From positions 186,001-250,000 of the forward strand of contig NZ_JAKCFB010000003.1 in NCBI RefSeq assembly GCF_024198235.1: a stretch of 64,000 nt of DNA. Reading direction: 5' to 3'. Below the pieces are notes generated by a model. The model searched no databases. It worked only from the letters and a program-made list of their open reading frames with translations, and had not been told where the DNA came from. The position numbers were made by a program, and so were the translations under genes. Below, piece by piece: positions 1 to 64,000 of the stretch; positions within the stretch are counted from its first letter, which is position 1; every line of letters begins with the position of its first letter. The DNA comes from Myxococcus dinghuensis (lineage in GTDB: Bacteria > Myxococcota > Myxococcia > Myxococcales > Myxococcaceae).

Positions 1-183
1 AAGGCCAAGGGCACGGGCCTGGGGCTCGCCGTGGTGAAGCGCATCATCGAATCCCACCAGGGACGACTCACGCTCGACTCACAGCCGGGCCATGGCACGT
101 GCTTCCGGTTGTATCTGCCATTGGACCCTTCCTCCGGGCAGGCTCCGGACGCAAACCCTCCCCGCGCCCGGAGCCACCCTTGA
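1..183 (+). CDS. Sensor histidine kinase, C-terminal fragment
   Basis: The window opens inside a reading frame that runs from base 1 to a TGA at 181-183, so the gene starts outside the window. The visible 60 residues contain the G2 box of a GHKL ATPase (GTGLGLAVVKRIIESHQG) followed by the usual final beta strands (GHGTCFRLYLPL). This is the end of the HATPase_c domain of a two-component sensor kinase, which binds ATP and phosphorylates the conserved histidine of the upstream DHp domain. A proline-rich tail of about 17 residues follows the domain. The sensing part cannot be seen. It converges tail to tail, one base apart, with the next gene. Confidence 0.85.
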   Translation, partial: KAKGTGLGLAVVKRIIESHQGRLTLDSQPGHGTCFRLYLPLDPSSGQAPDANPPRARSHP

Positions 184-184
184 G

Positions 185-1402
185 TCACGGCGTGTACGTC
201 ACTTCGAGGTGCGGGCGCTTGGAGGCGTCCTCGGCCTCGCGGGAGTGGTAGTAGCTGATGTACCCGCTGCTGGAGATCCGCAGGGAGATGCGCCGGTCGA
301 TGGCATCCGACGCTCCCTGCACGGCGGGAATCAGCGCCGGACTGTCATTGACGCCCACCTGTTCGTGCGGGTCGGTGGCGTAGCCAGGGAACCAGAGGAA
401 CCATGCACCCAACGGCTCCCCGGAGATGGCCGGTTGCTGATCGAACGTCAGGCTGTATTCGCCCCAGGAGTTGTCTGGCACGAGGTGCGTATAGGTGTTG
501 CCGTCGCCCCCAGGAGACGCGCCGCGCGTCGCCGTGGCGGAGAACTTCACGGACTTGATGACCGCGCCCGGAGGGATGCTCGCCAGGTTGAAGCGCAGGA
601 ACGAAGTCTCGGGCCACCCGTAGAAGACGCCCAGCTCTTGCGAACCACCGAAGTTCGTGCCGCGCTCCCAGTAACTCCCGGTGATCCGGGCGTCCGCCTC
701 CGGCTCGAGGACCGTGACGACGTCAGCCAGCTCGTATTGGACGACGAGCTTCGGGCGCTGGCTCGCATTGGAGTACTCACGCGAGCGGTAGCGCGTCTTG
801 TAACCCGGCGAGTGAAGCCGGAAGCTCACCTGCTTGTCGCCGTCCAACTCGCCCTGCACCACGGGGATGAGCGCCGGACTGGAGTTGACGCCGAGCTTGT
901 CCTCGGGCGTGAGGTCGTACCAGAGGAACCACTCACCCGACGGGGTGCCCGCGGACGCGGGCCGGTTGGCCCAGGTGATGCCCGTCTCCGACCACGAGTC
1001 GTCGCTGACGAAGCTCGTGTAGACACTGCCATCCCCACCGTAGGCGTATCCATCGTAGGCCAACGCCGACAAGGCGACGGACGTGATGCGCGCGTTCGAG
1101 GGAAGGCTGCTCAGGTCGAACTTCAGGTAGGCCTCGGCGTACTGACGATTCACGACCCACGCCGTGTTGAGCCCGAAGTTCTTGTCCGGGGCGTCGGGCG
1201 TGACGTACGCGTCCGCCACGGGCGACAGCGTCAGGGTGCCGGTCTCCAGCGGCGCGGCCTGCGCCGAAACAGGGCCACCACTCCCTGGCGGGGGTTGCTC
1301 CGTCGCGGGAGACGCGCCGCACCCCGCGACCGCCAGCGCCAGCAGGGTCGACACAGCAGGGGGATATCCCCTTGAGACAACAAGGTGTTTCAAGAGACTC
1401 AT
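185..1402 (-). CDS. DNRLRE-domain lipoprotein with two repeats
   Basis: A 405-residue secreted protein. The N-terminus has a signal peptide ending in a lipobox (LALAVAGC, Cys28), so it is predicted to be lipid-anchored. A Pro/Gly-rich linker is followed by two copies of a roughly 160-residue beta domain (about residues 60-225 and 230-405). Each begins with a 'ADAYV/ADARI' strand, has a 'YLKFDLSSLPSNARI' or 'FLRFNLASIPPGAVI' segment, and ends in a 'KLVVQYE' or 'HLEVTYTP' strand. This is the pattern of DNRLRE (CBM96-like) domains of bacterial surface proteins. Ligand unknown; a carbohydrate or matrix role is inference. A related single domain occurs in the gene at 29316. The ATG at 1402 puts the signal peptide in register. 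Confidence 0.8.
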   Translation of the reverse strand: MSLLKHLVVSRGYPPAVSTLLALAVAGCGASPATEQPPPGSGGPVSAQAAPLETGTLTLSPVADAYVTPDAPDKNFGLNTAWVVNRQYAEAYLKFDLSSLPSNARITSVALSALAYDGYAYGGDGSVYTSFVSDDSWSETGITWANRPASAGTPSGEWFLWYDLTPEDKLGVNSSPALIPVVQGELDGDKQVSFRLHSPGYKTRYRSREYSNASQRPKLVVQYELADVVTVLEPEADARITGSYWERGTNFGGSQELGVFYGWPETSFLRFNLASIPPGAVIKSVKFSATATRGASPGGDGNTYTHLVPDNSWGEYSLTFDQQPAISGEPLGAWFLWFPGYATDPHEQVGVNDSPALIPAVQGASDAIDRRISLRISSSGYISYYHSREAEDASKRPHLEVTYTP

Positions 1403-1676
1403 CAGGTCTACCTTTGCGTGAAAGAGCGTCGTTGCTCTTCCTCGTTACCGACACACCCTCTCCAGACCTTATTCAGGGGTGCCTCTCCGCACGGAATCAA
1501 TCTCAGGGACCGCAAGGGTGATATCGACCCACGCCGCTGAGCCATTCCCTCACATGGAAGCGAGAACTTCCTTGACCTGTGTATGAGGGCGCACCAGCAG
1601 CAGCCCGTCCTCGTGCTCAGGAATATTCATTCCGCGCGATGGACAACCCGCCACTCGCGGGACCGAGGACGACGGG

Positions 1677-4600
1677 TCAGCGCCACAACCACCAGACGAC
1701 GCTCAGTCCCAACAGACAGGCCCCCGCGAAGAGCGCGCCGGCGATCCACAGGCGCGGGCCCTGGAGCCAGGTGCCCGTGCGTGTCGGCTCGGGGACGGGC
1801 AGCTCGCCGTCACCGGTGATGGCGCGGACGAGCTCCAGGCGCTTCGCCTCGATGGCCGCGGTGTCCACCGTCTGGGAGATGTCGATGCCGAAGCCCACCT
1901 GGGTCTCGCGGGGGACACGTCGGTTCGCCTTGTAGCGGGTGCCCTCCATCGTCGGTGTCACGGTGTCCTCGGCGCGACCGGGATACAGCGACGCCTTCGT
2001 GCCGGAGGGCCGCTCGGAGGCCTCGGCGATGGCGACGAGCAGCTTCGCCGCGTCGAGCGCCTCGGTCGCGTCGGGAGGGGCCTTGGACTCCGGAGCGTTC
2101 ACCGAGGGGCCGCGCACCGCGCCGTATCGCGAAGTGCCCGACACACCCTCCCCGGAACCCAAGGGAGGCGACGCGTCCCACGCGGCGGAGCGTCCCCGGC
2201 GCAGAGGAGAATCCACGGCCGTCACCTCGTCTTCGCCAGGACCTGATTGCGGAGCACCTGTGACGTGGGAGGCAGCGCGAGGGCCGACGGCGGTGGTCTC
2301 GTCATCTCCGGTGCCCTGCGATGACGCCTGGGACGAAGGACCCGCGGCGGAACGGGGAGCCACGACGGTCGATTCATCCTCGTCGTGCTCCGCCACGCGC
2401 TTCGTGCCGGGCAACGGGGGTGGAGCCACGGCCCTCGAGGAAACGGGCGCGGAGGCATGATGTCCCGGGGAGAACGGCCTGTCGCCGCCCTGCCTCGCGG
2501 GAGCACGAGGGGCCACGGTGAGAGGGCCGACGGTGGTCGGCTCGTCTCCGCCCGAGGCGTACGGCGGCAGCTGCGCAGCGGACTCGGCGGAGCCCACGGT
2601 GCCCGTCCTGGGCGGCGCAGTGTGAGGGAGCTTCCTCGGGTCATCGACGGCGGTCGGCTCGTCCTCGCTCGACAGGAACGCGCTGCCTGTCGGCGGATGA
2701 CTGGAAACAGGTCTGCTTCCCCGAACAGGCACGTCATCCGCCCCACGGACACCAGCAGGGTCCGTGTCGTGCGAGCCCCTCGCAGGGGACGGCCCATCAT
2801 CACCTGGGCGCGATGGGACACCCGTACTTCGCGCGGCGACCTGAGGACCCTGCGGGCTCGTGCCGATTGACGGCTCTGCCCCTCGCGAGGAACCCTGGCC
2901 CGGAGAGACCTCGGTGCGCGTCGGTTCATCGTCCGACGCGGCGCTCACGCGCTCGGAGCGCGCCGGCTCCTCGACCACAGTGGAGTCCTCGCCGCCCGAG
3001 CCACGCTCGCCCGGAGTCTGTCCCGAGACCTCCGTCCGCGTGGGCTCGTCGTCCCCAGGCCCGAGGCGGACCCGAAGCGCGTCGGAGGACAGCGCCTGCG
3101 TCGGGGCATCGTCCTGGACTCCCGACACACCCTCGTGAGTACGCGACGTCCCAGATGCCTGGAGTCGAGCACGCACCTGCTCGGCGGAGCTGGCTTGCGT
3201 CGACTCGCCGCCCTGCGCCCCGGGCGCATCCATACGAGCCCGAAGCTGCTCGGCGGAGACCGCCTGCGTCGACGCACCCGCCTGGGCCTCGACCTCGGCG
3301 ACACGCGCTCGAAGCTGCTCCGCGGACAGCGCCAGCGTCGACTCGCCGCCCTGCGCCCCGGGCGCATCCATACGAGCCCGGAGCTGCTCGGCGGAGACCG
3401 CCTGCGTCGACGCACCCGCCTGGGCCTCGGCCTCGGCGACACGCGCGCGAAGCTGCTCGGCGGACAGCGCCAGCGTCGGCTCGTCGTCCTGGCCTGCCGG
3501 GGCGCCCGCGCGGGCACGCACGTGGTCGGCGGACAGCGCTTGCGTGGGCGTGCTGTCGGACCCGCTCGGCGGTGGCCCGACACGCGCGCCCTCGGAGGCG
3601 ATGAAGTCATCGGGCGTGATGACCGCGTTGTGCTCGAACGCCAGCGCCGTGGGCGGCGCCAGCGCCGCCGCGAGCCCGGGGTCCGTCCCCGTGCGCCCGG
3701 ACTCCTCTCGCAGCAGCTCCCGCAGCAGCGCCTCCTCCGCCTTCTTCTCGCGCGGGAACACGAGCCCCATCAGCCGCGCGACCTCCGCGTCCCCCACCCC
3801 CGGCGCCAGCTTCTCCTTCAACCGCGCCAGCTCCGCGCCCATCGCCGCCGCGTCCGGGAACCGCTCCGACGGCTCCGGGGCGAGCGCCCGCACCAGGAAC
3901 GCGTCCACGCTCGTGGGCAATCCCTGGCGATAACGCCCCGCCGACTCCCACTGCGGATACGCCGCGCGCCGCCAGCGCTCCACCGGGTCCCCGCGCTGCG
4001 GCAGCGTCTTCCACGCCGACAGCTCCCACAGCAACACGCCCACCGCGTACACGTCCGCGCGCCGGTCCACGAAGCGCTTCCGCGCCTGCTCCGGCGACAT
4101 GTACGTCAGGTTGCCAATCACCACCCGGGGCGCGGTCTGCTGCTCCTTCAGCGTGGACTGCGCCGCGCCGAAGTCGATGATCTTCACGTCGCCCGCGTAG
4201 CTCAGGCAGATGTTCGCCGGGGACAGGTCCCGGTGCACCAGGTGCAGCGAGTGGCCCTCCTCGTCCGTCGCGTCGTGCGCGTACGCCAGGCCCTCGCACA
4301 ACCGCTGGCCCAGGTGCAGCAGGACGCCCAGCGGCATCATCTTGCCCAACTGCCGGAGCCGGTACGTGAGCCGGCTGAGCGTCTTGCCCTGCACGTACTC
4401 CATGGCGAGGTAGAGCTGCCCCTCCTCCTCGCCCATCGCGTAGACGCGCGCGATGTTCGCGTGCTGCAACCGCACCACCACGCGGGCCTCGTCCCGGAAG
4501 CGGCCCACGAACTGGGGGCTCGCCATGAGCTGCGGGAGGACCTTCTTCACCACGCACGCGCGACGCGGGGCCTCCTCTCGCGCGAGGAAGACCTCCCCCA

Positions 4601-4688
4601 TCCCCCCGGCGCCGATGCGGCGCACCAGGGTATAGGGTCCGAAGCGGACGGGCCCCGCGAGGGGCTCCGGCTCAACCGGTCTGGCCAA
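1677..4688 (-). CDS. Transmembrane Ser/Thr protein kinase with repetitive linker
   Basis: A 1003-residue Hanks-type kinase. The kinase domain covers about residues 19-290: glycine loop IGAGGMGEV (25-33), VVKK lysine (48/49), HRDLSPAN catalytic loop (Asp154, Asn159), DFG (172-174) and SPE (198-200), so it should be active. Residues about 360-930 are low complexity. They contain six to seven copies of a 23-residue unit built on 'SAEQLRAR', then about ten acidic Thr motifs such as DDEPTRTEV, EDEPTAVDD and EDESTVVAP. A single membrane helix closes the protein (about 977-1000) with almost nothing after it, so the kinase is held cytoplasmically by a C-terminal anchor. The start overlaps the hemL stop by 17 bases, suggesting translational coupling. 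Substrates are unknown. Confidence 0.9.
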   Translation of the reverse strand: MARPVEPEPLAGPVRFGPYTLVRRIGAGGMGEVFLAREEAPRRACVVKKVLPQLMASPQFVGRFRDEARVVVRLQHANIARVYAMGEEEGQLYLAMEYVQGKTLSRLTYRLRQLGKMMPLGVLLHLGQRLCEGLAYAHDATDEEGHSLHLVHRDLSPANICLSYAGDVKIIDFGAAQSTLKEQQTAPRVVIGNLTYMSPEQARKRFVDRRADVYAVGVLLWELSAWKTLPQRGDPVERWRRAAYPQWESAGRYRQGLPTSVDAFLVRALAPEPSERFPDAAAMGAELARLKEKLAPGVGDAEVARLMGLVFPREKKAEEALLRELLREESGRTGTDPGLAAALAPPTALAFEHNAVITPDDFIASEGARVGPPPSGSDSTPTQALSADHVRARAGAPAGQDDEPTLALSAEQLRARVAEAEAQAGASTQAVSAEQLRARMDAPGAQGGESTLALSAEQLRARVAEVEAQAGASTQAVSAEQLRARMDAPGAQGGESTQASSAEQVRARLQASGTSRTHEGVSGVQDDAPTQALSSDALRVRLGPGDDEPTRTEVSGQTPGERGSGGEDSTVVEEPARSERVSAASDDEPTRTEVSPGQGSSRGAEPSIGTSPQGPQVAARSTGVPSRPGDDGPSPARGSHDTDPAGVRGADDVPVRGSRPVSSHPPTGSAFLSSEDEPTAVDDPRKLPHTAPPRTGTVGSAESAAQLPPYASGGDEPTTVGPLTVAPRAPARQGGDRPFSPGHHASAPVSSRAVAPPPLPGTKRVAEHDEDESTVVAPRSAAGPSSQASSQGTGDDETTAVGPRAASHVTGAPQSGPGEDEVTAVDSPLRRGRSAAWDASPPLGSGEGVSGTSRYGAVRGPSVNAPESKAPPDATEALDAAKLLVAIAEASERPSGTKASLYPGRAEDTVTPTMEGTRYKANRRVPRETQVGFGIDISQTVDTAAIEAKRLELVRAITGDGELPVPEPTRTGTWLQGPRLWIAGALFAGACLLGLSVVWWLWR
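3198..3473. repeat. Two 138-bp tandem repeats inside the kinase gene
   Basis: Two nearly identical 138-bp units (3198-3335 and 3336-3473) lie head to tail within the kinase linker. Each encodes 46 residues, that is two copies of the 'SAEQLRAR' unit (roughly residues 405-497). The length is a multiple of three, so unit gain or loss would keep the frame. Diverged single units flank them on both sides. Confidence 0.8.
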
Positions 4689-5967
4689 GCGAGCGGAAGG
4701 CCTTTCTCGCCGCCCCGAGCACGTGCGCCACCTCCGCCTCGCCGATGGCCAGCGAGACGAAGGCCGCTTCGAACTGGCTCGGCGGCAGGTACACGCCCGC
4801 GTCCAGCATGGCGTGGAAGAAGCGACCGAAGCGCGCCGTGTCGGACGCCTTCGCGCTCGTGTAGTCGAACACCGGCGTGTCCGTGAAGAACACCGTCAGC
4901 ATGCTGCCCACGCGATTGACGGTGACGGGCACACCCGCGGCCTTCGCCTCGGCGATGAAGCCCTCCTCCAGCATGCGGCTCACCTGCTCCAGCCGCGCGT
5001 ACGTCCCCGGCGCCGCCAGCGCCTTCACACACGCCATGCCCGCGGCCACCGCCACCGGGTTCCCGGACAGCGTGCCGGACTGGTACACCGGCCCGGCCGG
5101 CGCCACCTTGCGCATGATGTCCGCGCGGCCGCCATAGGCGCCCAGCGGCATGCCGCCGCCAATCACCTTGGCCATCGTCGTCAGGTCCGGCTTCAGCCCG
5201 TACAGCTCCTGCGCGCCGCCGCGCGCCAGCCGGAAGCCCGTCATCACCTCGTCCAGCACCAGCAGCACGCCGTGCTTCTGGCACAGCGCCTGGAGCCCCT
5301 GGAGGTAGCCCGGCTTCGGCACCAGCACGCCCATGTTGCCCACCACCGGCTCGATGATGGCGCAGGCGATGTCCTTGCCCTTCTCGTCGAAGAGGCGCTC
5401 CACGGCCGCCAGGTCGTTGAAGGGCGCGGTGAGCGTCAGCTTCGCCATCGCGGCCGGCACGCCCGGCGAGTCCGGCAGGCCCAGCGTCTCCACGCCGCTG
5501 CCCGCCTTGACCAGGAACGGGTCACCCGCGCCGTGGAAGCAGCCCTCGAACTTGAGGATGTGCTCGCGGCCGGTGAAGCCACGCGCCACGCGGATGGCCG
5601 CCACCGTGGCCTCGGTGCCGCTGGACACCAGCCGCACCATCTCCACCGCCGGCATGATGCCGCAGATGAGCTCGGCGAACTCCACCTCGTCCGCGTGCGG
5701 CGCCCCGTACGACGTGCCCCGCCGGGCCGCGTCGATGACCGCCTCGATGATGGGCGGGTAGGCATGGCCGAGGATGAGCGGCCCCCAGCTCCCCACCAGG
5801 TCGACGTAGCGGTTGCCGTCCACGTCGGTGAGCCACGCGCCCGCGCCCTCACGGAAGAAGACGGGGTCGCCTCCGACGCCGCGGAAGGCGCGCACCGGGG
5901 AGTTCACTCCGCCCGGGATGCGCGCTTGCGCTCGGGCGAACAAGGCCTGGCTGTGAGCGTGATTCAT
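4672..5967 (-). CDS. hemL: Glutamate-1-semialdehyde 2,1-aminomutase
   Basis: A 431-residue PLP enzyme converting glutamate-1-semialdehyde to 5-aminolevulinate, the last step of the C5 route into haem. The N-terminus (SQALFARAQARIPGGVNSPV) and the segment PDLTTMAKVIGGGMPLGAYG carry family signatures; Lys267 in the latter is the expected PLP lysine. Length matches the family (about 427-432). The frame stays open 16 codons further upstream, but the ATG at 5967 has a GGAG six bases before it and starts at the usual family position. The downstream kinase gene overlaps its 3' end by 17 bases. Its use of the C5 route suggests that haem in this strain may come from glutamate rather than glycine/succinyl-CoA, though other ALA synthase genes cannot be excluded. 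Confidence 0.95.
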   Translation of the reverse strand: MNHAHSQALFARAQARIPGGVNSPVRAFRGVGGDPVFFREGAGAWLTDVDGNRYVDLVGSWGPLILGHAYPPIIEAVIDAARRGTSYGAPHADEVEFAELICGIMPAVEMVRLVSSGTEATVAAIRVARGFTGREHILKFEGCFHGAGDPFLVKAGSGVETLGLPDSPGVPAAMAKLTLTAPFNDLAAVERLFDEKGKDIACAIIEPVVGNMGVLVPKPGYLQGLQALCQKHGVLLVLDEVMTGFRLARGGAQELYGLKPDLTTMAKVIGGGMPLGAYGGRADIMRKVAPAGPVYQSGTLSGNPVAVAAGMACVKALAAPGTYARLEQVSRMLEEGFIAEAKAAGVPVTVNRVGSMLTVFFTDTPVFDYTSAKASDTARFGRFFHAMLDAGVYLPPSQFEAAFVSLAIGEAEVAHVLGAARKAFRSLGQTG

Positions 5968-6190
5968 GGATGGCTCCATAACACGCGGCGGGACGACACC
6001 CTCGCACTGTCTCATCCCCTCCCATGCCCGTCCCTTCTCCGACCCGTCGGCATCGGATTATGGACACGCCGCGTCGGGCCTCCGGGGCGTTTCCCTGGAA
6101 AATCCCACCCCGGTCGAGGTTTCGTGCGAAGCAGGCCCGTGACACGCCGTCCCCCCGCTCGCCCTCTGGGCGGCCTCATGGAGCAAGCCC

Positions 6191-6676
6191 ATGGATTTCA
6201 AGACCGCGGACCTGTGTGACACCCACTCGAGCACCCCCGGCTTCCAGGTGGCGGAGCCCGGGTTCCACGACTACGGCGGTCGCAAGTCCTTCTCCGGCCC
6301 CGTCAGCACCGTCCGCGCCCCGGAGGACAACTCCCTGGTGCGCAAGGCCCTGGAGGAGCCCGGCCAGGGCCGCGTCCTCGTCGTGGACGGTGGCGCGAGC
6401 CGTCGCTGCGCGCTGGTGGGAGACCAGCTCGCCCTGCTCGCGCAGCGCAACGGCTGGGCGGGCGTCGTGGTCAACGGCTGCATCCGCGACTCGGTCGAGG
6501 TGGGCCGCACCGAGGTGGGCGTGAAGGCCCTGGGAACCCATCCCCTCAAGAGCGGCAAGCGCAACGAGGGGCAGCGCGACGTGGAGGTCCGCTTCGCGGG
6601 CATCACCTTCCGCCCCGGCCAGTTCCTCTACGCGGACGAGGACGGCATCGTCACGGCGGACAAGGCGCTGGGCTGA
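6191..6676 (+). CDS. rraA: RraA-family protein (RNase E regulator / aldolase-like)
   Basis: A 161-residue protein covering the full RraA/DlpA fold. It begins with KTADLCDTH and has the characteristic [17 protein letters not shown] segment, where the Arg-Asp pair belongs to the metal/substrate site of 4-hydroxy-4-methyl-2-oxoglutarate aldolase-like members, and ends [14 protein letters not shown]. In E. coli RraA binds RNase E and inhibits RNA decay; other members are aldolases or demethylmenaquinone methyltransferase-like by annotation only, so the role here is not settled. The ATG at 6191 has GGAG seven bases upstream. Its last 49 bases overlap the 3' end of the convergent WD40 gene. Confidence 0.9.
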
Positions 6677-8571
6677 GTCCGCCACGCGCTCCGGGGCCAG
6701 ACGAGGACGGTGGCGTCGGCGCTCCCCGAGGCCAGCCACTCACCGTCCCGCGAGAAGGCCAGGGCCTGGATGCCCGCGAGGTGTCCGTGCAGCGTGGCCA
6801 GGAGCGCCCCGTCGCGCCCCCAGACCCGGACCTGGCCCTCGATGTCCCCCGTCGCGACCAGGCTGCCATCCGCCGAGAGCGCGACGGCCCAGGTGAAGAC
6901 ACTCGCGCCCAGCCTCACTTCCCGCCCCGGGCATGACAGGTCGACGAGGACGACGTCGCGGTAGTCCTCCTGGAGGACCAACACACCTTCGTCCGGAGCG
7001 AGGCACAGGAGCCGTGCGCGCTGGCGCCGGCCGATGACCACCGGGCGATAGGTGCCCCTCTTCACGTCCCAGAGCTTGCTCGTCCACCGTCGCGTCCCGT
7101 CGTCCACGCTCCACGCGTTCACGACCAACAACCATCGGCCGCCTCGGGAGACGGCGCTGATGCGTGTGCCGAGCCGCTCGCATACCTCTCCGACCCGAAG
7201 CCCCGTCCGGGTGTCGGTCACCCTCAGCCAGGCGTCGCCGTGCTCCTCGTGGACCTGCGCGAAGGCGCTGCCATCGTCCGCCCAGACCGCGCTGTAGACA
7301 TCACACCCATCGGAGAGCTCCGTCGTCTCCTCCGACAACGGGTCGAACAGGAACCTCTCCCGAAAGCCCATCACCACACAGGCGCGCCCCGCGCTCAGGA
7401 ACATCCGATGCGGGTACTCCGGGAGCTGGGGCACATAGCGCACCTGACGTCCCGAATCATGCTCCCAGACCCGCAGGCCTCCGTCCGCGCAGAACGTCAC
7501 GAGGTGCCGCCCATCGTCCGCGAACGAAAGGTGCGTGACCAGATGGTGGTGCGCCTGCTCCGGAACGACGCGCCACGCCTCCAGGTCCACCAGGAGCACG
7601 CAAGCGGCGTCCCTCGCGAAGGCGACCCATCGTCCGTCGGGTGAAACCCCGGGTCGCCACCTCGTCGCCGCGGTTTCACACGGCAATCGCAGCCACCGCT
7701 CCAACTGCTCTCCGCGTGAGACAACCAGGCGTTGATTCACGATGCGCATCTGACGCCCGTCGGGCAGGGGCCATGTCGGCGCGGGGGAATGGGCCCGCAC
7801 GACCTCCTCCACCAGAACGCCGGTCCGGACCGCATAGGTCCGCACGCGGTTCTTCTCGCGCTCGGTCTCCAGGTATCGACACTGGATGGAGTCGCCCTCC
7901 GCGGAGAACACCGCCCAGGAATAGGGACCGTCCACGGCGCCGTCCACCTGCCAGCGTGGCGTCCATTCACGGGCGTCGAAGACAGACAAGCGCGTGAGCC
8001 GTTCACCGTGCTCCAGCATCAGGACACAGGAACCGTCGGGTGAGAAGGACAGCTCGGCCGGAGCGCCCGGGCTGTCGGGCAGCGACACATGTTTCACCAA
8101 CGTCTCGGTGGGCACATCGAAGACCACGAAGCCGTTCGGCCGCTCCGTCGCCGCCAGCAACGTGGTGCCGTCCGGAGACAGCGCCAGCCGCCGGCCGCCG
8201 CTGCCTGGCACTCGCCAACACCGCAGCACCGCTCCGCGAGGGACGTCCCACAGCCGCATGGCGCCGTCCATGCTCAAGGTGACGACACGTTCGGGGGACA
8301 CGAACCGGGCGGCCATCACGGGCTGCTCATCCGCCTCCAGCACTCGCAGCTCACGCCCGTCCACGGGGTCCCACACCCGCGCGGAGCAATCCCCCGCGGT
8401 GACGAGCGCTCGTGAATCCGGGGAGAAGGAGACCGAGGACAACGACCCGAGCGACTTCCCCGAACCGAAGCGGTGCAGATAGCGCACGGTGCCGCAGCGA
8501 CTGTGCGCGAGCTCGGGGAGCACATCTCCCCAGGCGTCGAGTCGACCATCCCTTCCATCCGACGTCGTCAT
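6628..8571 (-). CDS. WD40 repeat protein (downstream paralogue)
   Basis: A 647-residue protein made almost wholly of WD40-type blades. [80 protein letters not shown] and [21 protein letters not shown] are typical blades, enough for two beta-propellers. No signal peptide, kinase domain or other enzyme domain is visible, so it is probably a cytoplasmic scaffold. The start at 8571 is set by alignment with the neighbour (both open with '...GRCGTVRY'-type segments) and by a GGGAGG over the upstream stop. The long open frame beyond it is antisense-like shadow. It follows its paralogue by seven bases. The last 15 or so residues are an extension encoded opposite rraA and absent from the paralogue. 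Confidence 0.82.
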
Positions 8572-8578
8572 CGACGGG

Positions 8579-10471
8579 TCATCCCTCCCAGGCCCGCGAG
8601 GGCCAGATGAGCGCCACCGCATCCGCCCCACCCGAAGCCAGGAAGTCCCCTCGTGGGGAGAAGGCCAGGGCGGTGACAGTCCCCCTGTGGCCCTCCAGCG
8701 AGGCCAGGAGCCGCCCGTCGATGCTCCAGACCTGGACCCGCCCATCCGTGTCCCCCGTGGCCAGCAGGGTCCCCTGCTCCGCGAAAGCGAGGGTCCAGAA
8801 GCGCGAGGCACAGCGCAGGTGGACGCGGCGCTCCGGATACGCGAACTCCACGAGGGACAGCACGCCCGGCGCCGCCTCGAGCACGAGCGTTCCCTCATCC
8901 GGGGTGAAGCCCCATGTCCTCTGCCCACGGGGAATTCGCAGCGTGCGCCAGCGTGCGCCGAGAGACAGGTCCCACAGCCGCAGGTCAACGAACCCTCCTG
9001 GCAACTCGTCACCCACCGTCACCACGCGCGCCCCCGTCCGAGATACCGCGTGGAGCGACGCGTCTCCGGACTCCACGAGAACGTTCCACAGACAGCGCCC
9101 ATCGCGGGTGTCACAGACCCGCAGGCGCATATCGGGGCCAGCGTGGACCAGCTCCGCGAGGATGAACCGGTCGTCGGACCATGCCGCTGACGCGACGTTA
9201 CGACTGCTCACCAGCTCCACTTCCGTGTGGTGCATGAAGTCGACGAGGAGTCGCCCCCCCTGGAGATGCGACACCTCGAAGACGCGTCCCCCGCTGAGTT
9301 GGACCGAGTCCATGCTCGTCCCGGAGAAGGAACGACAGCCCACCTCGCGTCCGGACTGAGGGAACCAGGCGCGAACGGAGCCATCCTGGGCGAAGGTCGA
9401 CAACACGGTCGGCTCGTCCTTCGAGAACGTGAGCTGAGACACCGCCGTGCGGTGCGCGTGCTCCGGGACCATGCGACGCGTCTCCAGGTCCAGCAGCACC
9501 ACGGAGGAGTCGTCTCGTGCGAACGATGCCCATCGCCCATCGGGGGACACAGCCACGTTCCGGTCATCACCTCGCAGGTCGCCAGGCAATGACATCCACC
9601 GCTCGAGGCAGGCCCCCCGGTAGACGAGGAGCCGGTCTGGTAGCAGCCGCACCTTCCGCCCATCCGGCAATGGCAGGGAGGGACCTGCCTCCCTCTGGAC
9701 CTCGACCTCGGCGACGCTCTCGCCCGTCCGGGCCGCGTGCGTGCGGATGTAACAACGCCACTCGACGCCCGTGCGTCGGGTGTGGATGAAGGCGCTGTCC
9801 TCGGAGAACACCGCCCAGGGGTGTCCATACGCATACCCCTCCCGGGACCACAGCAGACTCCAGCCGGTGGTCTCGAAGACACACAGACGAACCGGCTCCA
9901 GACTCGCCTCCAACACGAGCGCGAGCGTCCCGTCGGGAGAGAACGAGAGCGAGTACGCCGGCCCGAAGCTGTTCTCCAGCTGGAGTCGCTTCACGAGCGT
10001 CCCCGTCCGCAGGTCGAAGACGACCAGGCACTCCGGTCCCTCACAGCCCGCCAGCAGCGTGTGCCCATCCGGGGAGAGCGCCAACGCGCGGACCGCATGG
10101 CCGAAGCCCCCCCACCGTGACAGCACCTCGCCCGTCGTCGCCTCCCACAGCGTCACCGCACCGCCGGCTCCACTGGCCGTGACGATGAGACCTCCAGGCA
10201 CGTGGAGCGCGGCATGTATCGGCCGCTCACCGTCGCGCAGGACGAGCACCTCCCGTCCCGTCTCGATATCCCAGACGCGCGCGGAGATGCCTCCCGAGGT
10301 CAGCAACCTGCGCGAGTCCTGCGAGAAGGACACCGTGCCGACACCCCGCGTACCAACGTCCTTCTCTCGGGGGTGCCAGTAGCGCACCGTCCCACAGCGG
10401 CCATGCGCCTGCACGGGAAGAGGGTCTCCAAAAACGTCCAGCCGGGGCAGGGTCGGGTCCGGTTCGGGCAT
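8579..10471 (-). CDS. WD40 repeat protein (upstream paralogue)
   Basis: A 630-residue WD40 protein similar to its downstream neighbour along the whole length. It has the shared opening (DVFGDPLPVQAHGRCGTVRY) and blades such as SFSQDSRRLLTSGGISARVWD, ALSPDGHTLLAGCEG, AVSPDGRWASFARDD and AFSPRGDFLASGGADAVALIW, ending SRAWEG. The pair arose by tandem duplication. The start at 10471 is chosen by matching the paralogue; upstream codons in the same frame read like non-coding sequence, and no strong ribosome site is seen, so the start is less certain than the frame. The divergent region in front carries three palindromic operators that could also affect this gene. Partner proteins are unknown. Confidence 0.8.
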   Translation of the reverse strand: MPEPDPTLPRLDVFGDPLPVQAHGRCGTVRYWHPREKDVGTRGVGTVSFSQDSRRLLTSGGISARVWDIETGREVLVLRDGERPIHAALHVPGGLIVTASGAGGAVTLWEATTGEVLSRWGGFGHAVRALALSPDGHTLLAGCEGPECLVVFDLRTGTLVKRLQLENSFGPAYSLSFSPDGTLALVLEASLEPVRLCVFETTGWSLLWSREGYAYGHPWAVFSEDSAFIHTRRTGVEWRCYIRTHAARTGESVAEVEVQREAGPSLPLPDGRKVRLLPDRLLVYRGACLERWMSLPGDLRGDDRNVAVSPDGRWASFARDDSSVVLLDLETRRMVPEHAHRTAVSQLTFSKDEPTVLSTFAQDGSVRAWFPQSGREVGCRSFSGTSMDSVQLSGGRVFEVSHLQGGRLLVDFMHHTEVELVSSRNVASAAWSDDRFILAELVHAGPDMRLRVCDTRDGRCLWNVLVESGDASLHAVSRTGARVVTVGDELPGGFVDLRLWDLSLGARWRTLRIPRGQRTWGFTPDEGTLVLEAAPGVLSLVEFAYPERRVHLRCASRFWTLAFAEQGTLLATGDTDGRVQVWSIDGRLLASLEGHRGTVTALAFSPRGDFLASGGADAVALIWPSRAWEG

Positions 10472-10563
10472 GTCGGGGTGAACGCCAGCGACGGACGATT
10501 CCCGCCAACCTGACGAACACCGCACGCCAACCCATGACATCCCGCGTCGAACCGACCCCGCAC

Positions 10564-10663
10564 GTTCCGCTTCGCGAAACACAATCAGCCCAAACCCAAT
10601 CACCCATTCCGCCATGCGGAACCCATCCGAAAGACACCTCACGAGCGTTCCGCATCGCGAAAA
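10564..10663. promoter_or_regulatory. Three phased 17-bp palindromic operators, probable IclR-type sites
   Basis: Three palindromes of the form RTTYCGC-N3-GCGRAAM lie between the divergent WD40 and ABC-transporter genes: GTTCCGC-TTC-GCGAAAC (10564-10580), ATTCCGC-CAT-GCGGAAC (10606-10622) and GTTCCGC-ATC-GCGAAAA (10647-10663). Their start-to-start distances are 42 and 41 bp, close to four helical turns, so all three would face the same side of the DNA. The same motif sits beside the IclR regulator gene (25924-25940) and before the gene at 29316. Binding by that regulator is inference. Confidence 0.65.
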
Positions 10664-10749
10664 ACAGCCACCGATTTCCAGGTGGATGTCTTTCAACTTC
10701 CAACACTGATGGCTACTGTGCCCGCCACGAAGCTGACGGGGAGGTTGCG

Positions 10750-12045
10750 ATGCAACGACTCGTGGTCGGACTCCTGGTAGCGACGCTCGGACTGGTGGCC
10801 TGCAAGAAGGAAGAGGCTTCGACGCCGAAGCCAGAGGAGGCCGCCGCGCGCGCGCAGCCGGCCTCGGACGTCAAGACAGACAAGGGCGTCGACGTGGAGA
10901 AGAAGGTCGTCTACATCGGCGCGCTCAACGACGAGAGCGGCCCGGGTGCGGCCATCGGCAAGCCCTTCGCCGCGGGCAAGCGCCTGCTGGCGAAGCAGGT
11001 GAACGCGGGTGACAGCGGCCTGCTCCCCGCGGGGTGGACCATCGAACTCGTCGAGCGCGACCACGCCTACAACCCGCAGAACGCGGTGCAGGCGTACAGC
11101 GACATCCACGACAACGTGCTGTTCCTCGGCACCAGCTTCGGCACACCCAACACCCTGCCCCTGCGCGACAAGCTGACCGCGGACGGCCTGGTGGCCTTCC
11201 CCGCGTCGCAGTCGTCGGAGATGGCGCGACACGAGTACACGCCGCCCATCGGCGCGTCGTACAAGCTGGAGGCGATGCGCGCCATGGACTGGGCCGTCGA
11301 GCATGCCGGCGGCGCGGCCAAGGTGAAGGCCGCCATCGTCGCGCAGGGCGACGACTACGGGAAGGACGGCCTGGAAGGCTGGGCGGAGGCCGCGAAGTTC
11401 CACGGCGTCACCATCGTGTCGCAGCAGAGCGTCGCCCCGGGCCAGAAGGACTTCGCCGCCGTCGTCACCGCGCTGAAGGCCTCCGGCGCCAACTACGTGC
11501 TGCTCACCGTGCTGCCCGGCGCGTCCGGCCCCATCCTCGGCACCGCCGCCCAGCTCAAGTACCTGCCCAACTGGGTGGGCCAGACGCCCGCCTGGGTGGA
11601 CCGCTTCTTCGACCCCAAGGTCATCCCGCCCCCGGTCTTCACGAACTTCTACTGGGCCACGGGCCTCACCTTCTGGGGCGACGACGTGCCGGGCATGAAG
11701 GACTTCCTCGCGCTCCACGCGAAGTATCCGGACACGCCCAGGGACTTCTACACGCTGTCCTCCTACGTCCAGGGCCGCATCCAGTTGGAGGCCCTCCAGG
11801 CGGCCATCGAATCGAAGGACGTCACCCGCGCCGGCTACCTCAAGGCCCTCAAGGCCCTGAACACGACCGCGGGCGGCATGACGGCGGAGCCGGTGAACCT
11901 CTCCCGCTTCCCGTACGAGACGGCCGTCGACGTCCGCGTGCTCAAGCCCGTGCTCGACCAGGGCACCTGGAGCGTCGTCGCGGGCTACGCCGCGCCCAAG
12001 GCCCTGAGCCCCCCCACGCCCCGGGCCGCCGATGTCAGCAAGTAG
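10750..12045 (+). CDS. ABC transporter substrate-binding lipoprotein (LivJ-like)
   Basis: A 431-residue periplasmic binding protein of the type I (Leu/Ile/Val, Peripla_BP_6) class. The signal peptide ends in LGLVAC with Cys18 followed by KK, predicting a lipoprotein; the Lys right after the Cys resembles the inner-membrane retention signal reported for Myxococcus. The mature part starts VVYIGALNDESGPGAAIGKPFAAG and has the family segments FLGTSFGTPNTLPLRDKL and AAIVAQGDDYGKDGLEGW. It is the first gene of a six-gene importer operon. Because the operon contains an acyl-CoA synthetase, the ligand is more likely an organic or fatty acid than an amino acid (inference). The ATG at 10750 has GGGGAGG six bases upstream; the frame's earlier start lies among the operators. 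Confidence 0.88.
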   Translation: MQRLVVGLLVATLGLVACKKEEASTPKPEEAAARAQPASDVKTDKGVDVEKKVVYIGALNDESGPGAAIGKPFAAGKRLLAKQVNAGDSGLLPAGWTIELVERDHAYNPQNAVQAYSDIHDNVLFLGTSFGTPNTLPLRDKLTADGLVAFPASQSSEMARHEYTPPIGASYKLEAMRAMDWAVEHAGGAAKVKAAIVAQGDDYGKDGLEGWAEAAKFHGVTIVSQQSVAPGQKDFAAVVTALKASGANYVLLTVLPGASGPILGTAAQLKYLPNWVGQTPAWVDRFFDPKVIPPPVFTNFYWATGLTFWGDDVPGMKDFLALHAKYPDTPRDFYTLSSYVQGRIQLEALQAAIESKDVTRAGYLKALKALNTTAGGMTAEPVNLSRFPYETAVDVRVLKPVLDQGTWSVVAGYAAPKALSPPTPRAADVSK

Positions 12046-12838
12046 TCCACCGCTGCTGCGCGTCCAGAACCTCCAGGTCGTCTACCACTCCGTGGTGCGC
12101 GCGCTCCGGGGCATCACCCTGGAGGTGCCCACGCGAGGCGTGGTGGCGCTCCTGGGGCCCAACGGCGCGGGCAAGTCCACCGCGCTGCGCGCCATCAGCG
12201 GCCTGCTGGACCTGCACGACGGCGCCATCACCCAGGGACACATCGAGCTGAGCGGCCAGAGCCTGCTGCCCCTGGCCGCGGACGGCCGCGTGCGCGCGGG
12301 CGTGGTGCAGGTACTGGAGGGCCGCCGCATCCTCGACGCGCTCTCCGTGGAGGAGAACCTGCTCGCAGGCGGCTTCGGCATGGGCCCCCAGGCGCGCCGC
12401 GAACTCGTGGAGTCCGCCTTCACGCGCTTCCCCCTGCTGCGCGAGCGCCGCCGCCAGCCCGCGGGCTACCTGTCCGGCGGCGAGCAGCAACTGCTCGCCA
12501 TCTGCCGGGGCCTGATGCGCCGCCCGCGCGTGCTGCTCCTGGACGAGCCCTTCCTCGGCCTGTCCCCCAAGGCGGTGGGCGAGGTGGCGGAGCTGATTCG
12601 CCACATCAGCGACGAGGGCGTGTCGGTGCTGCTGGTGGAGCAGAACGCGAAGGTGGCGCTGGGCCTCGCCAGCCACGGCTACGTCCTGGAGACGGGCAAG
12701 GTGGTGCTGGACGGCCCCGCCGAGCAACTGCGCGAGGACCCGGACGTCCAGGAGTTCTACCTGGGCTTCGGCCGCGAGGGGCAACGCGGCTACCACGAGC
12801 TGAAACGCTATCGCCGCAAGCGGCGCTGGCTGTCGTGA
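12032..12838 (+). CDS. ABC transporter ATP-binding protein (LivF-like)
   Basis: A 268-residue ATPase with Walker A GPNGAGKST, signature LSGGEQQ, Walker B LLLDEPFLGLSP and an H-loop region before the C-terminal 'YVLETGKVVLDGPAEQL'. These features place it in the LivF subgroup of branched-chain-type importers. It has a somewhat long basic C-terminal tail (KRYRRKRRW). The gene overlaps the binding-protein stop by 14 bases, so translation is coupled. It should pair with the LivG-like ATPase encoded next and drive the LivH/LivM-like permeases. Confidence 0.92.
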   Translation: MSASSPPLLRVQNLQVVYHSVVRALRGITLEVPTRGVVALLGPNGAGKSTALRAISGLLDLHDGAITQGHIELSGQSLLPLAADGRVRAGVVQVLEGRRILDALSVEENLLAGGFGMGPQARRELVESAFTRFPLLRERRRQPAGYLSGGEQQLLAICRGLMRRPRVLLLDEPFLGLSPKAVGEVAELIRHISDEGVSVLLVEQNAKVALGLASHGYVLETGKVVLDGPAEQLREDPDVQEFYLGFGREGQRGYHELKRYRRKRRWLS

Positions 12839-12846
12839 GGAGAGCC

Positions 12847-13617
12847 ATGGCCCTGCTCGAGCTCGACAACGTCGGCCTGTCCTTCTCCGGAGTCCGCGCC
12901 CTGGATGGCGTCAACTTCGCCATCGAGGCCGGCGCGCTGCACGCCGTGATTGGCCCCAACGGCGCCGGCAAGAGCAGCCTCTTCAACTGCATCAGCGGCA
13001 TCCACCGTCACATGGAGGGCCGGGTGTGGCTGGACGGCAAGGACCTCACGGGCGTGGGCCCCACGCGCATCGCGCACCTGGGCGTGGCGAGGATGTTCCA
13101 GAACCTGGCGCTCTTCGAGCACCTGACGGTGTTGGAGAACCTCCTGCTCGGCCGACACACGCGCTACCGCACGGGCCTGCTCGCGAACCTGTTCTGGACG
13201 CGCCGCGCGCGCGAGGAGGAGATACGTCACCGCGAGAAGGCGGAGGAGGTCATCGACTTCCTCGACCTGGAGCACTTCCGGTGGATGCCGGTGGCGGTGC
13301 TCCCGTACGGCATCCGCAAGCGCGTGGAGCTGGGCCGCGCGCTGTGCATGGAGCCGCGCCTGCTCCTGCTCGACGAGCCCACCGCCGGCCTCAACCAGGA
13401 GGAGACGGAGGACATGGCCAACCACCTGCTCGACATCCGCCACGAGCTGGGCGTGACGCAGGTCCTCATCGGCCACGAGCTGCGCTTCGTGATGGACCTG
13501 GCCACGCAGGTGACGGTGCTGGACCGGGGGCGCGTCATCGCGAACGGGCCGCCGGCGTCGCTGCGCGAGGACGCGCGCGTCTTGAGCGCCTACGTCGGCG
13601 GGACGGTGGCGGCATGA
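12847..13617 (+). CDS. ABC transporter ATP-binding protein (LivG-like)
   Basis: A 256-residue ATPase with Walker A GPNGAGKSS, the LivG-type region MFQNLALFEHLTVLENLLLGRH, and Walker B LLLDEPTAGLNQEET. The signature motif is unusual: where LSYG(E/Q)QRR is expected the sequence reads LPYGIRKRVELGRAL, a variant common in LivG proteins attached to acyl-CoA ligase operons. The ATG at 12847 follows GAGGAGA and is preferred over the in-frame GTG four codons earlier. Its TGA overlaps the ATG of the ligase gene (ATGA). Confidence 0.9.
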   Translation: MALLELDNVGLSFSGVRALDGVNFAIEAGALHAVIGPNGAGKSSLFNCISGIHRHMEGRVWLDGKDLTGVGPTRIAHLGVARMFQNLALFEHLTVLENLLLGRHTRYRTGLLANLFWTRRAREEEIRHREKAEEVIDFLDLEHFRWMPVAVLPYGIRKRVELGRALCMEPRLLLLDEPTAGLNQEETEDMANHLLDIRHELGVTQVLIGHELRFVMDLATQVTVLDRGRVIANGPPASLREDARVLSAYVGGTVAA

Positions 13618-15434
13618 GCGCCACGCTGCCCATGACGCTGGCGGGCCAGCTCTGGCTCCAGGCGGAGCAGCGCCCCCTCGCGGTCGCCATCCGCGAGAAG
13701 CACCGCGGCCTGTGGAAGGAGCTGTCCTTCCGCGACTACCTGGACCGCGTGGGCTGGGTGGCCCGCGTGCTGTGGGAGCTGGGGGTACGGGCGGGGGACT
13801 CCGTCGCCATCCTCAGCGACAACCGGCCGGAGTGGCTGTTCATGGACCTGGGCGCGCAGGTGCTCGGCGCGCGCTCGGTGGGCATCTACCAGACGAACCC
13901 CGCCGCGGACGTCGCCTTCATCCTCGAGGACGCGCGCTGCGCCGTCGTCCTCTGCGAGGACCAGGAGCAATACGACAAGGTCGCCGCCGTGGCGGCCGAG
14001 ACGCCCTCCGTCCGCCACGTCGTCGTCCTCGAGATGCGCGGACTGCGCGGCGTGGAGGACCCCCGCCTCCAGCCGTGGTCCGACTTCCTGGAGCGAGGCC
14101 GCGTGCTGCTGGCGATAACGCCCGGGTGGCTGCGCGAGCAGCTCGCCCAGCGCTCGCCGGACGAGGCGGCCATGGTCATCTACACGTCCGGCACGACGGG
14201 GACGCCCAAGGGGGCGCTCGTCTCCAGCCGCAACATGCTCCAGGGCTCGGAGCTGTTCGTCGAGCGGCTCGGCCTGGGCCCCGGGGACAGCGTCGTCTCC
14301 TACCTGCCCTTGTGCCACGTGGCGGAGAAGCTGTTCAGCCTGCTGTTGCCGCTCGTCGTGGGGGGCAAGGTCCACTTCGGAGAAGCACTGGAGACGGTGC
14401 AGCACGACGTGGCCGAGGTGTCCCCCACCGTGTTCCTCGGCGTGCCGCGCATCTGGGAGAAGATGCACGCGGCGGTGCTGGTGAAGATGAAGGACGCGTC
14501 GTGGCTCAAGCGCACGCTCTTCACCACCTTCACCCGGCTGGGCGGCCAGATTCGCGAGCGGCGCCGCGACGGCCGGCGCCGGTGGTGGGATCCGCTGGTG
14601 TGGTTCGTGGGGGACCTGCTCGTCTTCCGCCCGCTCCAGGAGCGGCTGGGGCTGCGACGCTGTCGCCTCCCCATCTCCGGCGCGGCGCCCATCTCCCCGG
14701 AGCTGCTCGCGTGGTTCGACGGCATCGGCGTGTCCATCCACGAAGGCTATGGCCAGACGGAGAGCGCGGGCACCAGCCACATCAACCTCCCGGACGCCAC
14801 GCGGCTGGGCACCGTGGGGCGCACCTCGCCGGGGGTGGAGTGTCGCATCGCCGGGGACGGCGAGGTGCTCATCCGCGGCGCCAACGTCTTCCTCGGCTAC
14901 CTCAACCGCCCGGACGCCACGGCGGAGGTGCTGGGCGAGGGCGGCTGGCTGCACACCGGGGACCTGGGTGAAGTCGACGCGGACGGCTACCTGCGCATCA
15001 CCGGCCGAAAGCGCGAAATCCTCATCACCTCCGGAGGGAAGAACCTCTCCCCCGAGCGCATCCAGAACGCGCTGAAGAACAGCCCGTACATCAAGGAGGC
15101 GGTGGCCATCGGCGACCGTCGGCCCTTCGTCACCGCGCTGGTGCAGGTGGACCCGGAGACGGTGGCCGACTGGGCGATGCGCCGTCGCATCGGCTTCACC
15201 TCGTACACGGACCTCACCCAGCGGCCCGAGGTGCGCAAGCTCATCGACGAGGAGGTGGCCCGCGCCAACGAGGGCCTCGCCCGCGTGGAGCAGGTGCGGA
15301 CCTTCCGGCTGCTGGCCCGGGAGATGACCCAGGACGCAGGCGAGGTGACCGCGTCGCTCAAGGTGCGGCGCAAGGCGGTGCTCGAGCTGCACGCGGCGTT
15401 GGTGGAAGAGATGTACGCGAGGACACGCGAATGA
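13614..15434 (+). CDS. Long-chain acyl-CoA synthetase (AMP-forming) within an ABC importer operon
   Basis: A 606-residue member of the adenylate-forming family, which activates a carboxylic acid with ATP and joins it to CoA. Visible motifs are the P-loop YTSGTTGTPKGALVS, the A5-type GYGQTESAG, the hinge segment LHTGDLGEVDADGYLRITGRKRE and an ITSGGKNLSPERIQN core. Length and the DRRRWW-type insertion match FadD15-like long-chain ligases. It is joined by ATGA overlaps to livG upstream and livH downstream, so it is made together with the transporter. Uptake followed by CoA trapping of a fatty, aromatic or alicyclic acid is the best reading; the exact substrate cannot be told. Confidence 0.9.
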   Translation: MSATLPMTLAGQLWLQAEQRPLAVAIREKHRGLWKELSFRDYLDRVGWVARVLWELGVRAGDSVAILSDNRPEWLFMDLGAQVLGARSVGIYQTNPAADVAFILEDARCAVVLCEDQEQYDKVAAVAAETPSVRHVVVLEMRGLRGVEDPRLQPWSDFLERGRVLLAITPGWLREQLAQRSPDEAAMVIYTSGTTGTPKGALVSSRNMLQGSELFVERLGLGPGDSVVSYLPLCHVAEKLFSLLLPLVVGGKVHFGEALETVQHDVAEVSPTVFLGVPRIWEKMHAAVLVKMKDASWLKRTLFTTFTRLGGQIRERRRDGRRRWWDPLVWFVGDLLVFRPLQERLGLRRCRLPISGAAPISPELLAWFDGIGVSIHEGYGQTESAGTSHINLPDATRLGTVGRTSPGVECRIAGDGEVLIRGANVFLGYLNRPDATAEVLGEGGWLHTGDLGEVDADGYLRITGRKREILITSGGKNLSPERIQNALKNSPYIKEAVAIGDRRPFVTALVQVDPETVADWAMRRRIGFTSYTDLTQRPEVRKLIDEEVARANEGLARVEQVRTFRLLAREMTQDAGEVTASLKVRRKAVLELHAALVEEMYARTRE

Positions 15435-16324
15435 CCCAGTTGCTCCAGCTCGGCATCTCCGGTCTCGCGCTCGGCGCGAGCTACGCGCTCATCGCGCTGG
15501 GCTTCTCGGTGGTGTACCGGGCCTCCCGGCTCTTCAACTTCGCGCACGGCGAGCTGCTCAGCCTGGGCGCGTTCCTGATGACGGCGCTCGCGCAGGTGCT
15601 GCCCTGGTGGCTGGCGCTCGCCGCCACTGCCGCGCTCACCGGCGGGTTGGCCGCCCTGCTGGAGCGCGCGGTGCTGCGCCGCATGGTGGGCCGCCCCGTC
15701 TTCACCACCATCATCCTCACGCTGTTCCTCGGGCTGCTGCTGCGCGCGGGAATCGTCATCGCCTTCGGCGCGGACACCCGCGGCATGCCCACGCCGTGGG
15801 ACGCCATGGCGGAGGTGCAACTGGGCGACTCCACGGTGCTCCTGTCGTCGCTGGTTTCACTGGGCGCGACCACCGTCGTGCTCGTGGGGCTGCACGGGCT
15901 GGTGCAGCGCACGCCGCTGGGCGTGGCGATGCGCGCGTCGAGCGAGAACCAGGAGGTGGCGCTGTCGCTGGGCATCCCCGTGGGACGCGTGCTCGGCTTC
16001 ACCTGGTTCCTCGCGGGCGCGACGGCGGCGGTGGCCGGCGTGTTCCTGGGGATGTTCCCGCGCTCGGTGGACTCGAACCTGGGCTACGTCGCGCTGCGCG
16101 CGTTCCCCGCCATCATCGTGGGCGGGCTGGAGTCCGTGGTGGGCGCGGTGGTGGCCGCGTTCGTGCTGGGCCTCCTGGAGGTGCTGTCGCAAGCCTATGT
16201 GAACCCGCACCTGGGCGCCTTCGGGCACAACTTCCACGCCGTCTTCCCCTACGCCGCGATGATCCTCTTCCTGGTCCTGCGTCCGCGTGGGCTGTGGGGG
16301 GAGCACGAGGTGCGCCGCGTCTAG
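15431..16324 (+). CDS. ABC transporter permease (LivH-like)
   Basis: A 297-residue membrane protein with about eight hydrophobic helices. It has the LivH opening GLALGASYALIALGFSVVYRASRLFNFAHGEL and the cytoplasmic coupling segment MRASSENQEVALSLGIPVGRVLG, both diagnostic of the branched-chain-type inner-membrane permease. Its ATG overlaps the ligase stop. It is expected to form a heterodimer channel with the LivM-like protein encoded 23 bases downstream. Confidence 0.92.
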   Translation: MTQLLQLGISGLALGASYALIALGFSVVYRASRLFNFAHGELLSLGAFLMTALAQVLPWWLALAATAALTGGLAALLERAVLRRMVGRPVFTTIILTLFLGLLLRAGIVIAFGADTRGMPTPWDAMAEVQLGDSTVLLSSLVSLGATTVVLVGLHGLVQRTPLGVAMRASSENQEVALSLGIPVGRVLGFTWFLAGATAAVAGVFLGMFPRSVDSNLGYVALRAFPAIIVGGLESVVGAVVAAFVLGLLEVLSQAYVNPHLGAFGHNFHAVFPYAAMILFLVLRPRGLWGEHEVRRV

Positions 16325-16347
16325 TGCGCGCGCTCGCGAGACGACCC

Positions 16348-17439
16348 ATGCCGACCCGCCCCCTGGTGATTCGCTACGAAGACGACCTGAAGCTGCTGCC
16401 CGGCGCGTGGCACAAGGCCGGCGCGGTGCTCGCGGTGGCAGTCGCCCTGGCCTATCCGTGGCTGGCCAGCGCGCGCTGGCTCACGGTGGGCAACCTGGGG
16501 CTGGTGGCCATCGTCGGCGCGGCGGCGTTGATGGTGCTCACGGGCTTCGCCGGACAGGTGAGCCTGGGACACGCGGCCTTCCTCGCCTTGGGCGCGTACG
16601 CGGTGGCGGTGCTCGGCGGGAAGCTCGGGTGGCCCTTCTGGCTGGCGCTGCCCTTCGCGGGGGGACTGTCCGCGCTGGTCGGCGTGGTCATCGGCGCGTT
16701 CGCGCTGCGGCTCAAGGGGCTCTACCTGGCCATCGTCACGCTGGGGTTGGTGTTCCTCACCCAGCACGTGCTGCTCGCCTACCCGGACGTGACGAACGGC
16801 CTCAGCGGCACGGCCGTGCCCATGTCGTGGTGGTTCCGCGACGAGACGGGCGCGGGCGGGGTGCCGCTGGGAGGCACGTGGACGGTGGGCGGGGTGCGGC
16901 TCACGTTCGAGCGGAAGCTGTACTTCGTGTTCCTGCTCCTGTCGGGCGGCGCGGTGTGGCTGACGCGCAACGTGCAGCGCTCCGACAGCGGCCGGGCGAT
17001 GATGGCGGTGCGGGACCAGGACCTGGCGGCGGAGGTGCTCGGCGTCGACACGACGCGGGCGAAGCTCCAGGCCTTCGGGGTGTCTTCCTTCCTGGCGGGG
17101 GTGGCGGGGGCGATGTTCGCCTTCCAGCAGCAATACATCACGGTCGAGCCGCCCTTCGACCTGAACCTGTCCATCCAATACATCGCGATGATCGTCCTCG
17201 GCGGCGTGGGCTCCGTGTTCGGCGCGGTGAGCGGCGCGCTGGCCTTCACGTTCCTGAGCCCGCTGGCGGAGACGGTGGGCGGCGCGGTCCCGCTGCTAGA
17301 CCAACTGACGTCGGCGCAGCAGGCGACGGTGTTGTTGTCGGGGGTGGTGGTGCTCGTGCTGGTGCGCGAGCCGCTGGGGCTGTTCGGGGTGTGGCTGCGG
17401 GTCCGGCGGTACTTCCAGGCGTGGCCCTTCCGTTACTGA
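16348..17439 (+). CDS. ABC transporter permease (LivM-like)
   Basis: A 363-residue permease with about ten hydrophobic helices. LivM signatures are TGFAGQVSLGHAAFLALGAY, LRLKGLYLAIVTLG and the coupling segment MMAVRDQDLAAEVLGVDTTRAKLQAF, followed by VLGGVGSVFGAVSGA. The ATG at 16348 is used; a GTG at 16324 directly after the livH stop would add eight residues and cannot be excluded. It completes the importer: binding lipoprotein, two ATPases and two permeases, with the ligase inside the operon. Confidence 0.92.
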   Translation: MPTRPLVIRYEDDLKLLPGAWHKAGAVLAVAVALAYPWLASARWLTVGNLGLVAIVGAAALMVLTGFAGQVSLGHAAFLALGAYAVAVLGGKLGWPFWLALPFAGGLSALVGVVIGAFALRLKGLYLAIVTLGLVFLTQHVLLAYPDVTNGLSGTAVPMSWWFRDETGAGGVPLGGTWTVGGVRLTFERKLYFVFLLLSGGAVWLTRNVQRSDSGRAMMAVRDQDLAAEVLGVDTTRAKLQAFGVSSFLAGVAGAMFAFQQQYITVEPPFDLNLSIQYIAMIVLGGVGSVFGAVSGALAFTFLSPLAETVGGAVPLLDQLTSAQQATVLLSGVVVLVLVREPLGLFGVWLRVRRYFQAWPFRY

Positions 17440-17484
17440 GGCCCGCCATGACGATGACGTTCCACTGAGGGAGGGAGACTCACC

Positions 17485-18402
17485 ATGAAGCGCATGCTGC
17501 TTACCGTCCTGTTCGTGTCGCTCCTGTCCGCGTCCGGTGCCGAGGCCCAGCAGCCGGACCTGCGTGACTACGAGGCGGGCTTTTTCGTCCCGCACCGAGG
17601 CGTCATCACCAACATGTACCTGCGTCACGTCTCCGCCTCCGGTGAGCGGGACTTCTCGCAACTCCAAGCCGCGTTCCGCGCCACGTACGTGTTGAAGTTC
17701 GCGGACCTGGTCGTCGTCCCGCTCGACGTGAGCCTGCCGGTGGTGGACGTCACGGTGTTCCAGGCCAACCCGGCCACGCCCGCGGGCCCGAAGACGGCGC
17801 TGCGAGCCTCGGGTGTGGGCGACATCACGTACATCCCGACGATTGGCTATGGGCTGGTCCAGAACGCGGAGATCAACACGCACACGTGGTTCGCGTTCAC
17901 GCCCTACGTCACGATTCCGACGGGCAGCTATGACAGCACCCGGTTCGTCAACATCGGCGCCAACCGCTGGGTGGTACGTCCGCAGCTCGTCGTGGGCCAG
18001 CGCTTCATGAAGGCGTTCACCGCGGAGGCCATGGTGAACATGGCGTTCCAGGGAGACAACGACGAGTACCTGCTGCCCACGACGGAGGGGGCGGCGAAGG
18101 TGACGCTGAGCCAGGCCCCCACGTTCGGCGGCATCTTCCACCTGGGCATGGACCTGTCCCCCACGTTCTTCACTGGCGTGGGCTACCTCATCGACAAGGC
18201 GGGCAAGCGCACCGTGGAGACGGGCGCGGGTGAGCTGCAGATCGCCCCCAGCCAGACGGTGCAGTCGCTGCGGCTGACCATGGGCATCCGCCTGGAGAAG
18301 GCCTCCACGCTGATGCTCCAGTTCCAGCCGGACATCGACGTGTCGGAGGGCGTGACGAAGAGCCAGTACGTGGGCGCGCGCTTCACGCACGTGTTCTTCT
18401 GA
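17485..18402 (+). CDS. Outer-membrane channel-like protein of the phenol MetA-pathway family
   Basis: A 305-residue protein with a Sec signal peptide (cleavage after GAEAQ/A-type residues near 20-22). The rest consists of alternating amphipathic beta strands, and it ends in Phe-Phe, the usual C-terminal signal of outer-membrane barrels. Segments GDITYIPTIGYGL, FTPYVTIPTGSYDS and GANRWVVRPQLVVGQRF match the 'MetA-pathway of phenol degradation' (transporter) family, found with aromatic or hydrophobic-compound catabolic genes. It lies 45 bases after livM and probably provides the outer-membrane step of uptake for the same substrate. A ten-pair hairpin follows the stop. Confidence 0.82.
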   Translation: MKRMLLTVLFVSLLSASGAEAQQPDLRDYEAGFFVPHRGVITNMYLRHVSASGERDFSQLQAAFRATYVLKFADLVVVPLDVSLPVVDVTVFQANPATPAGPKTALRASGVGDITYIPTIGYGLVQNAEINTHTWFAFTPYVTIPTGSYDSTRFVNIGANRWVVRPQLVVGQRFMKAFTAEAMVNMAFQGDNDEYLLPTTEGAAKVTLSQAPTFGGIFHLGMDLSPTFFTGVGYLIDKAGKRTVETGAGELQIAPSQTVQSLRLTMGIRLEKASTLMLQFQPDIDVSEGVTKSQYVGARFTHVFF

Positions 18403-18411
18403 GAGGCCTGG

Positions 18412-18446
18412 GGGGTCGTCGCGGCGTGTCCCGCTCCGACGGCCCC
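18412..18446 (+). terminator. Possible terminator hairpin after the importer operon
   Basis: GGGGTCGTCG (18412-18421) pairs with CGACGGCCCC (18437-18446), ten pairs with one G-U, around a 15-base loop. There is no T-run after it, so it is either a weak terminator or an RNA-stabilising hairpin. It separates the operon from the riboswitch downstream. Confidence 0.4.
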
Positions 18447-18524
18447 ACCAGCACGCGTCCTGGCGAGCCCTGCCCGGCCCCGCCACACTTGACGACGAAA
18501 GTGGCTGCTGCTACTTGCCGCCGT

Positions 18525-18690
18525 CAGCAAGGGGAGTAGTTCACGCCGGGAATCAGCGGCGTAGGGATGCTCGACACACTGGCCCACCCCGGCCCGGGCA
18601 CCCACCTCGGCAGTGCGCGAGGCGAACGAGACCTTCGGACAGGTACCAACCTGGCCGAGGTCGTTCGTGCGCGCGGTCTGGCCTCACACG
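18525..18690 (+). ncRNA. yybP-ykoY (manganese) riboswitch, probable
   Basis: The leader of the GDT1-type gene contains, in order, the conserved elements of the yybP-ykoY aptamer. CAAGGGGAGTAG (18528-18539) is the L1 element, a TCGACACACTGGCCC segment follows (about 18581-18595), and AACGAGACCTTCGG (about 18624-18637) is the L3 element that docks on L1. The last begins a long hairpin with CCGAGGTCGTTCG (about 18654-18666). This RNA class binds Mn2+ and switches on exporters such as MntP, TerC-like and UPF0016 proteins, which is what follows here. The exact helix ends and the expression platform were not folded by computation. An apparent ATG reading frame beginning at 18567 lies inside this RNA. 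Confidence 0.75.
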
Positions 18691-18725
18691 AGCCCCTCGG
18701 CCCCAACGTGGCGCGAGGTGCAGTG

Positions 18726-19331
18726 GTGTTCGAGGCAATCTTCGGTTCATTCGTTCTCGTGGCGGCCAGTGAGATGGGCGACAAGACCCAGCTCCTGGCC
18801 TTCTCGCTGGCGTCCCGCTTCCGCCGCCCCTGGGTGGTCATCACGGGCATCCTCATCGCCACCCTGGCCAACCACGCGCTCGCGGCGACGCTCGGGACCT
18901 GGGTGTCGTCGCATGTGTCGCCGCGCGTCATGGCGGGCATCCTCGCGGTGCTCTTCATCGGCTTCGGCTTGTGGACGCTCAAGCCGGACACGCTGGACGA
19001 GACGCAGAACACGGGGCGCTTCGGCGCGCTCCTCACCACCATCGTCCTCTTCTTCCTCGCGGAGATGGGAGACAAGACCCAGTTCGCCACGGTGGCGCTC
19101 GCGGCCCGCTATCAGTCCATCTCCCTGGTCACGTTCGGCACGACCTTCGGAATGCTCGCCGCCAACGGGCCCGCCGTGTTCCTGGGCGACAAGCTCGCGA
19201 ACAAGGTCCAGATGAAGTGGGTGCGCTGGTTCGCCGCCTCCCTGTTCTTCATCTTCGGCCTCTTGTCGCTGTGGGCCGCGCTCCACGGAGGCATCGACAC
19301 CTCCGCGGCCATGTCGAACGCCACGCCCTGA
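18726..19331 (+). CDS. TMEM165/GDT1 (UPF0016) family manganese exporter
   Basis: A 201-residue membrane protein with six predicted helices in two homologous halves. Each half carries the cation motif E-x-G-D-K-T: ASEMGDKTQLLAF in the first and LAEMGDKTQFATV in the second. UPF0016 proteins export Mn2+ in bacteria (MneA, Mnx) and move Mn2+/Ca2+ in Golgi membranes of eukaryotes. I use the GTG at 18726, which puts FEAIFGSFVLV at the N-terminus as in the family and has GAGG seven bases upstream. GTG 18723 is the alternative. The upstream Mn2+ riboswitch supports both function and start. Confidence 0.88.
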   Translation: MFEAIFGSFVLVAASEMGDKTQLLAFSLASRFRRPWVVITGILIATLANHALAATLGTWVSSHVSPRVMAGILAVLFIGFGLWTLKPDTLDETQNTGRFGALLTTIVLFFLAEMGDKTQFATVALAARYQSISLVTFGTTFGMLAANGPAVFLGDKLANKVQMKWVRWFAASLFFIFGLLSLWAALHGGIDTSAAMSNATP

Positions 19332-19478
19332 CCCTCCGTCCGGGGCAGGCGCACCCTCGAAGGTGCTAGCATCCGACGCCAGGAGGCACGGCTCACCACA
19401 CGGGGTGGACCGCGCAGGAGGGCTTCGCGGACGAAGTCCTTCGAGGGTTGGCGTCACGCGAAGGGGGACAGGCCCGTC

Positions 19479-19757
19479 ATGAGCACCACGAACGTCTTCA
19501 CCATCGTCGCCTTCACCGGTGGAACCCTGCTGGGAATCACCGGCGTCTTGGGCATGCTCGTCTTCTCGGGTGCCTCGAAGCACGGCGCGTGGCTGCCCTG
19601 GCGGGACTGGTGGCGATACCTGTTCACCTTCGGCCCTGTCCGGGTGCGGCGCTGGCAGCTCCTCGGCATGGGGTGGTTCCTCGGGTGCGCGGCGCTCTCG
19701 CTGGTCTTCATCTTCGGGGTGATGGTCCTCGGCAGGGCCGTGCTCGGCCCCACCTGA
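19479..19757 (+). CDS. Small two-helix membrane protein
   Basis: A 92-residue protein with two hydrophobic helices (about 8-31 and 61-86) separated by a Trp- and Arg-rich loop (WLPWRDWWRYLFTFGPVRVRRW). No family is recognised. The start has AGGGGGA upstream. It lies 147 bases after the manganese exporter gene on the same strand, with no strong terminator seen between, and faces the stop of the alcohol dehydrogenase gene. The basic loop between the helices predicts both ends on the periplasmic side. Function unknown. Confidence 0.65.
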   Translation: MSTTNVFTIVAFTGGTLLGITGVLGMLVFSGASKHGAWLPWRDWWRYLFTFGPVRVRRWQLLGMGWFLGCAALSLVFIFGVMVLGRAVLGPT

Positions 19758-19801
19758 ACGCCGCCGGAACAGGGCCCGCCACCGAGCAGCCCTTCCCGCC
19801 C

Positions 19802-20896
19802 TCAGAAGAGCACGACGCCCCGGGCATTCACGCCGCTCTTCATGTCCGCGAACGCCCGGTCGAGCTGGTCCAGCTTGTACGTCGTCGTCACCAGCTCATC
19901 GAGCTTGAGCCGGCCCTCCCGGTAGAGCTCCAGGAGCCGGGGCATGTCCTTGTGGACGTCCGCCGTGCCGAACCACGAGCCGAGCAGCCGCTTCTCGAAC
20001 AGCGGCAGGACGAAGACGTTGAGGGAGATCTGCTCCTTCACGCTGCCCACACCGACGACGACACACGTGCCCGCCTTGCGCGTGCACAGGTAGGCCTGCT
20101 CGATGGTCTCCTTGCGGCCCACGGCTTCATAGGCGTAGTCCGCGCCGCGCCCGCGCGTCAGCTCGCGAATCGCGGCCACCGGGTCCCCCGTGCTCGCGTC
20201 CACGACGTCCGTGGCGCCGAACACCTTGGCGAACTCCAGCTTCTTCGGGTTCACGTCCACCGCGATGATGCGCTCCGCCTTGGCGAGCACCGCGCCCTGG
20301 ATGATGTTCAACCCCACACCGCCGGTGCCGAACACCGCCACCGTCGCCCCCGGCGGCATCTGCGCCGTGTTGAATACGGCACCCACGCCCGTGGCCACCG
20401 CGCAGCCAACCAGCGCGGCCTTGTCGAGCGGCGCATCCTCCGGCAACCGCACCGCCGCCCGGGCCGGTACCACCGCGTACTCCGCCAGCGCCCCCAGCGC
20501 GGAGAAGACGTTCAACTCGCGCGTGTCCTTGTAGAGCCGCGTGCTCCCGTCCGGCATCCGGTTGCCCGCGTTGATGCGCTCGCCCAGCTCACACAGGTTC
20601 GGACGTTGGATGCGACAGAAGTAGCACTCGCCACACTGGGCCACCCACGACAGGACGACCTTGTCGCCCTTCTTCACGTGCGTGACCTCCTCGCCGACCT
20701 CCTCGACGATGCCCGCGCCCTCGTGCCCCAGCACACAGGGCAGCTTCATCTTCACGGTGCCATTCAGCACGGAGAGGTCCGTGTGGCACACGCCACACGC
20801 CACCATGCGCACGAGCAGCTCGCGCGCTCGCGGGGGCTCGAAGCGCACGTCGTCGATGGTCAACACGTCCTTCTCGAAACACACGGCGGCCTTCAT
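19802..20896 (-). CDS. Zinc-dependent alcohol dehydrogenase (MDR family)
   Basis: A 364-residue medium-chain dehydrogenase. Catalytic zinc ligands are in GVCHTD and GHEGAG; the structural zinc loop is CGECYFCRIQRPNLC; the NAD(P) site is VFGTGGVGLNII. It resembles the class III-like/benzyl alcohol group oxidising primary alcohols to aldehydes. It is the last gene of a five-gene operon read on the minus strand, 38 bases after an aldehyde dehydrogenase, so alcohol to aldehyde to acid conversion is the likely joint task, feeding acids to the CoA-linked enzymes. The start at 20896 aligns with the family N-terminus MKAAVCFEKD; the longer open frame upstream is shadow. Confidence 0.9.
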   Translation of the reverse strand: MKAAVCFEKDVLTIDDVRFEPPRARELLVRMVACGVCHTDLSVLNGTVKMKLPCVLGHEGAGIVEEVGEEVTHVKKGDKVVLSWVAQCGECYFCRIQRPNLCELGERINAGNRMPDGSTRLYKDTRELNVFSALGALAEYAVVPARAAVRLPEDAPLDKAALVGCAVATGVGAVFNTAQMPPGATVAVFGTGGVGLNIIQGAVLAKAERIIAVDVNPKKLEFAKVFGATDVVDASTGDPVAAIRELTRGRGADYAYEAVGRKETIEQAYLCTRKAGTCVVVGVGSVKEQISLNVFVLPLFEKRLLGSWFGTADVHKDMPRLLELYREGRLKLDELVTTTYKLDQLDRAFADMKSGVNARGVVLF

Positions 20897-20934
20897 GAGG
20901 GGGCTCCTGGGTCGAAGAGGCACAGCGGGGGGAG

Positions 20935-22353
20935 TCAGAGCTGGATGGCCTTCAGTTCCTGGAACTCCTCCAGCCCGTACCGGCCCAGCTCGCGACCGTT
21001 GCCGGACTGGCGGTAGCCCCCGAACGGCGCCAGCGGGTTGAAGCGCCCGCCATTGACGTCCACCTGGCCGGTGCGCAGTCGCCGGGCGACGCGCTTCGCG
21101 CGCTCCACGTCCTCGGACCAGACGCCACCCGCGAGTCCGTAGATGGTGCCGTTCGCGATGCGGACCGCGTCGTCCTCGTCCGCGTAGGGGAGGATGGCCA
21201 GCACCGGGCCGAAGACCTCCTCCTGCGCGAGGGTCATCTCCGGCGTGACGTCCGCGAACACCGTGGGCTTCACGTAGTAGCCACGGGGCAGCCCCTCGGG
21301 CTGTTCCGGGCCGCCCGCGACGAGCCGCGCGCCCTCGCGGAGCCCCAGCTCGATGTACTGACGCACCCGCGCGCGCTGCGTGTGGGAGATGACGGGCCCC
21401 AGCTTCGCCTCGTTCTTGAACGGGTCTCCGACGGTGAACGTCGCCGCCGTCTCCGCTGCGATCCTGGCCGCCTCCTCGTGCTGCGCGCGCGGCACCAGCA
21501 GGCGCGTATGGGCCGTGCACGTCTGCCCGGAGTTGAGGAAGCAGTTGCCCACGCTCCGCTTCACCGCGTCCTTGAGGTTCGCGTCATCGAGGATGATGGA
21601 CGCCGACTTGCCGCCCAGCTCCAGCGCCACGCGCTTGACGGTGGCCGCGGCCAGCTCCGACACCCGGCGGCCCGCGCGCGTCGAGCCCGTGAAGGACACC
21701 ATGTCCACCTCCGGGTGGCTGGCGAGCGCCTCGCCCACGCCCTGCCCCGTACCGGAGACGAGGTTGAAGACGCCCGCCGGGACACCCGCCGCGTGGAGGA
21801 TGTCCGCGAAGAGGAAGGCGTTGAGCGGCGCCACCTCGCTGGGCTTCAGCACGAGGGTGCAACCCGCGGCCAACGCGGGCGCCACCTTCGCGACGATTTG
21901 ATGGAGGGGGTAGTTCCACGGGGTGATGCAGCCGACGACCCCCACGGGCTCGCGGACCACCAGGGAGTTGCCCACCTGCTCCTCGGAGGAATGCTCCTGG
22001 AGGAGCTTCACGTACGAACCCGTCACCGCGATGGGTACCCCCACCTGGATGGCCTTGGACAACCCCAGCGGCATCCCCACCTCGCCGGTGATGGTCCACG
22101 CCAACTCCTCCTGTCGCGCCATCAGGCCCTCCTGGACCCGATTCAGCACTTCGACGCGCGCAACCACCGGCAACGCCGCCCAGGCGTCGAAGGCGGCTCG
22201 CGCCGCGCCCACCGCGCGGTCCACGTCCTCCCTCGTGCCCTCGGGGATGCGCCCCATCACCTCCTCCGTGGAGGCGCTGTACACATCGATGTGCCCCGAG
22301 CCCCGAGGCGCCACCCACTCCCCCCCGATGAAGAGCTTGTCGAAGACCTGCAT
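20935..22353 (-). CDS. Aldehyde dehydrogenase (NAD(P)+)
   Basis: A 472-residue member of the ALDH superfamily, full length. The nucleotide segment [20 protein letters not shown], the general-base Glu in LELGGKSA and the catalytic Cys in [12 protein letters not shown] are all present, as is the C-terminal [15 protein letters not shown]. It oxidises an aldehyde to the acid. It sits between a thiolase (60 bases upstream) and an alcohol dehydrogenase (38 bases downstream) in one operon. The substrate is not evident from sequence. Confidence 0.92.
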
Positions 22354-22413
22354 GTGATTCTCCTCTCGTCTCGTCTGAGTAAACGACAGTGGATTGAAGA
22401 AGCGGGCGCGTCC

Positions 22414-23610
22414 TCAGACGCGCTCCAGGACCGCGGCGATGCCCTGTCCCACGCCGATGCACATGCTCACGAGCGCATGCCGGCCACCGGCCACCTGGAG
22501 CTGTCGCGCGGCCGTCAGCGCCAGCCGGGCCCCAGAGGCCCCGAGCGGATGCCCCACGGCGATGGCGCCCCCGTTGGGGTTCACCCGGCTGTCGTCCGCG
22601 TCGAGCTCGAGCAGCTTGAGGCACCCCAGCACCTGGGGCGCGAAGGCCTCGTTGATTTCGATGACCGAGACGTCCCCGAGCGACAAGCCCGCGCGCTCCA
22701 GCGCCTTGCGCGCGGCCGGGACGGGCCCCAGGCCCATCGTGCGAGGAGGCACCCCCGCGATGGCGGCCGACACGATGCGCGCCAGCGGCTTGCACCCCGC
22801 GCGCTCCCCCACCCCGAGGCTGCCCACCAGCAGCGCCGCCGCGCCGTCGTTGATTCCGGAGGCATTGCCCGCCGTGACGACGCCGTCCTCCGCGAGCGCC
22901 TTCAACGAGGCCAGCTTGTCGAGCGACGAGTCGGGGCGGGGATGCTCATCCACCGTCACCGTCGTGACGGCGCCACGGCGCCCCGGCAACTCCACGGGCA
23001 CCAGCTCCCCGTTGAAGAAGCCTCGCGCCTTCGCCGCCGCGTACTTCTGCTGCGAGGCCCACGCGAACCGGTCGCTCGCCTCGCGGCCGATGCCCAGCTC
23101 ACGGGCCACGTTGTCCGCCGTCTCCGGCATCGTGTCCCCGCCGTAGCGGGCGACGAGCCGGGGATTGGGGAAGCGCGCGCCCAGCGTGGTGTCGAAGACC
23201 TGCGCGTCTCGGCTGTACGCGGACTCCGCCTTGGCCAGGGCGAAGGGCGCGCGGCTCATGCTCTCCACCCCTCCGGCGACGAACAACTCGCCCTGCCCCG
23301 CCAGCACGGCGCGCGCGGCGTCGAGGACCGCCGCCAACCCGCTGCCGCACAGCCGGTTGACCGTCACGCCGCCAGCCTCCACGGGCAGGCCCGCGAGCAG
23401 CGCCGCGTGTCGGGCCACGTTGCGGCTGTCCTCACCCGCCTGGTTCGTGCAGCCGATGACGACGTCCTCCACGTCGCCGGGCTCGAAGGGGCCGCGCGAC
23501 ATCAGCGCGCGGATGACTCCGGCCAGCAGCTCGTCGGGGCGGACCGGGGCCAGGGCTCCAGCATGTCGGCCGAACGGCGTGCGCAGCCCGTCGTAGATAT
23601 AGGCGCTCAT
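22414..23610 (-). CDS. Acetyl-CoA C-acyltransferase (thiolase), possibly 3-oxoadipyl-CoA type
   Basis: A 398-residue thiolase. The acylated Cys lies in VNRLCGSGLAAV, the active-site His in NPNGGAIAVGHPLGASGARL, and the second Cys in HALVSMCIGVGQG. The opening IYDGLRTPFGRHAGAL is typical of the PaaJ/PcaF branch, but ordinary beta-ketothiolases share it, so the specific substrate is open. The start is at 23610, four bases after the stop of the 3-hydroxyacyl-CoA dehydrogenase gene, showing tight operon coupling. Together they carry out the last two steps of a beta-oxidation round. Confidence 0.9.
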   Translation of the reverse strand: MSAYIYDGLRTPFGRHAGALAPVRPDELLAGVIRALMSRGPFEPGDVEDVVIGCTNQAGEDSRNVARHAALLAGLPVEAGGVTVNRLCGSGLAAVLDAARAVLAGQGELFVAGGVESMSRAPFALAKAESAYSRDAQVFDTTLGARFPNPRLVARYGGDTMPETADNVARELGIGREASDRFAWASQQKYAAAKARGFFNGELVPVELPGRRGAVTTVTVDEHPRPDSSLDKLASLKALAEDGVVTAGNASGINDGAAALLVGSLGVGERAGCKPLARIVSAAIAGVPPRTMGLGPVPAARKALERAGLSLGDVSVIEINEAFAPQVLGCLKLLELDADDSRVNPNGGAIAVGHPLGASGARLALTAARQLQVAGGRHALVSMCIGVGQGIAAVLERV

Positions 23611-23614
23611 CAGG

Positions 23615-25138
23615 TCAGCTCTCGGGGGTGAGGAGGGAGACGCCGAGCCGGGCCCGGCGCGACAACCAGGGGCTCGCGCGGTAGCGCGGGTCCCCCGACG
23701 CGGCATGAATCGCTTCCAGCACCTTCGACAGCCGGCGAGGCCCGAGCGCGTCACCCCACGCCAGCGGCCCGCGCGGATAGCCCAGCCCCAGCGTCACCGC
23801 CGCGTCGATGTCCTCCGGACTGGCGATGCGCTGCTGGGCGATGTCGCAGCCGATGTTGACCACGGTGGCGAGCACCCGCTGCGAGACGAAACCGCTGCTG
23901 TCGTGGATGCGGGACACCGCCGTGCCATCCGCCGACAGCAGCGACAGGGCCGAGTCTCGGAACCCAGGCCGGGTCACGGGGGTGGTCATCGCGGTGCGCC
24001 GGCGCTCGGGGCCGAACAACAGGTCCACCGCCACCGTGCGCTCCGGGTCCACCTCCAGCGCGAGCGCGGTGGTGGTCGCGTCCCGGCCCAGCGGCGCGAC
24101 GAGGCACAGGGACTCCGGCGAGGGACGCGCACCACCATCCGGGAACCACCCCGCGGCCCGGACGATGGACACCAGCGCGTCACGCCACGCCGGCTCGTCC
24201 GCCGCCACCCACACGGGACGGCGTTCACCCTCGGGACCCCTGGGGGCTGGGACAGGCCGTTGCCTGCCCTCCTCGTACGAATAGAACCCGCGCCCGCTCT
24301 TGCGCCCGAGCAGCCCCGCGGCCAGCCGCTGACGCAGCACGTACGACGGACGGAACCGGGGCTCCTGGTAGAACTGCTCGTAGACGGACTCCATCACCGG
24401 GTGCGAGACGTCCAGCCCCGTCAGGTCCAGGAGCTCGAACGGCCCCATCCGGAAGCCAGCGGACTCGCGCAGGATGCGGTCGACCTCGTCGAACGACGCG
24501 ACGCCCTCCTGGAGGATGCGCAGCGCCTCCGTACCGAAGCCGCGCCCCGCGTGGTTGACGATGAAGCCCGGCGTGTCCGCGGCGCGCACCGGGCGGTGTC
24601 CCAGGCGCTTCGCGAGGGCCACGAGCGCCTCGCCCACCCAGGGCTCGGTGCGCGCGCCCTCGATGACCTCCACCACCTTCATCAACGGCACGGGGTTGAA
24701 GAAGTGGAAGCCCCCCACCCGTCCCGGTCGCTCGCACGTCGCCGCGATGGCGGTGACGGACAGGGACGAGGTGTTGGTCGCCAGCAGGCACTCGGGCCCG
24801 ACGATGCCCTCCAACCGGGTGAACAGCTCCCGCTTCACCCGCAGGTCCTCGACGATGGCCTCCACCACCCCATGGCAGCCCGCGAGCGCCGACTCCTGGG
24901 CGACCACGTGGAGCCGGGCCATGGCCGCGCGCGCGGCCTCGGCGGACATGCGCCCCTTCGTCGTCAGCGCGTCGAACGTCGCGCCGACGGAGGCCCGCGC
25001 CTCCTCCGCCGCCAGGGGGCGGCTGTCGAACAGCCGCACCGTGATGCCCGCCTGCGCGGCGAGCTGCGCGATGCCCCGCCCCATGACCCCCGTCCCCACG
25101 ACCCCCAGGACGAGCCCCGCGTCGTCGACGTCGAGCAT
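23615..25138 (-). CDS. 3-hydroxyacyl-CoA dehydrogenase, PaaH/PaaC-like
   Basis: A 507-residue NAD-dependent enzyme. The Rossmann motif is GVVGTGVMGRGIAQLAAQAG (residues about 12-31). The catalytic His/Glu region is GGFHFFNPVPLMKVVEVI, followed by one C-terminal dehydrogenase domain (about 190-290) and a second, degenerate one near the end (RVLATVVNIGCDIAQQRIASP). This double C-domain arrangement and length match PaaH/PaaC-type enzymes of the phenylacetate and dicarboxylate pathways rather than the single-domain short form. The start is one base from the stop of the enoyl-CoA hydratase gene. Confidence 0.9.
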   Translation of the reverse strand: MLDVDDAGLVLGVVGTGVMGRGIAQLAAQAGITVRLFDSRPLAAEEARASVGATFDALTTKGRMSAEAARAAMARLHVVAQESALAGCHGVVEAIVEDLRVKRELFTRLEGIVGPECLLATNTSSLSVTAIAATCERPGRVGGFHFFNPVPLMKVVEVIEGARTEPWVGEALVALAKRLGHRPVRAADTPGFIVNHAGRGFGTEALRILQEGVASFDEVDRILRESAGFRMGPFELLDLTGLDVSHPVMESVYEQFYQEPRFRPSYVLRQRLAAGLLGRKSGRGFYSYEEGRQRPVPAPRGPEGERRPVWVAADEPAWRDALVSIVRAAGWFPDGGARPSPESLCLVAPLGRDATTTALALEVDPERTVAVDLLFGPERRRTAMTTPVTRPGFRDSALSLLSADGTAVSRIHDSSGFVSQRVLATVVNIGCDIAQQRIASPEDIDAAVTLGLGYPRGPLAWGDALGPRRLSKVLEAIHAASGDPRYRASPWLSRRARLGVSLLTPES

Positions 25139-25139
25139 G

Positions 25140-25910
25140 TCAGCGCCCCTCGAAGGTGGGCTCGCGCTTGTCGAGGAAGGCCCGCATGCCCTCCTTCTGG
25201 TCGCGCGAGGCGAAGAGGAGCTGGAACGCCTTGCGCTCCAGCAGCAGCGCGTCCGCCAACGGCGCGTCCTGCCCGGCGAGGACGACCTCCTTGATCTGCC
25301 TCACCGCCAGCGCCGGCAGCCGCGCCACCTTGCGCGCCAGCGCGAGCGCCCGCTCCAGCACCTGGTCGTCGGGGACCACCTCCGTGACGAGTCCCATCGC
25401 CTCCGCCTCGCGCGCCGTGACGGGCTCGCCGGTGAGTAGGAGCTTCATCGCCTTGAACTTCCCCACCGCCCGCGTCAGCCGCTGCGTGCCGCCCGCGCCC
25501 GGCATGATGCCCACGCGGACCTCCGGCTGACCGAAGGTGGCGCCCTCGCCCGCGACAATCATGTCCGCGTGCATCGCCAGCTCGCAACCGCCGCCGAGCG
25601 CATACCCATTCACCGCCGCGATGACCGGACTGGGGCACCCCGCCAGCGCCCGCCAGAGCGAATGTGTATCACTCAACATCAGCTCCACCGGCGTCGCCTC
25701 CACGAGCGCGCGCAGGTCCGCGCCCGCCGCGAAACACTCCGGCCCGCCCGTCAGCACGATGCAGCGCACCGCCGCGTCCGCCCCCAGCTCCTCGAAGCAG
25801 CCCGCGAGCGCGCGCCTCAGCTCCAGGCTCAATGCATTGCGGACGGCGGGGCGGTGCAGTCGCACCACCGCGAGTCCTTCCTCGGGCCTTTCGACAAAGA
25901 CATCTGGCAT
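25140..25910 (-). CDS. Enoyl-CoA hydratase
   Basis: A 256-residue crotonase-fold protein. The oxyanion and acid residues are visible in AAGADLRAL, GYALGGGCELAMHAD (first catalytic Glu) and FGQPEVRVGIMPGAGGTQRL (second Glu), so true hydratase activity is expected. It is the first gene of the five-gene minus-strand operon. I use the ATG at 25910, which has GGGATG about eight bases ahead; an ATG at 25919 would add three residues. A 17-bp operator ends only 14 bases upstream of this start, so the transcription start is probably very close to the gene. Confidence 0.9.
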   Translation of the reverse strand: MPDVFVERPEEGLAVVRLHRPAVRNALSLELRRALAGCFEELGADAAVRCIVLTGGPECFAAGADLRALVEATPVELMLSDTHSLWRALAGCPSPVIAAVNGYALGGGCELAMHADMIVAGEGATFGQPEVRVGIMPGAGGTQRLTRAVGKFKAMKLLLTGEPVTAREAEAMGLVTEVVPDDQVLERALALARKVARLPALAVRQIKEVVLAGQDAPLADALLLERKAFQLLFASRDQKEGMRAFLDKREPTFEGR

Positions 25911-25923
25911 GGCTGGCATCCCA

Positions 25924-25940
25924 ATTTCGCTGTGCGAAAC
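25924..25940. promoter_or_regulatory. Palindromic operator in the divergent enoyl-CoA hydratase / IclR promoter region
   Basis: ATTTCGC-TGT-GCGAAAC forms 7-bp arms around three bases and matches the three sites at 10564-10663. A further half site, ATTTCGC, lies at 25944-25950. The position beside an IclR-family gene and against the start of the beta-oxidation operon fits autoregulation plus control of the operon. Binding itself is inferred. Confidence 0.65.
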
Positions 25941-26019
25941 TGAATTTCGCAGACCTTGACCCTCTTTTACTGTCTGTCTATCTTCCTGGCAATCCCGCTC
26001 ATTCCAGGACCGCGAACCC

Positions 26020-26874
26020 ATGCCACGTTTCGCAGCCCCTTCGTTTCCGCCCAATGATGAAGTCGGTGCCTCCTTCGTGGATTCGCTGGAGCAGGTGAGC
26101 GCCGAGGAGGTGAAGGACCGCCAGTTCGTGACGGCGCTGGCGCGCGGGCTGGAAATCTTGCGCGCGTTCACGCCGCAGCGGCCCATGCTCGGCAACCAGG
26201 AGCTGGCGGCGAGCACCGGCCTGCCCAAGCCCACCATCTCCCGGCTGACGCATACGCTGACGCGGCTGGGCTACCTCACGTATTCGGAGCGGCTGGGCAA
26301 GTATCAACTGAGCACGCGGGTGCTCGCGCTGGGGTTCGCGGCGCTCTCCAACATGGGCGTGCGCGACGTGGCGCGACCGCTGATGCAGGACCTGGCGGAC
26401 TACGCGAACGTACCGGTGTCGCTCGGCAGCCGGGACCGGATGAACGTGGTGTACGTGGAGCACTGTCGCTCCACGGCGGCGGTGACGCTGCGGTTGGACA
26501 TCGGCTCGCGGCTGCCGCTGGCCACCACGGCCATGGGGCGCGCGCTGCTGGCCGCGCTACCGGAGGGCGAGCGGCGCTACTTCATGAACCACATGGCCAA
26601 GCGCGAGCCGGAGAAGTGGCCGCGCATCGAGGCCAGCATCGAGAAGGCGCTGGAGGACTACCGCACGCACGGCTTCACGCTCTCCATCGGGGACTGGGAC
26701 CGGGACGTCAACGCGGTGGGCGTGCCCTTCATCCCGCCGGACGGCAGCGGCATCCTCGCCTTCAACTGTGGCGGCCCCTCGTTCCTGCTGCCCAAGCAAC
26801 GGCTGCTGCTCGATATCGGACCTCGACTGGTGAACCTCGTCCGCAACGTCGAGGCGGCCCTGCAGCGGCGCTGA
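26020..26874 (+). CDS. IclR-family transcriptional regulator
   Basis: A 284-residue regulator. After a 25-residue leader comes the N-terminal winged helix-turn-helix (FVTALARGLEILRAF ... ELAASTGLPKPTISRLTHTL, about residues 40-95), then the IclR effector domain (about 110-280) with RDRMNVVYVEHC, IGSRLPLATTAMGRALLA and the closing NCGGPSFLLPKQRLLLDIGPRL. IclR proteins sense small acids or their CoA esters. It is divergent from the beta-oxidation operon and 16 bases ahead of an acyl-CoA dehydrogenase gene, so it most likely controls both directions. Whether it represses or activates cannot be read from the sequence. Confidence 0.92.
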   Translation: MPRFAAPSFPPNDEVGASFVDSLEQVSAEEVKDRQFVTALARGLEILRAFTPQRPMLGNQELAASTGLPKPTISRLTHTLTRLGYLTYSERLGKYQLSTRVLALGFAALSNMGVRDVARPLMQDLADYANVPVSLGSRDRMNVVYVEHCRSTAAVTLRLDIGSRLPLATTAMGRALLAALPEGERRYFMNHMAKREPEKWPRIEASIEKALEDYRTHGFTLSIGDWDRDVNAVGVPFIPPDGSGILAFNCGGPSFLLPKQRLLLDIGPRLVNLVRNVEAALQRR

Positions 26875-26890
26875 CAAGGAAGACACATCC

Positions 26891-28042
26891 ATGGCTCGTG
26901 AGGACGCAACACTCGCTCAACTGCTGGCCACGCTCGAGCGCTTCGTGAAGGAGCGCCTCATGCCCAACGAGCACCGGGTCGCGGACGAGGACGCCATCCC
27001 CTCCGACATCATCGGGGAGATGCGCGACCTGGGCCTGTTCGGCCTGTCCACCCCGGTCGAATACGGCGGCATCGGCCTGGACATGAGCCAGGAGGTGCAG
27101 GTGGCGTTCGTGCTCGGACAGACGTCGCCGGCCTTCCGCTCGCTCATCGGCACCAACAACGGCATCGGGTCGCAGGGCATCATCCTGGACGGCACCGAGG
27201 AGCAGAAGCGCAGGTACCTGCCCCGGCTGGCGTCGGGGGAGATCGTCGGCGCGTTCGCGCTGACGGAGCCCAACGCGGGCTCGGACGCGTCGTCGCTGCG
27301 CACGACGGCGCGGCGCCACGGTGACCACTACGTGCTCAACGGCACCAAGCGCTTCATCACCAACGCGCCGGAGGCGGGCCTGTTCACGGTGATGGCGCGC
27401 ACCTCCGAGGACGACAAGGGCGCCGGCGGCATCTCCGCCTTCCTGGTGGAGGCGGGCACGCCGGGGCTCCACATCGGGCCCGCGGACAAGAAGATGGGCC
27501 AGAAGGGGACCCACACCGCGGACGTCCTGTTCGAGGACTGCCACGTGCCGGCTTCTCAGCTTCTCGGCGGACAGGAAGGACAGGGCTTCAAGACGGCCAT
27601 GAAGGTGCTGGACCGGGGGCGGCTGCACATCGCGGCGGTGTGCGTGGGCATCGCCGAGCGGCTCATCCGGGAGAGCCTGCGCTACGCCATGGAGCGCCAG
27701 CAGTTCGGCAAGCCCATCGCGGAGTTCCAGCTCATCCAGGCGATGCTCGCGGACAGTCGCATGGAGGCGTACGCCGCGCGCTGCATGGTGCTCGACGCCG
27801 CCGGACGCAGGGACCAGGGCCAGAACATCAGCACCGAGGCCTCCTGCTGCAAGCTGTTTGCCAGTGAAATGGTGGGGCGGGTGGCGGACCGGGCGGTGCA
27901 GATTTTCGGTGGCGCCGGGTACATCGCGGACTATGGCATCGAGCGGTTCTACCGCGACGTCCGCCTGTTCCGTCTGTACGAGGGCACCAGTCAGATCCAA
28001 CAGCTCGTCATCGCGCGCAATATGATGCGTGAGGCGAGCTGA
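26891..28042 (+). CDS. Acyl-CoA dehydrogenase
   Basis: A 383-residue FAD enzyme. The middle-domain segments [21 protein letters not shown] and the C-terminal region with [18 protein letters not shown] are canonical; the Glu in LYEGTSQ is the expected catalytic base. It introduces the 2,3 double bond into an acyl-CoA, the step before the enoyl-CoA hydratase of the divergent operon. Translation is probably coupled to the IclR regulator, 16 bases upstream. Chain-length or branched-chain preference cannot be assigned. Confidence 0.92.
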
Positions 28043-28093
28043 GCCGGCCGCATCCGAGGCCCTGGCGACGCTCGCTCCCCCCTGGGAGTCCGC

Positions 28094-29056
28094 ATGTATC
28101 AGGTCATCGGAAGCATCATCGGTCTCAGCGTCCTCGTGGTCGCCACGCGGTGGTGGCTCCTGCGCCGCGAGGGCGCCCCCTGTCCGAGCGAGCCGTTCGA
28201 CGGCGTCGTCTACCAGGTGGGCAAGGCCGTCATCGCCGAGCGGCGCAGTGAGGCTCCCCGGACCACGGTCATCTGCATGCACGGCTTCGTGGCCAGCATG
28301 CGCTACTTCACCCACGCGCTCTACGCCGCCCCCGACATCCAGCTCATCCAGTTGACGAGCTGCGACTACCACCTGCCCATCACCCAGCCGGTCGAGCGCT
28401 CCGCTCCCTGGGCGAAGGCCCCCCAGGCGCCGGAGGGCACCATCGCCTACGACGCGGAGGTGCTGCTCCAGGCGCTGGAGCACCTGCCCCGGACGGAGCA
28501 CGTCCGCGTCCATGGCCACTCGCGCGGGGGCGCCGTGGTGCTGGAGGCCGCGTCGATGCGGCCCGACCTGTTCGAGAACGTGGAGGTGGTGCTGGAGGCG
28601 CCGGTGCTGCCCCAGGCCCGGCCCTACGTCGCGCTGGGCGCGGTCCAGTTGTGGCTCCTGCCGTTCGTCATCCCGCTGTGGCGCCGCGAGCCCATCTCCC
28701 GGCACAACCGCGGCGCGTGGGGCCCGCTGGAGGACACGCGCAAGCGCGACCTCATCGCGGCCTTCCCCTTCAACCCGAAGCGCGTCTCCACCATGGAGAC
28801 CAACGTCCGGGGCATCGGCGCGTGGATGAGCGAGAAGGATGACTCCGTCTTCAAGAACGTGCGTCGGGGCACGGTGCTCGTCCCCGGCAAGGACCGCGTG
28901 CTGGACGCCCGCTCCATGCTGGAGGTCGCCCGCCGCGCGGAGCCCACGCTGAACGTCGTCACCCTCGACGGGTGCAGCCACTTCGTCCTCTGGGACCGGC
29001 CGGATGCCATGCCCGCGCTGACGCGTCAGCCGGAGCGCTCCGCCGCGAGCGCCTGA
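28094..29056 (+). CDS. Membrane-anchored alpha/beta hydrolase
   Basis: A 320-residue protein with one N-terminal hydrophobic helix (about 4-23) and an alpha/beta-hydrolase domain. The oxyanion region is ICMHGFVASMRYF, the nucleophile elbow is GHSRGG, and a late Asp/His pair is likely in GKDRVLD and GCSHFVLW. It is probably an esterase or lipase-type enzyme attached to the inner membrane. It follows the acyl-CoA dehydrogenase by 51 bases on the same strand and may release fatty acids for the beta-oxidation genes, though this is inference. Confidence 0.8.
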   Translation: MYQVIGSIIGLSVLVVATRWWLLRREGAPCPSEPFDGVVYQVGKAVIAERRSEAPRTTVICMHGFVASMRYFTHALYAAPDIQLIQLTSCDYHLPITQPVERSAPWAKAPQAPEGTIAYDAEVLLQALEHLPRTEHVRVHGHSRGGAVVLEAASMRPDLFENVEVVLEAPVLPQARPYVALGAVQLWLLPFVIPLWRREPISRHNRGAWGPLEDTRKRDLIAAFPFNPKRVSTMETNVRGIGAWMSEKDDSVFKNVRRGTVLVPGKDRVLDARSMLEVARRAEPTLNVVTLDGCSHFVLWDRPDAMPALTRQPERSAASA

Positions 29057-29253
29057 CGCGGCCTCGTCACACGCCAAAGACAGCCATCCCTCCCGAGTCC
29101 GCCGTGCAAGAAGGATGCGGCGACGGATGGAATTCCAAGACATCCCCGTGAGCCACATTCTTGCGGGCCAAAGCCCTGTCACGCCCGAAACACTCTCACC
29201 GAGTCTCCAGGACAGTGTCTCCATCCAGCAGTCGACTCAATGATGCGCGCGAC

Positions 29254-29270
29254 GTTTCGGGTCGCGAAAC
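29254..29270. promoter_or_regulatory. Fifth copy of the RTTYCGC palindrome
   Basis: GTTTCGG-GTC-GCGAAAC lies 46 bases before the start of the CBM1 lipoprotein gene. It matches the consensus of the sites at 10564-10663 and 25924-25940 except for one G in the left arm. If bound by the same regulator, the lipoprotein at 29316 belongs to the same regulon. Confidence 0.5.
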
Positions 29271-29315
29271 CATCCGGTGCGCGAGCGTTCCCGGACGTCA
29301 TTCGAGAGGGAAGAC

Positions 29316-30119
29316 ATGCCTATCCAGCGAGACACCTCCAACACCCTGTTCCCCGCACGTGAGCTGCTTTGCGTATTCGTCACACTCCTCCTGGCGGCCT
29401 GCGGGACAGCCCCCAGCGCCGAACCGACCCCGGGAGAGGATGTGTCGAACCAATCCCAAGGGGTGAGCGCCTGCGTGACGTTGCGGCGTGGCGTCAGCGG
29501 GACGGTGGCCGACGCCACGATTGCCTCCGCCACCCCCAGCACGCCCAACGGGTCGGGCCAACTGACCGTGGACTACCTGTCCGCGCTCGGCATCACCTCC
29601 CAGCAGGAGTCGCTGCTGCGGTTCGACCTCAGCACGCTGCCGCCCAACATCACCATCAACACCGCCACGCTCGAGCTCTTCGCCGTCGCGCAGACGAACT
29701 CCGTCTTCGTCCACAGGGCCACCGCGGCCTGGACCGAGGCGGGCGTGACCTTCACGGGCTTCAATCAGCAGTACTCGCCCGCGGTCGAGGCCACCATCCT
29801 CCCCAGCCTCCTGTCGACGCGCACCGCGAACGTCTCGAACCTGGTCAACAACTGGGTCACCGGGGCCGTCCCGAACTACGGCTTCCTCCTCGACTCCGCG
29901 GCCACGACCGTCTCGGTTCCCGCCATCTTCGCCAGCAGCGAGACCCTCGTCGTCGATCAACGCCCCGGCCTGGAGGTCTGCTACACGACCCAGACGTGCG
30001 CGAACGCCTATGGCCAGTGTGGCGGCATCAACTGGCCTGGCCCCACCTGTTGCGTGGCCGGGAGCACCTGCTCGTACCAGACCGACTACTACAGCATGTG
30101 CGTCCCCAACGGGCCGTGA
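29316..30119 (+). CDS. Secreted lipoprotein: DNRLRE-like domain plus fungal-type CBM1
   Basis: A 267-residue protein. A signal peptide ends in the lipobox TLLLAAC (Cys near residue 24). Residues about 60-225 form a DNRLRE-like beta domain (SLLRFDLSTLPPNITINTATL). The last 40 or so residues have the cysteine and aromatic spacing of a family 1 carbohydrate-binding module: CANAYGQCGGINWPGPTCC followed by GSTC and YYSMC. CBM1 binds crystalline cellulose or chitin through three aromatics and is known mainly from fungi. No catalytic domain is seen, so it may anchor the cell or envelope to polysaccharide. The start at 29316 follows GAGAGGGAAG. A strong terminator lies about 80 bases after the stop. 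Confidence 0.8.
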   Translation: MPIQRDTSNTLFPARELLCVFVTLLLAACGTAPSAEPTPGEDVSNQSQGVSACVTLRRGVSGTVADATIASATPSTPNGSGQLTVDYLSALGITSQQESLLRFDLSTLPPNITINTATLELFAVAQTNSVFVHRATAAWTEAGVTFTGFNQQYSPAVEATILPSLLSTRTANVSNLVNNWVTGAVPNYGFLLDSAATTVSVPAIFASSETLVVDQRPGLEVCYTTQTCANAYGQCGGINWPGPTCCVAGSTCSYQTDYYSMCVPNGP

Positions 30120-30200
30120 GTCCCCCCGGCCTGCCTCGAACGGGCGGCCACGCTCGTGACGAGGCAGGAGGGCGCCTCCGAGTCCCACCATGAAGAGGAA

Positions 30201-30230
30201 GGGCCGAGCGCTGGTTGGCTCGGCCCTTTC
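30201..30230 (+). terminator. Rho-independent terminator
   Basis: GGGCCGAGC (30201-30209) pairs perfectly with GCTCGGCCC (30218-30226), an eight-base loop between, followed by TTTCT. It is one of the few canonical intrinsic terminators in the window and ends the CBM1 lipoprotein transcript. Confidence 0.8.
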
Positions 30231-30366
30231 TCCGTGGGTGAGCCTGCGAGCCGGGTGAAGCGTGAGGCGCGCCGGATGGCGCCGGAGACTCCGGCCCCCA
30301 ACTGCGCGTTCGTCTTGGAGGCGTTGACGGACACGGGCGCGTCGTCGTGGGGAAATGGAAGAGGAG

Positions 30367-30439
30367 TGCACGCCCCGGGAGTCGAACCCGGCAATGTCGG
30401 TACGTCAGACCGATGCCGTCACCCGCTGGCTCGGCGCGC
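30367..30439 (-). tRNA. tRNA-like element, anticodon position GAC (Val); possibly degenerate
   Basis: Read on the minus strand, exactly 73 bases fit the tRNA numbering. The acceptor is GCGCGCC/GGCGTGC (seven pairs, one G-U), the D stem GCC/GGC with an A13-C22 mismatch, the anticodon stem TCGGT/ACCGA with loop CTGACGT, a five-base variable loop, and T stem CCGGG/CCCGG around TTCGACT, with A73. The loop centre GAC would read valine GUC. Two nearly universal bases are wrong: position 8 is G instead of T and position 14 is G instead of A, so the 8-14 tertiary pair is lost. CCA is not encoded. It may be a decayed tRNA, an attachment-site relic or a divergent extra tRNA. Confidence 0.45.
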
Positions 30440-30722
30440 ATGAGGAAAACAAAGTGAGCCCGCTGCATCAATCCAACGCGACCCGCGAGTTCCTTCGACG
30501 TACGGGCGACACACCGACGGTCTGACCGCTCCGGACTTCCATGCCCCCGGAACCGCCATGTCCGCTCGCTTCCGGATGATGGTCTGCCCCAACCCCTTCG
30601 GTTGAACGGGGGACCTATCAGGCCTTGGACACCCTTCCTCAGGGTGCTGGTTCTTCCGCGTAGCGCGAGGCAAGCCTCCCGCCCCCGCATTGAAGCGGGA
30701 TGTCGCACGGGAGTGGCAGTTG

Positions 30723-32564
30723 ATGAAGCACACTGGATTCCTATCGTTCGCCCAGGGGCTCGCCCTGAGTTCCCTGGTGCTGGCCGTGGCCTGCAACGCC
30801 CCCATCGAAACCACGGGAGAATCGGGCGAGCCCGGCTCCGAGCAGCAGTGGGACCCCGAGGCCCCGGAGACCGGGCTCCAGGTGGAGTCCAGTGAGCCCG
30901 AGTCCGGGGAGTCGAGCCTCCTGGTCGCGGGTCCATGCGCCGACGGCACGTCCGAACAGACCTTCGCCGGCGGCATGGTCGGCTGCGCCGGCCAGGTGAC
31001 GTGGGACAATCGGGCCTCGCTCTGCGGCGCGGGCTACCGGCTCGCCACCGCCACCGAGTGGGTCAACCTGCGAGGCACCGCGGCGCCCCTGCACAACTAC
31101 TGGACCCACGACAACCTGCGCTACTCCGGCTCCGCGAACGCGTGCTCCGTCTCGTCGGCCACCGGCACGGCCTGTCCCGCCAACATGCCCATGCGCGTGT
31201 GCACGGCCAACGGCGGCGACGCCCAGGGCAATCAATGCAACTGGCGGAACTGCGGCTACGGGACCAACACCCCCAACCAGTATTTCGGCGGCTGCGCGGG
31301 CAACACCACGGCCGGCGCGCTGTGTGTCCCCCGGAACGACGTCCCCCGAGGCCCGTGCGCCGACGGCACCACGGAGCAGACCTTCGCCAACGGCATGGTC
31401 GGCTGCGCGGGCCAGGTGACGTGGGACAAGCGCGCGTCGCTCTGTGGCGCGGACTACCGGCCCGCGACCGCGAATGAATGGAGCACGCGGTTCAACGGCG
31501 CGGTGCCCACGCACCACTATTGGACCGACGACAACCTGCGCTACTCCGGCGCCAGCAACGCGTGCTCCGTCTCGACGACGACCGGCACGGCCTGTCCCGC
31601 CAACATGCCCATGCGCGTGTGTACGCCAAGTGGCAACGACCCCCAAGGCAACACCTGCGGCTGGCGGAACTGCGGCTACGGGACGAACACGCCCAACCGG
31701 TACTTCGGTGGCTGCGCGGGCAACCCCACCGCGGGAACGCTCTGCGTCCCTCGGACGCCTCCGGGCTGTGCGGACGGCTCCGTCGAGCAGACGTTCTCCG
31801 GAGGCATGGTCGGCTGCGCGGGCAGGGCACCGTGGGACGACCGGACCTCGTTGTGTGCGCAGGGCTACCGGCTCGCCACCGCCACCGAGTGGGTCACCCT
31901 GCAAGGCGCCAAGGCCCCCACGCACCACTACTGGACCCACGACGAGCTCAAGTACAACGGCTCCGCGGTGGCCTGCTACGTGAGCACCACGAGCGGCACC
32001 TCGTGCGGAGAGGGCAGCTCCATGCGCGTCTGCCGGGGCGCGGGGTTCGACCCCGAAGGCAACCACTGCAACTGGGGCACCTGCGGCTACGGGACGAGCA
32101 CCCCCAACCAGCACTTCGGCGGGTGTGGAAACACGGGCGGCGCGCTCTGCATCCCCGTGTCGGGGTGCGCGGATGGCACCACCGAGCAGGTCTTCTCGGA
32201 GAACCTCGTGGGCTGCGCGGGCAAGGTGACGTGGGACAAACGCGCCTCCCTGTGCGCGCCGGGTTGGTCGGTGAGCAACGCGCTCAACTGGACCCAGAAC
32301 TCCGGCTCCATGGCGCCCACGCACAACTACTGGACCAACGACGACCTGCGCTACAGCGGCTCCGCCAGCGCGTGCTCCGTGTCACCGACCTCCGGGACCT
32401 ACTGCGGCGCGAACGTCCCCATGCGCGTGTGCACGCCCGCTGGGAACGACCCCGAAGGCAACGCCTGCAACTGGCGGAACTGCGGCTACCTGGCGACCAC
32501 GCCCAACCAGTATTTCGGAGGCTGCGCCGGCAACACCACCGCCGGCACGCTCTGCCGCCGGTGA
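30723..32564 (+). CDS. Lipoprotein with four Cys-rich tandem domains
   Basis: A 613-residue secreted protein. The signal peptide ends in the lipobox LVLAVAC (Cys21), then an acidic Glu/Pro/Ser linker runs to about residue 68. Four copies of a 130-140-residue domain follow, beginning near residues 69, 210, 347 and 480. Each starts 'CADGTTEQTF', has GMVGCAG, W(D)xRxSLC, a central HYWT(H/D)D(N/E)L(R/K)Y, MRVC, and ends in CNWRNCGYGT then PNQYFGGC. About eight to ten cysteines per domain suggest disulfide-bonded extracellular modules. I do not recognise the family. The ATG at 30723 has GGGAG upstream; an in-frame start 11 codons earlier would spoil the signal peptide. Confidence 0.82.
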   Translation: MKHTGFLSFAQGLALSSLVLAVACNAPIETTGESGEPGSEQQWDPEAPETGLQVESSEPESGESSLLVAGPCADGTSEQTFAGGMVGCAGQVTWDNRASLCGAGYRLATATEWVNLRGTAAPLHNYWTHDNLRYSGSANACSVSSATGTACPANMPMRVCTANGGDAQGNQCNWRNCGYGTNTPNQYFGGCAGNTTAGALCVPRNDVPRGPCADGTTEQTFANGMVGCAGQVTWDKRASLCGADYRPATANEWSTRFNGAVPTHHYWTDDNLRYSGASNACSVSTTTGTACPANMPMRVCTPSGNDPQGNTCGWRNCGYGTNTPNRYFGGCAGNPTAGTLCVPRTPPGCADGSVEQTFSGGMVGCAGRAPWDDRTSLCAQGYRLATATEWVTLQGAKAPTHHYWTHDELKYNGSAVACYVSTTSGTSCGEGSSMRVCRGAGFDPEGNHCNWGTCGYGTSTPNQHFGGCGNTGGALCIPVSGCADGTTEQVFSENLVGCAGKVTWDKRASLCAPGWSVSNALNWTQNSGSMAPTHNYWTNDDLRYSGSASACSVSPTSGTYCGANVPMRVCTPAGNDPEGNACNWRNCGYLATTPNQYFGGCAGNTTAGTLCRR

Positions 32565-32688
32565 GGTGATGCATGGCTCACGGACCTCCAACTCCGCGAG
32601 CCTCGCCTGCCGAGGAGCGGTCTCGCGCATCGCCGTCGCGCGGTATGCGGTGCGCGTGGCCAACAGCCCGGAGCAAGGTTGGAGGAAA

Positions 32689-32802
32689 GTGGTCCTGGCA
32701 GGAGTCGAACCTGCGGCCGGGCGGTGCGCCAACCCAGCAGTGTCGCGCCCTTACCTCGCCCCCGCTCGGAAAACCGCAGATTCGACTCCCGTCCAGGCCC
32801 CA
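32689..32802. repeat. Imperfect 28-bp inverted repeat with tRNA T-arm/acceptor-like arms
   Basis: The stretch 32565-32932 has no convincing gene. It contains an inverted repeat whose left arm (32689-32716), read on the minus strand, looks like the end of a tRNA: T stem GCAGG/CCTGC around TTCGACT, then CAGGACCA. The right arm (32774-32802) on the plus strand is similar with about five to six differences (GCAGATTCGACTCCCGTCC), and 57 bases lie between. No 5' acceptor or D arm at the normal distance pairs with either arm, so neither half is a complete tRNA. It may be a pair of tRNA-derived ends, an attachment-site scar or a structured RNA. Confidence 0.5.
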
Positions 32803-32932
32803 GCCGTCCCGCCTTGTTCCAGCGCATTCCTCAGGGTCGTGCGACATACGTGCAACATGGCGGGGACCGATGGGCCCTCTTCGCCCCCCAGCGAGAGGGA
32901 CCGAGCGACGGTAGCCCGGCCCCTCTGGATTC

Positions 32933-33646
32933 CTACGGTGGGCCCTGGAGCGGATTCAACAGCCCCGCTCGGTCCAGCAACTCGCGCACCCGTTCGGCCA
33001 GCGCCACATGCTCCGGGTTGCTTGCCGTGAAGCGCTCGGGAGTGAGGACAATCAGCGTGCCCTTGTCCCCCACGGGTTCGACGCGTACTGGAGCGGGGAG
33101 TGGAGGCACTGTCCCCCGGTGTTGTGCAAAGTAGGTCACCCAGCCAACGAACGTGCCTGGGTCCGCAGACTCGGACGAACTGTCTCGATGAATGGTCGAG
33201 GTAGCGACGCCCCATTCCGGATCCCACGCTAGCGCCATCACACGCACAACCTGAGAGAGCGCCAGCGAGGTCACGAGACATTCCGCGACGGGGCTATCTG
33301 GTGGCAGCGTGAGAACACACCGATCAACCACGTACCGAGAGCGAGAACCGCAAGAGATGCTCGCCACGCTGTTTCCCTCGACCAAACCATTCCATGCCGC
33401 GAACGAAACGTCGCCGCCGCCTTGTTGGTATCGCTTCGTGCCGAGCAAACCAATCAGCGTCGCCAAATCGGGCACGAACCCATGTGCCAGGGCTTCCGCC
33501 GGTGAGGTTGATTGCTCGAACCAGCGAGAAAGGGCGAGGTCCTGTAGGGCCAGTCCTTGGAAGAGAGCTTCGGCACGGCGCGCGTACTCTTCCACTGGCT
33601 CACGTCGTCCCGACCAATAGACGCCGGCATAGTATTTTTCGATCAT
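32933..33646 (-). CDS. Imm52-family immunity protein (SitI-like position)
   Basis: A 237-residue cytoplasmic protein with no signal or membrane segment. The N-terminus MIEKYYAGVYWSGRREPVEE and following RRAEALFQGLALQDLALSRW, with the Trp in WFEQSTSPAEA, match my recollection of immunity protein 52, which is found beside Tox-REase-5 toxins. It directly follows the toxin gene: the toxin stop is at 33659-33661 and the immunity ATG at 33646 has GAGGAG four bases ahead. A GTG at 33658 would add four residues. It should bind and neutralise the adjacent nuclease domain. Family naming is from recognised motifs, not a search. Confidence 0.75.
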   Translation of the reverse strand: MIEKYYAGVYWSGRREPVEEYARRAEALFQGLALQDLALSRWFEQSTSPAEALAHGFVPDLATLIGLLGTKRYQQGGGDVSFAAWNGLVEGNSVASISCGSRSRYVVDRCVLTLPPDSPVAECLVTSLALSQVVRVMALAWDPEWGVATSTIHRDSSSESADPGTFVGWVTYFAQHRGTVPPLPAPVRVEPVGDKGTLIVLTPERFTASNPEHVALAERVRELLDRAGLLNPLQGPP

Positions 33647-33658
33647 CTGACTCCTCAC

Positions 33659-35203
33659 CTAGAAGGCAGGTGGAGTGTGAACGACTCGAATTCGACCAAG
33701 ACCCTCATTCCGGAAAATCTCGCGGACAAACTCCGCAGCCTCGCGCTCTGCAAAGTGCCAACGAACAGGATGGCCGTTGGCCACTGCTAGCTGTCGCTCG
33801 GCCTGTTCCACGATCCTTCTGAAGCCCTGATACCAGCCACCATTCTCCGCCGCCTCCGCGATGAACTTTGCGTAGCCGGGCCCCTTGGCTTCTAGCAGGA
33901 CACCATCCTTGAACCCATCGAACTTCACATCCTCGACCTTGTAGATCTGTCCGTCAGGGGCTCCAGTCACCTGCTTCTCGTACCGTCGCGCAGGCTCCTT
34001 CATCGATTCCTTAGCTGCTTCCCATCTGCCCGGTCCATCTGAAGGCGACGACTGACCGCCCGATGCGGCGTCCCCTGCCCGCTGGATGATGACGGCTGCA
34101 CCAGGACCGCCGCCAAGCACCGCCGCCGCGCGCCCCACCGGCACCGCCACGCGCTCGATGGACAGGGCACCCTGGGCGGAGAGTGCGAGCACCGGCACCA
34201 TGGCTTCGGCGCCTGCCAACCCGCCCGTCACCGTGCGCGTCGCCACCGATGCGGTCCCCGTCGTGAGCACGAGGTCCGTGACCAGCGCCGCCACCGCCTC
34301 GATTTGCTCCCCGCGCGTCATGTAGCGGAAGTGCTCGAAGTAGGCCGGTGATGACTCGATGAGCGCGGCCACACCTGCCGGCAGGTTTTTCAGGGAGGCG
34401 ATGCTGTCCAGCGGGTACGTGAAGAAATGGCCGATGGAGAGCGCCAGCTTCACCACCGCCGACTCGGCCCCGTCCAACACGCGGCCCACGTAGTCCGCAT
34501 CGTCGTAGACCTCTGCAATCAGGCGCCCATCCACCTCCTGCAGCTCGTCGTCCAGCAACCGGTAGACGCCCGAGTGTCCCGAGTAGAAGCGCCCCAGCTC
34601 GAAGCGGTGCGCGCGGAAGGCACCGTCCTTCCACTCGACGGGCGCGACTCGCTGCTGCGTCCTCCCACTCAGTACCCACGCCATGCAGCCGTCAGGACGG
34701 AGCACCGCCAGTCGAGAGAAGCGCTCGACCTGGCGCACCAACTCAGGCCGCGACAGCTCGCCGCGCTCCAGCACGTTGCGAAGCACATGGCCCACCGCGA
34801 GCCGCGAGGGGAACTGGCCCAGCGTCACGGGCTTGCCGAGCAGTGACGTCAGCAGTCGCGCCGCTTGAGCCGAGGTGAGCGGGCCGCCTGGAATCGGACG
34901 CGCATCCCGGTCCTCCAGGCCCGAGTTCGTCAGCAGCTTCTCCCACGCGTCCAGATTCAACGGGAGGCGCGCGACAGCTCCACCAACGGCCAACCCAACG
35001 GTGTTGTCTTCCTCGCTCGATGTGCCGCTGCGGAACACTCGCCCGTGCCGATTCCGGGAGGCGTCCCAGTCCCCGCCCACCACATGCCCCTGGGCCAACA
35101 GCCGGGGCTCACGACGCATCCCCCGCCCTGCCGGAACCTGGGGCATGGAGGCGCATCCAGTGGCCAGCAACGCCACGGCCAAGAGCAGGGCGTTAGCGCG
35201 CAT
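33659..35203 (-). CDS. Lipoprotein polymorphic toxin with C-terminal Tox-REase-5 nuclease (SitA-like)
   Basis: A 514-residue protein. A signal peptide with lipobox ALLATGC (Cys17) makes it a lipoprotein. The N-terminal two thirds (about 20-330) is a conserved-looking region of unknown fold, followed by a Gly/Ala-rich hydrophobic stretch (about 330-390) that could cross or insert into a membrane. The last 100 residues form the toxin domain: KVEDVKFDGFKDGVLLEAKGPGYAKFI with the D...E-x-K arrangement of restriction-endonuclease folds (Tox-REase-5). Upstream is a beta-barrel-like gene (11-base overlap) and downstream an Imm52 gene. This order and the lipid anchor match myxobacterial SitBAI cassettes, whose toxins move between cells by TraAB-dependent outer-membrane exchange; that assignment is inference. 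Confidence 0.82.
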   Translation of the reverse strand: MRANALLLAVALLATGCASMPQVPAGRGMRREPRLLAQGHVVGGDWDASRNRHGRVFRSGTSSEEDNTVGLAVGGAVARLPLNLDAWEKLLTNSGLEDRDARPIPGGPLTSAQAARLLTSLLGKPVTLGQFPSRLAVGHVLRNVLERGELSRPELVRQVERFSRLAVLRPDGCMAWVLSGRTQQRVAPVEWKDGAFRAHRFELGRFYSGHSGVYRLLDDELQEVDGRLIAEVYDDADYVGRVLDGAESAVVKLALSIGHFFTYPLDSIASLKNLPAGVAALIESSPAYFEHFRYMTRGEQIEAVAALVTDLVLTTGTASVATRTVTGGLAGAEAMVPVLALSAQGALSIERVAVPVGRAAAVLGGGPGAAVIIQRAGDAASGGQSSPSDGPGRWEAAKESMKEPARRYEKQVTGAPDGQIYKVEDVKFDGFKDGVLLEAKGPGYAKFIAEAAENGGWYQGFRRIVEQAERQLAVANGHPVRWHFAEREAAEFVREIFRNEGLGRIRVVHTPPAF

Positions 35204-36605
35204 TGTCCACCCCCAGCCCCACCGAGGCGAAGGCCCCCGGGCGCAACGTCCCTTCCGCCGTGGGGAACAGCAGCGTGCCGCCCGTCCCCATCGCGTAGAG
35301 CTTGCCGCCCAGGAACCTCCAGCGAACCTCCGCCGACCCGAGGTAACGCGCCCCCGGCTTGCCCGCACCGACGGCGAGGCCCTTCACGGCCACTTCCAGG
35401 GCGCGCTCGAAGAGCTGAACCGCCACGCGCCCGTCCACGTCGAAGCGCCCCCAGGAGAAGGCTTCCGCGCCCAGCGACAGCTTCAGGTGCTTCTTGAGGC
35501 CCCTGTACCTGACGGCATCCCACCCAACCTCCGCTTCACCGAAGACGGAGTAGCCCTCCGGGAAGGGCGCATTCGAGACAGGTCCGCCGTCAGGCCCGGC
35601 CGCCTGGAAGCGCGCCAGCTCGTAGTCCGCGCCGAAGAAACCTTGCCGGAAGCCGCCATGCTGGCGCCTCGCCTCCAGTCGCAACCACAGGCTGCGCTTC
35701 TCGGTGAAGGACTCCATGCCCAGCCCGGCCACTGCGCCCCAGGCGATGGAGTCGCCCGGCTTGCCACCTCCGCCCACGAAAGCGTGTGCTTCGAGCGTCG
35801 GCCGAACCATGAACACGGCCACCGCGTCCAGGTGCACCAGCGTCACCGAAGGCGCGCGGCCTCCAGCTCGCCCCCAGTCGTGAGCAACCGACGCGCTCAA
35901 GGTGTAGCGGAAGCCCTGCTTGGGCCTGCCGAAGAGCACATGCTCCAGGTCCAGCTCCACCTCGGCCCCCATCAACCGCGCCCCCAGCATGTCCGAGGAG
36001 AACGCTTCGACGTAGACGGGCCCCAGGTAGGCTGTGCCGACGCCCGCGGCGGGGTGGTAGTCCGGGTTCGCGCGGTGGGCGTAACGGCGGACCAGGTGGC
36101 CCGTGAGCATGGTGTAGCTGTCCAGTTCGCCGAACCACAGCGCCCAGGGGGCCTCGTCCGAGCCGAACTTGAGACTCCGCACCAGTTGTCCCCAGTCAGA
36201 GAGGGAGTCCCAGTCCTCGCGCCGGAACAGCCCCTCGTCCTGCGGCCCCCACAACGGCAGGCGCAACGGAGCCCCCAGGTTGATGCCGAATTCCTCGCCG
36301 CGCTCGAAGACGACGGTGGGCTCGACTTGAAGGAAGCCCGCGTCCGTTCCCTCGCCTCCACGCGGCAACAGCGCCCACGTCACGGCCTCGACGCGCAACA
36401 GGCTCGTCCAGCGCGCGCTCGACCAGCTCGAAGGCACGGGAGGCACGTCCTCATCCTCGGTCAGCGGCTGATCCGACTCGGCGATGTCAGGCACCTCGAA
36501 TTCGGACGAAGGCTCGGGCAACGGCGGCTCGTTGGCTTCCTCCGCCCAGGACACTCCAGACAGCAGCAACAGCAGCACGGCCAAACGGCTTCGCTCCCTG
36601 TGCAT
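35193..36605 (-). CDS. Secreted beta-barrel-like protein upstream of the toxin (SitB position)
   Basis: A 470-residue protein with a Sec signal peptide (RLAVLLLLLSGVSWAEE), an acidic Pro/Glu-rich segment (about 22-55), and then alternating aromatic/aliphatic strands to the end (for example LRLPLWGPQDEGLF, GPVYVEAFSSDMLGARLMGAEVEL, SLWLRLEARRQHGG), as in outer-membrane barrels. It ends in VGLGVDNAR, not in Phe. No named family is recognised. Its last 11 bases overlap the start of the toxin gene, so the two are made together; it occupies the place of sitB, an accessory gene of SitA toxins. The ATG at 36605 is used because the 15 codons before it break the signal peptide. Confidence 0.7.
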   Translation of the reverse strand: MHRERSRLAVLLLLLSGVSWAEEANEPPLPEPSSEFEVPDIAESDQPLTEDEDVPPVPSSWSSARWTSLLRVEAVTWALLPRGGEGTDAGFLQVEPTVVFERGEEFGINLGAPLRLPLWGPQDEGLFRREDWDSLSDWGQLVRSLKFGSDEAPWALWFGELDSYTMLTGHLVRRYAHRANPDYHPAAGVGTAYLGPVYVEAFSSDMLGARLMGAEVELDLEHVLFGRPKQGFRYTLSASVAHDWGRAGGRAPSVTLVHLDAVAVFMVRPTLEAHAFVGGGGKPGDSIAWGAVAGLGMESFTEKRSLWLRLEARRQHGGFRQGFFGADYELARFQAAGPDGGPVSNAPFPEGYSVFGEAEVGWDAVRYRGLKKHLKLSLGAEAFSWGRFDVDGRVAVQLFERALEVAVKGLAVGAGKPGARYLGSAEVRWRFLGGKLYAMGTGGTLLFPTAEGTLRPGAFASVGLGVDNAR

Positions 36606-36726
36606 ACACGTCTCCTGTGCGTGCCCCGGTATGAGGCACGAAAGACACACGTCTCCCGGGTGGCTTGAGCGACTCGCGCCGCGCCGGTGGTGAATCAGCG
36701 GTGGTGAGGGGAAAGGGGTGCCGCCG

Positions 36727-38016
36727 TTACGCGGTCGGCTGCTTCGTCAACGTGCGACGGCGCGGACCGGCACCGGGCTCCGTTGGCACTTCATCGGCCG
36801 CGCGCGAGGACGACGTACACCGCGTGCCCCGGGAGGAGGACGCCGTGGTGGCCGCGGCACCGCTCCACGCCTCTTGAACAGGGGGCGTGATTCCGCCTTC
36901 ATCGCTCGGAACCTCGAAGTCCCAGAGTTTGTCGCTGGCCTGCGCGAGTGCGTGCTGGACCTCTCGCAACGCGTCCTCCCGCGTGTAGCGCCCCAGGCGT
37001 GCCAGTTGAGAGCGCATGACCAACTCCAGCTCCGCCGCCGTGAAGACGCGGTCAGCGGGGTCGCGCTGCAACAGCGTGTGCAGGATGTCCCGGAGCGGAA
37101 CCGAGAGCCCGCGCGCTGCCAACTCCACGTCGTCGGAGCGAAAGGCCATCGCGCACCAGATGACGTCCTCCGCGAAGGCGGGCAGCTCCGTCACGAGCGC
37201 GGCCACCGAGGCCGCGAGCACCTTCTCCCGCTCCTCCTTCGAGGCACGCGCCTCCACCTCTTCAATGCGGAGGTGGCCCGGGTCGTAGAGGTGACGGCCC
37301 GTGGAGAACTCCAGCAGCTTCAGGCCCAGGGAGAACATGTCCGCTCGCCAGTCCACGGCCTCTCCCAACAACGCCTCCGGTGCCGAGTAGAGGACTTCGC
37401 CTTGGGGGCTGGGGAGCGAGGTGGCCAGCCGCCCCGCGAGACGGGAGAAGGCCACGCCGAAGTCGGTCAGCCGAATCTCCCCATGCGGCCCCACGCGGAT
37501 GCGAGCGGGGTTCACATCCCGGTTGACGATGCCGAGCGGGAAGCCCGCATCGTCCGTGCGTGCGTGTGCATAGGCCAGGGCCGCCGCGACCTCCGCGCCT
37601 ACGTAGAGGGTGAACGCCTCGGAGAAGTAGCAGCCGCGCGCCTGGGCGACGGCCAGCAACGTGTGGAGCGACAGCCCTTCGACGTTCTCCATCGCCACAC
37701 ACAGGCCATGCTCGGTCTCGAAGAGGCCATGCACGCGCGCGATGCTCGGGTGGCGAAGGTACTGGGCGCGCCGAACCTCTTCCTCCAGGCGGATGCGGGT
37801 GCGCTGGTACTGCTCCGTCACCTCCGCCGCTGTCGGCAGGGGCAGGCACTTGAGCACGACGCACTCACCGAGCCCCTTGGGCGTGCGCGTCTGCGCGAGG
37901 AGGAGCCGCTCCCCTACGCGCCCCTCCCCCAAGTCCCGGAAGAACTCGTAGGAGGTTTCTCCATTCGTGAATAGGACGACGCTCCCGGCAGGCCGAGAGT
38001 CAGACGGATTGGACAT
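36727..38016 (-). CDS. Ser/Thr protein kinase homologue with altered catalytic loop
   Basis: A 429-residue cytoplasmic protein. The kinase fold runs from about residue 24 to 345: glycine-loop remnant DLGEGRVGERLLL, lysine in VVLKC (Lys56), DFG (185-187) and SAPEALLGE. The catalytic loop reads NRDVNPARI instead of HRDxxPxNI: His is Asn165, Asp167 is kept, but the metal-binding Asn at the expected place is Arg172. It may have low activity or be a pseudokinase. A 70-residue Ser/Arg/Thr-rich tail follows. There is no membrane helix. It lies 121 bases upstream of the toxin cassette on the same strand. A second kinase-related fragment lies just beyond it. Confidence 0.85.
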   Translation of the reverse strand: MSNPSDSRPAGSVVLFTNGETSYEFFRDLGEGRVGERLLLAQTRTPKGLGECVVLKCLPLPTAAEVTEQYQRTRIRLEEEVRRAQYLRHPSIARVHGLFETEHGLCVAMENVEGLSLHTLLAVAQARGCYFSEAFTLYVGAEVAAALAYAHARTDDAGFPLGIVNRDVNPARIRVGPHGEIRLTDFGVAFSRLAGRLATSLPSPQGEVLYSAPEALLGEAVDWRADMFSLGLKLLEFSTGRHLYDPGHLRIEEVEARASKEEREKVLAASVAALVTELPAFAEDVIWCAMAFRSDDVELAARGLSVPLRDILHTLLQRDPADRVFTAAELELVMRSQLARLGRYTREDALREVQHALAQASDKLWDFEVPSDEGGITPPVQEAWSGAAATTASSSRGTRCTSSSRAADEVPTEPGAGPRRRTLTKQPTA

Positions 38017-38193
38017 GGGCAGGAATCTCCGAGCGCCCGCGCGAGAGGGTTTCGCGCAAAGGCAGACTCAAGGTACTGCCAGCCCTGCCAGACTTGAACG
38101 ACGTGATAGGTCTAAAAGATCGAAATCTCATTCACTCCAAGTGAAGCCAGGAGGGCCTGTTTTGCAAAACTGCTTTACGTCCTCCGAGGGAAA

Positions 38194-38835
38194 CTAAGGC
38201 CAACGCTCGACCAGATAAGCAGGCAGGGATCTAGCGAGGTCTGCGGCCCCCGGCTTGGAGTCAGGCCCCTTCTCGATGTACCCCCCACGCCCCAGAACCA
38301 CGCACACAGGAACAGTCCGTCCGTCCGGGAGCTGCGCCTCTGTGTAGCGCCCCACCACCACGTCCCCGCTCGTCCAGAGATAGCCCGAGAGCAACGTCCC
38401 TTCAGGGAGACTCTCATGCTCACTGACTCGCACCATCCCGGTCACCACTCCATCGGAGTAGAAACCCCCATCGCCCATGGAGCCGGGTTGGCGAATGTCC
38501 AAGGTGAGCATGAACGAATACCCTGGCCTCATACGCAGCCCCTGCTTGTTCGCCCTGTTGAACATGACCTCGCGTGCCTCGGATGGGCAATCACCGGGCT
38601 CAGGGCGCACTTGGGCACCGGGGCACCCCATGGAGAGCGCGGCAACGGCGGTCGCACTCGCGCACGTCTTGAGGAACCCGGCCCACGGAGACGGAGGCCA
38701 GCTCGGGCGGGAGGCCGAAGACCTAGGCTTCCTGGAGGTGGACTCGGAGGGAGGGGGCATCGGAACGGGAGCGCGCTTCACGGGAGAGCTTTCTTTCTCG
38801 ACAGGTGCAGGAGGGGGCAACGCTACCCCAGGGGA
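38194..38835 (-). pseudogene. C-terminal fragment of a Ser/Thr kinase-associated lipoprotein-like domain, cut by an insertion sequence
   Basis: The open frame from about 38835 to the stop at 38194 encodes a Pro/Lys-rich linker (PPPAPVEKESSPVKRAP), a hydrophobic segment ending ALSMGC, and a domain with EAREVMFNRANKQGLRMRPG, LPEGTLLSGYLWTSGDVVVGRYTEAQLPDGRT and PVCVVLGRGG. I recognise this as the tail found after the kinase domain in many Myxococcus kinases. Here the kinase domain is missing and the frame runs into the end of an IS256-type transposase. An internal ATG near 38762 could still give a standalone protein with a lipobox-like segment, but its long charged N-terminus makes export doubtful. 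Confidence 0.6.
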
Positions 38836-39629
38836 CGACGCCAGGGGGCTTTGGCGAGGACGTTTCGAGTCAGATGCACCGTGCAGCGCTGGAGTCGGGC
38901 CTCCGGCAGCGCCTGCCGGGCCGCGGAGGCCAGGCCCGCATGCCCGTCGGCGATGACGAGCCGCACGCCCGTCAGTCCTCGCGCGAGCAGTTGGCGCAGC
39001 AGCTCCAGCCAGGAGTCCTGCGACTCGCTGCCACCCAGCGTCACGGCCAAGAGGTGCCGGTGCCCATCCTCTCCCACGCCGTAGGCCACCAGGGCCGAGA
39101 CGTTCTGCACCGTGCGCGCCCACCTGGCGTCCAGGAAGGTGGCATCCAGGTAGAGGTAGGGGAAGGCCTGGGTGAGGGGCTGGGTGCGAAGGACCTCCAC
39201 CTTTTCTTCCAGGGACTTCGTCACCCGACTCACCGTCGAGCGCGAAACCTCCTCGCCCATGAGCGCCCGCGTCACCTTGCCCATCTTCCTCGTGGAGACG
39301 CCCTGCACGTACGCGCTGGTAATCGCCTCGTCGAGTTCCTCGCTGCGCCGCTTGTAGCGGCCCAGGACGGCCTGCGCCGAGCCGCCAGCCCGGGTCCGGG
39401 GCACGGCCACCTCCAGGTGGCCCATGGACGTCAACAGGCCGCGCAGGTAGCTGCCGTTGCGTTGGTCCTTCCGACCCGCCACCTGCTGCCAGCGCCCGGC
39501 TCCCACCAGGCCCCGAATCTCCTCCTCCAGCAGCATCTCCAGCGCAATGCGGATGGCTCCCAGGAACAGGCCTCGCACGTCGGTGCGCACCTCCTCGTGC
39601 GAGGGCGCGGAAAACTCGGTATCGTCCAC
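38823..39629 (-). pseudogene. IS256-family transposase, 3'-truncated
   Basis: A 268-residue product where about 400 are expected. It begins like an IS256/MULE transposase (LFLGAIRIALEMLLEEEIRGLVGAG) and contains the first catalytic Asp in YLYLDATFLDARW and the second in VIADGHAGLASAARQALPEARLQRC. The frame leaves the family at RNVLAKAPW and stops eight codons later in sequence belonging to the kinase fragment. The C-terminal third with the catalytic Glu is gone, so it is inactive. Confidence 0.85.
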
Positions 39630-39747
39630 GGCAGGGAACTCCTCGGCCTCCTCGCCAAAGGAGGACCATCTCGGTTTGGTTTCACCGAGGAGCTTCCCTC
39701 TTTCCCGCTCGCCCTTCCTCGCCGACTACACATTTATAGGGACACAA
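38836..39747 (-). mobile_element. IS256-family element remnant inserted in an IS3 element
   Basis: The 5' end lies near 39747, where the IS3 orfA frame breaks and a segment CACATTTATAGGGACACAA (about 39730-39747) looks like an insertion-sequence end. The other end is lost: transposase sequence stops at about 38845 against the kinase fragment. Ends are approximate since no second inverted repeat or target duplication is left. Confidence 0.6.
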
Positions 39748-39879
39748 CCAGCGCTTGCGCCATGCGTAGACCGTCGGCTCGCTCACTCCGTGCTTCTTCG
39801 CGGTCTCCGGTACTGACGACCGCTCCGCCTCGCGCAGGATCGCGACCATCTGCTCTTCGCTGAACCGACTCTTCTTCAC
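39748..39879 (-). pseudogene. IS3-family transposase orfA (HTH) fragment
   Basis: Starting from a GTG at 39879 the frame encodes KKSRFSEEQMVAILREAERS and then KKHGVSEPTVYAWRKRW, the helix-turn-helix of IS3-group OrfA. After RKRW the frame enters the IS256 end and continues only by chance for some 20 residues to 39682. OrfB is absent. The region just upstream (about 39880-39945) probably contains the IS3 end. Confidence 0.75.
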
Positions 39880-39984
39880 TGCCTGCCTCCGTGGTGGCCG
39901 GAGACGGCATCCTCTCAAGCTTCACGTGGTCCGAAAATCCCAGAGCATGTCACAGAGAGGAGCCATGACCTCTATGAGCCACGC

Positions 39985-40782
39985 CTACCACCTGACGAAG
40001 CGCGAGATACGGCGAACTCGAGAGTGGTTGGTCCCATCAGTGGCAAGTTGGAGTTCCGTGATGATGGTCTTGTACAGATGGGGACCCACCCTGCCGTCGT
40101 CCAGGGGGCTCTCTGCGTCGGCGCCGAGGCTGTAAACCCAGCAAGAACCATAGTGTTGGGTGACCAGCCCGTATCGAGTCGCGCAGTTCCCTGAAACATA
40201 CGTGTCGCCGTCATAATCGGGGGCAGACCAGCCAGCGGCGAAATTGTGCGCGTAGAGGGACTCACTCCCCGTAAGGAGTTGCGGACTCAGGAACCTCATC
40301 GTCGTCGTGTTGAAACCGCCGACTTGCGCGGTGAAAGCAACGACAGTCTTTCCCGCCAGATCCTCGATGACGTCCATATACTGGACAGCGCTCACGAACT
40401 CCGTCTTCCGGTAGACGTAGAGACTTCCGTCGTAGAAGTTGGAGTCCAGACTCGGGCGCCCCCTTCGACCGAGCCGGTCGCCGTACAGGATGCCCCAGAA
40501 ATCCAACGTGTTGATCCCGAGCACGCTGTTGTAGACCAGTGCCCAGCCGCCGCCCTGGGTCTCCTGCTCGCAATAGGCTGTGATGGCCTGAGTGCCGTCG
40601 GGCTTGAGGTAGTAGAGCCCTGAGCGGCGGACGCCCGCGGCGAAGAGATGCTGGCAACTCTGCATTGCAAGGTCAGGCGTCTCCCCATAGCCCGGTTCTC
40701 CCGCTGCGGCGGGCGAGGCTGTGAGGACCACCAACAACGCGACTGCGCATGAAAGACTGGCGGGAGAGGATTTGGTCGTCAC
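39985..40782 (-). CDS. Secreted fibrinogen-like (FBG) domain protein
   Basis: A 265-residue protein with a Sec signal peptide (ALLVVLTASPAAA, cleavage near residue 28). The mature part opens with SCQHLFAAGVRRSGLYYLKPDG and AYCEQETQGGGWALVYNS, which match the start of fibrinogen C-terminal domains (S-C-x8-G-x-Y-x-I/L-x-P-D-G ... YC-D/E-M/Q-x3-GGGW). Several further cysteines (SGNCATRYG, GSCWVY) may form the second disulfide. FBG domains bind sugars or acetylated groups in animal lectins, and are rare in bacteria except for marine and myxobacterial genomes. No anchor is visible, so it is probably released or periplasmic. It lies alone beside insertion-sequence remnants. Confidence 0.75.
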   Translation of the reverse strand: MTTKSSPASLSCAVALLVVLTASPAAAGEPGYGETPDLAMQSCQHLFAAGVRRSGLYYLKPDGTQAITAYCEQETQGGGWALVYNSVLGINTLDFWGILYGDRLGRRGRPSLDSNFYDGSLYVYRKTEFVSAVQYMDVIEDLAGKTVVAFTAQVGGFNTTTMRFLSPQLLTGSESLYAHNFAAGWSAPDYDGDTYVSGNCATRYGLVTQHYGSCWVYSLGADAESPLDDGRVGPHLYKTIITELQLATDGTNHSRVRRISRFVRW

Positions 40783-41266
40783 AGCGGCGCTCCGTTGGAG
40801 GGTAAAGGCAGTCAGACTATCACTCCAAGTACATGATGGAGCGGGAAGATGACGCGGCGCGGGTCAGGATTGGGGGCGACCGGCGCCCTTCGATCCGATT
40901 TGTGACTTGACCTTCCGCGTTCTGTGATGGCCAGAGGCACCCCGCCGAGGAGACCAAGGCAATCTGGCCACACGCTGGCACGAAGAGCAGGAAGCACCGG
41001 TATGACGCCACGCAGGGGCACGGAGCCAACATCAATCACTGGCAGCGCATGGACAGGCATCCATACTTGAAGGGCCCCAAACGAAACGCCGTGAATCATC
41101 CGCCCGAGTTGGCGGATGCCTCGCATCGCTTCTCACACTGACGCGGTCCCGAGGAAGCCCCCAGGACGCCTCGCACTCCACTCCCGCATCGACGGCGCGG
41201 CATCGTTTACGAAGACATCGGCGACATGTAAGAGGACCAATGGCTCTTGGCGGTTCGGAGGCTCTC
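40783..41266. other. 484-bp region with a coding remnant and the AraC-regulator leader
   Basis: The region is less GC-rich than its surroundings and has no complete gene. Its middle holds the coding-like remnant listed at 40911-41141; the rest shows no clear feature besides GGAGG before the ATG at 41267. Confidence 0.5.
40911..41141 (+). pseudogene. C-terminal remnant of an unknown protein, possibly a polymorphic-toxin tip
   Basis: A 76-codon open stretch without a start codon ends in TGA at 41139-41141. It encodes a His/Lys/Arg-rich peptide with HRYDATQGHGANINHWQRMD and PYLKGPKRNAVNHPPEL. Composition and motif style recall the C-terminal nuclease tips of Rhs-type toxins, which often end in His-rich segments, but I cannot name a family. 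A stop codon sits directly upstream, so only the tail remains. It may equally be a chance frame. Confidence 0.3.
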
Positions 41267-42058
41267 ATGACGGATTCACGCTCGCCTCGACGGGTTGAAC
41301 GTCCCTTGGCTGCTGCCTTCGGGGCGCAGCTTGAGTCCCGTGTGCTCCAGTGCTCGAACCTGGTCGTGGGCGAGTTCCGGTCCGACGCCCCCAACGGGCT
41401 CATCACGGGCGCAGTGCCGCGCGACGACGCCTACGTGCTCACACTGCATCTGCGCGAACGACCGGCAGGCGCCATGCGCGCGGAGAACCGCTGGATTCAA
41501 CCTCGGAACTTCCACGCGGGGCATGCCGGCATCGTCGACCTGCGTTCGACCCTGACCTCCGAGTACGACGGGCCGTTCCACTACGTGAGCATCTATCTGA
41601 AGCGAAAGACCCTCGGGGCCTATGCCGAGGACGCAGGCGCACAGACGCTCGACGACCTGCGTCACCAGCCTGGCGTCGGCTTCTCGGATCCCGTCGTCCG
41701 GCACCTCCTGCTCTCGTTACGTCCCGCGCTGGCGGTTCCACGGGAGGTCAGCGCGCTCTACGCCGACCATGTGACGCTCGCGCTCGTCACGCATCTGGCG
41801 AGCATGTACGGCGCATTCCACGCGGCGCGGACGAGCCTTCGTGGAGGCCTCAGTCCTGCACACGCGCGACGCGTCAAGGAGCTCATCGATTCGCGCTTGG
41901 ACGGCTCCGTGTCCCGCGTTGAACTCGCGCGTTCGTGCGGACTCTCCGAACGGCACTTCGCGCGCGCCTTCCGTGAGACCACTGGCCAGCCGCCCCACCG
42001 CTGGCTCGTGGGGCGGCGGGGACCTCCACGGAGCGTGCCCCTCCGAGCCCTCACCTGA
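41267..42058 (+). CDS. AraC-family regulator lacking the second HTH
   Basis: A 263-residue protein. The N-terminal part resembles the ligand-binding region of AraC/XylS regulators without clear catalytic features. The DNA-binding domain begins SPAHARRVKELIDSRLDGSVS and has the first helix-turn-helix (VELARSCGLSERHFARAFRETTGQPPHRWL). It then breaks off: where 'RxxxAkxLL' and the second HTH should follow, the sequence reads GRRGPPRSVPLRALT and stops. No continuation is visible in other frames downstream. Such truncation removes half of the DNA-contacting surface, so the protein may be inactive. The ATG at 41267 has GGAGG six bases upstream. Confidence 0.7.
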   Translation: MTDSRSPRRVERPLAAAFGAQLESRVLQCSNLVVGEFRSDAPNGLITGAVPRDDAYVLTLHLRERPAGAMRAENRWIQPRNFHAGHAGIVDLRSTLTSEYDGPFHYVSIYLKRKTLGAYAEDAGAQTLDDLRHQPGVGFSDPVVRHLLLSLRPALAVPREVSALYADHVTLALVTHLASMYGAFHAARTSLRGGLSPAHARRVKELIDSRLDGSVSRVELARSCGLSERHFARAFRETTGQPPHRWLVGRRGPPRSVPLRALT

Positions 42059-42134
42059 CCAGAAGGGTCCACGGTTGCGACTGAAGCCAGACGAGCCCGA
42101 CACGCGGTACTCCATCAATGCCTCGCGTGGGCGA

Positions 42135-42935
42135 TCAGTATCGCTCGGGGATGAAGTTCCGCCCCTGAAGCGAAGCGGCGTCGTCGTACGCCCCATGCAT
42201 GGAGCGAGCGGGCAGCTTCACCTTGGCGTGCTTCACCCGCTTGTGGGGAATCTTGTCCAGCAGGAAGCGGATGCAATTGAGCCGCGCCTTCTTCTTGTCG
42301 TCGGACCGCAGGATGTGCCAGGGCGCATACGGGGTGTCCGTCGCGGCGAGCATCTGGTCCCGCGCATGCGAGTAGTCGTACCAGCGCTTCCAGGACTTGA
42401 CGTCCATCGGGCTCAGCTTCCACTGCCGGAGGGGGTCGTCGATCCGCGCCGCGAACCGCCGCGCCTGCTCCTCCTTGCCGACCTCCAGCCAGATCTTCAC
42501 CAGGAGGATTCCGCTCTCGACCATGTACTTCTCGAAGACGGGACAACCGATAAGGAAGCGGTCGTGTTCTTCGGGCGTGCAGAAGCCCATCACGGGTTCG
42601 ACGCCGGCCCGGTTGTACCAACTGCGGTCGAAGATCGCGATCTCACCGGCCGCGGGAAAGTGCTGCACGTACCGCTGCAGGTACATCTGTGACTTCTCGC
42701 GGCTCGAAGGGGCCGGGAGGGCCACCACGCGAAAGACGCGGGGACTCACCCGCTCGGTGATGGCGCGAATCGTCCCGCCCTTTCCCGCCGCGTCCCGGCC
42801 TTCGAACACCACGATGACACGCATCTGCTCCTGCTTGACCCACTCCTGAAGCTGGCAGAGCCGGGACTGGAGCTTGCGGAGCTCCTTGACGTAGGCCTTG
42901 CGCTTCAGCGGCTCCGCGGGTGTGTCCTGTGCCAT
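42135..42935 (-). CDS. ppk2: Polyphosphate kinase 2
   Basis: A 266-residue single-domain PPK2, which moves phosphate between polyphosphate and nucleotides. Walker A is FEGRDAAGKGGTI, Walker B is IAIFDRSWYNRAGVEPVMGF, and the lid region includes RQWKLSPMDVKSWKRWYDYS. The Arg-rich lid and length suit class I enzymes (NDP to NTP, or the reverse), though class cannot be proven by eye. The ATG at 42935 (MAQDTPAEPLKRKAYVKEL) is chosen over one nine codons upstream. It is divergent from the efflux operon. Confidence 0.92.
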   Translation of the reverse strand: MAQDTPAEPLKRKAYVKELRKLQSRLCQLQEWVKQEQMRVIVVFEGRDAAGKGGTIRAITERVSPRVFRVVALPAPSSREKSQMYLQRYVQHFPAAGEIAIFDRSWYNRAGVEPVMGFCTPEEHDRFLIGCPVFEKYMVESGILLVKIWLEVGKEEQARRFAARIDDPLRQWKLSPMDVKSWKRWYDYSHARDQMLAATDTPYAPWHILRSDDKKKARLNCIRFLLDKIPHKRVKHAKVKLPARSMHGAYDDAASLQGRNFIPERY

Positions 42936-43200
42936 GGCCGAAGGGTTGTGCGGCCCCCACACACGCGCAATGCGTGCGCGCGGGGAGGGCTTCCGCCAGC
43001 CAGCGGAACCTCACAGGTGCTGCCCCCCCGTGCGGCGATCGGCGGCCATGTCGCCCCTGGGTTCGTGACGCGCATGGCGCAACGAACATCCGAGACTGCC
43101 CCCCGGGGCATTCGGGACGGCCCGCCCTTCCGCGTGCGCCAGCGCATGCGAATCCTCGCCCATCATCGAGGTGTCGCGAATGTGGGGGATGGCCAGCACC

Positions 43201-44796
43201 ATGCGGGGGATGAGGCCGGGATTCGCACGCGTCGCCGGCACGTGGCCGCTGCTCGGCGCCCTCTCCTTCCTCTCCGGGTGCACGGTCGGCCCCCGCTTCA
43301 CGAAGCCCGAGGCTGCGGTCGCGAAGGAATGGCGCACCCAGGGCGACCCGCGACTCTCGACCCAGGACGCGGTCGACACCCAGTGGTGGAAGTCCTTCGA
43401 CGACCCCTCGCTCGACCGCCTCGTCGAGCTCGCCTACCACCAGAACCTCCCGCTGCAGATCGCCGGGTTGAGGATCGTCGAGGCCCGCGCCCAACTGGGC
43501 ATCCTCACCGGCAAACAGTTTCCCCAGGTCCAGGTCGCGACAGGCAGCGGGGCCGTGGTGGGACGCAGTGAGAACGCCGCCGCCTCCAACCTCGTCGACC
43601 TGTCCAACCTCGCGGAGATCGACCGCCACTACCTGGAGTACCAGGTGGGCTTCGATGCGCTGTGGGAGGTGGATTTCTGGGGCAAGTACCGGCGGGGCGT
43701 GGAGTCGGGAGCCGCGGGCCTGCTCGCGTCGGTCGCGGACTACCAATCCTCCGTCGTCTCGCTCACCGCCGAGGTCGCGCGAACCTACGTCACGGTCCGC
43801 ACGTTCGAGGTGCTCATCGAACAGGCCCAGGAGAACGTCCGAGTCCAGGAGGAGGGCTACCGGATCGCCCAGTCGCGCTTCAGCAACGGCGTCACCTCGG
43901 AGCTCGACGTGCTGCAGGCGGAGACCCTGCTGGAGAGTACCCGGGCCACCATCCCCCAACTGGAGGCGGGACTGGAGCAGGCCCGCAACGCCCTGAGCAC
44001 CCTCCTCGGCCGACCCACGGGAGAGGTGGAGGCGTTGCTCTCCGGCCCCAAGCGGATTCCGCTGGCGCCCGCGACGGTGGCCGTCGGCATGCCGGCCGAA
44101 ATCCTGCGGCGGCGTCCGGACGTCCGCAGCGCGGAGTTGTCCGCCGCCGCGCAGTGCGCCCGGGTGGGCATCGCCGAGGCGGAGCTCTATCCGAGCTTCT
44201 CCATCTTCGGGACCATCGGGCTACAGGCCAGCACGGCCGGCTCGGCCTCCGGGAATCTCTTCTCCCTGGGCAGCCTCGCCTATTCGGTGGGCCCCCGAAT
44301 CGTCTTCCCGTTCCTGAACTACGGCCGGCTGAAGAACGGCGTGCGAGTCGAGGACGCTCGGTTCCAACAACTGCTCGTCAACTACCGCAACACGGTGCTC
44401 AAGGCGGCGCAGGAGGTGGCAGACGCCTTGACGGGGTTCATCCACGCCCAGAAGACCCTGGAGTTCCAGCAGGCGGCCGTGAAGTCCGCGCAGCGGTCGG
44501 TGGAACTCTCCGTGGTGCAATACCGTGAAGGCGCCGTGGACTACCAGCGCGTGCTGGACGCGCAACGCTCGCTCCTGGAGCAGCAGAACAACATGGCCCA
44601 GACGAGCTCATCCATCGCCACCAACCTGGTCGCCCTCTACAAGGCGCTGGGCGGAGGCTGGGAGATCCGTCAAGGCCAGCCCATCGTTCCAGAGCCGATG
44701 CAGGACGAGATGAAGAAGCGGACCCACTGGGGCGACATGTTGTCCAAGCCGCGCGCGCCGGAGAAGAAGGCGCTCCCGCCATCCGAGAAGCCATAG
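43201..44796 (+). CDS. Outer-membrane efflux lipoprotein (NodT/OprM type)
   Basis: A 531-residue outer-membrane factor. The signal peptide ends LGALSFLSGC and is followed by TVGPRFTKPE, the standard opening of OprM-like lipoproteins. Two OEP repeats follow, with the typical EVDFWGKYRRGVESG, NGVTSELDVLQAETLLESTRATIPQLE, IPLAPATVAVGMPAEILRRRPDVRSAE and REGAVDYQRVLDAQRSLLEQQN segments. It should form the trimeric tunnel of a tripartite pump together with the next three genes. Several in-frame ATGs exist at the N-terminus; 43201 is used because GGGGGATGG lies upstream, and 43210 is possible. The C-terminal 50 residues are charged and Pro-rich. Confidence 0.9.
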   Translation: MRGMRPGFARVAGTWPLLGALSFLSGCTVGPRFTKPEAAVAKEWRTQGDPRLSTQDAVDTQWWKSFDDPSLDRLVELAYHQNLPLQIAGLRIVEARAQLGILTGKQFPQVQVATGSGAVVGRSENAAASNLVDLSNLAEIDRHYLEYQVGFDALWEVDFWGKYRRGVESGAAGLLASVADYQSSVVSLTAEVARTYVTVRTFEVLIEQAQENVRVQEEGYRIAQSRFSNGVTSELDVLQAETLLESTRATIPQLEAGLEQARNALSTLLGRPTGEVEALLSGPKRIPLAPATVAVGMPAEILRRRPDVRSAELSAAAQCARVGIAEAELYPSFSIFGTIGLQASTAGSASGNLFSLGSLAYSVGPRIVFPFLNYGRLKNGVRVEDARFQQLLVNYRNTVLKAAQEVADALTGFIHAQKTLEFQQAAVKSAQRSVELSVVQYREGAVDYQRVLDAQRSLLEQQNNMAQTSSSIATNLVALYKALGGGWEIRQGQPIVPEPMQDEMKKRTHWGDMLSKPRAPEKKALPPSEKP

Positions 44797-44806
44797 AGAG
44801 TCCGCC

Positions 44807-45817
44807 ATGCCCAAGCACCCGAAAGGGAAACTCAAGTGGGTCATTGGGTTGATCGCCGTCGCGATCGCTGCGTTCATCGGCTTCCGCTATTGGAAGGGGA
44901 AGCAATCCGAGCTGCCGGAGGGAATCGTCTCCGGCAACGGCCGCATCGAGGCGAAGCTGGCGGATGTCGCCGCCAAGGAACCCCTGCGGGTGAAGGAGAT
45001 CCTCGTCAACGAAGGTGACCTCGTCAAACCCGGTCAGGTGCTGGTGCGCCTGGACACCTCCACGCTCGAGTCCAGCCTGGCGGAGGCCAATGCGAGCCTC
45101 GCGGCCACGCAGGAGAAGGTGGCGGTGGCCGAGGCGGGCATCGTCAAACAGCGGAGCGAGATTCAACTCGCCACCATCGAGGTCGAGCGCGCCCGCCGAC
45201 TGGTGGCGCAAGGCGCCGGCTCGCAGCGGGACCTGGACGTTCGAGCGAGCCAGTTGGAAACCACCCGGGCCGCCCTGGCCGAAGCGGAAGCCACGCTGAA
45301 GACCTCCCGGGAGGAGATCGAGGTCGCGCGCGCCAATGCGGCGACGATTGAAACGCGCATCGCCGACGCGACGCTCAAGTCTCCGGTGACGGGTCGAGTC
45401 CTCTACCGGCTCGCGGAGCCTGGCGAAGTGCTCTCTCCTGGCGGACCGGCGCTGACGCTCGTGAACCTGGAGGACGTCTTCATGGAGATCTTCCTGCCCG
45501 CCAGCGAGGCCGCCCGCGTGAAGCTCGGCTCCGAGGCGCGCATCACCGTCGACTTCGAGCCCGACCGCTCCATCCCCGGCTACGTCTCCTTCGTGTCCCC
45601 GGAGGCACAGTTCACCCCCAAGCAGGTGGAGACCAAGAGCGAGCGGGAGAAGCTGGTGTTCCGCGTGAAGATCCAGGTCCCCCGCGAGCTGGCCAGCCGC
45701 TACGTCGAGCGCATCAAGACGGGCATTCGCGGCGTCGGCTACGTCAAGGTGGACCCTTCCGTCGCGTGGCCCCATCCGTTGAGCAACGTCATCACGGCTG
45801 AATCCGGCGCCCACTAG
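44807..45817 (+). CDS. HlyD-family membrane fusion protein
   Basis: A 336-residue periplasmic adaptor with one N-terminal membrane helix (WVIGLIAVAIAAFIGFRYW). A lipoyl-like half motif follows (GNGRIEAKLADVAAKEPLRVKEILVNEGDLVKPGQVLVRLD), then a coiled-coil hairpin of about 100 residues, the second lipoyl half (SPVTGRVLYRLAEPGEVLSPGGPALTL) and a beta-barrel domain. It belongs to the YhiI/YbhG subgroup paired with ABC-2 exporters. It is ten bases after the outer-membrane factor and 25 bases before the ATPase gene, so one operon. Confidence 0.92.
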   Translation: MPKHPKGKLKWVIGLIAVAIAAFIGFRYWKGKQSELPEGIVSGNGRIEAKLADVAAKEPLRVKEILVNEGDLVKPGQVLVRLDTSTLESSLAEANASLAATQEKVAVAEAGIVKQRSEIQLATIEVERARRLVAQGAGSQRDLDVRASQLETTRAALAEAEATLKTSREEIEVARANAATIETRIADATLKSPVTGRVLYRLAEPGEVLSPGGPALTLVNLEDVFMEIFLPASEAARVKLGSEARITVDFEPDRSIPGYVSFVSPEAQFTPKQVETKSEREKLVFRVKIQVPRELASRYVERIKTGIRGVGYVKVDPSVAWPHPLSNVITAESGAH

Positions 45818-45842
45818 CCCGGAGACCCGGGAGGGCTCGGCC

Positions 45843-48650
45843 ATGGTCTCACCCACGTCTCCAGAATCGCCGGCTGGCGGCCCCCGCGGGTACGTCGTCT
45901 CCGTCCAGGACGTGACCCACCGCTATGGCAAGGCCGTCGCGCTCGACGGCCTCTCACTCGACGTTCCCAGCGGCATCCGTGTGGGCATCGTGGGGCCCGA
46001 CGGCGTCGGCAAGTCGACGCTGATGGCCCTGGTGGCCGGAGCCAAGAAGCTGCAACAGGGACGGATCACGGTTCTGGACGGAGACATCGCGCAAGCCCGA
46101 CATCGGCGCGAGGTGGGGCCGCGAATCGCATACATGCCGCAAGGGCTGGGGAAGAACCTCTACCTGGAGCTCAGCGTCTACGACAACGTCGACTTCATGG
46201 CCCGGCTCTTCGGCCTCTCCCCCGAGGAGCGCAAGCTGCGCGTCCCACAGCTCCTCCAGGCCACGGGGCTGGGCAAGTTCGCGGAGCGTCCCGCCGGCAA
46301 GCTGTCCGGAGGAATGAAGCAGAAGGTGGGGCTCTGCGGCGCACTGGTGCACGACCCGGACCTGCTCATCCTCGACGAGCCCACCACCGGCGTCGACCCG
46401 CTCTCGCGGCGGCAGTTCTGGACCCTCATCGACGAGATCCGCGCCGGGCGTCCCGGCATGAGCGTCATCATCTCCACGGCCTACATGGACGAGGCCCAGC
46501 AATGGGATTGGATCGTGGCCATGGACGCGGGGCGCGTGCTGGCGACAGGGACACCCGCGGAGCTGATGGAGCGTTCGGGGACCACGGACCTGGAACAGTG
46601 CTTCATCGCGCTACTGCCCGAGGAGAAGCGCAAGGGCCACAAGGAGCTCACCATCCCGCCCCGTGCGCCGGGCACGGCGGAGCTGGCCATCGAGGCCCAC
46701 GGGTTGACGCGTCGCTTCGGGACCTTCGTCGCCGTCGACCACGTCACCCTCTCCATCGAGCGCGGTGAGATCTTCGGCTTCCTGGGCTCCAACGGCTGCG
46801 GCAAGTCCACGACCATGAAGATGCTGACCGGCTTGCTGCCCCCCTCGGAAGGCACGGCGAAGCTCTTCGGCAGCTCCGTGGACGCCGGCAGCATGGAGGT
46901 CCGCAAGAACCTGGGCTACATGACGCAGGCGTTCTCGCTCTACGGCGAGCTGAGCGTCCAGCAGAACCTCGTCCTGCACGCCCGGCTCTACCACCTGCCG
47001 CCAGACAAGGCGAAGGCCCGCATCGACGAGTTGGTCGAGCGGTTCGGCCTGGGCGCGCACCTGGAGACGCTGGCCGGCGGGTTGCCCATGGGCCTGCGCC
47101 AGCGACTCTCCCTGGCCGTCGCCGTGCTGCACGGGCCCCAAATCCTCATCCTGGACGAGCCCACGTCGGGGGTCGACCCGGTCGCCCGAGACAGTTTCTG
47201 GGAGCTGTTGATCGACCTGTCGCGGAAGCAGGGCGTCACCATCTTCGTGACGACGCACTTCATGAACGAGGGGATGCGCTGCGACCGCATCTCGCTCATG
47301 AACGCGGGAAGGGTGCTCGCGGCGGACAGCCCCCAGAAGCTCATCGAGGCGAAGCAGGCGGACAGCCTCGAGACGGCCTTCATCGCCTACATGGAGGAGG
47401 CCATCGCCGAGAAAGCCCGCGCGGAGGGCAAGGAGGAGAAGGACTCGGCCCCGGCCCACGAGCCCGCGGCCCCCTCCCACGAGCCCCCGACCGCGCCCCG
47501 AGAAGACCGGGCCGGCATGCGCCTGAGGATCGGCCGGATGCTCGCGTACGCGTCCAACGAGACCAGCCAGATCCTCCGCGACAAGGTCCGCCTGGCGTTT
47601 GCCTTCATCGGCTCCGCGTTGTTGATGCTCGTCTTCGGCTTCGGCATCACGACGGACGTGGAGAACATCCGCTACGCCGCGCTGGACCTGGACCAGTCAC
47701 CCGAGAGCCGCGCGTACCTGGAACAGTTCAGCTCGGCGAAGCCCTATTTCTCCCAGACCCCGCCCGCCCCATCCGCCGAGGAGGCGTTGCGCCGGCTCCA
47801 ATCCGACGATGTCTCGGTGGTGCTGGAGATTCCGCCCCTCTTCGGTCTGAATCTTCGCCGGGGCTCCGGCCCCGAGGTGCTGGCGCAGGTGGACGGCGCC
47901 ATGACCTTCCGTGGAGACACCGTCGAGCAATATGTCCAGGGAGTCCACGCGCGGATGCTGCGGGACCCCGCGAGCGGCTTCCAATCCGCCCGTGCCCAGG
48001 AGTACTCGGCCAACCTCGAGGAGCGCTACCTCTACAACCCCACCTTCGAGAGCATCTACTCCATCGTGCCGAGTGTCCCGGCGCTGCTGCTGCTGCTCAT
48101 ACCCGCCATCCTCATGACGGTCAGCATCGTGCGGGAGAAGGAGCTGGGGTCGATCATCAACTTCTACGTCACGCCCACGGGGAGGCTGGAGTACCTGCTC
48201 GGGAAGCAACTGCCCTACATCGCCATCGGCATGGCCAACTTCTTCATCCTGACCGCCCTGGCATTGATTGTCTTTGACGTCCCCATCAAGGGCAGCTTCC
48301 TGATGTTGATCGTCTGCACCCTGTTCTACGTCGCGGCGACGACAGGCATCGGGATGGTGACGTCCACCTTCACCGGCAGCCAGGTCGCGGCCGTGTTCGT
48401 CACGGCCATCCTGACCATCGTGCCGACCATCCAGTTCTCCGGCTTGCTGCAGCCGGTCTCCACGCTGCAGGGTGGAGCCAAGGTCGTCGGCTCCATCTGG
48501 CCGGCGACCTATTACATGCACGCCAGCCTGGGCGCCTTCACCAAGGGGCTGGGGGCGGGCCTCCTCCTGCCGGACGTGGCCTTCCTGGCCGTATGCGTCC
48601 CGCTCCTCCTGGCCATCAGCGTCGTCGGCCTGAGAAAGCAGGAGAAATAG
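45843..48650 (+). CDS. ABC exporter: two ATPase domains fused to an ABC-2 permease (RbbA/YhiH-like)
   Basis: A 935-residue fusion. First ATPase domain about 18-245 with Walker A GPDGVGKST, signature KLSGGMKQKVGL and Walker B LLILDEPTTGVDPLS. Second about 280-505 with GSNGCGKST, GLPMGLRQRLSLA (altered signature) and ILILDEPTSGVDPVA. A Glu/Ala/Pro-rich linker (about 525-560) leads to an ABC-2 membrane half with a large extracytoplasmic loop and six predicted helices (about 575-935). This is the layout of RbbA/YhiH, which works with YhiI and YhhJ; both partners are adjacent. Substrate unknown; drug or toxic-compound export is usual for the group. Confidence 0.92.
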   Translation: MVSPTSPESPAGGPRGYVVSVQDVTHRYGKAVALDGLSLDVPSGIRVGIVGPDGVGKSTLMALVAGAKKLQQGRITVLDGDIAQARHRREVGPRIAYMPQGLGKNLYLELSVYDNVDFMARLFGLSPEERKLRVPQLLQATGLGKFAERPAGKLSGGMKQKVGLCGALVHDPDLLILDEPTTGVDPLSRRQFWTLIDEIRAGRPGMSVIISTAYMDEAQQWDWIVAMDAGRVLATGTPAELMERSGTTDLEQCFIALLPEEKRKGHKELTIPPRAPGTAELAIEAHGLTRRFGTFVAVDHVTLSIERGEIFGFLGSNGCGKSTTMKMLTGLLPPSEGTAKLFGSSVDAGSMEVRKNLGYMTQAFSLYGELSVQQNLVLHARLYHLPPDKAKARIDELVERFGLGAHLETLAGGLPMGLRQRLSLAVAVLHGPQILILDEPTSGVDPVARDSFWELLIDLSRKQGVTIFVTTHFMNEGMRCDRISLMNAGRVLAADSPQKLIEAKQADSLETAFIAYMEEAIAEKARAEGKEEKDSAPAHEPAAPSHEPPTAPREDRAGMRLRIGRMLAYASNETSQILRDKVRLAFAFIGSALLMLVFGFGITTDVENIRYAALDLDQSPESRAYLEQFSSAKPYFSQTPPAPSAEEALRRLQSDDVSVVLEIPPLFGLNLRRGSGPEVLAQVDGAMTFRGDTVEQYVQGVHARMLRDPASGFQSARAQEYSANLEERYLYNPTFESIYSIVPSVPALLLLLIPAILMTVSIVREKELGSIINFYVTPTGRLEYLLGKQLPYIAIGMANFFILTALALIVFDVPIKGSFLMLIVCTLFYVAATTGIGMVTSTFTGSQVAAVFVTAILTIVPTIQFSGLLQPVSTLQGGAKVVGSIWPATYYMHASLGAFTKGLGAGLLLPDVAFLAVCVPLLLAISVVGLRKQEK

Positions 48651-48652
48651 CG

Positions 48653-49777
48653 GTGAACTCGCTGCTGAACATCCTGTGGCTGGGTCTCAAGGAGCTCCGC
48701 AGCCTGCTCAGCGATGCAGTGCTGGTCGTGTTCGTCGTCTATGCGTTCACCCTGGCCATCTACGTCCAGGCCACGGGGACCTCGAGCGAGGTGAACAACG
48801 CCTCGATTGCCTTCGTCGACGAGGACGAGTCCGCGTTGTCGAAGGAGTTGCTCAACGCCTTCTATCCGCCGCGCTTCAAGTCACCGGAGGTCATCTCCTC
48901 GGACGAGATCCAGTCGGACATGGACCGGGGCCGGTTCATGTTCGTCGTCGTGATTCCGCCCCGCTTCGAGCACGACCTCCGTGCGGGCCGCACCCCGGAC
49001 ATCCAGGTGAACATCGACGCGACCGCCATGCAGCAGGCGGGCATCGGCGCTGGCTACATCAAGAACATCCTCAACGACCGCATCGCCTCTTTTCTCAAGC
49101 GCACGGAGGAGACGGGACCGAAGCCCGTCAACCTGGTCATCCGCAAGCTCTTCAACCCCAACGGGGTGTCCTCCTGGTTCAAGAGCGTGGTGGCCATCAT
49201 CAATCAAATCACCCTGCTGACGGTGGTCCTCACGGGCGCCGCGGTCATCCGGGAACGCGAGCACGGCACGCTGGAGCACCTGCTCGTGATGCCACTGACC
49301 TCGTTCGAGATCGCGATGGCGAAGGTCTGGGCCAATGGCCTGGTGATTCTCGTGGCGACGGCGGCTTCGCTCCTCCTGGTCGTGCACCTGGTGCTGAAGG
49401 TGCCGTTCGCCGGCTCGGTGGTGCTGTGGTTCGCCGGCGTCGTGCTCTACCTCTTCTTCGCCACGGCGCTCGGCATCTTCCTGGGAACCATCTCCCGCTC
49501 GATGGCGCAGTTCGCCCTGCTCATCATCCTCGTGGTCCTCGTGTTGATGCTGCTTTCGGGCGGAAGCACGCCCGTGGAGAGCCAGCCGAAGTGGCTTCAA
49601 TCCATCACGTACCTGCTGCCTGCCCGGCACTTCGTCAGCTTCTCGCAGATCATCATCTACCGTGGAGGAGGACTGGGCGCTGTCTGGCGCCAGTTCCTGA
49701 TGGTGAGCGCAGTGGGCGTGGGGTTCTTCGTCTACAGCCTGTCGATGTTCCGCAAGTCCATTGCGGTGAGCAAGTAG
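48653..49777 (+). CDS. ABC-2 type permease (YhhJ-like)
   Basis: A 374-residue membrane protein: one N-terminal helix (DAVLVVFVVYAFTLAIYV), a soluble loop of about 140 residues, then five C-terminal helices with the ABC-2 signature IREREHGTLEHLLVMPLTSFEIAMAKVWANG. The start is a GTG at 48653, two bases after the TAG of the fusion gene, with AGGAG at a good distance. It forms the second membrane half of the exporter. The last gene of the efflux operon. Confidence 0.92.
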   Translation: MNSLLNILWLGLKELRSLLSDAVLVVFVVYAFTLAIYVQATGTSSEVNNASIAFVDEDESALSKELLNAFYPPRFKSPEVISSDEIQSDMDRGRFMFVVVIPPRFEHDLRAGRTPDIQVNIDATAMQQAGIGAGYIKNILNDRIASFLKRTEETGPKPVNLVIRKLFNPNGVSSWFKSVVAIINQITLLTVVLTGAAVIREREHGTLEHLLVMPLTSFEIAMAKVWANGLVILVATAASLLLVVHLVLKVPFAGSVVLWFAGVVLYLFFATALGIFLGTISRSMAQFALLIILVVLVLMLLSGGSTPVESQPKWLQSITYLLPARHFVSFSQIIIYRGGGLGAVWRQFLMVSAVGVGFFVYSLSMFRKSIAVSK

Positions 49778-49866
49778 GGCCGGACCTCGTGGCTCTCCGC
49801 CCTAGAGAGCAAGCCGGAGGTGCATGCAAACGTGTGTCGCTCGCGATGGCGAGGCCGCCAATACGC

Positions 49867-51087
49867 TCACCGCTTGACGAGCCTCCCGGTGATCAGCGCT
49901 GCGACTCCCGCCGCGCAGACGAGTGCGCCCATTGAGCGTGGTGTTCCGTCGGAGAGCCATCCGACGAGCGCCGCGCTCGCGACGCCGCTTCCGTACTGCA
50001 TCGCGCCCACCAGCGAGGACGCGGCGCCAAGACGATTCGTCGCTTCAGACAGTGCTCCCGCGACCGAATTCGCAACGACGAGGCCGTTCATCGCCGCGAA
50101 GCAGAACATCGGCACCACGACGCCGAACAGGCCGAAGGCGCCGGTCGTCGTGTTGACGAACAACGCCACACCGGTGATCGCGATGACGACGGTGCCCATC
50201 AGGAAGAGCCGCTCGCTCCCCATCCTCACGACCAACCGCGTGTTGAGAAAGTTCGTGGCGACCATGCCGACGACGTTGGCTCCGAAGAGCAGGCCGTAGC
50301 GCGACGCAGGTACGCCGTAGAAGTCGATGTAGACGAAGGGGCTCGCCGCAATGAACACGTACATCCCGGCGTAGAAGAACGCGCTCGCCAGGGCAAACCC
50401 CATGAGCTTCGGTCTGCGCATCAGCGAAAGGTAGTCGCGAGCGACCGCGCGCAACGGCGCGTGCTCCCGCTTCGCGGGAGGCAGCGTCTCCGGGAGCAGG
50501 ACGAGGCCGGCGAGCGCCAAGACCCCGACCGCGGCCAACATCCAGAAGATGCCCCGCCAGGACGAGAACGCGAGGACCTGCCCGCCCAGAATCGGACCCA
50601 GGAGCGGCGCCGCCATCATGAGCAGGATGAGGGTCGAGAGCATCTGTGCTGCGCGCTCGCCCGCGTACAGGTCCCTCGCCATCGCGCGTGCGAGTACGGG
50701 ACCCGCGCATGCGCCGAGGGCCTCCACGACGCGCCACGTGATCAACTGCACGACGGTCGTAGAGAGCGCGCAGCCGATCGAGCCGCCGATGAAGAGCACG
50801 AGCCCGAGGGCGACGGGCAGCCGCCGCCCGTAGCGATCGCCAACGGGGCCCCACAGGAGCTGGCCTGCGGCGAAGCCCGCGAGGAATGAGGAGAGCGTGA
50901 GTTCGATGTCTCCCGTCGCGCCGCCGAGCGCGTGCTGCATTGCGGGGAACGCCGGCAGGTACATGTCCGTCGAGAGCGACGCGAACGACATGAGCGCACT
51001 CAGGATGACGAGGACGCGCAGCTCACTCGCGCGCTCGGCCCGTTGCGCCTGGACTCCCCTCGCGCCGACCTTGACGTGGTCGCTCAT
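49867..51087 (-). CDS. MFS drug exporter, Bcr/CflA family
   Basis: A 406-residue protein with about twelve membrane helices. The opening VLVILSALMSFASLSTDMYLPAFPAMQ and the loop GQLLWGPVGDRYGRRLPVALG (motif A) identify the Bcr/CflA subgroup of proton-driven exporters of bicyclomycin, chloramphenicol and other compounds. The start overlaps the stop of the upstream reductase gene by four bases (ATGA). Together with that gene it is divergent from a LysR regulator, the usual arrangement for an inducible resistance pair. Confidence 0.9.
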   Translation of the reverse strand: MSDHVKVGARGVQAQRAERASELRVLVILSALMSFASLSTDMYLPAFPAMQHALGGATGDIELTLSSFLAGFAAGQLLWGPVGDRYGRRLPVALGLVLFIGGSIGCALSTTVVQLITWRVVEALGACAGPVLARAMARDLYAGERAAQMLSTLILLMMAAPLLGPILGGQVLAFSSWRGIFWMLAAVGVLALAGLVLLPETLPPAKREHAPLRAVARDYLSLMRRPKLMGFALASAFFYAGMYVFIAASPFVYIDFYGVPASRYGLLFGANVVGMVATNFLNTRLVVRMGSERLFLMGTVVIAITGVALFVNTTTGAFGLFGVVVPMFCFAAMNGLVVANSVAGALSEATNRLGAASSLVGAMQYGSGVASAALVGWLSDGTPRSMGALVCAAGVAALITGRLVKR

Positions 51088-51776
51088 GGGCGCGGCGCCC
51101 TCGTGTAGCGAAGCCAGACGAGATCGCCTGGACGCTTCCGGACGCTGTGGAGCTTCAGGCGCCGCGCGACGGGCCTGGGACCCGCGTCGAACAAGGTGGG
51201 CGTGCCGACGGAACCGTCGGCAACCGGGGCGACGAGCACGCTGAGCTCATCGACGAGGTCGGCTGCGAGGAACGAGCCGTTGATCTTCCCGCCACCCTCG
51301 AGCAGCAGTCGCTCGATGCCGAACGCCTCACGGAGCTTCTCGAGCACGCGCCTCAGGTTCACCTCACCTCGACCGCCGAACACGTACGAGACCCCCTTTG
51401 ATTGAAGGAAGGACAGGTACGCGTCGGAGACGCTCTCCGTGAGCACGGAGACGACGTGATCACCGTCGATGTCGTTCGACCGCCAGCGGAGCCTGCCCGA
51501 CGGGTCGAGCGCGATAGCGTACGAGCCCGCGTCGCGCGCTGCGAGGAACGCCCTCCTCTGCAGGGGACCGACCTTGCGCTTCGGCAGGGGCGCCTTGCCC
51601 GCGTAGGGCTCCATCGAGACGCGACCAATCATCCAGGCATCGGCGCGGAACGTCTTCGCCGTGCGCTCATACTCGGCGTAGAGCGTCTGCGGGAGCTTCC
51701 ACGGAGCCGTGATGATACGTCCGTCGATGGATGGGGCCATGTGGCAGATGACGTAAGGGCGCTCGCGAGCGGACAT
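51084..51776 (-). CDS. RibD C-terminal / dihydrofolate reductase-like protein
   Basis: A 230-residue NADPH-dependent reductase-fold protein. It opens YVICHMAPSIDGRI, has DAWMIGRVSMEPY, YVFGGRGEVNLRRVLEKL, and IERLLLEGGGKINGSFL, the pattern of the RibD C-terminal domain used in riboflavin synthesis and in stand-alone reductases of unknown substrate. No deaminase domain is present, so it is not a full RibD. The ATG at 51776 is used; 17 further upstream codons read through LysR-promoter sequence. Coupled to the MFS exporter by an ATGA overlap. Confidence 0.85.
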   Translation of the reverse strand: MSARERPYVICHMAPSIDGRIITAPWKLPQTLYAEYERTAKTFRADAWMIGRVSMEPYAGKAPLPKRKVGPLQRRAFLAARDAGSYAIALDPSGRLRWRSNDIDGDHVVSVLTESVSDAYLSFLQSKGVSYVFGGRGEVNLRRVLEKLREAFGIERLLLEGGGKINGSFLAADLVDELSVLVAPVADGSVGTPTLFDAGPRPVARRLKLHSVRKRPGDLVWLRYTRAPRP

Positions 51777-51863
51777 GCTGAACGCGTACGGCACGGCGCG
51801 GCGCAACGAAAGCGGCATTCGCTGCATGGGCTGTTCAACAAAGCTTCACGCTGGCCCACGAAC

Positions 51864-51876
51864 TGCAACTGGCGCA
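51864..51876. promoter_or_regulatory. Possible LysR-type binding site
   Basis: TGC-AACTGGC-GCA is a T-N11-A interrupted palindrome in the 132-bp space between the divergent reductase and LysR genes, 32 bases before the LysR start. Position and form suit autoregulation with control of the divergent pair; a single short match, so uncertain. Confidence 0.35.
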
Positions 51877-51908
51877 GCGCGTTTCGCCCCATATAGGTTG
51901 GCTTCACG

Positions 51909-52823
51909 ATGGCCTTCACTCATCTCAACTCGCTGAACGCCTTCATCGCCGTTGCGAGACGCCTCAGCTACGCGGCGGCGGCTCGGGACCTCGGGGTCTC
52001 GACGTCGGCGGTCAGCCAGTCGGTGCGCCAGCTCGAAGAGCGCCTCGAGGTGACGTTGCTGACCCGGAACTCGCGCACCGTCGCGCTGACCGAGGCCGGC
52101 CACCGCCTGCTCGACAACGCGGGTCCGGCGATCGACCAAGCGCTCGAGTCGATGAAGACGGTGCGGGCCAAGCGTGGCGAGGTGACCGGTCGCGTGCGCC
52201 TCTCGGTGCCGAGCGCCTCCGTCTCCTTGATCCTGGCCGAACTTCTCCCGCGCTTCCTCGCGCGCTACCCGAAGGTGGAGCTGGAGGTCCTCGTCGATGA
52301 CCGGCTCGTCGACACGGTCGCCGGTGAGTTCGACGCCGGGATTCGGCTCATCGAGTCCATCGACCGCGACATGATCCACGTCCGGCTGTCGAGCCCCACA
52401 CGCGTCGTGGTGGCCGGCGCGCCGTCGTACCTCGAGCGCAAGGGGATTCCGAACAAGCCGCAAGACCTGCTCCAGCACGACTGCATCTGCATTCGCCGGA
52501 CACCGAGCGGAGAGCCGTGGGCCTGGGAGCTCGAACGGGGCAAGAAGACCTACCGCGTGCCCGTGCGAGGTCCCGTCACGACCAACGACGCAGAGCTGAT
52601 GCGGGCGATGGCCGTCGCGGGGGTCGGGCTGCTCTACTCGCTCGAAGACCGCATCGAAGACGAGCTACGGGCAGGACGCCTCCGCGTGGTGCTCGCGCCG
52701 TACGCCGCCGAGGTGCCGGGGCTCTACCTCTACTTCCCGAGTCGCTCGCAGGTCTCGCCCGCGCTCAAGGCCTTCGTCGAAGTGGCGCGAGGAGCGCGGG
52801 CCGAAGGAGCCCTTGGACCGTGA
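51909..52823 (+). CDS. LysR-family transcriptional regulator
   Basis: A 304-residue regulator. The winged HTH (residues about 5-65) reads LNAFIAVARRLSYAAAARDLGVSTSAVSQSVRQLEERLEV, followed by the linker helix and a LysR effector domain with RVRLSVPSASVSLILAELLPRF, DAGIRL and GVGLLYSLEDRIEDEL. It belongs to the group that is often divergent from reductase and exporter genes. It probably controls the RibD-C/MFS pair, and perhaps the oxidoreductases downstream; the inducer is unknown. Confidence 0.92.
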   Translation: MAFTHLNSLNAFIAVARRLSYAAAARDLGVSTSAVSQSVRQLEERLEVTLLTRNSRTVALTEAGHRLLDNAGPAIDQALESMKTVRAKRGEVTGRVRLSVPSASVSLILAELLPRFLARYPKVELEVLVDDRLVDTVAGEFDAGIRLIESIDRDMIHVRLSSPTRVVVAGAPSYLERKGIPNKPQDLLQHDCICIRRTPSGEPWAWELERGKKTYRVPVRGPVTTNDAELMRAMAVAGVGLLYSLEDRIEDELRAGRLRVVLAPYAAEVPGLYLYFPSRSQVSPALKAFVEVARGARAEGALGP

Positions 52824-53267
52824 AGGTGCCCGTTTCCACGCTGACGCGGGGTGCTCACTTTCCGCGTTGGAGCTTGATGAAGTCGATGCTCCCAAAGGAG
52901 AGCGACGAGCCGGCCCTGAGGCTGTTGTCCGCTCGCTCGTCCTTCGCCGACGGGGCGACGCTGCATGTCGACGCGAGCGACATGACACTCTGACCCGTTG
53001 ACCTGCTTCGCAACGCGGACGAGCAGAGCGCGCTCAACGCCGACGTTGCGGCGATTCTCATCCAGGGCGCGCGACCGCCGCAGACGCCGCGCGGGCTCAC
53101 TCGTCGCGAAGCCGCTCTCGGAGCACCACCGCTGCGGCATCGTCCTGATGGGCGTGCAGTTTTGCTAAACGACCCGTCCGTGTTTCGACGGTTTGCTTAG
53201 TGGGCTCCAAGGGTTACCTCATCAGCATCGCCGGGGATGTTTCCGGCCCACGAGGAGACGACCATCC
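52824..53267. other. 444-bp region with coding remnants and the promoter of the dehydrogenase cluster
   Basis: No complete gene is recognised. Short frames on both strands (for example a minus-strand peptide ending LSFGSIDFIKLQRGK near 52855-52915, and a plus-strand peptide before 53180) look like eroded gene ends but match nothing I can name. Near 53160-53200 an imperfect inverted repeat (TTTGCTAAAC and GTTTGCTTAG) may be a regulator site for the dehydrogenase gene. Confidence 0.4.
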
Positions 53268-55200
<1,933 letters not shown>

Positions 55201-55231
55201 GGAGAGGCCCCATGAACATCAACCGAGGTGA

Positions 55232-56230
<999 letters not shown>

Positions 56231-56263
56231 CCGTGCGGAAGCGCCGGTGGAACCGCGCGTGCG

Positions 56264-56638
56264 TCAGCGGGCGTCCGTGTCGGGAATCGGTTTGGGCGGA
56301 GGGTTGGAGAACGAGGGGACGTCGACGAAAACACGCGAGGCCGCAGCCGGGTCCACCAGCACGTTGAGCCACGCCCCAGGCTGGACACGGGATGCGGCAA
56401 CCTGAGGGATGCGCGCATCGGTGGTCGCCTCGTAGGGGGCCCCCTCCTTTGGGTACACGCGCATGGTCAGCGTCGGACACAGGTCACCGACATCCGGAAA
56501 CCAGGTGCATTTGCTGCCCGTGAGGTGTGTCACCGTGGCCACTGCCGGGACGGCGTTGGCCGGTGCCGAATTGCCACATGCGGTCAGCAGGAGAACCGCC
56601 AACGGCAACCCATGTCTTCCAAGTTCAGTCAGGCCCAC
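56264..56638 (-). CDS. Small lipoprotein of unknown function
   Basis: A 124-residue protein with a signal peptide ending in lipobox AVLLLTAC (Cys21). The mature part has GSKCTWFPDVGDLCPTLTMRVYP and a VQPGAWLNVLVDP strand, compatible with a small beta domain holding one disulfide. The start is a GTG at 56638 without a clear ribosome site, so the exact N-terminus is uncertain, but the signal peptide fits. It converges with the aldo/keto reductase gene. Confidence 0.65.
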   Translation of the reverse strand: MGLTELGRHGLPLAVLLLTACGNSAPANAVPAVATVTHLTGSKCTWFPDVGDLCPTLTMRVYPKEGAPYEATTDARIPQVAASRVQPGAWLNVLVDPAAASRVFVDVPSFSNPPPKPIPDTDAR

Positions 56639-56899
56639 GGTCGGTGACTGTAGGATTGGCGGACGGAAGGGTCAACGCGAACAACGCGGCGTCGTAGCAG
56701 CATGAGCCCGTGTATCGCCGACGAACATCGAGGGCTTCGGCTCCCGCGCGAAGGACCGGACCACGACTTGCCCCGCCAGGTCGCCGGGACTCGACGTGCC
56801 CGTGTGACTCCCCAGGAGACGTGGCGCTGGACCTGAGCCACTGCCCTAGCCAACACGACTGGCGGCCACAGCCCCGGCCGCCAGCCGTCTCCACTCACT

Positions 56900-57919
56900 T
56901 CACTGCTCGATGTGGATGTGCGGCCCGCCCCAGACCCGCTGGCCGGCGGGGCGTGTCCGCTCGTCGCGCACGGTGTAGCCGCGGGCCCGGGCGTCGGCCA
57001 TGAAGGCGTCGAGGCGCTCCTGGGACACGCCTCGCGAGCGCACGTCGATGGCCCGCCCCTGGTAGTGCCTCGAGCGGGTGTTGTGCCGGCCACCCGTCGT
57101 CGACGTGACGGTGAGCCCGTGCTGCTCCGCGAGCCGGGCCATGCCCTCGTACGGCCGACCGGTCGTCGACGGGGTGCTCACCGACTGCGTCTTGTTCTTC
57201 GTGAAGCTCGAGACGCCGTTGAGGGCATCGAAGGTCTTCTGCCCCGCGACACCGTCGGCCTTGAGCCCCGCCGCGCGCTGGTAGTCACGCAGCGCCCTCT
57301 CCGTTGCGGGCCCGAACTGGCCGTCCGTCTTGCCAGGGTTGAAGCCGGAGGAGCGCAGCCGGTCCTGCAACGACCGGACGGAGGCCTCGTTCTTCGTGCC
57401 CTTGCGCATCGTGCCGCTCGTGTAGCCCATCACGCTCGCGCGGTCCGCCGCGCGCGCCGCGGCCATCGAGTTCTTCGACGAGAAGCTGCTCTCGGCGGAG
57501 TACCCCTTCACGCTCGCGCGGTCCGCCGCGCGGGCGGCGGCCATCGAGCCAGGGCCCGTCTTCGACGAAGCGGACTTCGAGGCCTTGCTGTCGGCGGAAT
57601 AGCCACTGACGCTCGCGCGGTCCGCCGCACGGGCGGCGGCCATCGAGCCAGGGCCCGTCTTCGACGAGGCGGACTTCGAGGCCCTGCTGTCCGCGGAGTA
57701 CCCGCTGACACTCGCGCGATCAGCGGCACGAGCCGCCGCCATGCTCCCGGGGCCCGTCTTGCTGGCCGACGAAGCCGTGCTTCCCTTGCTGGCCGAAGCG
57801 CCCTTGCTGGCCGAAGCGCCCGTGCTGCCTCTGCTCGCCGACGAGCCCGAGCTGCCTCTGCTGGCCGAAGAACCCGCGCTGCCTCTGCTGCCCGACGAAC
57901 TCGCACCACCGACGCCCAT
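56900..57919 (-). CDS. Repeat-rich peptidoglycan-binding protein with M15/DD-peptidase-like C-terminus
   Basis: A 339-residue protein. Residues 1 to about 60 are Gly/Ser/Ala/Arg/Lys tandem short repeats (SxGSSASRG). Residues about 60-185 contain four copies of 'SMAAARAADRASVxGY(S/T)' joined by Lys/Ser-rich spacers. A PG_binding_1 domain follows (SVRSLQDRLRSSGFNPGKTDG ... GPATERALRDYQRAAGL, about 185-245). The C-terminus (about 265-339) has SRHYQGRAIDVR and GGPHIHIEQ, whose His, Asp and His fit the zinc ligands of M15-type DD-peptidases. No Sec signal is visible, so secretion by another route or release by lysis is likely. The ATG at 57919 follows AGGAGCACG. Confidence 0.78.
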   Translation of the reverse strand: MGVGGASSSGSRGSAGSSASRGSSGSSASRGSTGASASKGASASKGSTASSASKTGPGSMAAARAADRASVSGYSADSRASKSASSKTGPGSMAAARAADRASVSGYSADSKASKSASSKTGPGSMAAARAADRASVKGYSAESSFSSKNSMAAARAADRASVMGYTSGTMRKGTKNEASVRSLQDRLRSSGFNPGKTDGQFGPATERALRDYQRAAGLKADGVAGQKTFDALNGVSSFTKNKTQSVSTPSTTGRPYEGMARLAEQHGLTVTSTTGGRHNTRSRHYQGRAIDVRSRGVSQERLDAFMADARARGYTVRDERTRPAGQRVWGGPHIHIEQ

Positions 57920-58187
57920 GACGTGCTCCTGGGATGAGGGGGAAGGCCGGGGCTGGATCACACCACCCCGTTCATAAATCGTATTCTCGGATTAATACGC
58001 GAAATGTTTCCGTCCGATAATTCCCGCCCAACCCGCGGATATCCCCGAGACACGCCTCCCTTCCCGGGGAGTGTCGCCAACCCCGTGAAATCCCCAGGGA
58101 CTTCGCGGGTCGGGCACGAAAGCCTCGCCCCCGGAGGCGAGGCGCCAGAAAGCAGTCGTCACACGTCTGTGACTCGCGCACACCTGT

Positions 58188-59291
58188 TCAGGGGGCTGGC
58201 CGCTCGAACCCGAGCACCGCCGGCAGCACGTACCGCCCGAAGAGCTCCAACGGGAGCGCCGACCCAGCGCCGTTGTAGTGGCTGGCCGTGAAGGCCGCCG
58301 CGAGGCCCAGCGAGGGCGCAACGAAGACGTACTGGCCTCCATTGCCCCGCGCGAAGGCCACCTCCACCGGGGCGCCCTGGATGACGAAGCGCGTGCTCCA
58401 CCACAGCAGGCCGTACCCCGCGTCCCCCAGCGGCCCGAGCGCCTGCGTGGACTCGGAGACCCACGCCTCGGAGACGAGGCGCTCCCCCCGCCAGGTCCCG
58501 CCGTCGACGACCACCTGCCCCAGCTTGAGGAAGTCGCGGGGCCGCAGCCGCAGGTGGCCCCCCGTGTCCGTGCCCTTCCGACCCGCGGGCTTCCAGGTGA
58601 CGTCCTGGACCGACAGCGGCGCGAACAACCACTCCCGAGACAGGTCCGCGACGGAGCGACCGCTGGCGTGCTCGAGGACGGCGCCCAGGAGCACCACGCC
58701 CCCCGTGCAGTAACGCGTCACGGCGCCCGGTTCGTCGCGCATGGGGACATCGACGATGAAGCGGACCCAGTCATCGGTGTCGTACATCCGCTCTTCGTTC
58801 CCGGGAGACTTCGCGTCCCAGTCGTCGCACGAGAGCCCGGAGCGCATCTGGAGCAGGTGCCTCAGCGTGATGCGCTCCTTGCGCGGGTCCGCATTCCGGA
58901 CGGGCGCGAGGTGCGGCAGCAACGACAACACGGGCGCGTCGAGGTCCGGCAGCAACCCGCGCTCATGCGCCATGCCCACCAACAACGACGTGACGCTCTT
59001 GGTGGCGGACCGCAGGTCGTGCGCGTCCTCCCGCTTGAAGCCATTCCAGTAGCGCTCGTAGAGGAGTCTGCCGTCCCGGGCGACGAGCACCGAGTCCGGC
59101 ATCTCCACGGCGCCCTCCACCACGTCGTGCTCCAACGCGTCGAACCACGCCCGTTGGACACCCGCGTCCTCGAAGGAGGCCACGTCCCAACCATCGTCGA
59201 GCAAGTCCGGTGGAGACCCCGGGCCCGTAGGCAACCGTCGCTCCGAGCACGCCGCGAGACACAGCACCAGCCACGCCATCCGCTGCAACAT
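58188..59291 (-). CDS. Serine beta-lactamase-fold lipoprotein (class C / esterase-like)
   Basis: A 367-residue protein. The lipobox is LVLCLAAC (Cys15). The beta-lactamase domain has the SxxK motif in SATKSVTSLLVGMA, a Tyr element in TRYCTGGVVLLGAVL (YxN position reads Y-C-T), and a late ARGNGGQYVFV in place of the KTG/HxG strand. Such proteins are mostly esterases or D-amino-acid peptidases rather than true beta-lactamases. It is anchored outside the cytoplasm by its lipid. An ATG four codons inside is the alternative start. Confidence 0.85.
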   Translation of the reverse strand: MLQRMAWLVLCLAACSERRLPTGPGSPPDLLDDGWDVASFEDAGVQRAWFDALEHDVVEGAVEMPDSVLVARDGRLLYERYWNGFKREDAHDLRSATKSVTSLLVGMAHERGLLPDLDAPVLSLLPHLAPVRNADPRKERITLRHLLQMRSGLSCDDWDAKSPGNEERMYDTDDWVRFIVDVPMRDEPGAVTRYCTGGVVLLGAVLEHASGRSVADLSREWLFAPLSVQDVTWKPAGRKGTDTGGHLRLRPRDFLKLGQVVVDGGTWRGERLVSEAWVSESTQALGPLGDAGYGLLWWSTRFVIQGAPVEVAFARGNGGQYVFVAPSLGLAAAFTASHYNGAGSALPLELFGRYVLPAVLGFERPAP

Positions 59292-59482
59292 CCCTGCACC
59301 ACCATCGTTCCGGCCCCGGAAGCGCGGCAGCGTACCTCACCTCGACCGAATCCGCAGTGTCGATGCTGTAGCAACCCCGCGTCATCATCACCTGTCGGCG
59401 ACGCATGACTCGAGCATCCTCCGTCGCTCTTCATCCAGCAGGAGAACCAGGAGGTCCTCGCGCGCGATGGACGCCGCGAGCC

Positions 59483-60616
59483 TCAGCCGATCGGGACTCC
59501 TGGCATGTCCCGGACGACCGCCTCGAGCTGCGCGCGGGACACCGACTCCGGCGTCCACGACAGCACCGCGTCGCGCACGGTCCGCGCAAGCCCACCCTCC
59601 CACTGGGATACCTTCCCGAGGACCCACGAGCGGTCGCGGATCCGCTCGGCGCGTGGCCGACGCAGTCGCTCGTAGCGGGCCAGCGCCTCGTCCGAGGGGC
59701 CCATCGTCGCGAGGAGCCAGGCGAGCGCGGCGGCATCCTCGATGGCGAGCCCGGCGCCCTGCCCCAGGTTCGGCGTCACGGCGTGGGCCGCGTCGCCGAG
59801 CAGGACGGCGCGAGGCCTCCACCAACGTGGCGCCAGGCAGTCCTCGATGTCGTTGTGCAGCAGCCCATCGAGTCGGTCGACCCGCGCCAGCGCGGAGCGC
59901 GCCGGGTCCGCGAACCCGGCATAGGCAGCTCGGAAGCCCGCGAGGTCCGTCCAGGGCGCCTCCGCGCGACGCGGGGCATTGTGCGTCAGGTAGACGTACG
60001 ACCGCCTCGCGTCCAGCGGCACGACCCCCACGCGCTTGCCCTGGCCCCACATCTCGACCACGGCGTCCCCGAAGTGGCCCTCCACCACGAGCCGCCAGCA
60101 CGTATAGCCGGAGTAGCGCGGGAGCACGTCGACACCACAGACATGGCGCCTCACCGCCGAGCCGATGCCATCCGCGCCGACCACGACGTCGTAGCGACCC
60201 GTGGCGCCATCGGAGAACGCCACGTCCACGCCCTCCGCGCAGTCCTCCAGCCGGGAGAGCGTCACGCCGAGGCGCGGCGCGGGCGACGCGGCCCGGAGGA
60301 TGCGGAGCAGGCGGCTCCGGTGGATGGCCGTCGCCGGCAGCGGCCACCCCGGCACCGCGTATGGAGTCTGCTGGAGCACGCGTCCAGACGCATCCGTGAT
60401 TCGAGCCAGGCCCACCGGATGCCCCGCGGCGAGGACCTCCTCATGCAGCCCCAGGCCCTTCATGACCGCCATCACGTTGGGGCCCAGCACGATGCCCGCC
60501 CCTTCGTCCCCATAGGTCTCCCGCCGCTCGACGACGTCGGCCACGAGCCCCCGCCTCCCCAACGCGGCCCCCAACGCCAGCCCACCGATTCCTCCCCCCA
60601 CGACGAGGATCCTCAC
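59483..60616 (-). CDS. FAD-dependent aromatic-type monooxygenase
   Basis: A 377-residue group A flavoprotein monooxygenase. The dinucleotide motif is VVGGGIGGLALGAALGRRG at the very N-terminus, the DG motif is VVVGADGIGSAVRR, and the GD motif is RAVLLGDAAHAVTPNLGQGAG. It would hydroxylate an aromatic or polyketide-type substrate using NAD(P)H and oxygen; members include salicylate hydroxylases and TetX-like resistance enzymes. Its start overlaps the TetR stop by four bases, so the two form a regulated operon. Confidence 0.9.
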   Translation of the reverse strand: MRILVVGGGIGGLALGAALGRRGLVADVVERRETYGDEGAGIVLGPNVMAVMKGLGLHEEVLAAGHPVGLARITDASGRVLQQTPYAVPGWPLPATAIHRSRLLRILRAASPAPRLGVTLSRLEDCAEGVDVAFSDGATGRYDVVVGADGIGSAVRRHVCGVDVLPRYSGYTCWRLVVEGHFGDAVVEMWGQGKRVGVVPLDARRSYVYLTHNAPRRAEAPWTDLAGFRAAYAGFADPARSALARVDRLDGLLHNDIEDCLAPRWWRPRAVLLGDAAHAVTPNLGQGAGLAIEDAAALAWLLATMGPSDEALARYERLRRPRAERIRDRSWVLGKVSQWEGGLARTVRDAVLSWTPESVSRAQLEAVVRDMPGVPIG

Positions 60617-61224
60617 GACGCCCCCTTCGAGCCCAGCCCGGCCACCAGCATGTTCAGGTCGCCACGAAGCGCGGCCCGCGCCTTCGCTGGCGTCAGTTGC
60701 ATCAGCGGCGCGAGCATCCGGATGACGGCCGCGTAGTAGAGCGAGAAGGCGAGCGCCGCCGTCGCGTCGGGCTTCAGGTCGGCCCGGAGCTCACCGCTCG
60801 CCCGCCCCTCGTCCACGACGCGGGCCAGGGCCTCGAGCAGTCGCGCCAGCGCGGGACGGTGCGCGGCCTCCGCGGAGCCGGTGACCCACGGCAGCTCCTT
60901 CACCACGACCCGGGCCAGCTCGGGCTGCGAGGCGTAGTGGGCCAGGAGCGGCGCGAACAGGTGCATGCACCGGTCCACGAAGGCGCCCCTCGGCACGGTG
61001 GACACGGCCTTCTCCACGAGCGGCATCGCTTCCGCGCGCCATAGCTCGTGCAGGAGCGCTTCCTTCGTCTCTCCGTACACCAGCACCGTGCCGGTCGCGA
61101 CGCCCGCCTCCGCCGCGATGGCCCGCACCGTCGTGCCCTCGTAGCCGCGCTCCACGAACAAGCGCTTCGCCGCGGCACGGATGCGCTCCCACTTGTCGCT
61201 CTTGGCCTGCTCTCGAAGGGACAT
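60613..61224 (-). CDS. TetR-family transcriptional regulator
   Basis: A 203-residue regulator. The N-terminal HTH (about residues 8-58) reads WERIRAAAKRLFVERGYEGTTVRAIAAEAGVATGTVLVYGETKEALL; the C-terminal helical domain is variable, as usual. The ATG at 61224 is used because the frame upstream consists of two palindromes immediately before it, best read as its own operator. It is transcribed ahead of the FAD-monooxygenase gene and overlaps it by four bases. Confidence 0.9.
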   Translation of the reverse strand: MSLREQAKSDKWERIRAAAKRLFVERGYEGTTVRAIAAEAGVATGTVLVYGETKEALLHELWRAEAMPLVEKAVSTVPRGAFVDRCMHLFAPLLAHYASQPELARVVVKELPWVTGSAEAAHRPALARLLEALARVVDEGRASGELRADLKPDATAALAFSLYYAAVIRMLAPLMQLTPAKARAALRGDLNMLVAGLGSKGAS

Positions 61225-61225
61225 A

Positions 61226-61255
61226 TTGAACACGTTCAATTTTGAACGCGTTCAT
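61226..61255. promoter_or_regulatory. Double palindromic operator of the TetR gene
   Basis: TTGAAC-AC-GTTCAA (61226-61239) and TTGAAC-GC-GTTCAT (61242-61255) lie 16 bp apart centre to centre, only one base before the TetR start. Arms of six to seven bases with a two-base centre are typical for TetR dimers. The first palindrome would cover the initiation region and shut off the operon. Confidence 0.75.
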
Positions 61256-61348
61256 ATCGAGCGCAGGGGCGCGCGTCAACGCCGCACGGACGACAGGGAG
61301 GGAGGGGCCCCGGGCAAGCCCCCTCCCTCCACGGGCGGAAGGTCCGCG

Positions 61349-63412
61349 CTACAGCGTCTTCAGGTATTCAATCAGCGCGACGCGCTCCGGGTCGGTGAGC
61401 ACGGAGTTGAACTCGTGCCCGGCGTTGTCCTGACCGAAGGCGTTCGTGTTGTAGATCTTCCGGTCCTCGAGCTGCGAGCGCGTGCGCGTCGGCGGGAAGA
61501 GGATGTTCCAGGAGACGATGATGTTGCTGAAGAGCACGTTCAACATCTCCTGCGCGAGCGGGGTGCGGAACTCGTCACCCGGCTGGCAGTTGATGTACGG
61601 CGACACCGCCGGGTTCAAGGGCCCCCGCCACTGGCAGGCAATGGAGTCGTACTTCCAGCCGAGCTTCGCGGGGTCGTAGGCCCGCTGGAGGTTCGTGTCG
61701 AAGCCCATGATGGTCAGCGGCTGGTCCCACCGCGGCGGCGTGGAGACGCGGCGCCAGATGGGCTTGCGGTCGGAGGGCTTGAGCACCTCCCAGACGTTGG
61801 GGACCGAGCCGTTGTGGAGGTACGGCGCGGTGGCCCAGACGCCGTACAGCGGCGGCGCGAGGTAGCCGAGCTCCCGGTTCCCTCGGATGTGGGGCTGGTT
61901 CTGCGGGCCGCAGTCCTGGTCCGTCCCCGCCGTCGAGGGATAGCCGAAGAAGTTCTTGGCGCCCGCCGCCTGCACCGCCTGGTTGTTGGTGTTCACCCGC
62001 ACCGGGTCCGTACCGATGATGTTCAGCGGCACGATGTAGCTCGCCATGCCCGCCAGCGCCGGCGTCGCGAGGTACGTGGGGTCGTTGACGTAGCGGGACG
62101 CATAGGCGCCGTGGCAACTGGCGCAGGATCCGTTGCCCTGGGGCCGGGCGATGGGGTTGTTGCGTCCCGGGCCCCACATGTCGAGCGTGTGGAACAGCAC
62201 CGCGCCCTGCTCCGCCAGCGCCTGGTTGATGGGCAGCGGATAGGCCGGCGACTTGAGCGACTCGACCCAGGTATTGAGCGGGGGCCCGTTGACGCGCATC
62301 CAGTTCTGCCCCGCTTCGCTGACCGGCCCGCCCACGCCGCCGAAGAGGCCGAAGAACGGCGTGTAGAACACCATGTCCACGCGGGGCGCATCCATGGGGA
62401 ACACCCCGTCGACGAACTTCACCGGCCGGTGCCCCATGTTCCACCACGCCGGGGTATCCATGCCCGCCGTCGAACCGGAGTTGATGACGCCCAGCACCTC
62501 GGAGACCGACAGCAGCCGCTCGTCCGGGAACAGGAACGCGAGGTTGATGTCGCTGGCGTTGTTGGTGCCACGCGTGCGGTTGAGGTTCAGGAACGTGGCC
62601 AGCGACGCGGGATAGCCCAGGGGTAGCAGGTCACTGAGGAACAGGTCCAGGTCCGCCAGGCTGCTGCCGCCGCCCATCATCACCCCGAGCCCCGGTCCAT
62701 CCGCGGGTGTGCCCACCGCGCCGCTGTGGCAGGCGTGACAGGTGACGCCGATGCGACCGCTCCAGCTCCCGTCCGGGTTGCGCAGCTGCGTGAGCATCTG
62801 CGGCAACTGGCCACTGCCACCATTGGACCAGTTGGGGTTCTGCCCGGGCAGCGGATACGGGTTGCGCTCCGTGCTCAGCACCGACCCGTAGCGCTGGGCC
62901 ACCAGGGAGTCGAAGTTGTCGGGGCGGAAGAGGAAGCCCCACATGCGCCACAGCTCGTTGTACTGCAGCGACGTGAACGTGGAGATGCCCAACGCGGACT
63001 CGACCGACATGGGCTCCGTGCCAGCGAAGAGCGCGCCCGTTCCCGGGTGGCCGTTCGTCAGCAGCCCCTCGCCGTGGTAGAAGCGCTGCCGCAACTCGCC
63101 ACACGTCTTCGCCGGGCCTTGCTCCTGTACCGCCGCGGGGTCGACGTGACAGTTCTTCCAGAAGGCATTGAAGTGCACCGCCCGGCCATTGCTGATGCCG
63201 GGTTGCACCAGCGTCCGCGGGTCCGCCGGAAGGATGGCGCTGTCGGGTTTGCCATAACAGAAATCCCACTGCACCGAACCGCCGCGGCTGCTGCCGAGCA
63301 GATCCGTCGCGGCGGCGGAGACAGCGGGGAGCGTCAGGATTCCCGCGAGCAACGCTCGCATGAACGGTACGGCGATCCTGCTCGATGCAGATGACGACCA
63401 CTCTTCGCGCAT
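61349..63412 (-). CDS. Dihaem c-type cytochrome, RoxA/RoxB-like (rubber oxygenase family)
   Basis: A 687-residue exported protein with a signal peptide (MRALLAGILTLPAVSAAA; cleavage near residue 35). Two haem c motifs are present: CHACH (Cys225, Cys228, His229) and CASCH (Cys430, Cys433, His434). The C-terminal half has the MauG/cytochrome-peroxidase-like segment GYLAPPLYGVWATAPYLHNGSVPNVWEVL. Length, order and spacing fit RoxA/RoxB, extracellular dioxygenases that cleave poly-cis-1,4-isoprene and for which I recall myxobacterial homologues. Other large MauG-type oxidases remain possible. The start at 63412 gives a proper signal peptide. The gene stands alone, 124 bases downstream of the divergent TetR region. 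Confidence 0.75.
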   Translation of the reverse strand: MREEWSSSASSRIAVPFMRALLAGILTLPAVSAAATDLLGSSRGGSVQWDFCYGKPDSAILPADPRTLVQPGISNGRAVHFNAFWKNCHVDPAAVQEQGPAKTCGELRQRFYHGEGLLTNGHPGTGALFAGTEPMSVESALGISTFTSLQYNELWRMWGFLFRPDNFDSLVAQRYGSVLSTERNPYPLPGQNPNWSNGGSGQLPQMLTQLRNPDGSWSGRIGVTCHACHSGAVGTPADGPGLGVMMGGGSSLADLDLFLSDLLPLGYPASLATFLNLNRTRGTNNASDINLAFLFPDERLLSVSEVLGVINSGSTAGMDTPAWWNMGHRPVKFVDGVFPMDAPRVDMVFYTPFFGLFGGVGGPVSEAGQNWMRVNGPPLNTWVESLKSPAYPLPINQALAEQGAVLFHTLDMWGPGRNNPIARPQGNGSCASCHGAYASRYVNDPTYLATPALAGMASYIVPLNIIGTDPVRVNTNNQAVQAAGAKNFFGYPSTAGTDQDCGPQNQPHIRGNRELGYLAPPLYGVWATAPYLHNGSVPNVWEVLKPSDRKPIWRRVSTPPRWDQPLTIMGFDTNLQRAYDPAKLGWKYDSIACQWRGPLNPAVSPYINCQPGDEFRTPLAQEMLNVLFSNIIVSWNILFPPTRTRSQLEDRKIYNTNAFGQDNAGHEFNSVLTDPERVALIEYLKTL

Positions 63413-63843
63413 GGGGCCCTCCTCGTGCACTGCGTGATTCCACTGCCTCACCGAGGTGCGAGGCAGGACGCAGGGCGAGCTCTCCCCGAGCGCAGGCTCA
63501 CACCGGCCAATGCCAGTGCAACCCTGCCCAGGGACATGGCGGACGGCACGCGACGAGGCCCGTCGACGAGAGCCTCGCTGAGACCTTCCGCCCTTCCGCG
63601 CTCACCGTGTAGCCACCGCGCACTTCACTTGACTGGAGCACGGGTCCCGCGAGCTCCCCGGCAAACAGCCGGGATGGATGACTGGCATCGAGGGGACTCG
63701 TCACTCTCTGACAGGGAAATGATGGACGGCTATTGGCACGGCGTCAATAGGACCTCCATGTTTGTCCTGGCTTTATCAATTGCCGGGCTTTGCCGCAGTG
63801 CGACATCGAGGCAGGGATCGCACCGCGAAGAGCAGCACATCAC
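63413..63843. other. 431-bp intergenic region upstream of the cytochrome gene
   Basis: It should hold the promoter of the cytochrome gene and the end of the preceding gene's transcript. A small hairpin (TGCCTC ... GAGGCA) lies near 63444-63466. No reading frame is convincing, and no known regulatory motif is recognised. Confidence 0.4.
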
Positions 63844-64000
63844 CTACCCGGGCACGGATTCCGTGCCACGCGCCAGGGCCCTCAAGTCGAACTCCTTCGC
63901 CGTGCGAAGGGTCCGGTATCGCTCGGGGAATGCGGTCAGGACGAGCACCTGGAGGGACTCACCCGCCGCGTCGATGAGGTCCAGGGCGCGCCGGTGACGC
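63844..64000 (-). CDS. C-terminus of a probable SMC/RecN-like or AAA ATPase
   Basis: The minus-strand frame enters from beyond base 64000 and stops at a TAG (63844-63846), giving 51 visible residues. RHRRALDLIDAAGESLQVLVL followed by TAFPERYRTLRTAKEFDLRAL resembles the end of SMC-type or DNA-repair ATPases just after the D-loop/H-loop, where 'QV(L/I)xLT' precedes the last helix. The fold is inferred from this short segment only, so the function is uncertain. Confidence 0.55.
   Translation of the reverse strand, partial: RHRRALDLIDAAGESLQVLVLTAFPERYRTLRTAKEFDLRALARGTESVPG

Follow-up and report, generated by a model that had tools for sequence, protein, structure and literature searches.

Palindromes mark a predicted IclR regulon of importer, beta-oxidation and hydrolase genes in Myxococcus dinghuensis

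In the 64-kb window analysed here (the whole stretch of 64,000 nucleotides from Myxococcus dinghuensis), three palindromes upstream of an importer and acyl-CoA ligase operon share their motif with the promoter of an IclR-family regulator gene and, elsewhere in the genome, with that of a secreted hydrolase gene. We consider it quite probable that these palindromes are IclR operators which place the importer–ligase operon, the beta-oxidation cluster around iclR and the secreted hydrolase in one regulon, in which IclR dimers would activate the importer and autoregulate iclR and the substrate would be of adipate type.

The palindromic array and the importer operon

The preliminary description of this DNA reported three 17-bp palindromes whose starts lie 42 and 41 bp apart, and both their positions and their fit to RTTYCGC-N3-GCGRAAM proved exact:

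10564–10580, no strand assigned: site 1, the distal palindrome, GTTCCGCTTCGCGAAAC, exact match to RTTYCGC-N3-GCGRAAM
10606–10622, no strand assigned: site 2, the middle palindrome, ATTCCGCCATGCGGAAC, exact match to RTTYCGC-N3-GCGRAAM
10647–10663, no strand assigned: site 3, the proximal palindrome, GTTCCGCATCGCGAAAA, exact match to RTTYCGC-N3-GCGRAAM

With up to two mismatches allowed, this pattern has 18 matches in the 64-kb window against 6.7 expected, a number that no shuffle reached. The exact core TTYCGCN3GCGRAA, for which the chance rate is a first-order Markov estimate, was found 4 times in the window (0.02 expected) and 10 times in the 10.4-Mb genome (3.4 expected), the genome-wide counts coming from consensus-pattern searches rather than a weight matrix. 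The fourth exact palindrome of the window, at 25924–25940 and directly upstream of the IclR gene, had been overlooked. We judge the three palindromes to be a real regulatory array and a further member of the known IclR group-1 operators.

Downstream of the array the importer genes form a run of overlapping genes:

10750–12045, plus strand: substrate-binding protein (Peripla_BP_6)
12032–12838, plus strand: ABC ATPase of Liv type
12835–13617, plus strand: ABC ATPase of Liv type with BCA_ABC_TP_C
13590–15434, plus strand: AMP-forming acyl-CoA ligase, start approximate
15431–16324, plus strand: LivH-type permease
16321–17439, plus strand: LivM-type permease
17485–18402, plus strand: outer-membrane protein of the Phenol_MetA_deg family, probably the seventh gene of the operon

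The operon had been counted as six genes; it has at least seven, the LivM gene being followed at 17485 by that of the outer-membrane protein. The nearest solved relative of the substrate-binding protein is 4n03, titled "fatty acid ABC transporter substrate-binding protein"; the structural model of this protein is of moderate quality (mean pLDDT 60.1), and its fold matches are read as hints only. For the acyl-CoA ligase, a sequence search of solved structures at E 1e-40 returned no match, and no model places the AMP ligase with a dicarboxylate. Two divergent WD40-repeat genes (6628–10474) adjoin the importer on its other side. Their control by the same array, suggested earlier, is not borne out by comparison, a WD40 homologue standing at this place in only four of the 13 site-bearing genomes.

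The IclR gene and its three-box operator

The regulator gene lies among genes of beta-oxidation, with an acyl-CoA dehydrogenase downstream and a hydratase, a 3-hydroxyacyl-CoA dehydrogenase and a thiolase on the divergent side:

22414–23610, minus strand: 3-oxoadipyl-CoA thiolase, start approximate (NF006001)
23615–25138, minus strand: 3-hydroxyacyl-CoA dehydrogenase, PaaH-like
25140–25919, minus strand: PaaF-like enoyl-CoA hydratase, whose start codon and the iclR operator are about 5 bp apart
25924–25950, no strand assigned: three-box operator ATTTCGC-TGT-GCGAAAC-TGA-ATTTCGC between the hydratase gene and iclR
25956–25984, plus strand: putative iclR promoter TTGACC-N17-TATCTT, a match to a sigma-70-like consensus, aligned in relatives
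26020–26874, plus strand: IclR-family regulator (PF09339 and PF01614)
26891–28042, plus strand: acyl-CoA dehydrogenase

Both family domains of the regulator score well above their cut-offs (IclR helix-turn-helix, PF09339, 65.2 bits with a cut-off of 22; IclR C-terminal domain, PF01614, 76.4 bits with a cut-off of 24), and the protein is the only clear IclR of the genome, the next HTH_IclR match scoring 34 bits against 68. The PcaR/PcaU/PobR model (TIGR02431) is the nearest subfamily model, at 142.7 bits, below its curated cut-off of 284.75.

The palindromes, of which 76 were tabulated, agree with the IclR group-1 operator consensus GKTYCRYW3-4RYGRAMC of Suvorova and Gelfand (2021, PMC8222616), both in their half-sites with the N3 spacer and as a whole; the PcaR operator of Corynebacterium glutamicum, GTTCGC-N3-GCGAAC, belongs to the same group (PMC8222616). 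Sites made of three boxes have been described for PcaU, PobR and HmgR (PMC8222616), and in PcaU and PobR of Acinetobacter baylyi the operator, an inverted pair with an outer direct repeat, stands before the regulator gene. The same arrangement is found at the promoter of iclR itself (ATTTCGC-N3-GCGAAAC-TGA-ATTTCGC), five base pairs before the TTGACC-N17-TATCTT promoter; it is kept in orthologues as RTTTCGC-N3-GCGAAAY-TGA-RTTTCGC and is recognisable in Magnetospirillum and its relatives, that is, in Alphaproteobacteria. Unlike the PcaU/PobR systems, the targets here are a CoA-ester beta-oxidation set instead of the protocatechuate pathway, and the third box is missing from the arrays at the importer and the hydrolase.

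Activation or repression

We infer binding by IclR, activation rather than repression, and the identity of the ligand. In the mechanism that we propose, IclR dimers would occupy the two conserved sites upstream of an importer promoter that has no recognisable sigma-70 consensus, a pathway metabolite would bind IclR, and the importer promoter would then be activated. The same protein would autoregulate at its own three-box operator, which adjoins the -35 box of iclR on one side and the hydratase start on the other. Activation of the importer is proposed because no sigma-70-like promoter was recognised there, in a scan for this single promoter type that counts as weak evidence, and because the sites stand at a considerable distance upstream of the start.

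The same regulator and sites could instead work by repression, with apo-IclR on the array blocking the importer promoter until a metabolite releases it. We regard this as a serious rival, though one that we would not bet on: the IclR family includes activators and repressors, fitness data from Ralstonia show a PcaR-like IclR behaving as a repressor (PMC12543098), and the operator at 25924 lies about 5 bp from the hydratase start codon, where it could repress. At the importer the geometry argues the other way, since 86 bp separate the end of the nearest site from the start codon, the likely -10 region is free of palindromes, and the lack of a strong recognisable promoter is what would be expected of an activated gene.

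A predicted second target: the secreted hydrolase

The exact arrays that we found precede two targets only, the importer operon and one secreted, esterase-like hydrolase of about 290 residues. The hydrolase gene is unlinked to the window (contig C59, 253455), and its promoter carries two palindromes 37 bp apart (G000:C59:253192-253245, or L017:17192-17245 in locus coordinates). All 19 hydrolase orthologues have between one and five sites at spacings of 22–42 bp, mostly 29–33 and 36–39 bp; a hydrolase paralogue in one relative (G007) has no sites. The largest arrays seen, with five palindromes in one genome (G130, locus L179) and four in another (G122, locus L178), are at the hydrolase promoter, with spacings of 30–42 bp.

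The invariant residues S142 (in GFSQGS), D199 and H250 of the hydrolase could form a catalytic triad. A sequence search against solved structures gave no match for this protein. Its structural model is poor (mean pLDDT 50.9), and what its fold resembles can serve only as a hint. Where the model is confident it resembles alpha/beta hydrolases; PETases and cutinases lead the ranking, level with general esterases, and the best match is 8ytw (Z 13.0, 27% identity over 135 residues).

Other genes near the palindromes were noted in passing. After the secreted alpha/beta hydrolase comes a second hydrolase-like gene (L017:18540), and 12 kb from the hydrolase an exact palindrome (G000:C59:241111-241127; L017:5111) lies at the 5' end of a gene whose product is predicted to be exported and matches no Pfam family, possibly a further member of the regulon. 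Within the window, a one-mismatch palindrome at 29254–29270, GTTTCGGGTCGCGAAAC, precedes a gene whose secreted product has a DNRLRE domain and a CBM_1 of fungal type; conserved in none of five relatives, this site was dropped.

Conservation, spacing and helical phase

Comparison with related genomes upheld only part of the original array. All 13 genomes that have the importer operon together with the IclR retain sites 2 and 3 before it, at 40–41 bp from each other, site 2 being exact in 10 and carrying one mismatch in three to four, and the spacer sequences among the importer palindromes have diverged. Site 1 is lineage-specific, found only in this species and its sister genome G127.

The preliminary description had further proposed that the sites, about four helix turns apart, could build one higher-order complex on a single face of the DNA. 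In its favour are the importer spacing of 40–42 bp in all 13 genomes and a modest over-representation of spacings of about three and four turns among IclR tandem sites (PMC8222616). Yet the third site is lineage-specific, and site 3 keeps its place relative to the start codon (-100 to -103 in the 13 genomes) as strictly as the sites keep their spacing, so that conservation extends over the full promoter length and the constant spacing is not creditable to phasing alone. The hydrolase arrays of the same regulon, at 22–42 bp, commonly use 37 bp (3.5 turns) and 29–30 bp and have no significant 10.5-bp phase (Rayleigh p 0.07, from data that are not independent). Tandem sites are common in the IclR family, with a main spacing of 18–22 bp between centres (PMC8222616) that corresponds to IclR tetramer sites; here the importer sites stand 40–42 bp and the hydrolase sites 22–42 bp apart (mostly 29–42 bp), in one to five copies. 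Helical phasing is possible at the importer, but the regulon as a whole does not share it and it is not established as a working principle, only two sites being conserved; a phase-locked complex strikes us as rather unlikely. In the mechanism that we favour, the extra palindromes would simply add occupancy.

Which protein uses the palindromes

The regulator encoded at 26020 had been named as the predicted binder and the importer operon as its target, and the comparisons support this pairing: across the class, arrays, importer and IclR orthologue are present or absent together, and the motif precedes iclR in many phyla. In a first sample of 59 genomes of the family, the motif lies near iclR in each of the eight that have the orthologue. 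A distant set comprised 75 loci from Alpha-, Beta-, Gamma- and Deltaproteobacteria whose IclR proteins are 49–63% identical; within 500 bp upstream of iclR these loci hold 42 exact palindromes, against one in the other 1.22 Mb. This enrichment is independent evidence because the loci were picked by the IclR protein and not by the motif. In seven loci of Desulfuromonadales type (L066, L068, L074, L092, L098, L099 and L117) two exact palindromes stand about 208–210 bp apart upstream of iclR homologues, a strikingly constant spacing of about 20 helix turns that may mean a DNA loop.

The class-wide comparison covered 147 genomes. Of the 20 with a close IclR orthologue (E below 1e-120), 17 carry exact tandem arrays, and none of the remaining 127 does (Fisher p 1.5e-19, a value that ignores shared ancestry), and all controls with reversed patterns gave zero. 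Nine more genomes of the class have IclR homologues of 45–52% identity and no arrays. The fairest comparison is that within the genus, where the importer operon is present in all 13 genomes with the IclR and absent from all 14 without it. Two genomes that have no IclR orthologue (G012 and G145) carry homologues of the importer (substrate-binding protein) without sites.

Use of the palindromes by a transcription factor other than the IclR at 26020 is very improbable in view of this strict co-occurrence, of the motif at iclR's own promoter across phyla and of the match to the group-1 consensus. Chance seems to account for two exact copies inside coding sequence (C36:110502 and C53:42425, set aside on that ground). 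For the array, chance or a structural repeat without a regulatory role has next to no standing, with 0.02 exact matches expected per 64 kb and the sites held in place in 13 genomes despite diverged spacers. The palindromes are almost certainly operators of the IclR at 26020, as far as comparative sequence data can predict them.

Pathway and substrate

The thiolase of the iclR cluster scores 658 bits against NF006001, above the NCBIfam equivalog cut-off of 622 for 3-oxoadipyl-CoA thiolase. The order thiolase, hydroxyacyl-CoA dehydrogenase, hydratase, iclR, acyl-CoA dehydrogenase also occurs in loci of Magnetospirillum, Azospirillum and Pseudomonas, and it is identical to that of thiolase, 3-hydroxyacyl-CoA dehydrogenase, enoyl-CoA hydratase, IclR and acyl-CoA dehydrogenase in the adipate cluster of Pseudomonas jessenii, ORF4277-4282 (PMC6061476). 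The proteins of that cluster are induced on caprolactam, and its assignment to adipate rests on this induction (PMC6061476). In P. jessenii the enzyme that activates the acid is a CoA-transferase, of which we identified none in the iclR cluster here; the AMP-forming ligase of the importer operon, about 10 kb off and tied in by the palindromes, would take its place. The P. jessenii study described no operator (PMC6061476).

The phenylacetate (paa) pathway is ruled out: the gene set does not serve phenylacetate because the genome has no match to PaaA (TIGR02156). By this likeness in gene content an adipate-type dicarboxylic acid is the most likely substrate and our best guess. A fatty or other acyl substrate is also possible, because no model assigns the ligase to a dicarboxylate and the match of the binding protein is titled as fatty acid.

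Implications

The type of site is already well known; the predicted regulon is worth more than the spacing. Literature searches for Myxococcus and IclR gave no earlier account of such a regulon and no studied IclR regulator in the genus, and a search by half-site sequence gave no relevant paper. The natural series of one to five copies at 22–42 bp in about twenty related genomes suits a direct test of helical phase in IclR cooperativity.

A bolder picture, which we offer as a speculation with the odds well against it, is that predatory myxobacteria scavenge polyesters by means of a complete regulon marked by the arrays, in which a secreted cutinase/PETase-like hydrolase would free dicarboxylic acids, the Liv-type importer with its CoA ligase would import them and the adipate-type beta-oxidation cluster would burn them, all under one IclR whose operators, in one to five copies, vary in helical phase between species. 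Overall, the palindromes make a single regulon, open to testing, out of three unlinked or distant gene sets: the importer with its ligase, the beta-oxidation cluster of adipate type and the secreted hydrolase. Should polyesters be substrates of the hydrolase, this regulon would be relevant to the breakdown of polymers.

Follow-up and report, generated by a model that had tools for sequence, protein, structure and literature searches.

A signal-less, repeat-bearing gene for a predicted M15-type peptidase of a myxobacterium has its repeat unit in common with proteins from phage virion regions

The gene described here lies in a 64,000-nucleotide stretch (hereafter the window) of the 10.4-Mb genome of a myxobacterium, a predatory soil bacterium, and encodes a 339-residue protein in which a Ser-rich leader and four repeat units precede a peptidoglycan-binding domain and a zinc-peptidase-like C-terminus (Table 1). 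The predicted enzyme is of a known kind; the new part is the repeat module and its sharing with phage proteins of virion regions. Judged from sequence, phages and bacteria both use the repeat as a module joined to wall hydrolases, and it lies outside every family that was searched. The front repeat of the bacterial protein is nearly identical to that of phage structural-region proteins, and phage cell-entry machinery is therefore the probable source of the gene or of a part of it. The reading that we favour, with some reserve, is that of a modular phage-type lysin (virion-associated or endolysin-like), carried as a stand-alone, orphan accessory gene and presumed to cut the cell wall.

The reading frame (57919..56900 on the reverse strand, stop codon included) opens at an ATG with AGGAG six bases upstream, and the same frame is already open from an earlier GTG at 57961. 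The start M-x-V-G-G-A is common to the window protein and its orthologues, and the leader that it opens (Ser/Gly/Ala-rich; Ser/Gly/Lys in the earlier note) contains 22 Ser, 14 Gly and 10 Ala and begins M-G-V-G-G-A as in the orthologues. No hydrophobic stretch interrupts the N-terminus, which reads MGVGGASSSG... and carries neither an apparent Sec signal nor the lipoprotein signal peptide expected of SitA or other outer-membrane-exchange toxins; in a hydropathy scan of the first ~115 residues the highest 15-residue mean was 0.11, in agreement with the earlier note, which had seen no signal peptide. The full-length AF2 model is poor (mean pLDDT 47), so we make no claim on the shape of the repeats.

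Table 1. Features of the repeat-bearing gene, and virion genes beside the phage proteins that carry the same unit.
Feature	Position in window	Strand	Basis or remark
Whole gene: repeat-bearing, signal-less PG_binding_1 + M15-type peptidase, 339 aa	56900..57919	(-)	ORF, Pfam
Leader, residues 1-58	57746..57919	(-)	composition; AF2 low-confidence (disorder-like)
Repeat unit 1, residues 59-75	57695..57745	(-)	sequence
Repeat unit 2, residues 92-108	57596..57646	(-)	sequence
Repeat unit 3, residues 125-141	57497..57547	(-)	sequence
Repeat unit 4, residues 151-167	57419..57469	(-)	sequence
PG_binding_1, residues 178-233	57221..57388	(-)	Pfam 68.4 bits; VIA-align Z 10-13.7
Likely M15/LAS-type zinc peptidase domain, ~residues 249-339	56903..57175	(-)	profile, alignment, AF2, Foldseek, VIA-align
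Upstream element conserved in orthologues, ECF-type promoter-like	57983..58012	(-)	~93 to 64 bases before ATG
L103, L107 neighbours			terminase + portal flanking
L101 neighbour			terminase
L099 neighbour			portal
L100 neighbour			P22-type stabilisation/head-closure relative
L098 neighbours			protein similar to P22-type stabilisation/head-closure relative + tail-fibre gene

The four SMAAARAADRASVxGY units, which the earlier note had already placed with a Ser-rich leader ahead of a peptidoglycan-binding domain, share SMAAARAADRASV without change and continue as SGY, SGY, KGY and MGY in units 1 to 4. Within residues 1-166 the longest k-mer present at least four times is 13 residues long, against a maximum of 7 in 2000 shuffles. 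At the DNA level, 13 bases over the 17 codons distinguish units 1 and 2, every change being synonymous, and the other five pairs show 3-12 synonymous and 2-4 non-synonymous differences (3-13 and 0-4 over all six pairs), the non-synonymous ones falling in the variable x-G-Y-S/T end. Since the differences are mostly synonymous, the comparison argues that the units are old and maintained by selection and do not go back to a single fresh duplication. No Pfam, NCBIfam or PHROGs family accounts for the repeat region as such, although some PHROG and NCBIfam matches reach into it, from the binding domain or by way of low complexity, and a literature search for the exact unit MAAARAADRASV, in that one spelling, found nothing. 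A Ser-rich stretch before PG_binding_1 also occurs in HxsA, the His-Xaa-Ser repeat protein (TIGR03979), but the window protein has no His-Xaa-Ser repeats and no recognised radical-SAM neighbour, and an HxsA-type modified repeat was rejected because the score, 23.5 bits, is far below the cut-off of 121.65. The unit may serve as a tether, as a tag for loading, or as a site to which a common partner binds.

The connection with phages comes from a scan of 2.9 million viral contigs (metagenomic phages) with the unit patterns, in which 20 contigs matched, 12 of them in chance frames and eight with true units in Ser/Gly-rich stretches. These eight represent six distinct proteins (L098, the same as L102; L107, the same as L104; L099; L100; L101; and L103), every one of them encoded beside virion genes, and a single consensus is common to their 12 units and to the 47 units of 12 bacterial proteins. 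Scored at pattern-free positions only, with a profile from nine of the 12 bacterial proteins (the near-duplicates L071 and L072, and L010, were excluded), 10 of 11 phage units reached 21.8-38.9 and one 2.6, against -9.9 to -29.9 for the 12 chance matches; one further unit of L098, which the pattern had not matched, went unscored. Window unit 1 and the unit of L099 are identical at 20 of 21 residues. L099 itself (L099:2912-8302) is 1796 residues long and has a single repeat unit; no domain was recognised in it.

A recognisable wall-hydrolase domain is present in two of the six phage proteins: L107 matches Peptidase_M15_4 at 25.4 bits (cut-off 25), and L098 matches an SLT transglycosylase at 21.0 bits, just below the cut-off of 21.3, as well as phrog_4067 (E 1.1e-21). 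The remaining four have no Pfam hydrolase match. L103, ~150 residues of which can be aligned with proteins annotated as tape-measure proteins in Rhizobium phages, contains HSTGRALDV, motif-like residues without Pfam or profile support; L100 likewise has motif-like residues that no profile confirms, no hydrolase was found in L099, and the L101 sequence is truncated. Among named phages and plasmids a two-unit tblastn query returned no match even at E 10, for which low-complexity masking may be responsible, nor did the whole L100 repeat protein match any named phage; an AGR-codon scan of the viral contigs gave 0. A prophage origin visible in the myxobacterial genomes was considered and set aside, no homologue of the L100 stabilisation protein having been found in 189 Myxococcota genomes, an empty result that without a positive control is uninformative.

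On the bacterial side, the exact degenerate pattern of the unit matched 12 of 195 Myxococcota genomes, at one locus each, and a differently relaxed pattern returned the same 12 among 189; the backward-pattern control gave no match, and none of 296 Actinomycetota genomes matched. The regular expression required R7, D/E10, R11, S13, G16 and Y17 and left M3 and A4 free; across the 21-residue stretch, M3, A4, R7, D10, R11, S13, G16 and Y17 are kept in all 47 units. Within the genus of the window the repeat gene is present in 8 of 27 genomes. What follows the common front can differ: 10 of the 12 orthologues end in the M15 domain and two (L076:4205-5416 and L077:5616-6737, with four and six repeats) in a CHAP-like domain, with scores (22.5 and 23.5 bits) that stay under the cut-off of 26. 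In both of the latter the repeat gene directly adjoins a gene named by eye as an FHA/sigma-54-type activator; the idea that RASV, which resembles a basophilic kinase site, is phosphorylated was dropped, this neighbour being common to those two related genomes only.

The surroundings of the 12 copies (11-15 kb each, the gene caller having missed the repeat gene itself in L069) are not shared, except within a clade of four (L070-L073) and between the pair L076/L077. No conserved partner or immunity gene stands beside the 12 copies, and no phage gene was recognised near any of them by eye, nor by Pfam on six window neighbours; the same two approaches recognised no phage or secretion module in the window, and no holin or lysis partner was recognised when the genes of the 12 neighbourhoods were read by position and first residues, without a holin model. 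Over the binding and M15 region the window protein is 88% identical to its counterpart in G104, a genome of another genus, and 66-82% identical to those within its own genus, which suggests that the gene has moved horizontally. The two genes that flank it in the window lie far apart in the relative G017 (at 0.82 and 6.46 Mb), so no empty site can be read there. No viral relative of the whole window protein was found. Patchy presence, non-conserved neighbourhoods and a closest protein in another genus together point to accessory behaviour.

The M15 domain without regard to the front is more widespread, occurring in 22 of 189 genomes, 10 of which include a repeat-bearing copy; of 19 M15 loci that were read, 17 gave a frame, and none of these had an obvious signal peptide by eye. 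One family (L015, L017, L034 and relatives, in many Myxococcus-group genomes) is a signal-less PG_binding_1 + M15 protein starting ML[KQ]VG[ST]RGSDVTRLQ, with Asp, Arg or Thr before H-x-H; a further set (L016, L018, L019 and L035), in several genomes of the window's genus, has two tandem PG_binding_1-like stretches and a VanY-type end, again with no obvious signal peptide; and in L132, L133, L135 and L140 a leader that is short and basic, and in L132 and L133 rich in Thr and Arg, precedes the M15 domain, without a binding domain. In L140 this M15 end is preceded by MSVGGADKSGG... and a stretch rich in Ala, Lys and Glu. The repeat-less PGB+M15 proteins and the M15 proteins with short Thr/Arg leaders have the same M15 domain as the window protein, at 30-69% identity, and differ from it in having no repeat units. 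Because signal-less, repeat-less relatives of this kind are found in many myxobacteria and are common within the genus, the enzyme part alone is ordinary there. The earlier note's view of the protein as unlike housekeeping hydrolases is thus apt for the leader with its repeats and not for the enzyme behind them.

The binding domain passes its Pfam gathering cut-off (23 bits), and its best rows in a VIA-align comparison are to solved peptidoglycan-binding domains. For the C-terminal half, Peptidase_M15_3 stays below its cut-off (14.8 bits against 23.2), so that we call the domain M15-like and not a Pfam M15_3 member. Its zinc-type motif, S-x-H-x-x-G-x-A-x-D ... H-x-H, is invariant in an alignment with 23 relatives (H279, S283, H285, G288, A290, D292, H334 and H336 in full-protein numbering), with H285, D292 and H336 as predicted zinc ligands and H334 and H279 invariant too. 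The best PDB match by sequence is 1lbu (E 1.3e-9), a match for which the binding domain chiefly accounts, the M15 motif adding a second, weak stretch. PDB E-values are weak for the M15 half alone: a profile of that domain matches the N-domains of hedgehog at E 0.0006, in a 30-residue stretch around the zinc motif. With an AF2 model built from the 23 sequences (mean pLDDT 72.6), Foldseek again places 1lbu first (E 1.5e-6 over 215 columns), with an rmsd of 13.4 because the two domains are oriented differently. VIA-align relates the M15 half to the VldE C-terminal domain (Z 6.7, 3.4 A, 81 residues) and to hedgehog N-domains (Z about 5.6, 76 residues), middling values in a range, below 8, that is weak if taken alone. 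Both of these are zinc members of the same fold class, and middling Z values combined with an invariant motif make an LAS/M15 fold likely. The M15-like zinc motif that the earlier note had seen is thereby borne out, and in sequence and predicted fold the ligands appear arranged for catalysis.

The enzyme most like the window protein is the zinc DD-peptidase of Streptomyces albus G (1lbu, M15A/LAS type), in which PG_binding_1 is likewise followed by an LAS zinc domain with SRHxxGxAxD and HxH, and which is the top PDB match by both sequence and fold. Unlike it, the window protein has a four-repeat leader and lacks an apparent export signal. The residue before H-x-H (three before the last His) is Pro or Ala in the window protein and its orthologues, Pro in the former, and Asp, Arg or Thr in the paralogues; Pro or Ala where 1lbu has Asp leaves the identity of the catalytic base in doubt. 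Modular phage endolysins (PHROG 2649 and others) also combine a binding and a catalytic domain without a signal peptide, but they do not have the long repeat leader, and no holin or lysis cassette was recognised near the window gene. A third likeness is to podovirus ejection and virion-associated hydrolases (T7 gp16 type; tape-measure lysins), since unit-bearing phage proteins have terminase, portal or P22-type stabilisation genes as neighbours, and hydrolase domains occur in some of these proteins; the six phage proteins sit in virion structural modules, as the bacterial copies do not, the bacterial gene being an orphan, with no adjoining virion genes, and much shorter. Ejection proteins, according to a review (PMC8954989), are packed with the DNA and ejected into the envelope, and their peptidoglycan-hydrolase domains swap between proteins; they offer the closest known mode of action for the window protein.

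Upstream of the gene, the conserved element holds 36.8 bits of information across eight upstreams, against 22.8-25.1 in 15 mononucleotide shuffles. The motif run comprised the eight non-redundant upstreams of M15 orthologues and left out L071, L072 and both CHAP orthologues; in the CHAP pair no element is obvious by eye. We take the element to resemble an ECF-type promoter; its conservation suggests that the gene has a promoter of its own, though shared ancestry may explain part of it.

For a lysin of phage type speak the order of PG_binding_1 and M15, as in 1lbu, the invariant zinc motif, the unit common to phage proteins of virion regions, the exchange of the M15 end for a CHAP-like one in two orthologues, and the accessory behaviour of the gene; against it stand the absence of any recognised phage gene near the bacterial copies, the empty searches for the L100 stabilisation protein and in named phages, a hydrolase in just two of the six phage proteins, the weak PDB and Pfam scores of the M15 half, and the uncertain catalytic base. 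Such an enzyme would be made in the cytoplasm, out of reach of the producer's own wall, so that, having no Sec export, it would be kept harmless by its compartment, and it would meet peptidoglycan only upon cell lysis or through a carrier that crosses the membrane. There the binding domain would anchor it to the wall and the M15 domain would cut the stem peptide; its activity would probably be that of a DD-carboxypeptidase or an endopeptidase, and the repeat-bearing leader would act as a flexible tether or loading segment, as in virion-associated hydrolases. It is possible, although we do not prefer it, that the protein is simply a self-acting endolysin or autolysin, held in the cytoplasm until the producer lyses during development or phage attack and then breaking the wall of the dying cell or its neighbours, with the repeats as a flexible linker only. 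The missing signal peptide, the endolysin-like layout, the repeat-less signal-less relatives within the genus and a promoter-like element suggestive of regulated expression would all suit this, but a mere linker would need neither the constraint seen in the unit (mostly synonymous differences, and 8 of 21 positions identical in 47 units, six of these required by the regular expression) nor its reuse in phage proteins, and no holin or lysis partner was recognised beside the gene. An own-wall enzyme, regulated by an envelope-stress-type sigma factor and exported by some other route, is quite improbable. For it speaks the element of the eight M15 upstreams, with its likeness to an ECF-type promoter; but the orthologues are related, so that ancestry may account for part of the conservation, the CHAP pair outside the motif run has no obvious element, and neither the missing export signal nor the patchy occurrence fits a function of this kind.

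The repeat itself invites a further, tentative and rather doubtful proposal, namely that SMAAARAADRASVxGYS, as a tag not described before, directs wall hydrolases into phage particles or helps them out of the particle and across the envelope, and that myxobacteria took over tagged hydrolases with interchangeable M15 and CHAP ends, to be carried by a phage-type route or another one independent of Sec. How phages choose the proteins that are packed beside their DNA and ejected is poorly understood, as is how myxobacteria place wall-cutting enzymes into other cells, and a repeat common to virion-region hydrolases of different phage types and to signal-less bacterial hydrolases would be a testable candidate for such a loading or passage tag; if it is no more than a linker, the gene would encode a phage-type lysin that is ordinary but for its front. 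A related suggestion, that the repeats are a delivery tag by which an antibacterial effector is carried into prey or rivals (by a Kil/Tad-like apparatus, T6SS, outer-membrane exchange or a phage-derived particle), we regard as unlikely. The host group is predatory, the ends are swappable behind a common front and the distribution is patchy, but a gene that 19 of the 27 genomes in the genus lack cannot be a general predation effector, no lipoprotein signal fits it for outer-membrane exchange, and no conserved immunity or delivery gene stands beside any copy, the neighbours being shared only in the clade of four and the one pair. The earlier note had proposed an effector of a contact-dependent or phage-derived system and had advised a search for an adjoining immunity protein or secretion tag; the phage connection survives, by way of the repeat unit, and contact-dependent delivery is not supported by the 12 neighbourhoods, the window or the N-terminus, so that its observations are confirmed and its interpretation partly supported. 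A likeness of the phage and bacterial units that is due to convergence or low complexity and not to kinship seems very improbable, even though both sit in Ser/Gly-rich stretches and the tblastn search, with its possible masking, came back empty: the identity of window unit 1 with the unit of L099, the clean score gap between phage units and chance matches, and the empty Actinomycetota and backward-pattern searches are all difficult to reconcile with it.

Encapsulin cargo peptides are LTVGSLRR-like, and the stretch YTSGSLRKG of orthologues was considered as one; it was rejected, being the start of the peptidoglycan-binding domain and similar in repeat-less paralogues. Directly downstream of the gene, at 56264-56638 on the reverse strand of the window, is encoded a lipoprotein-like protein of 124 residues without a Pfam match, and an 80% identical copy of this DNA occurs at an unrelated place in G017. 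Elsewhere in the window, the reverse-strand gene at 61349-63451 encodes a protein of 700 residues, possibly a relative of the rubber oxygenases, in which a RoxA-like cytochrome c domain (PF21419) scores 74 bits.
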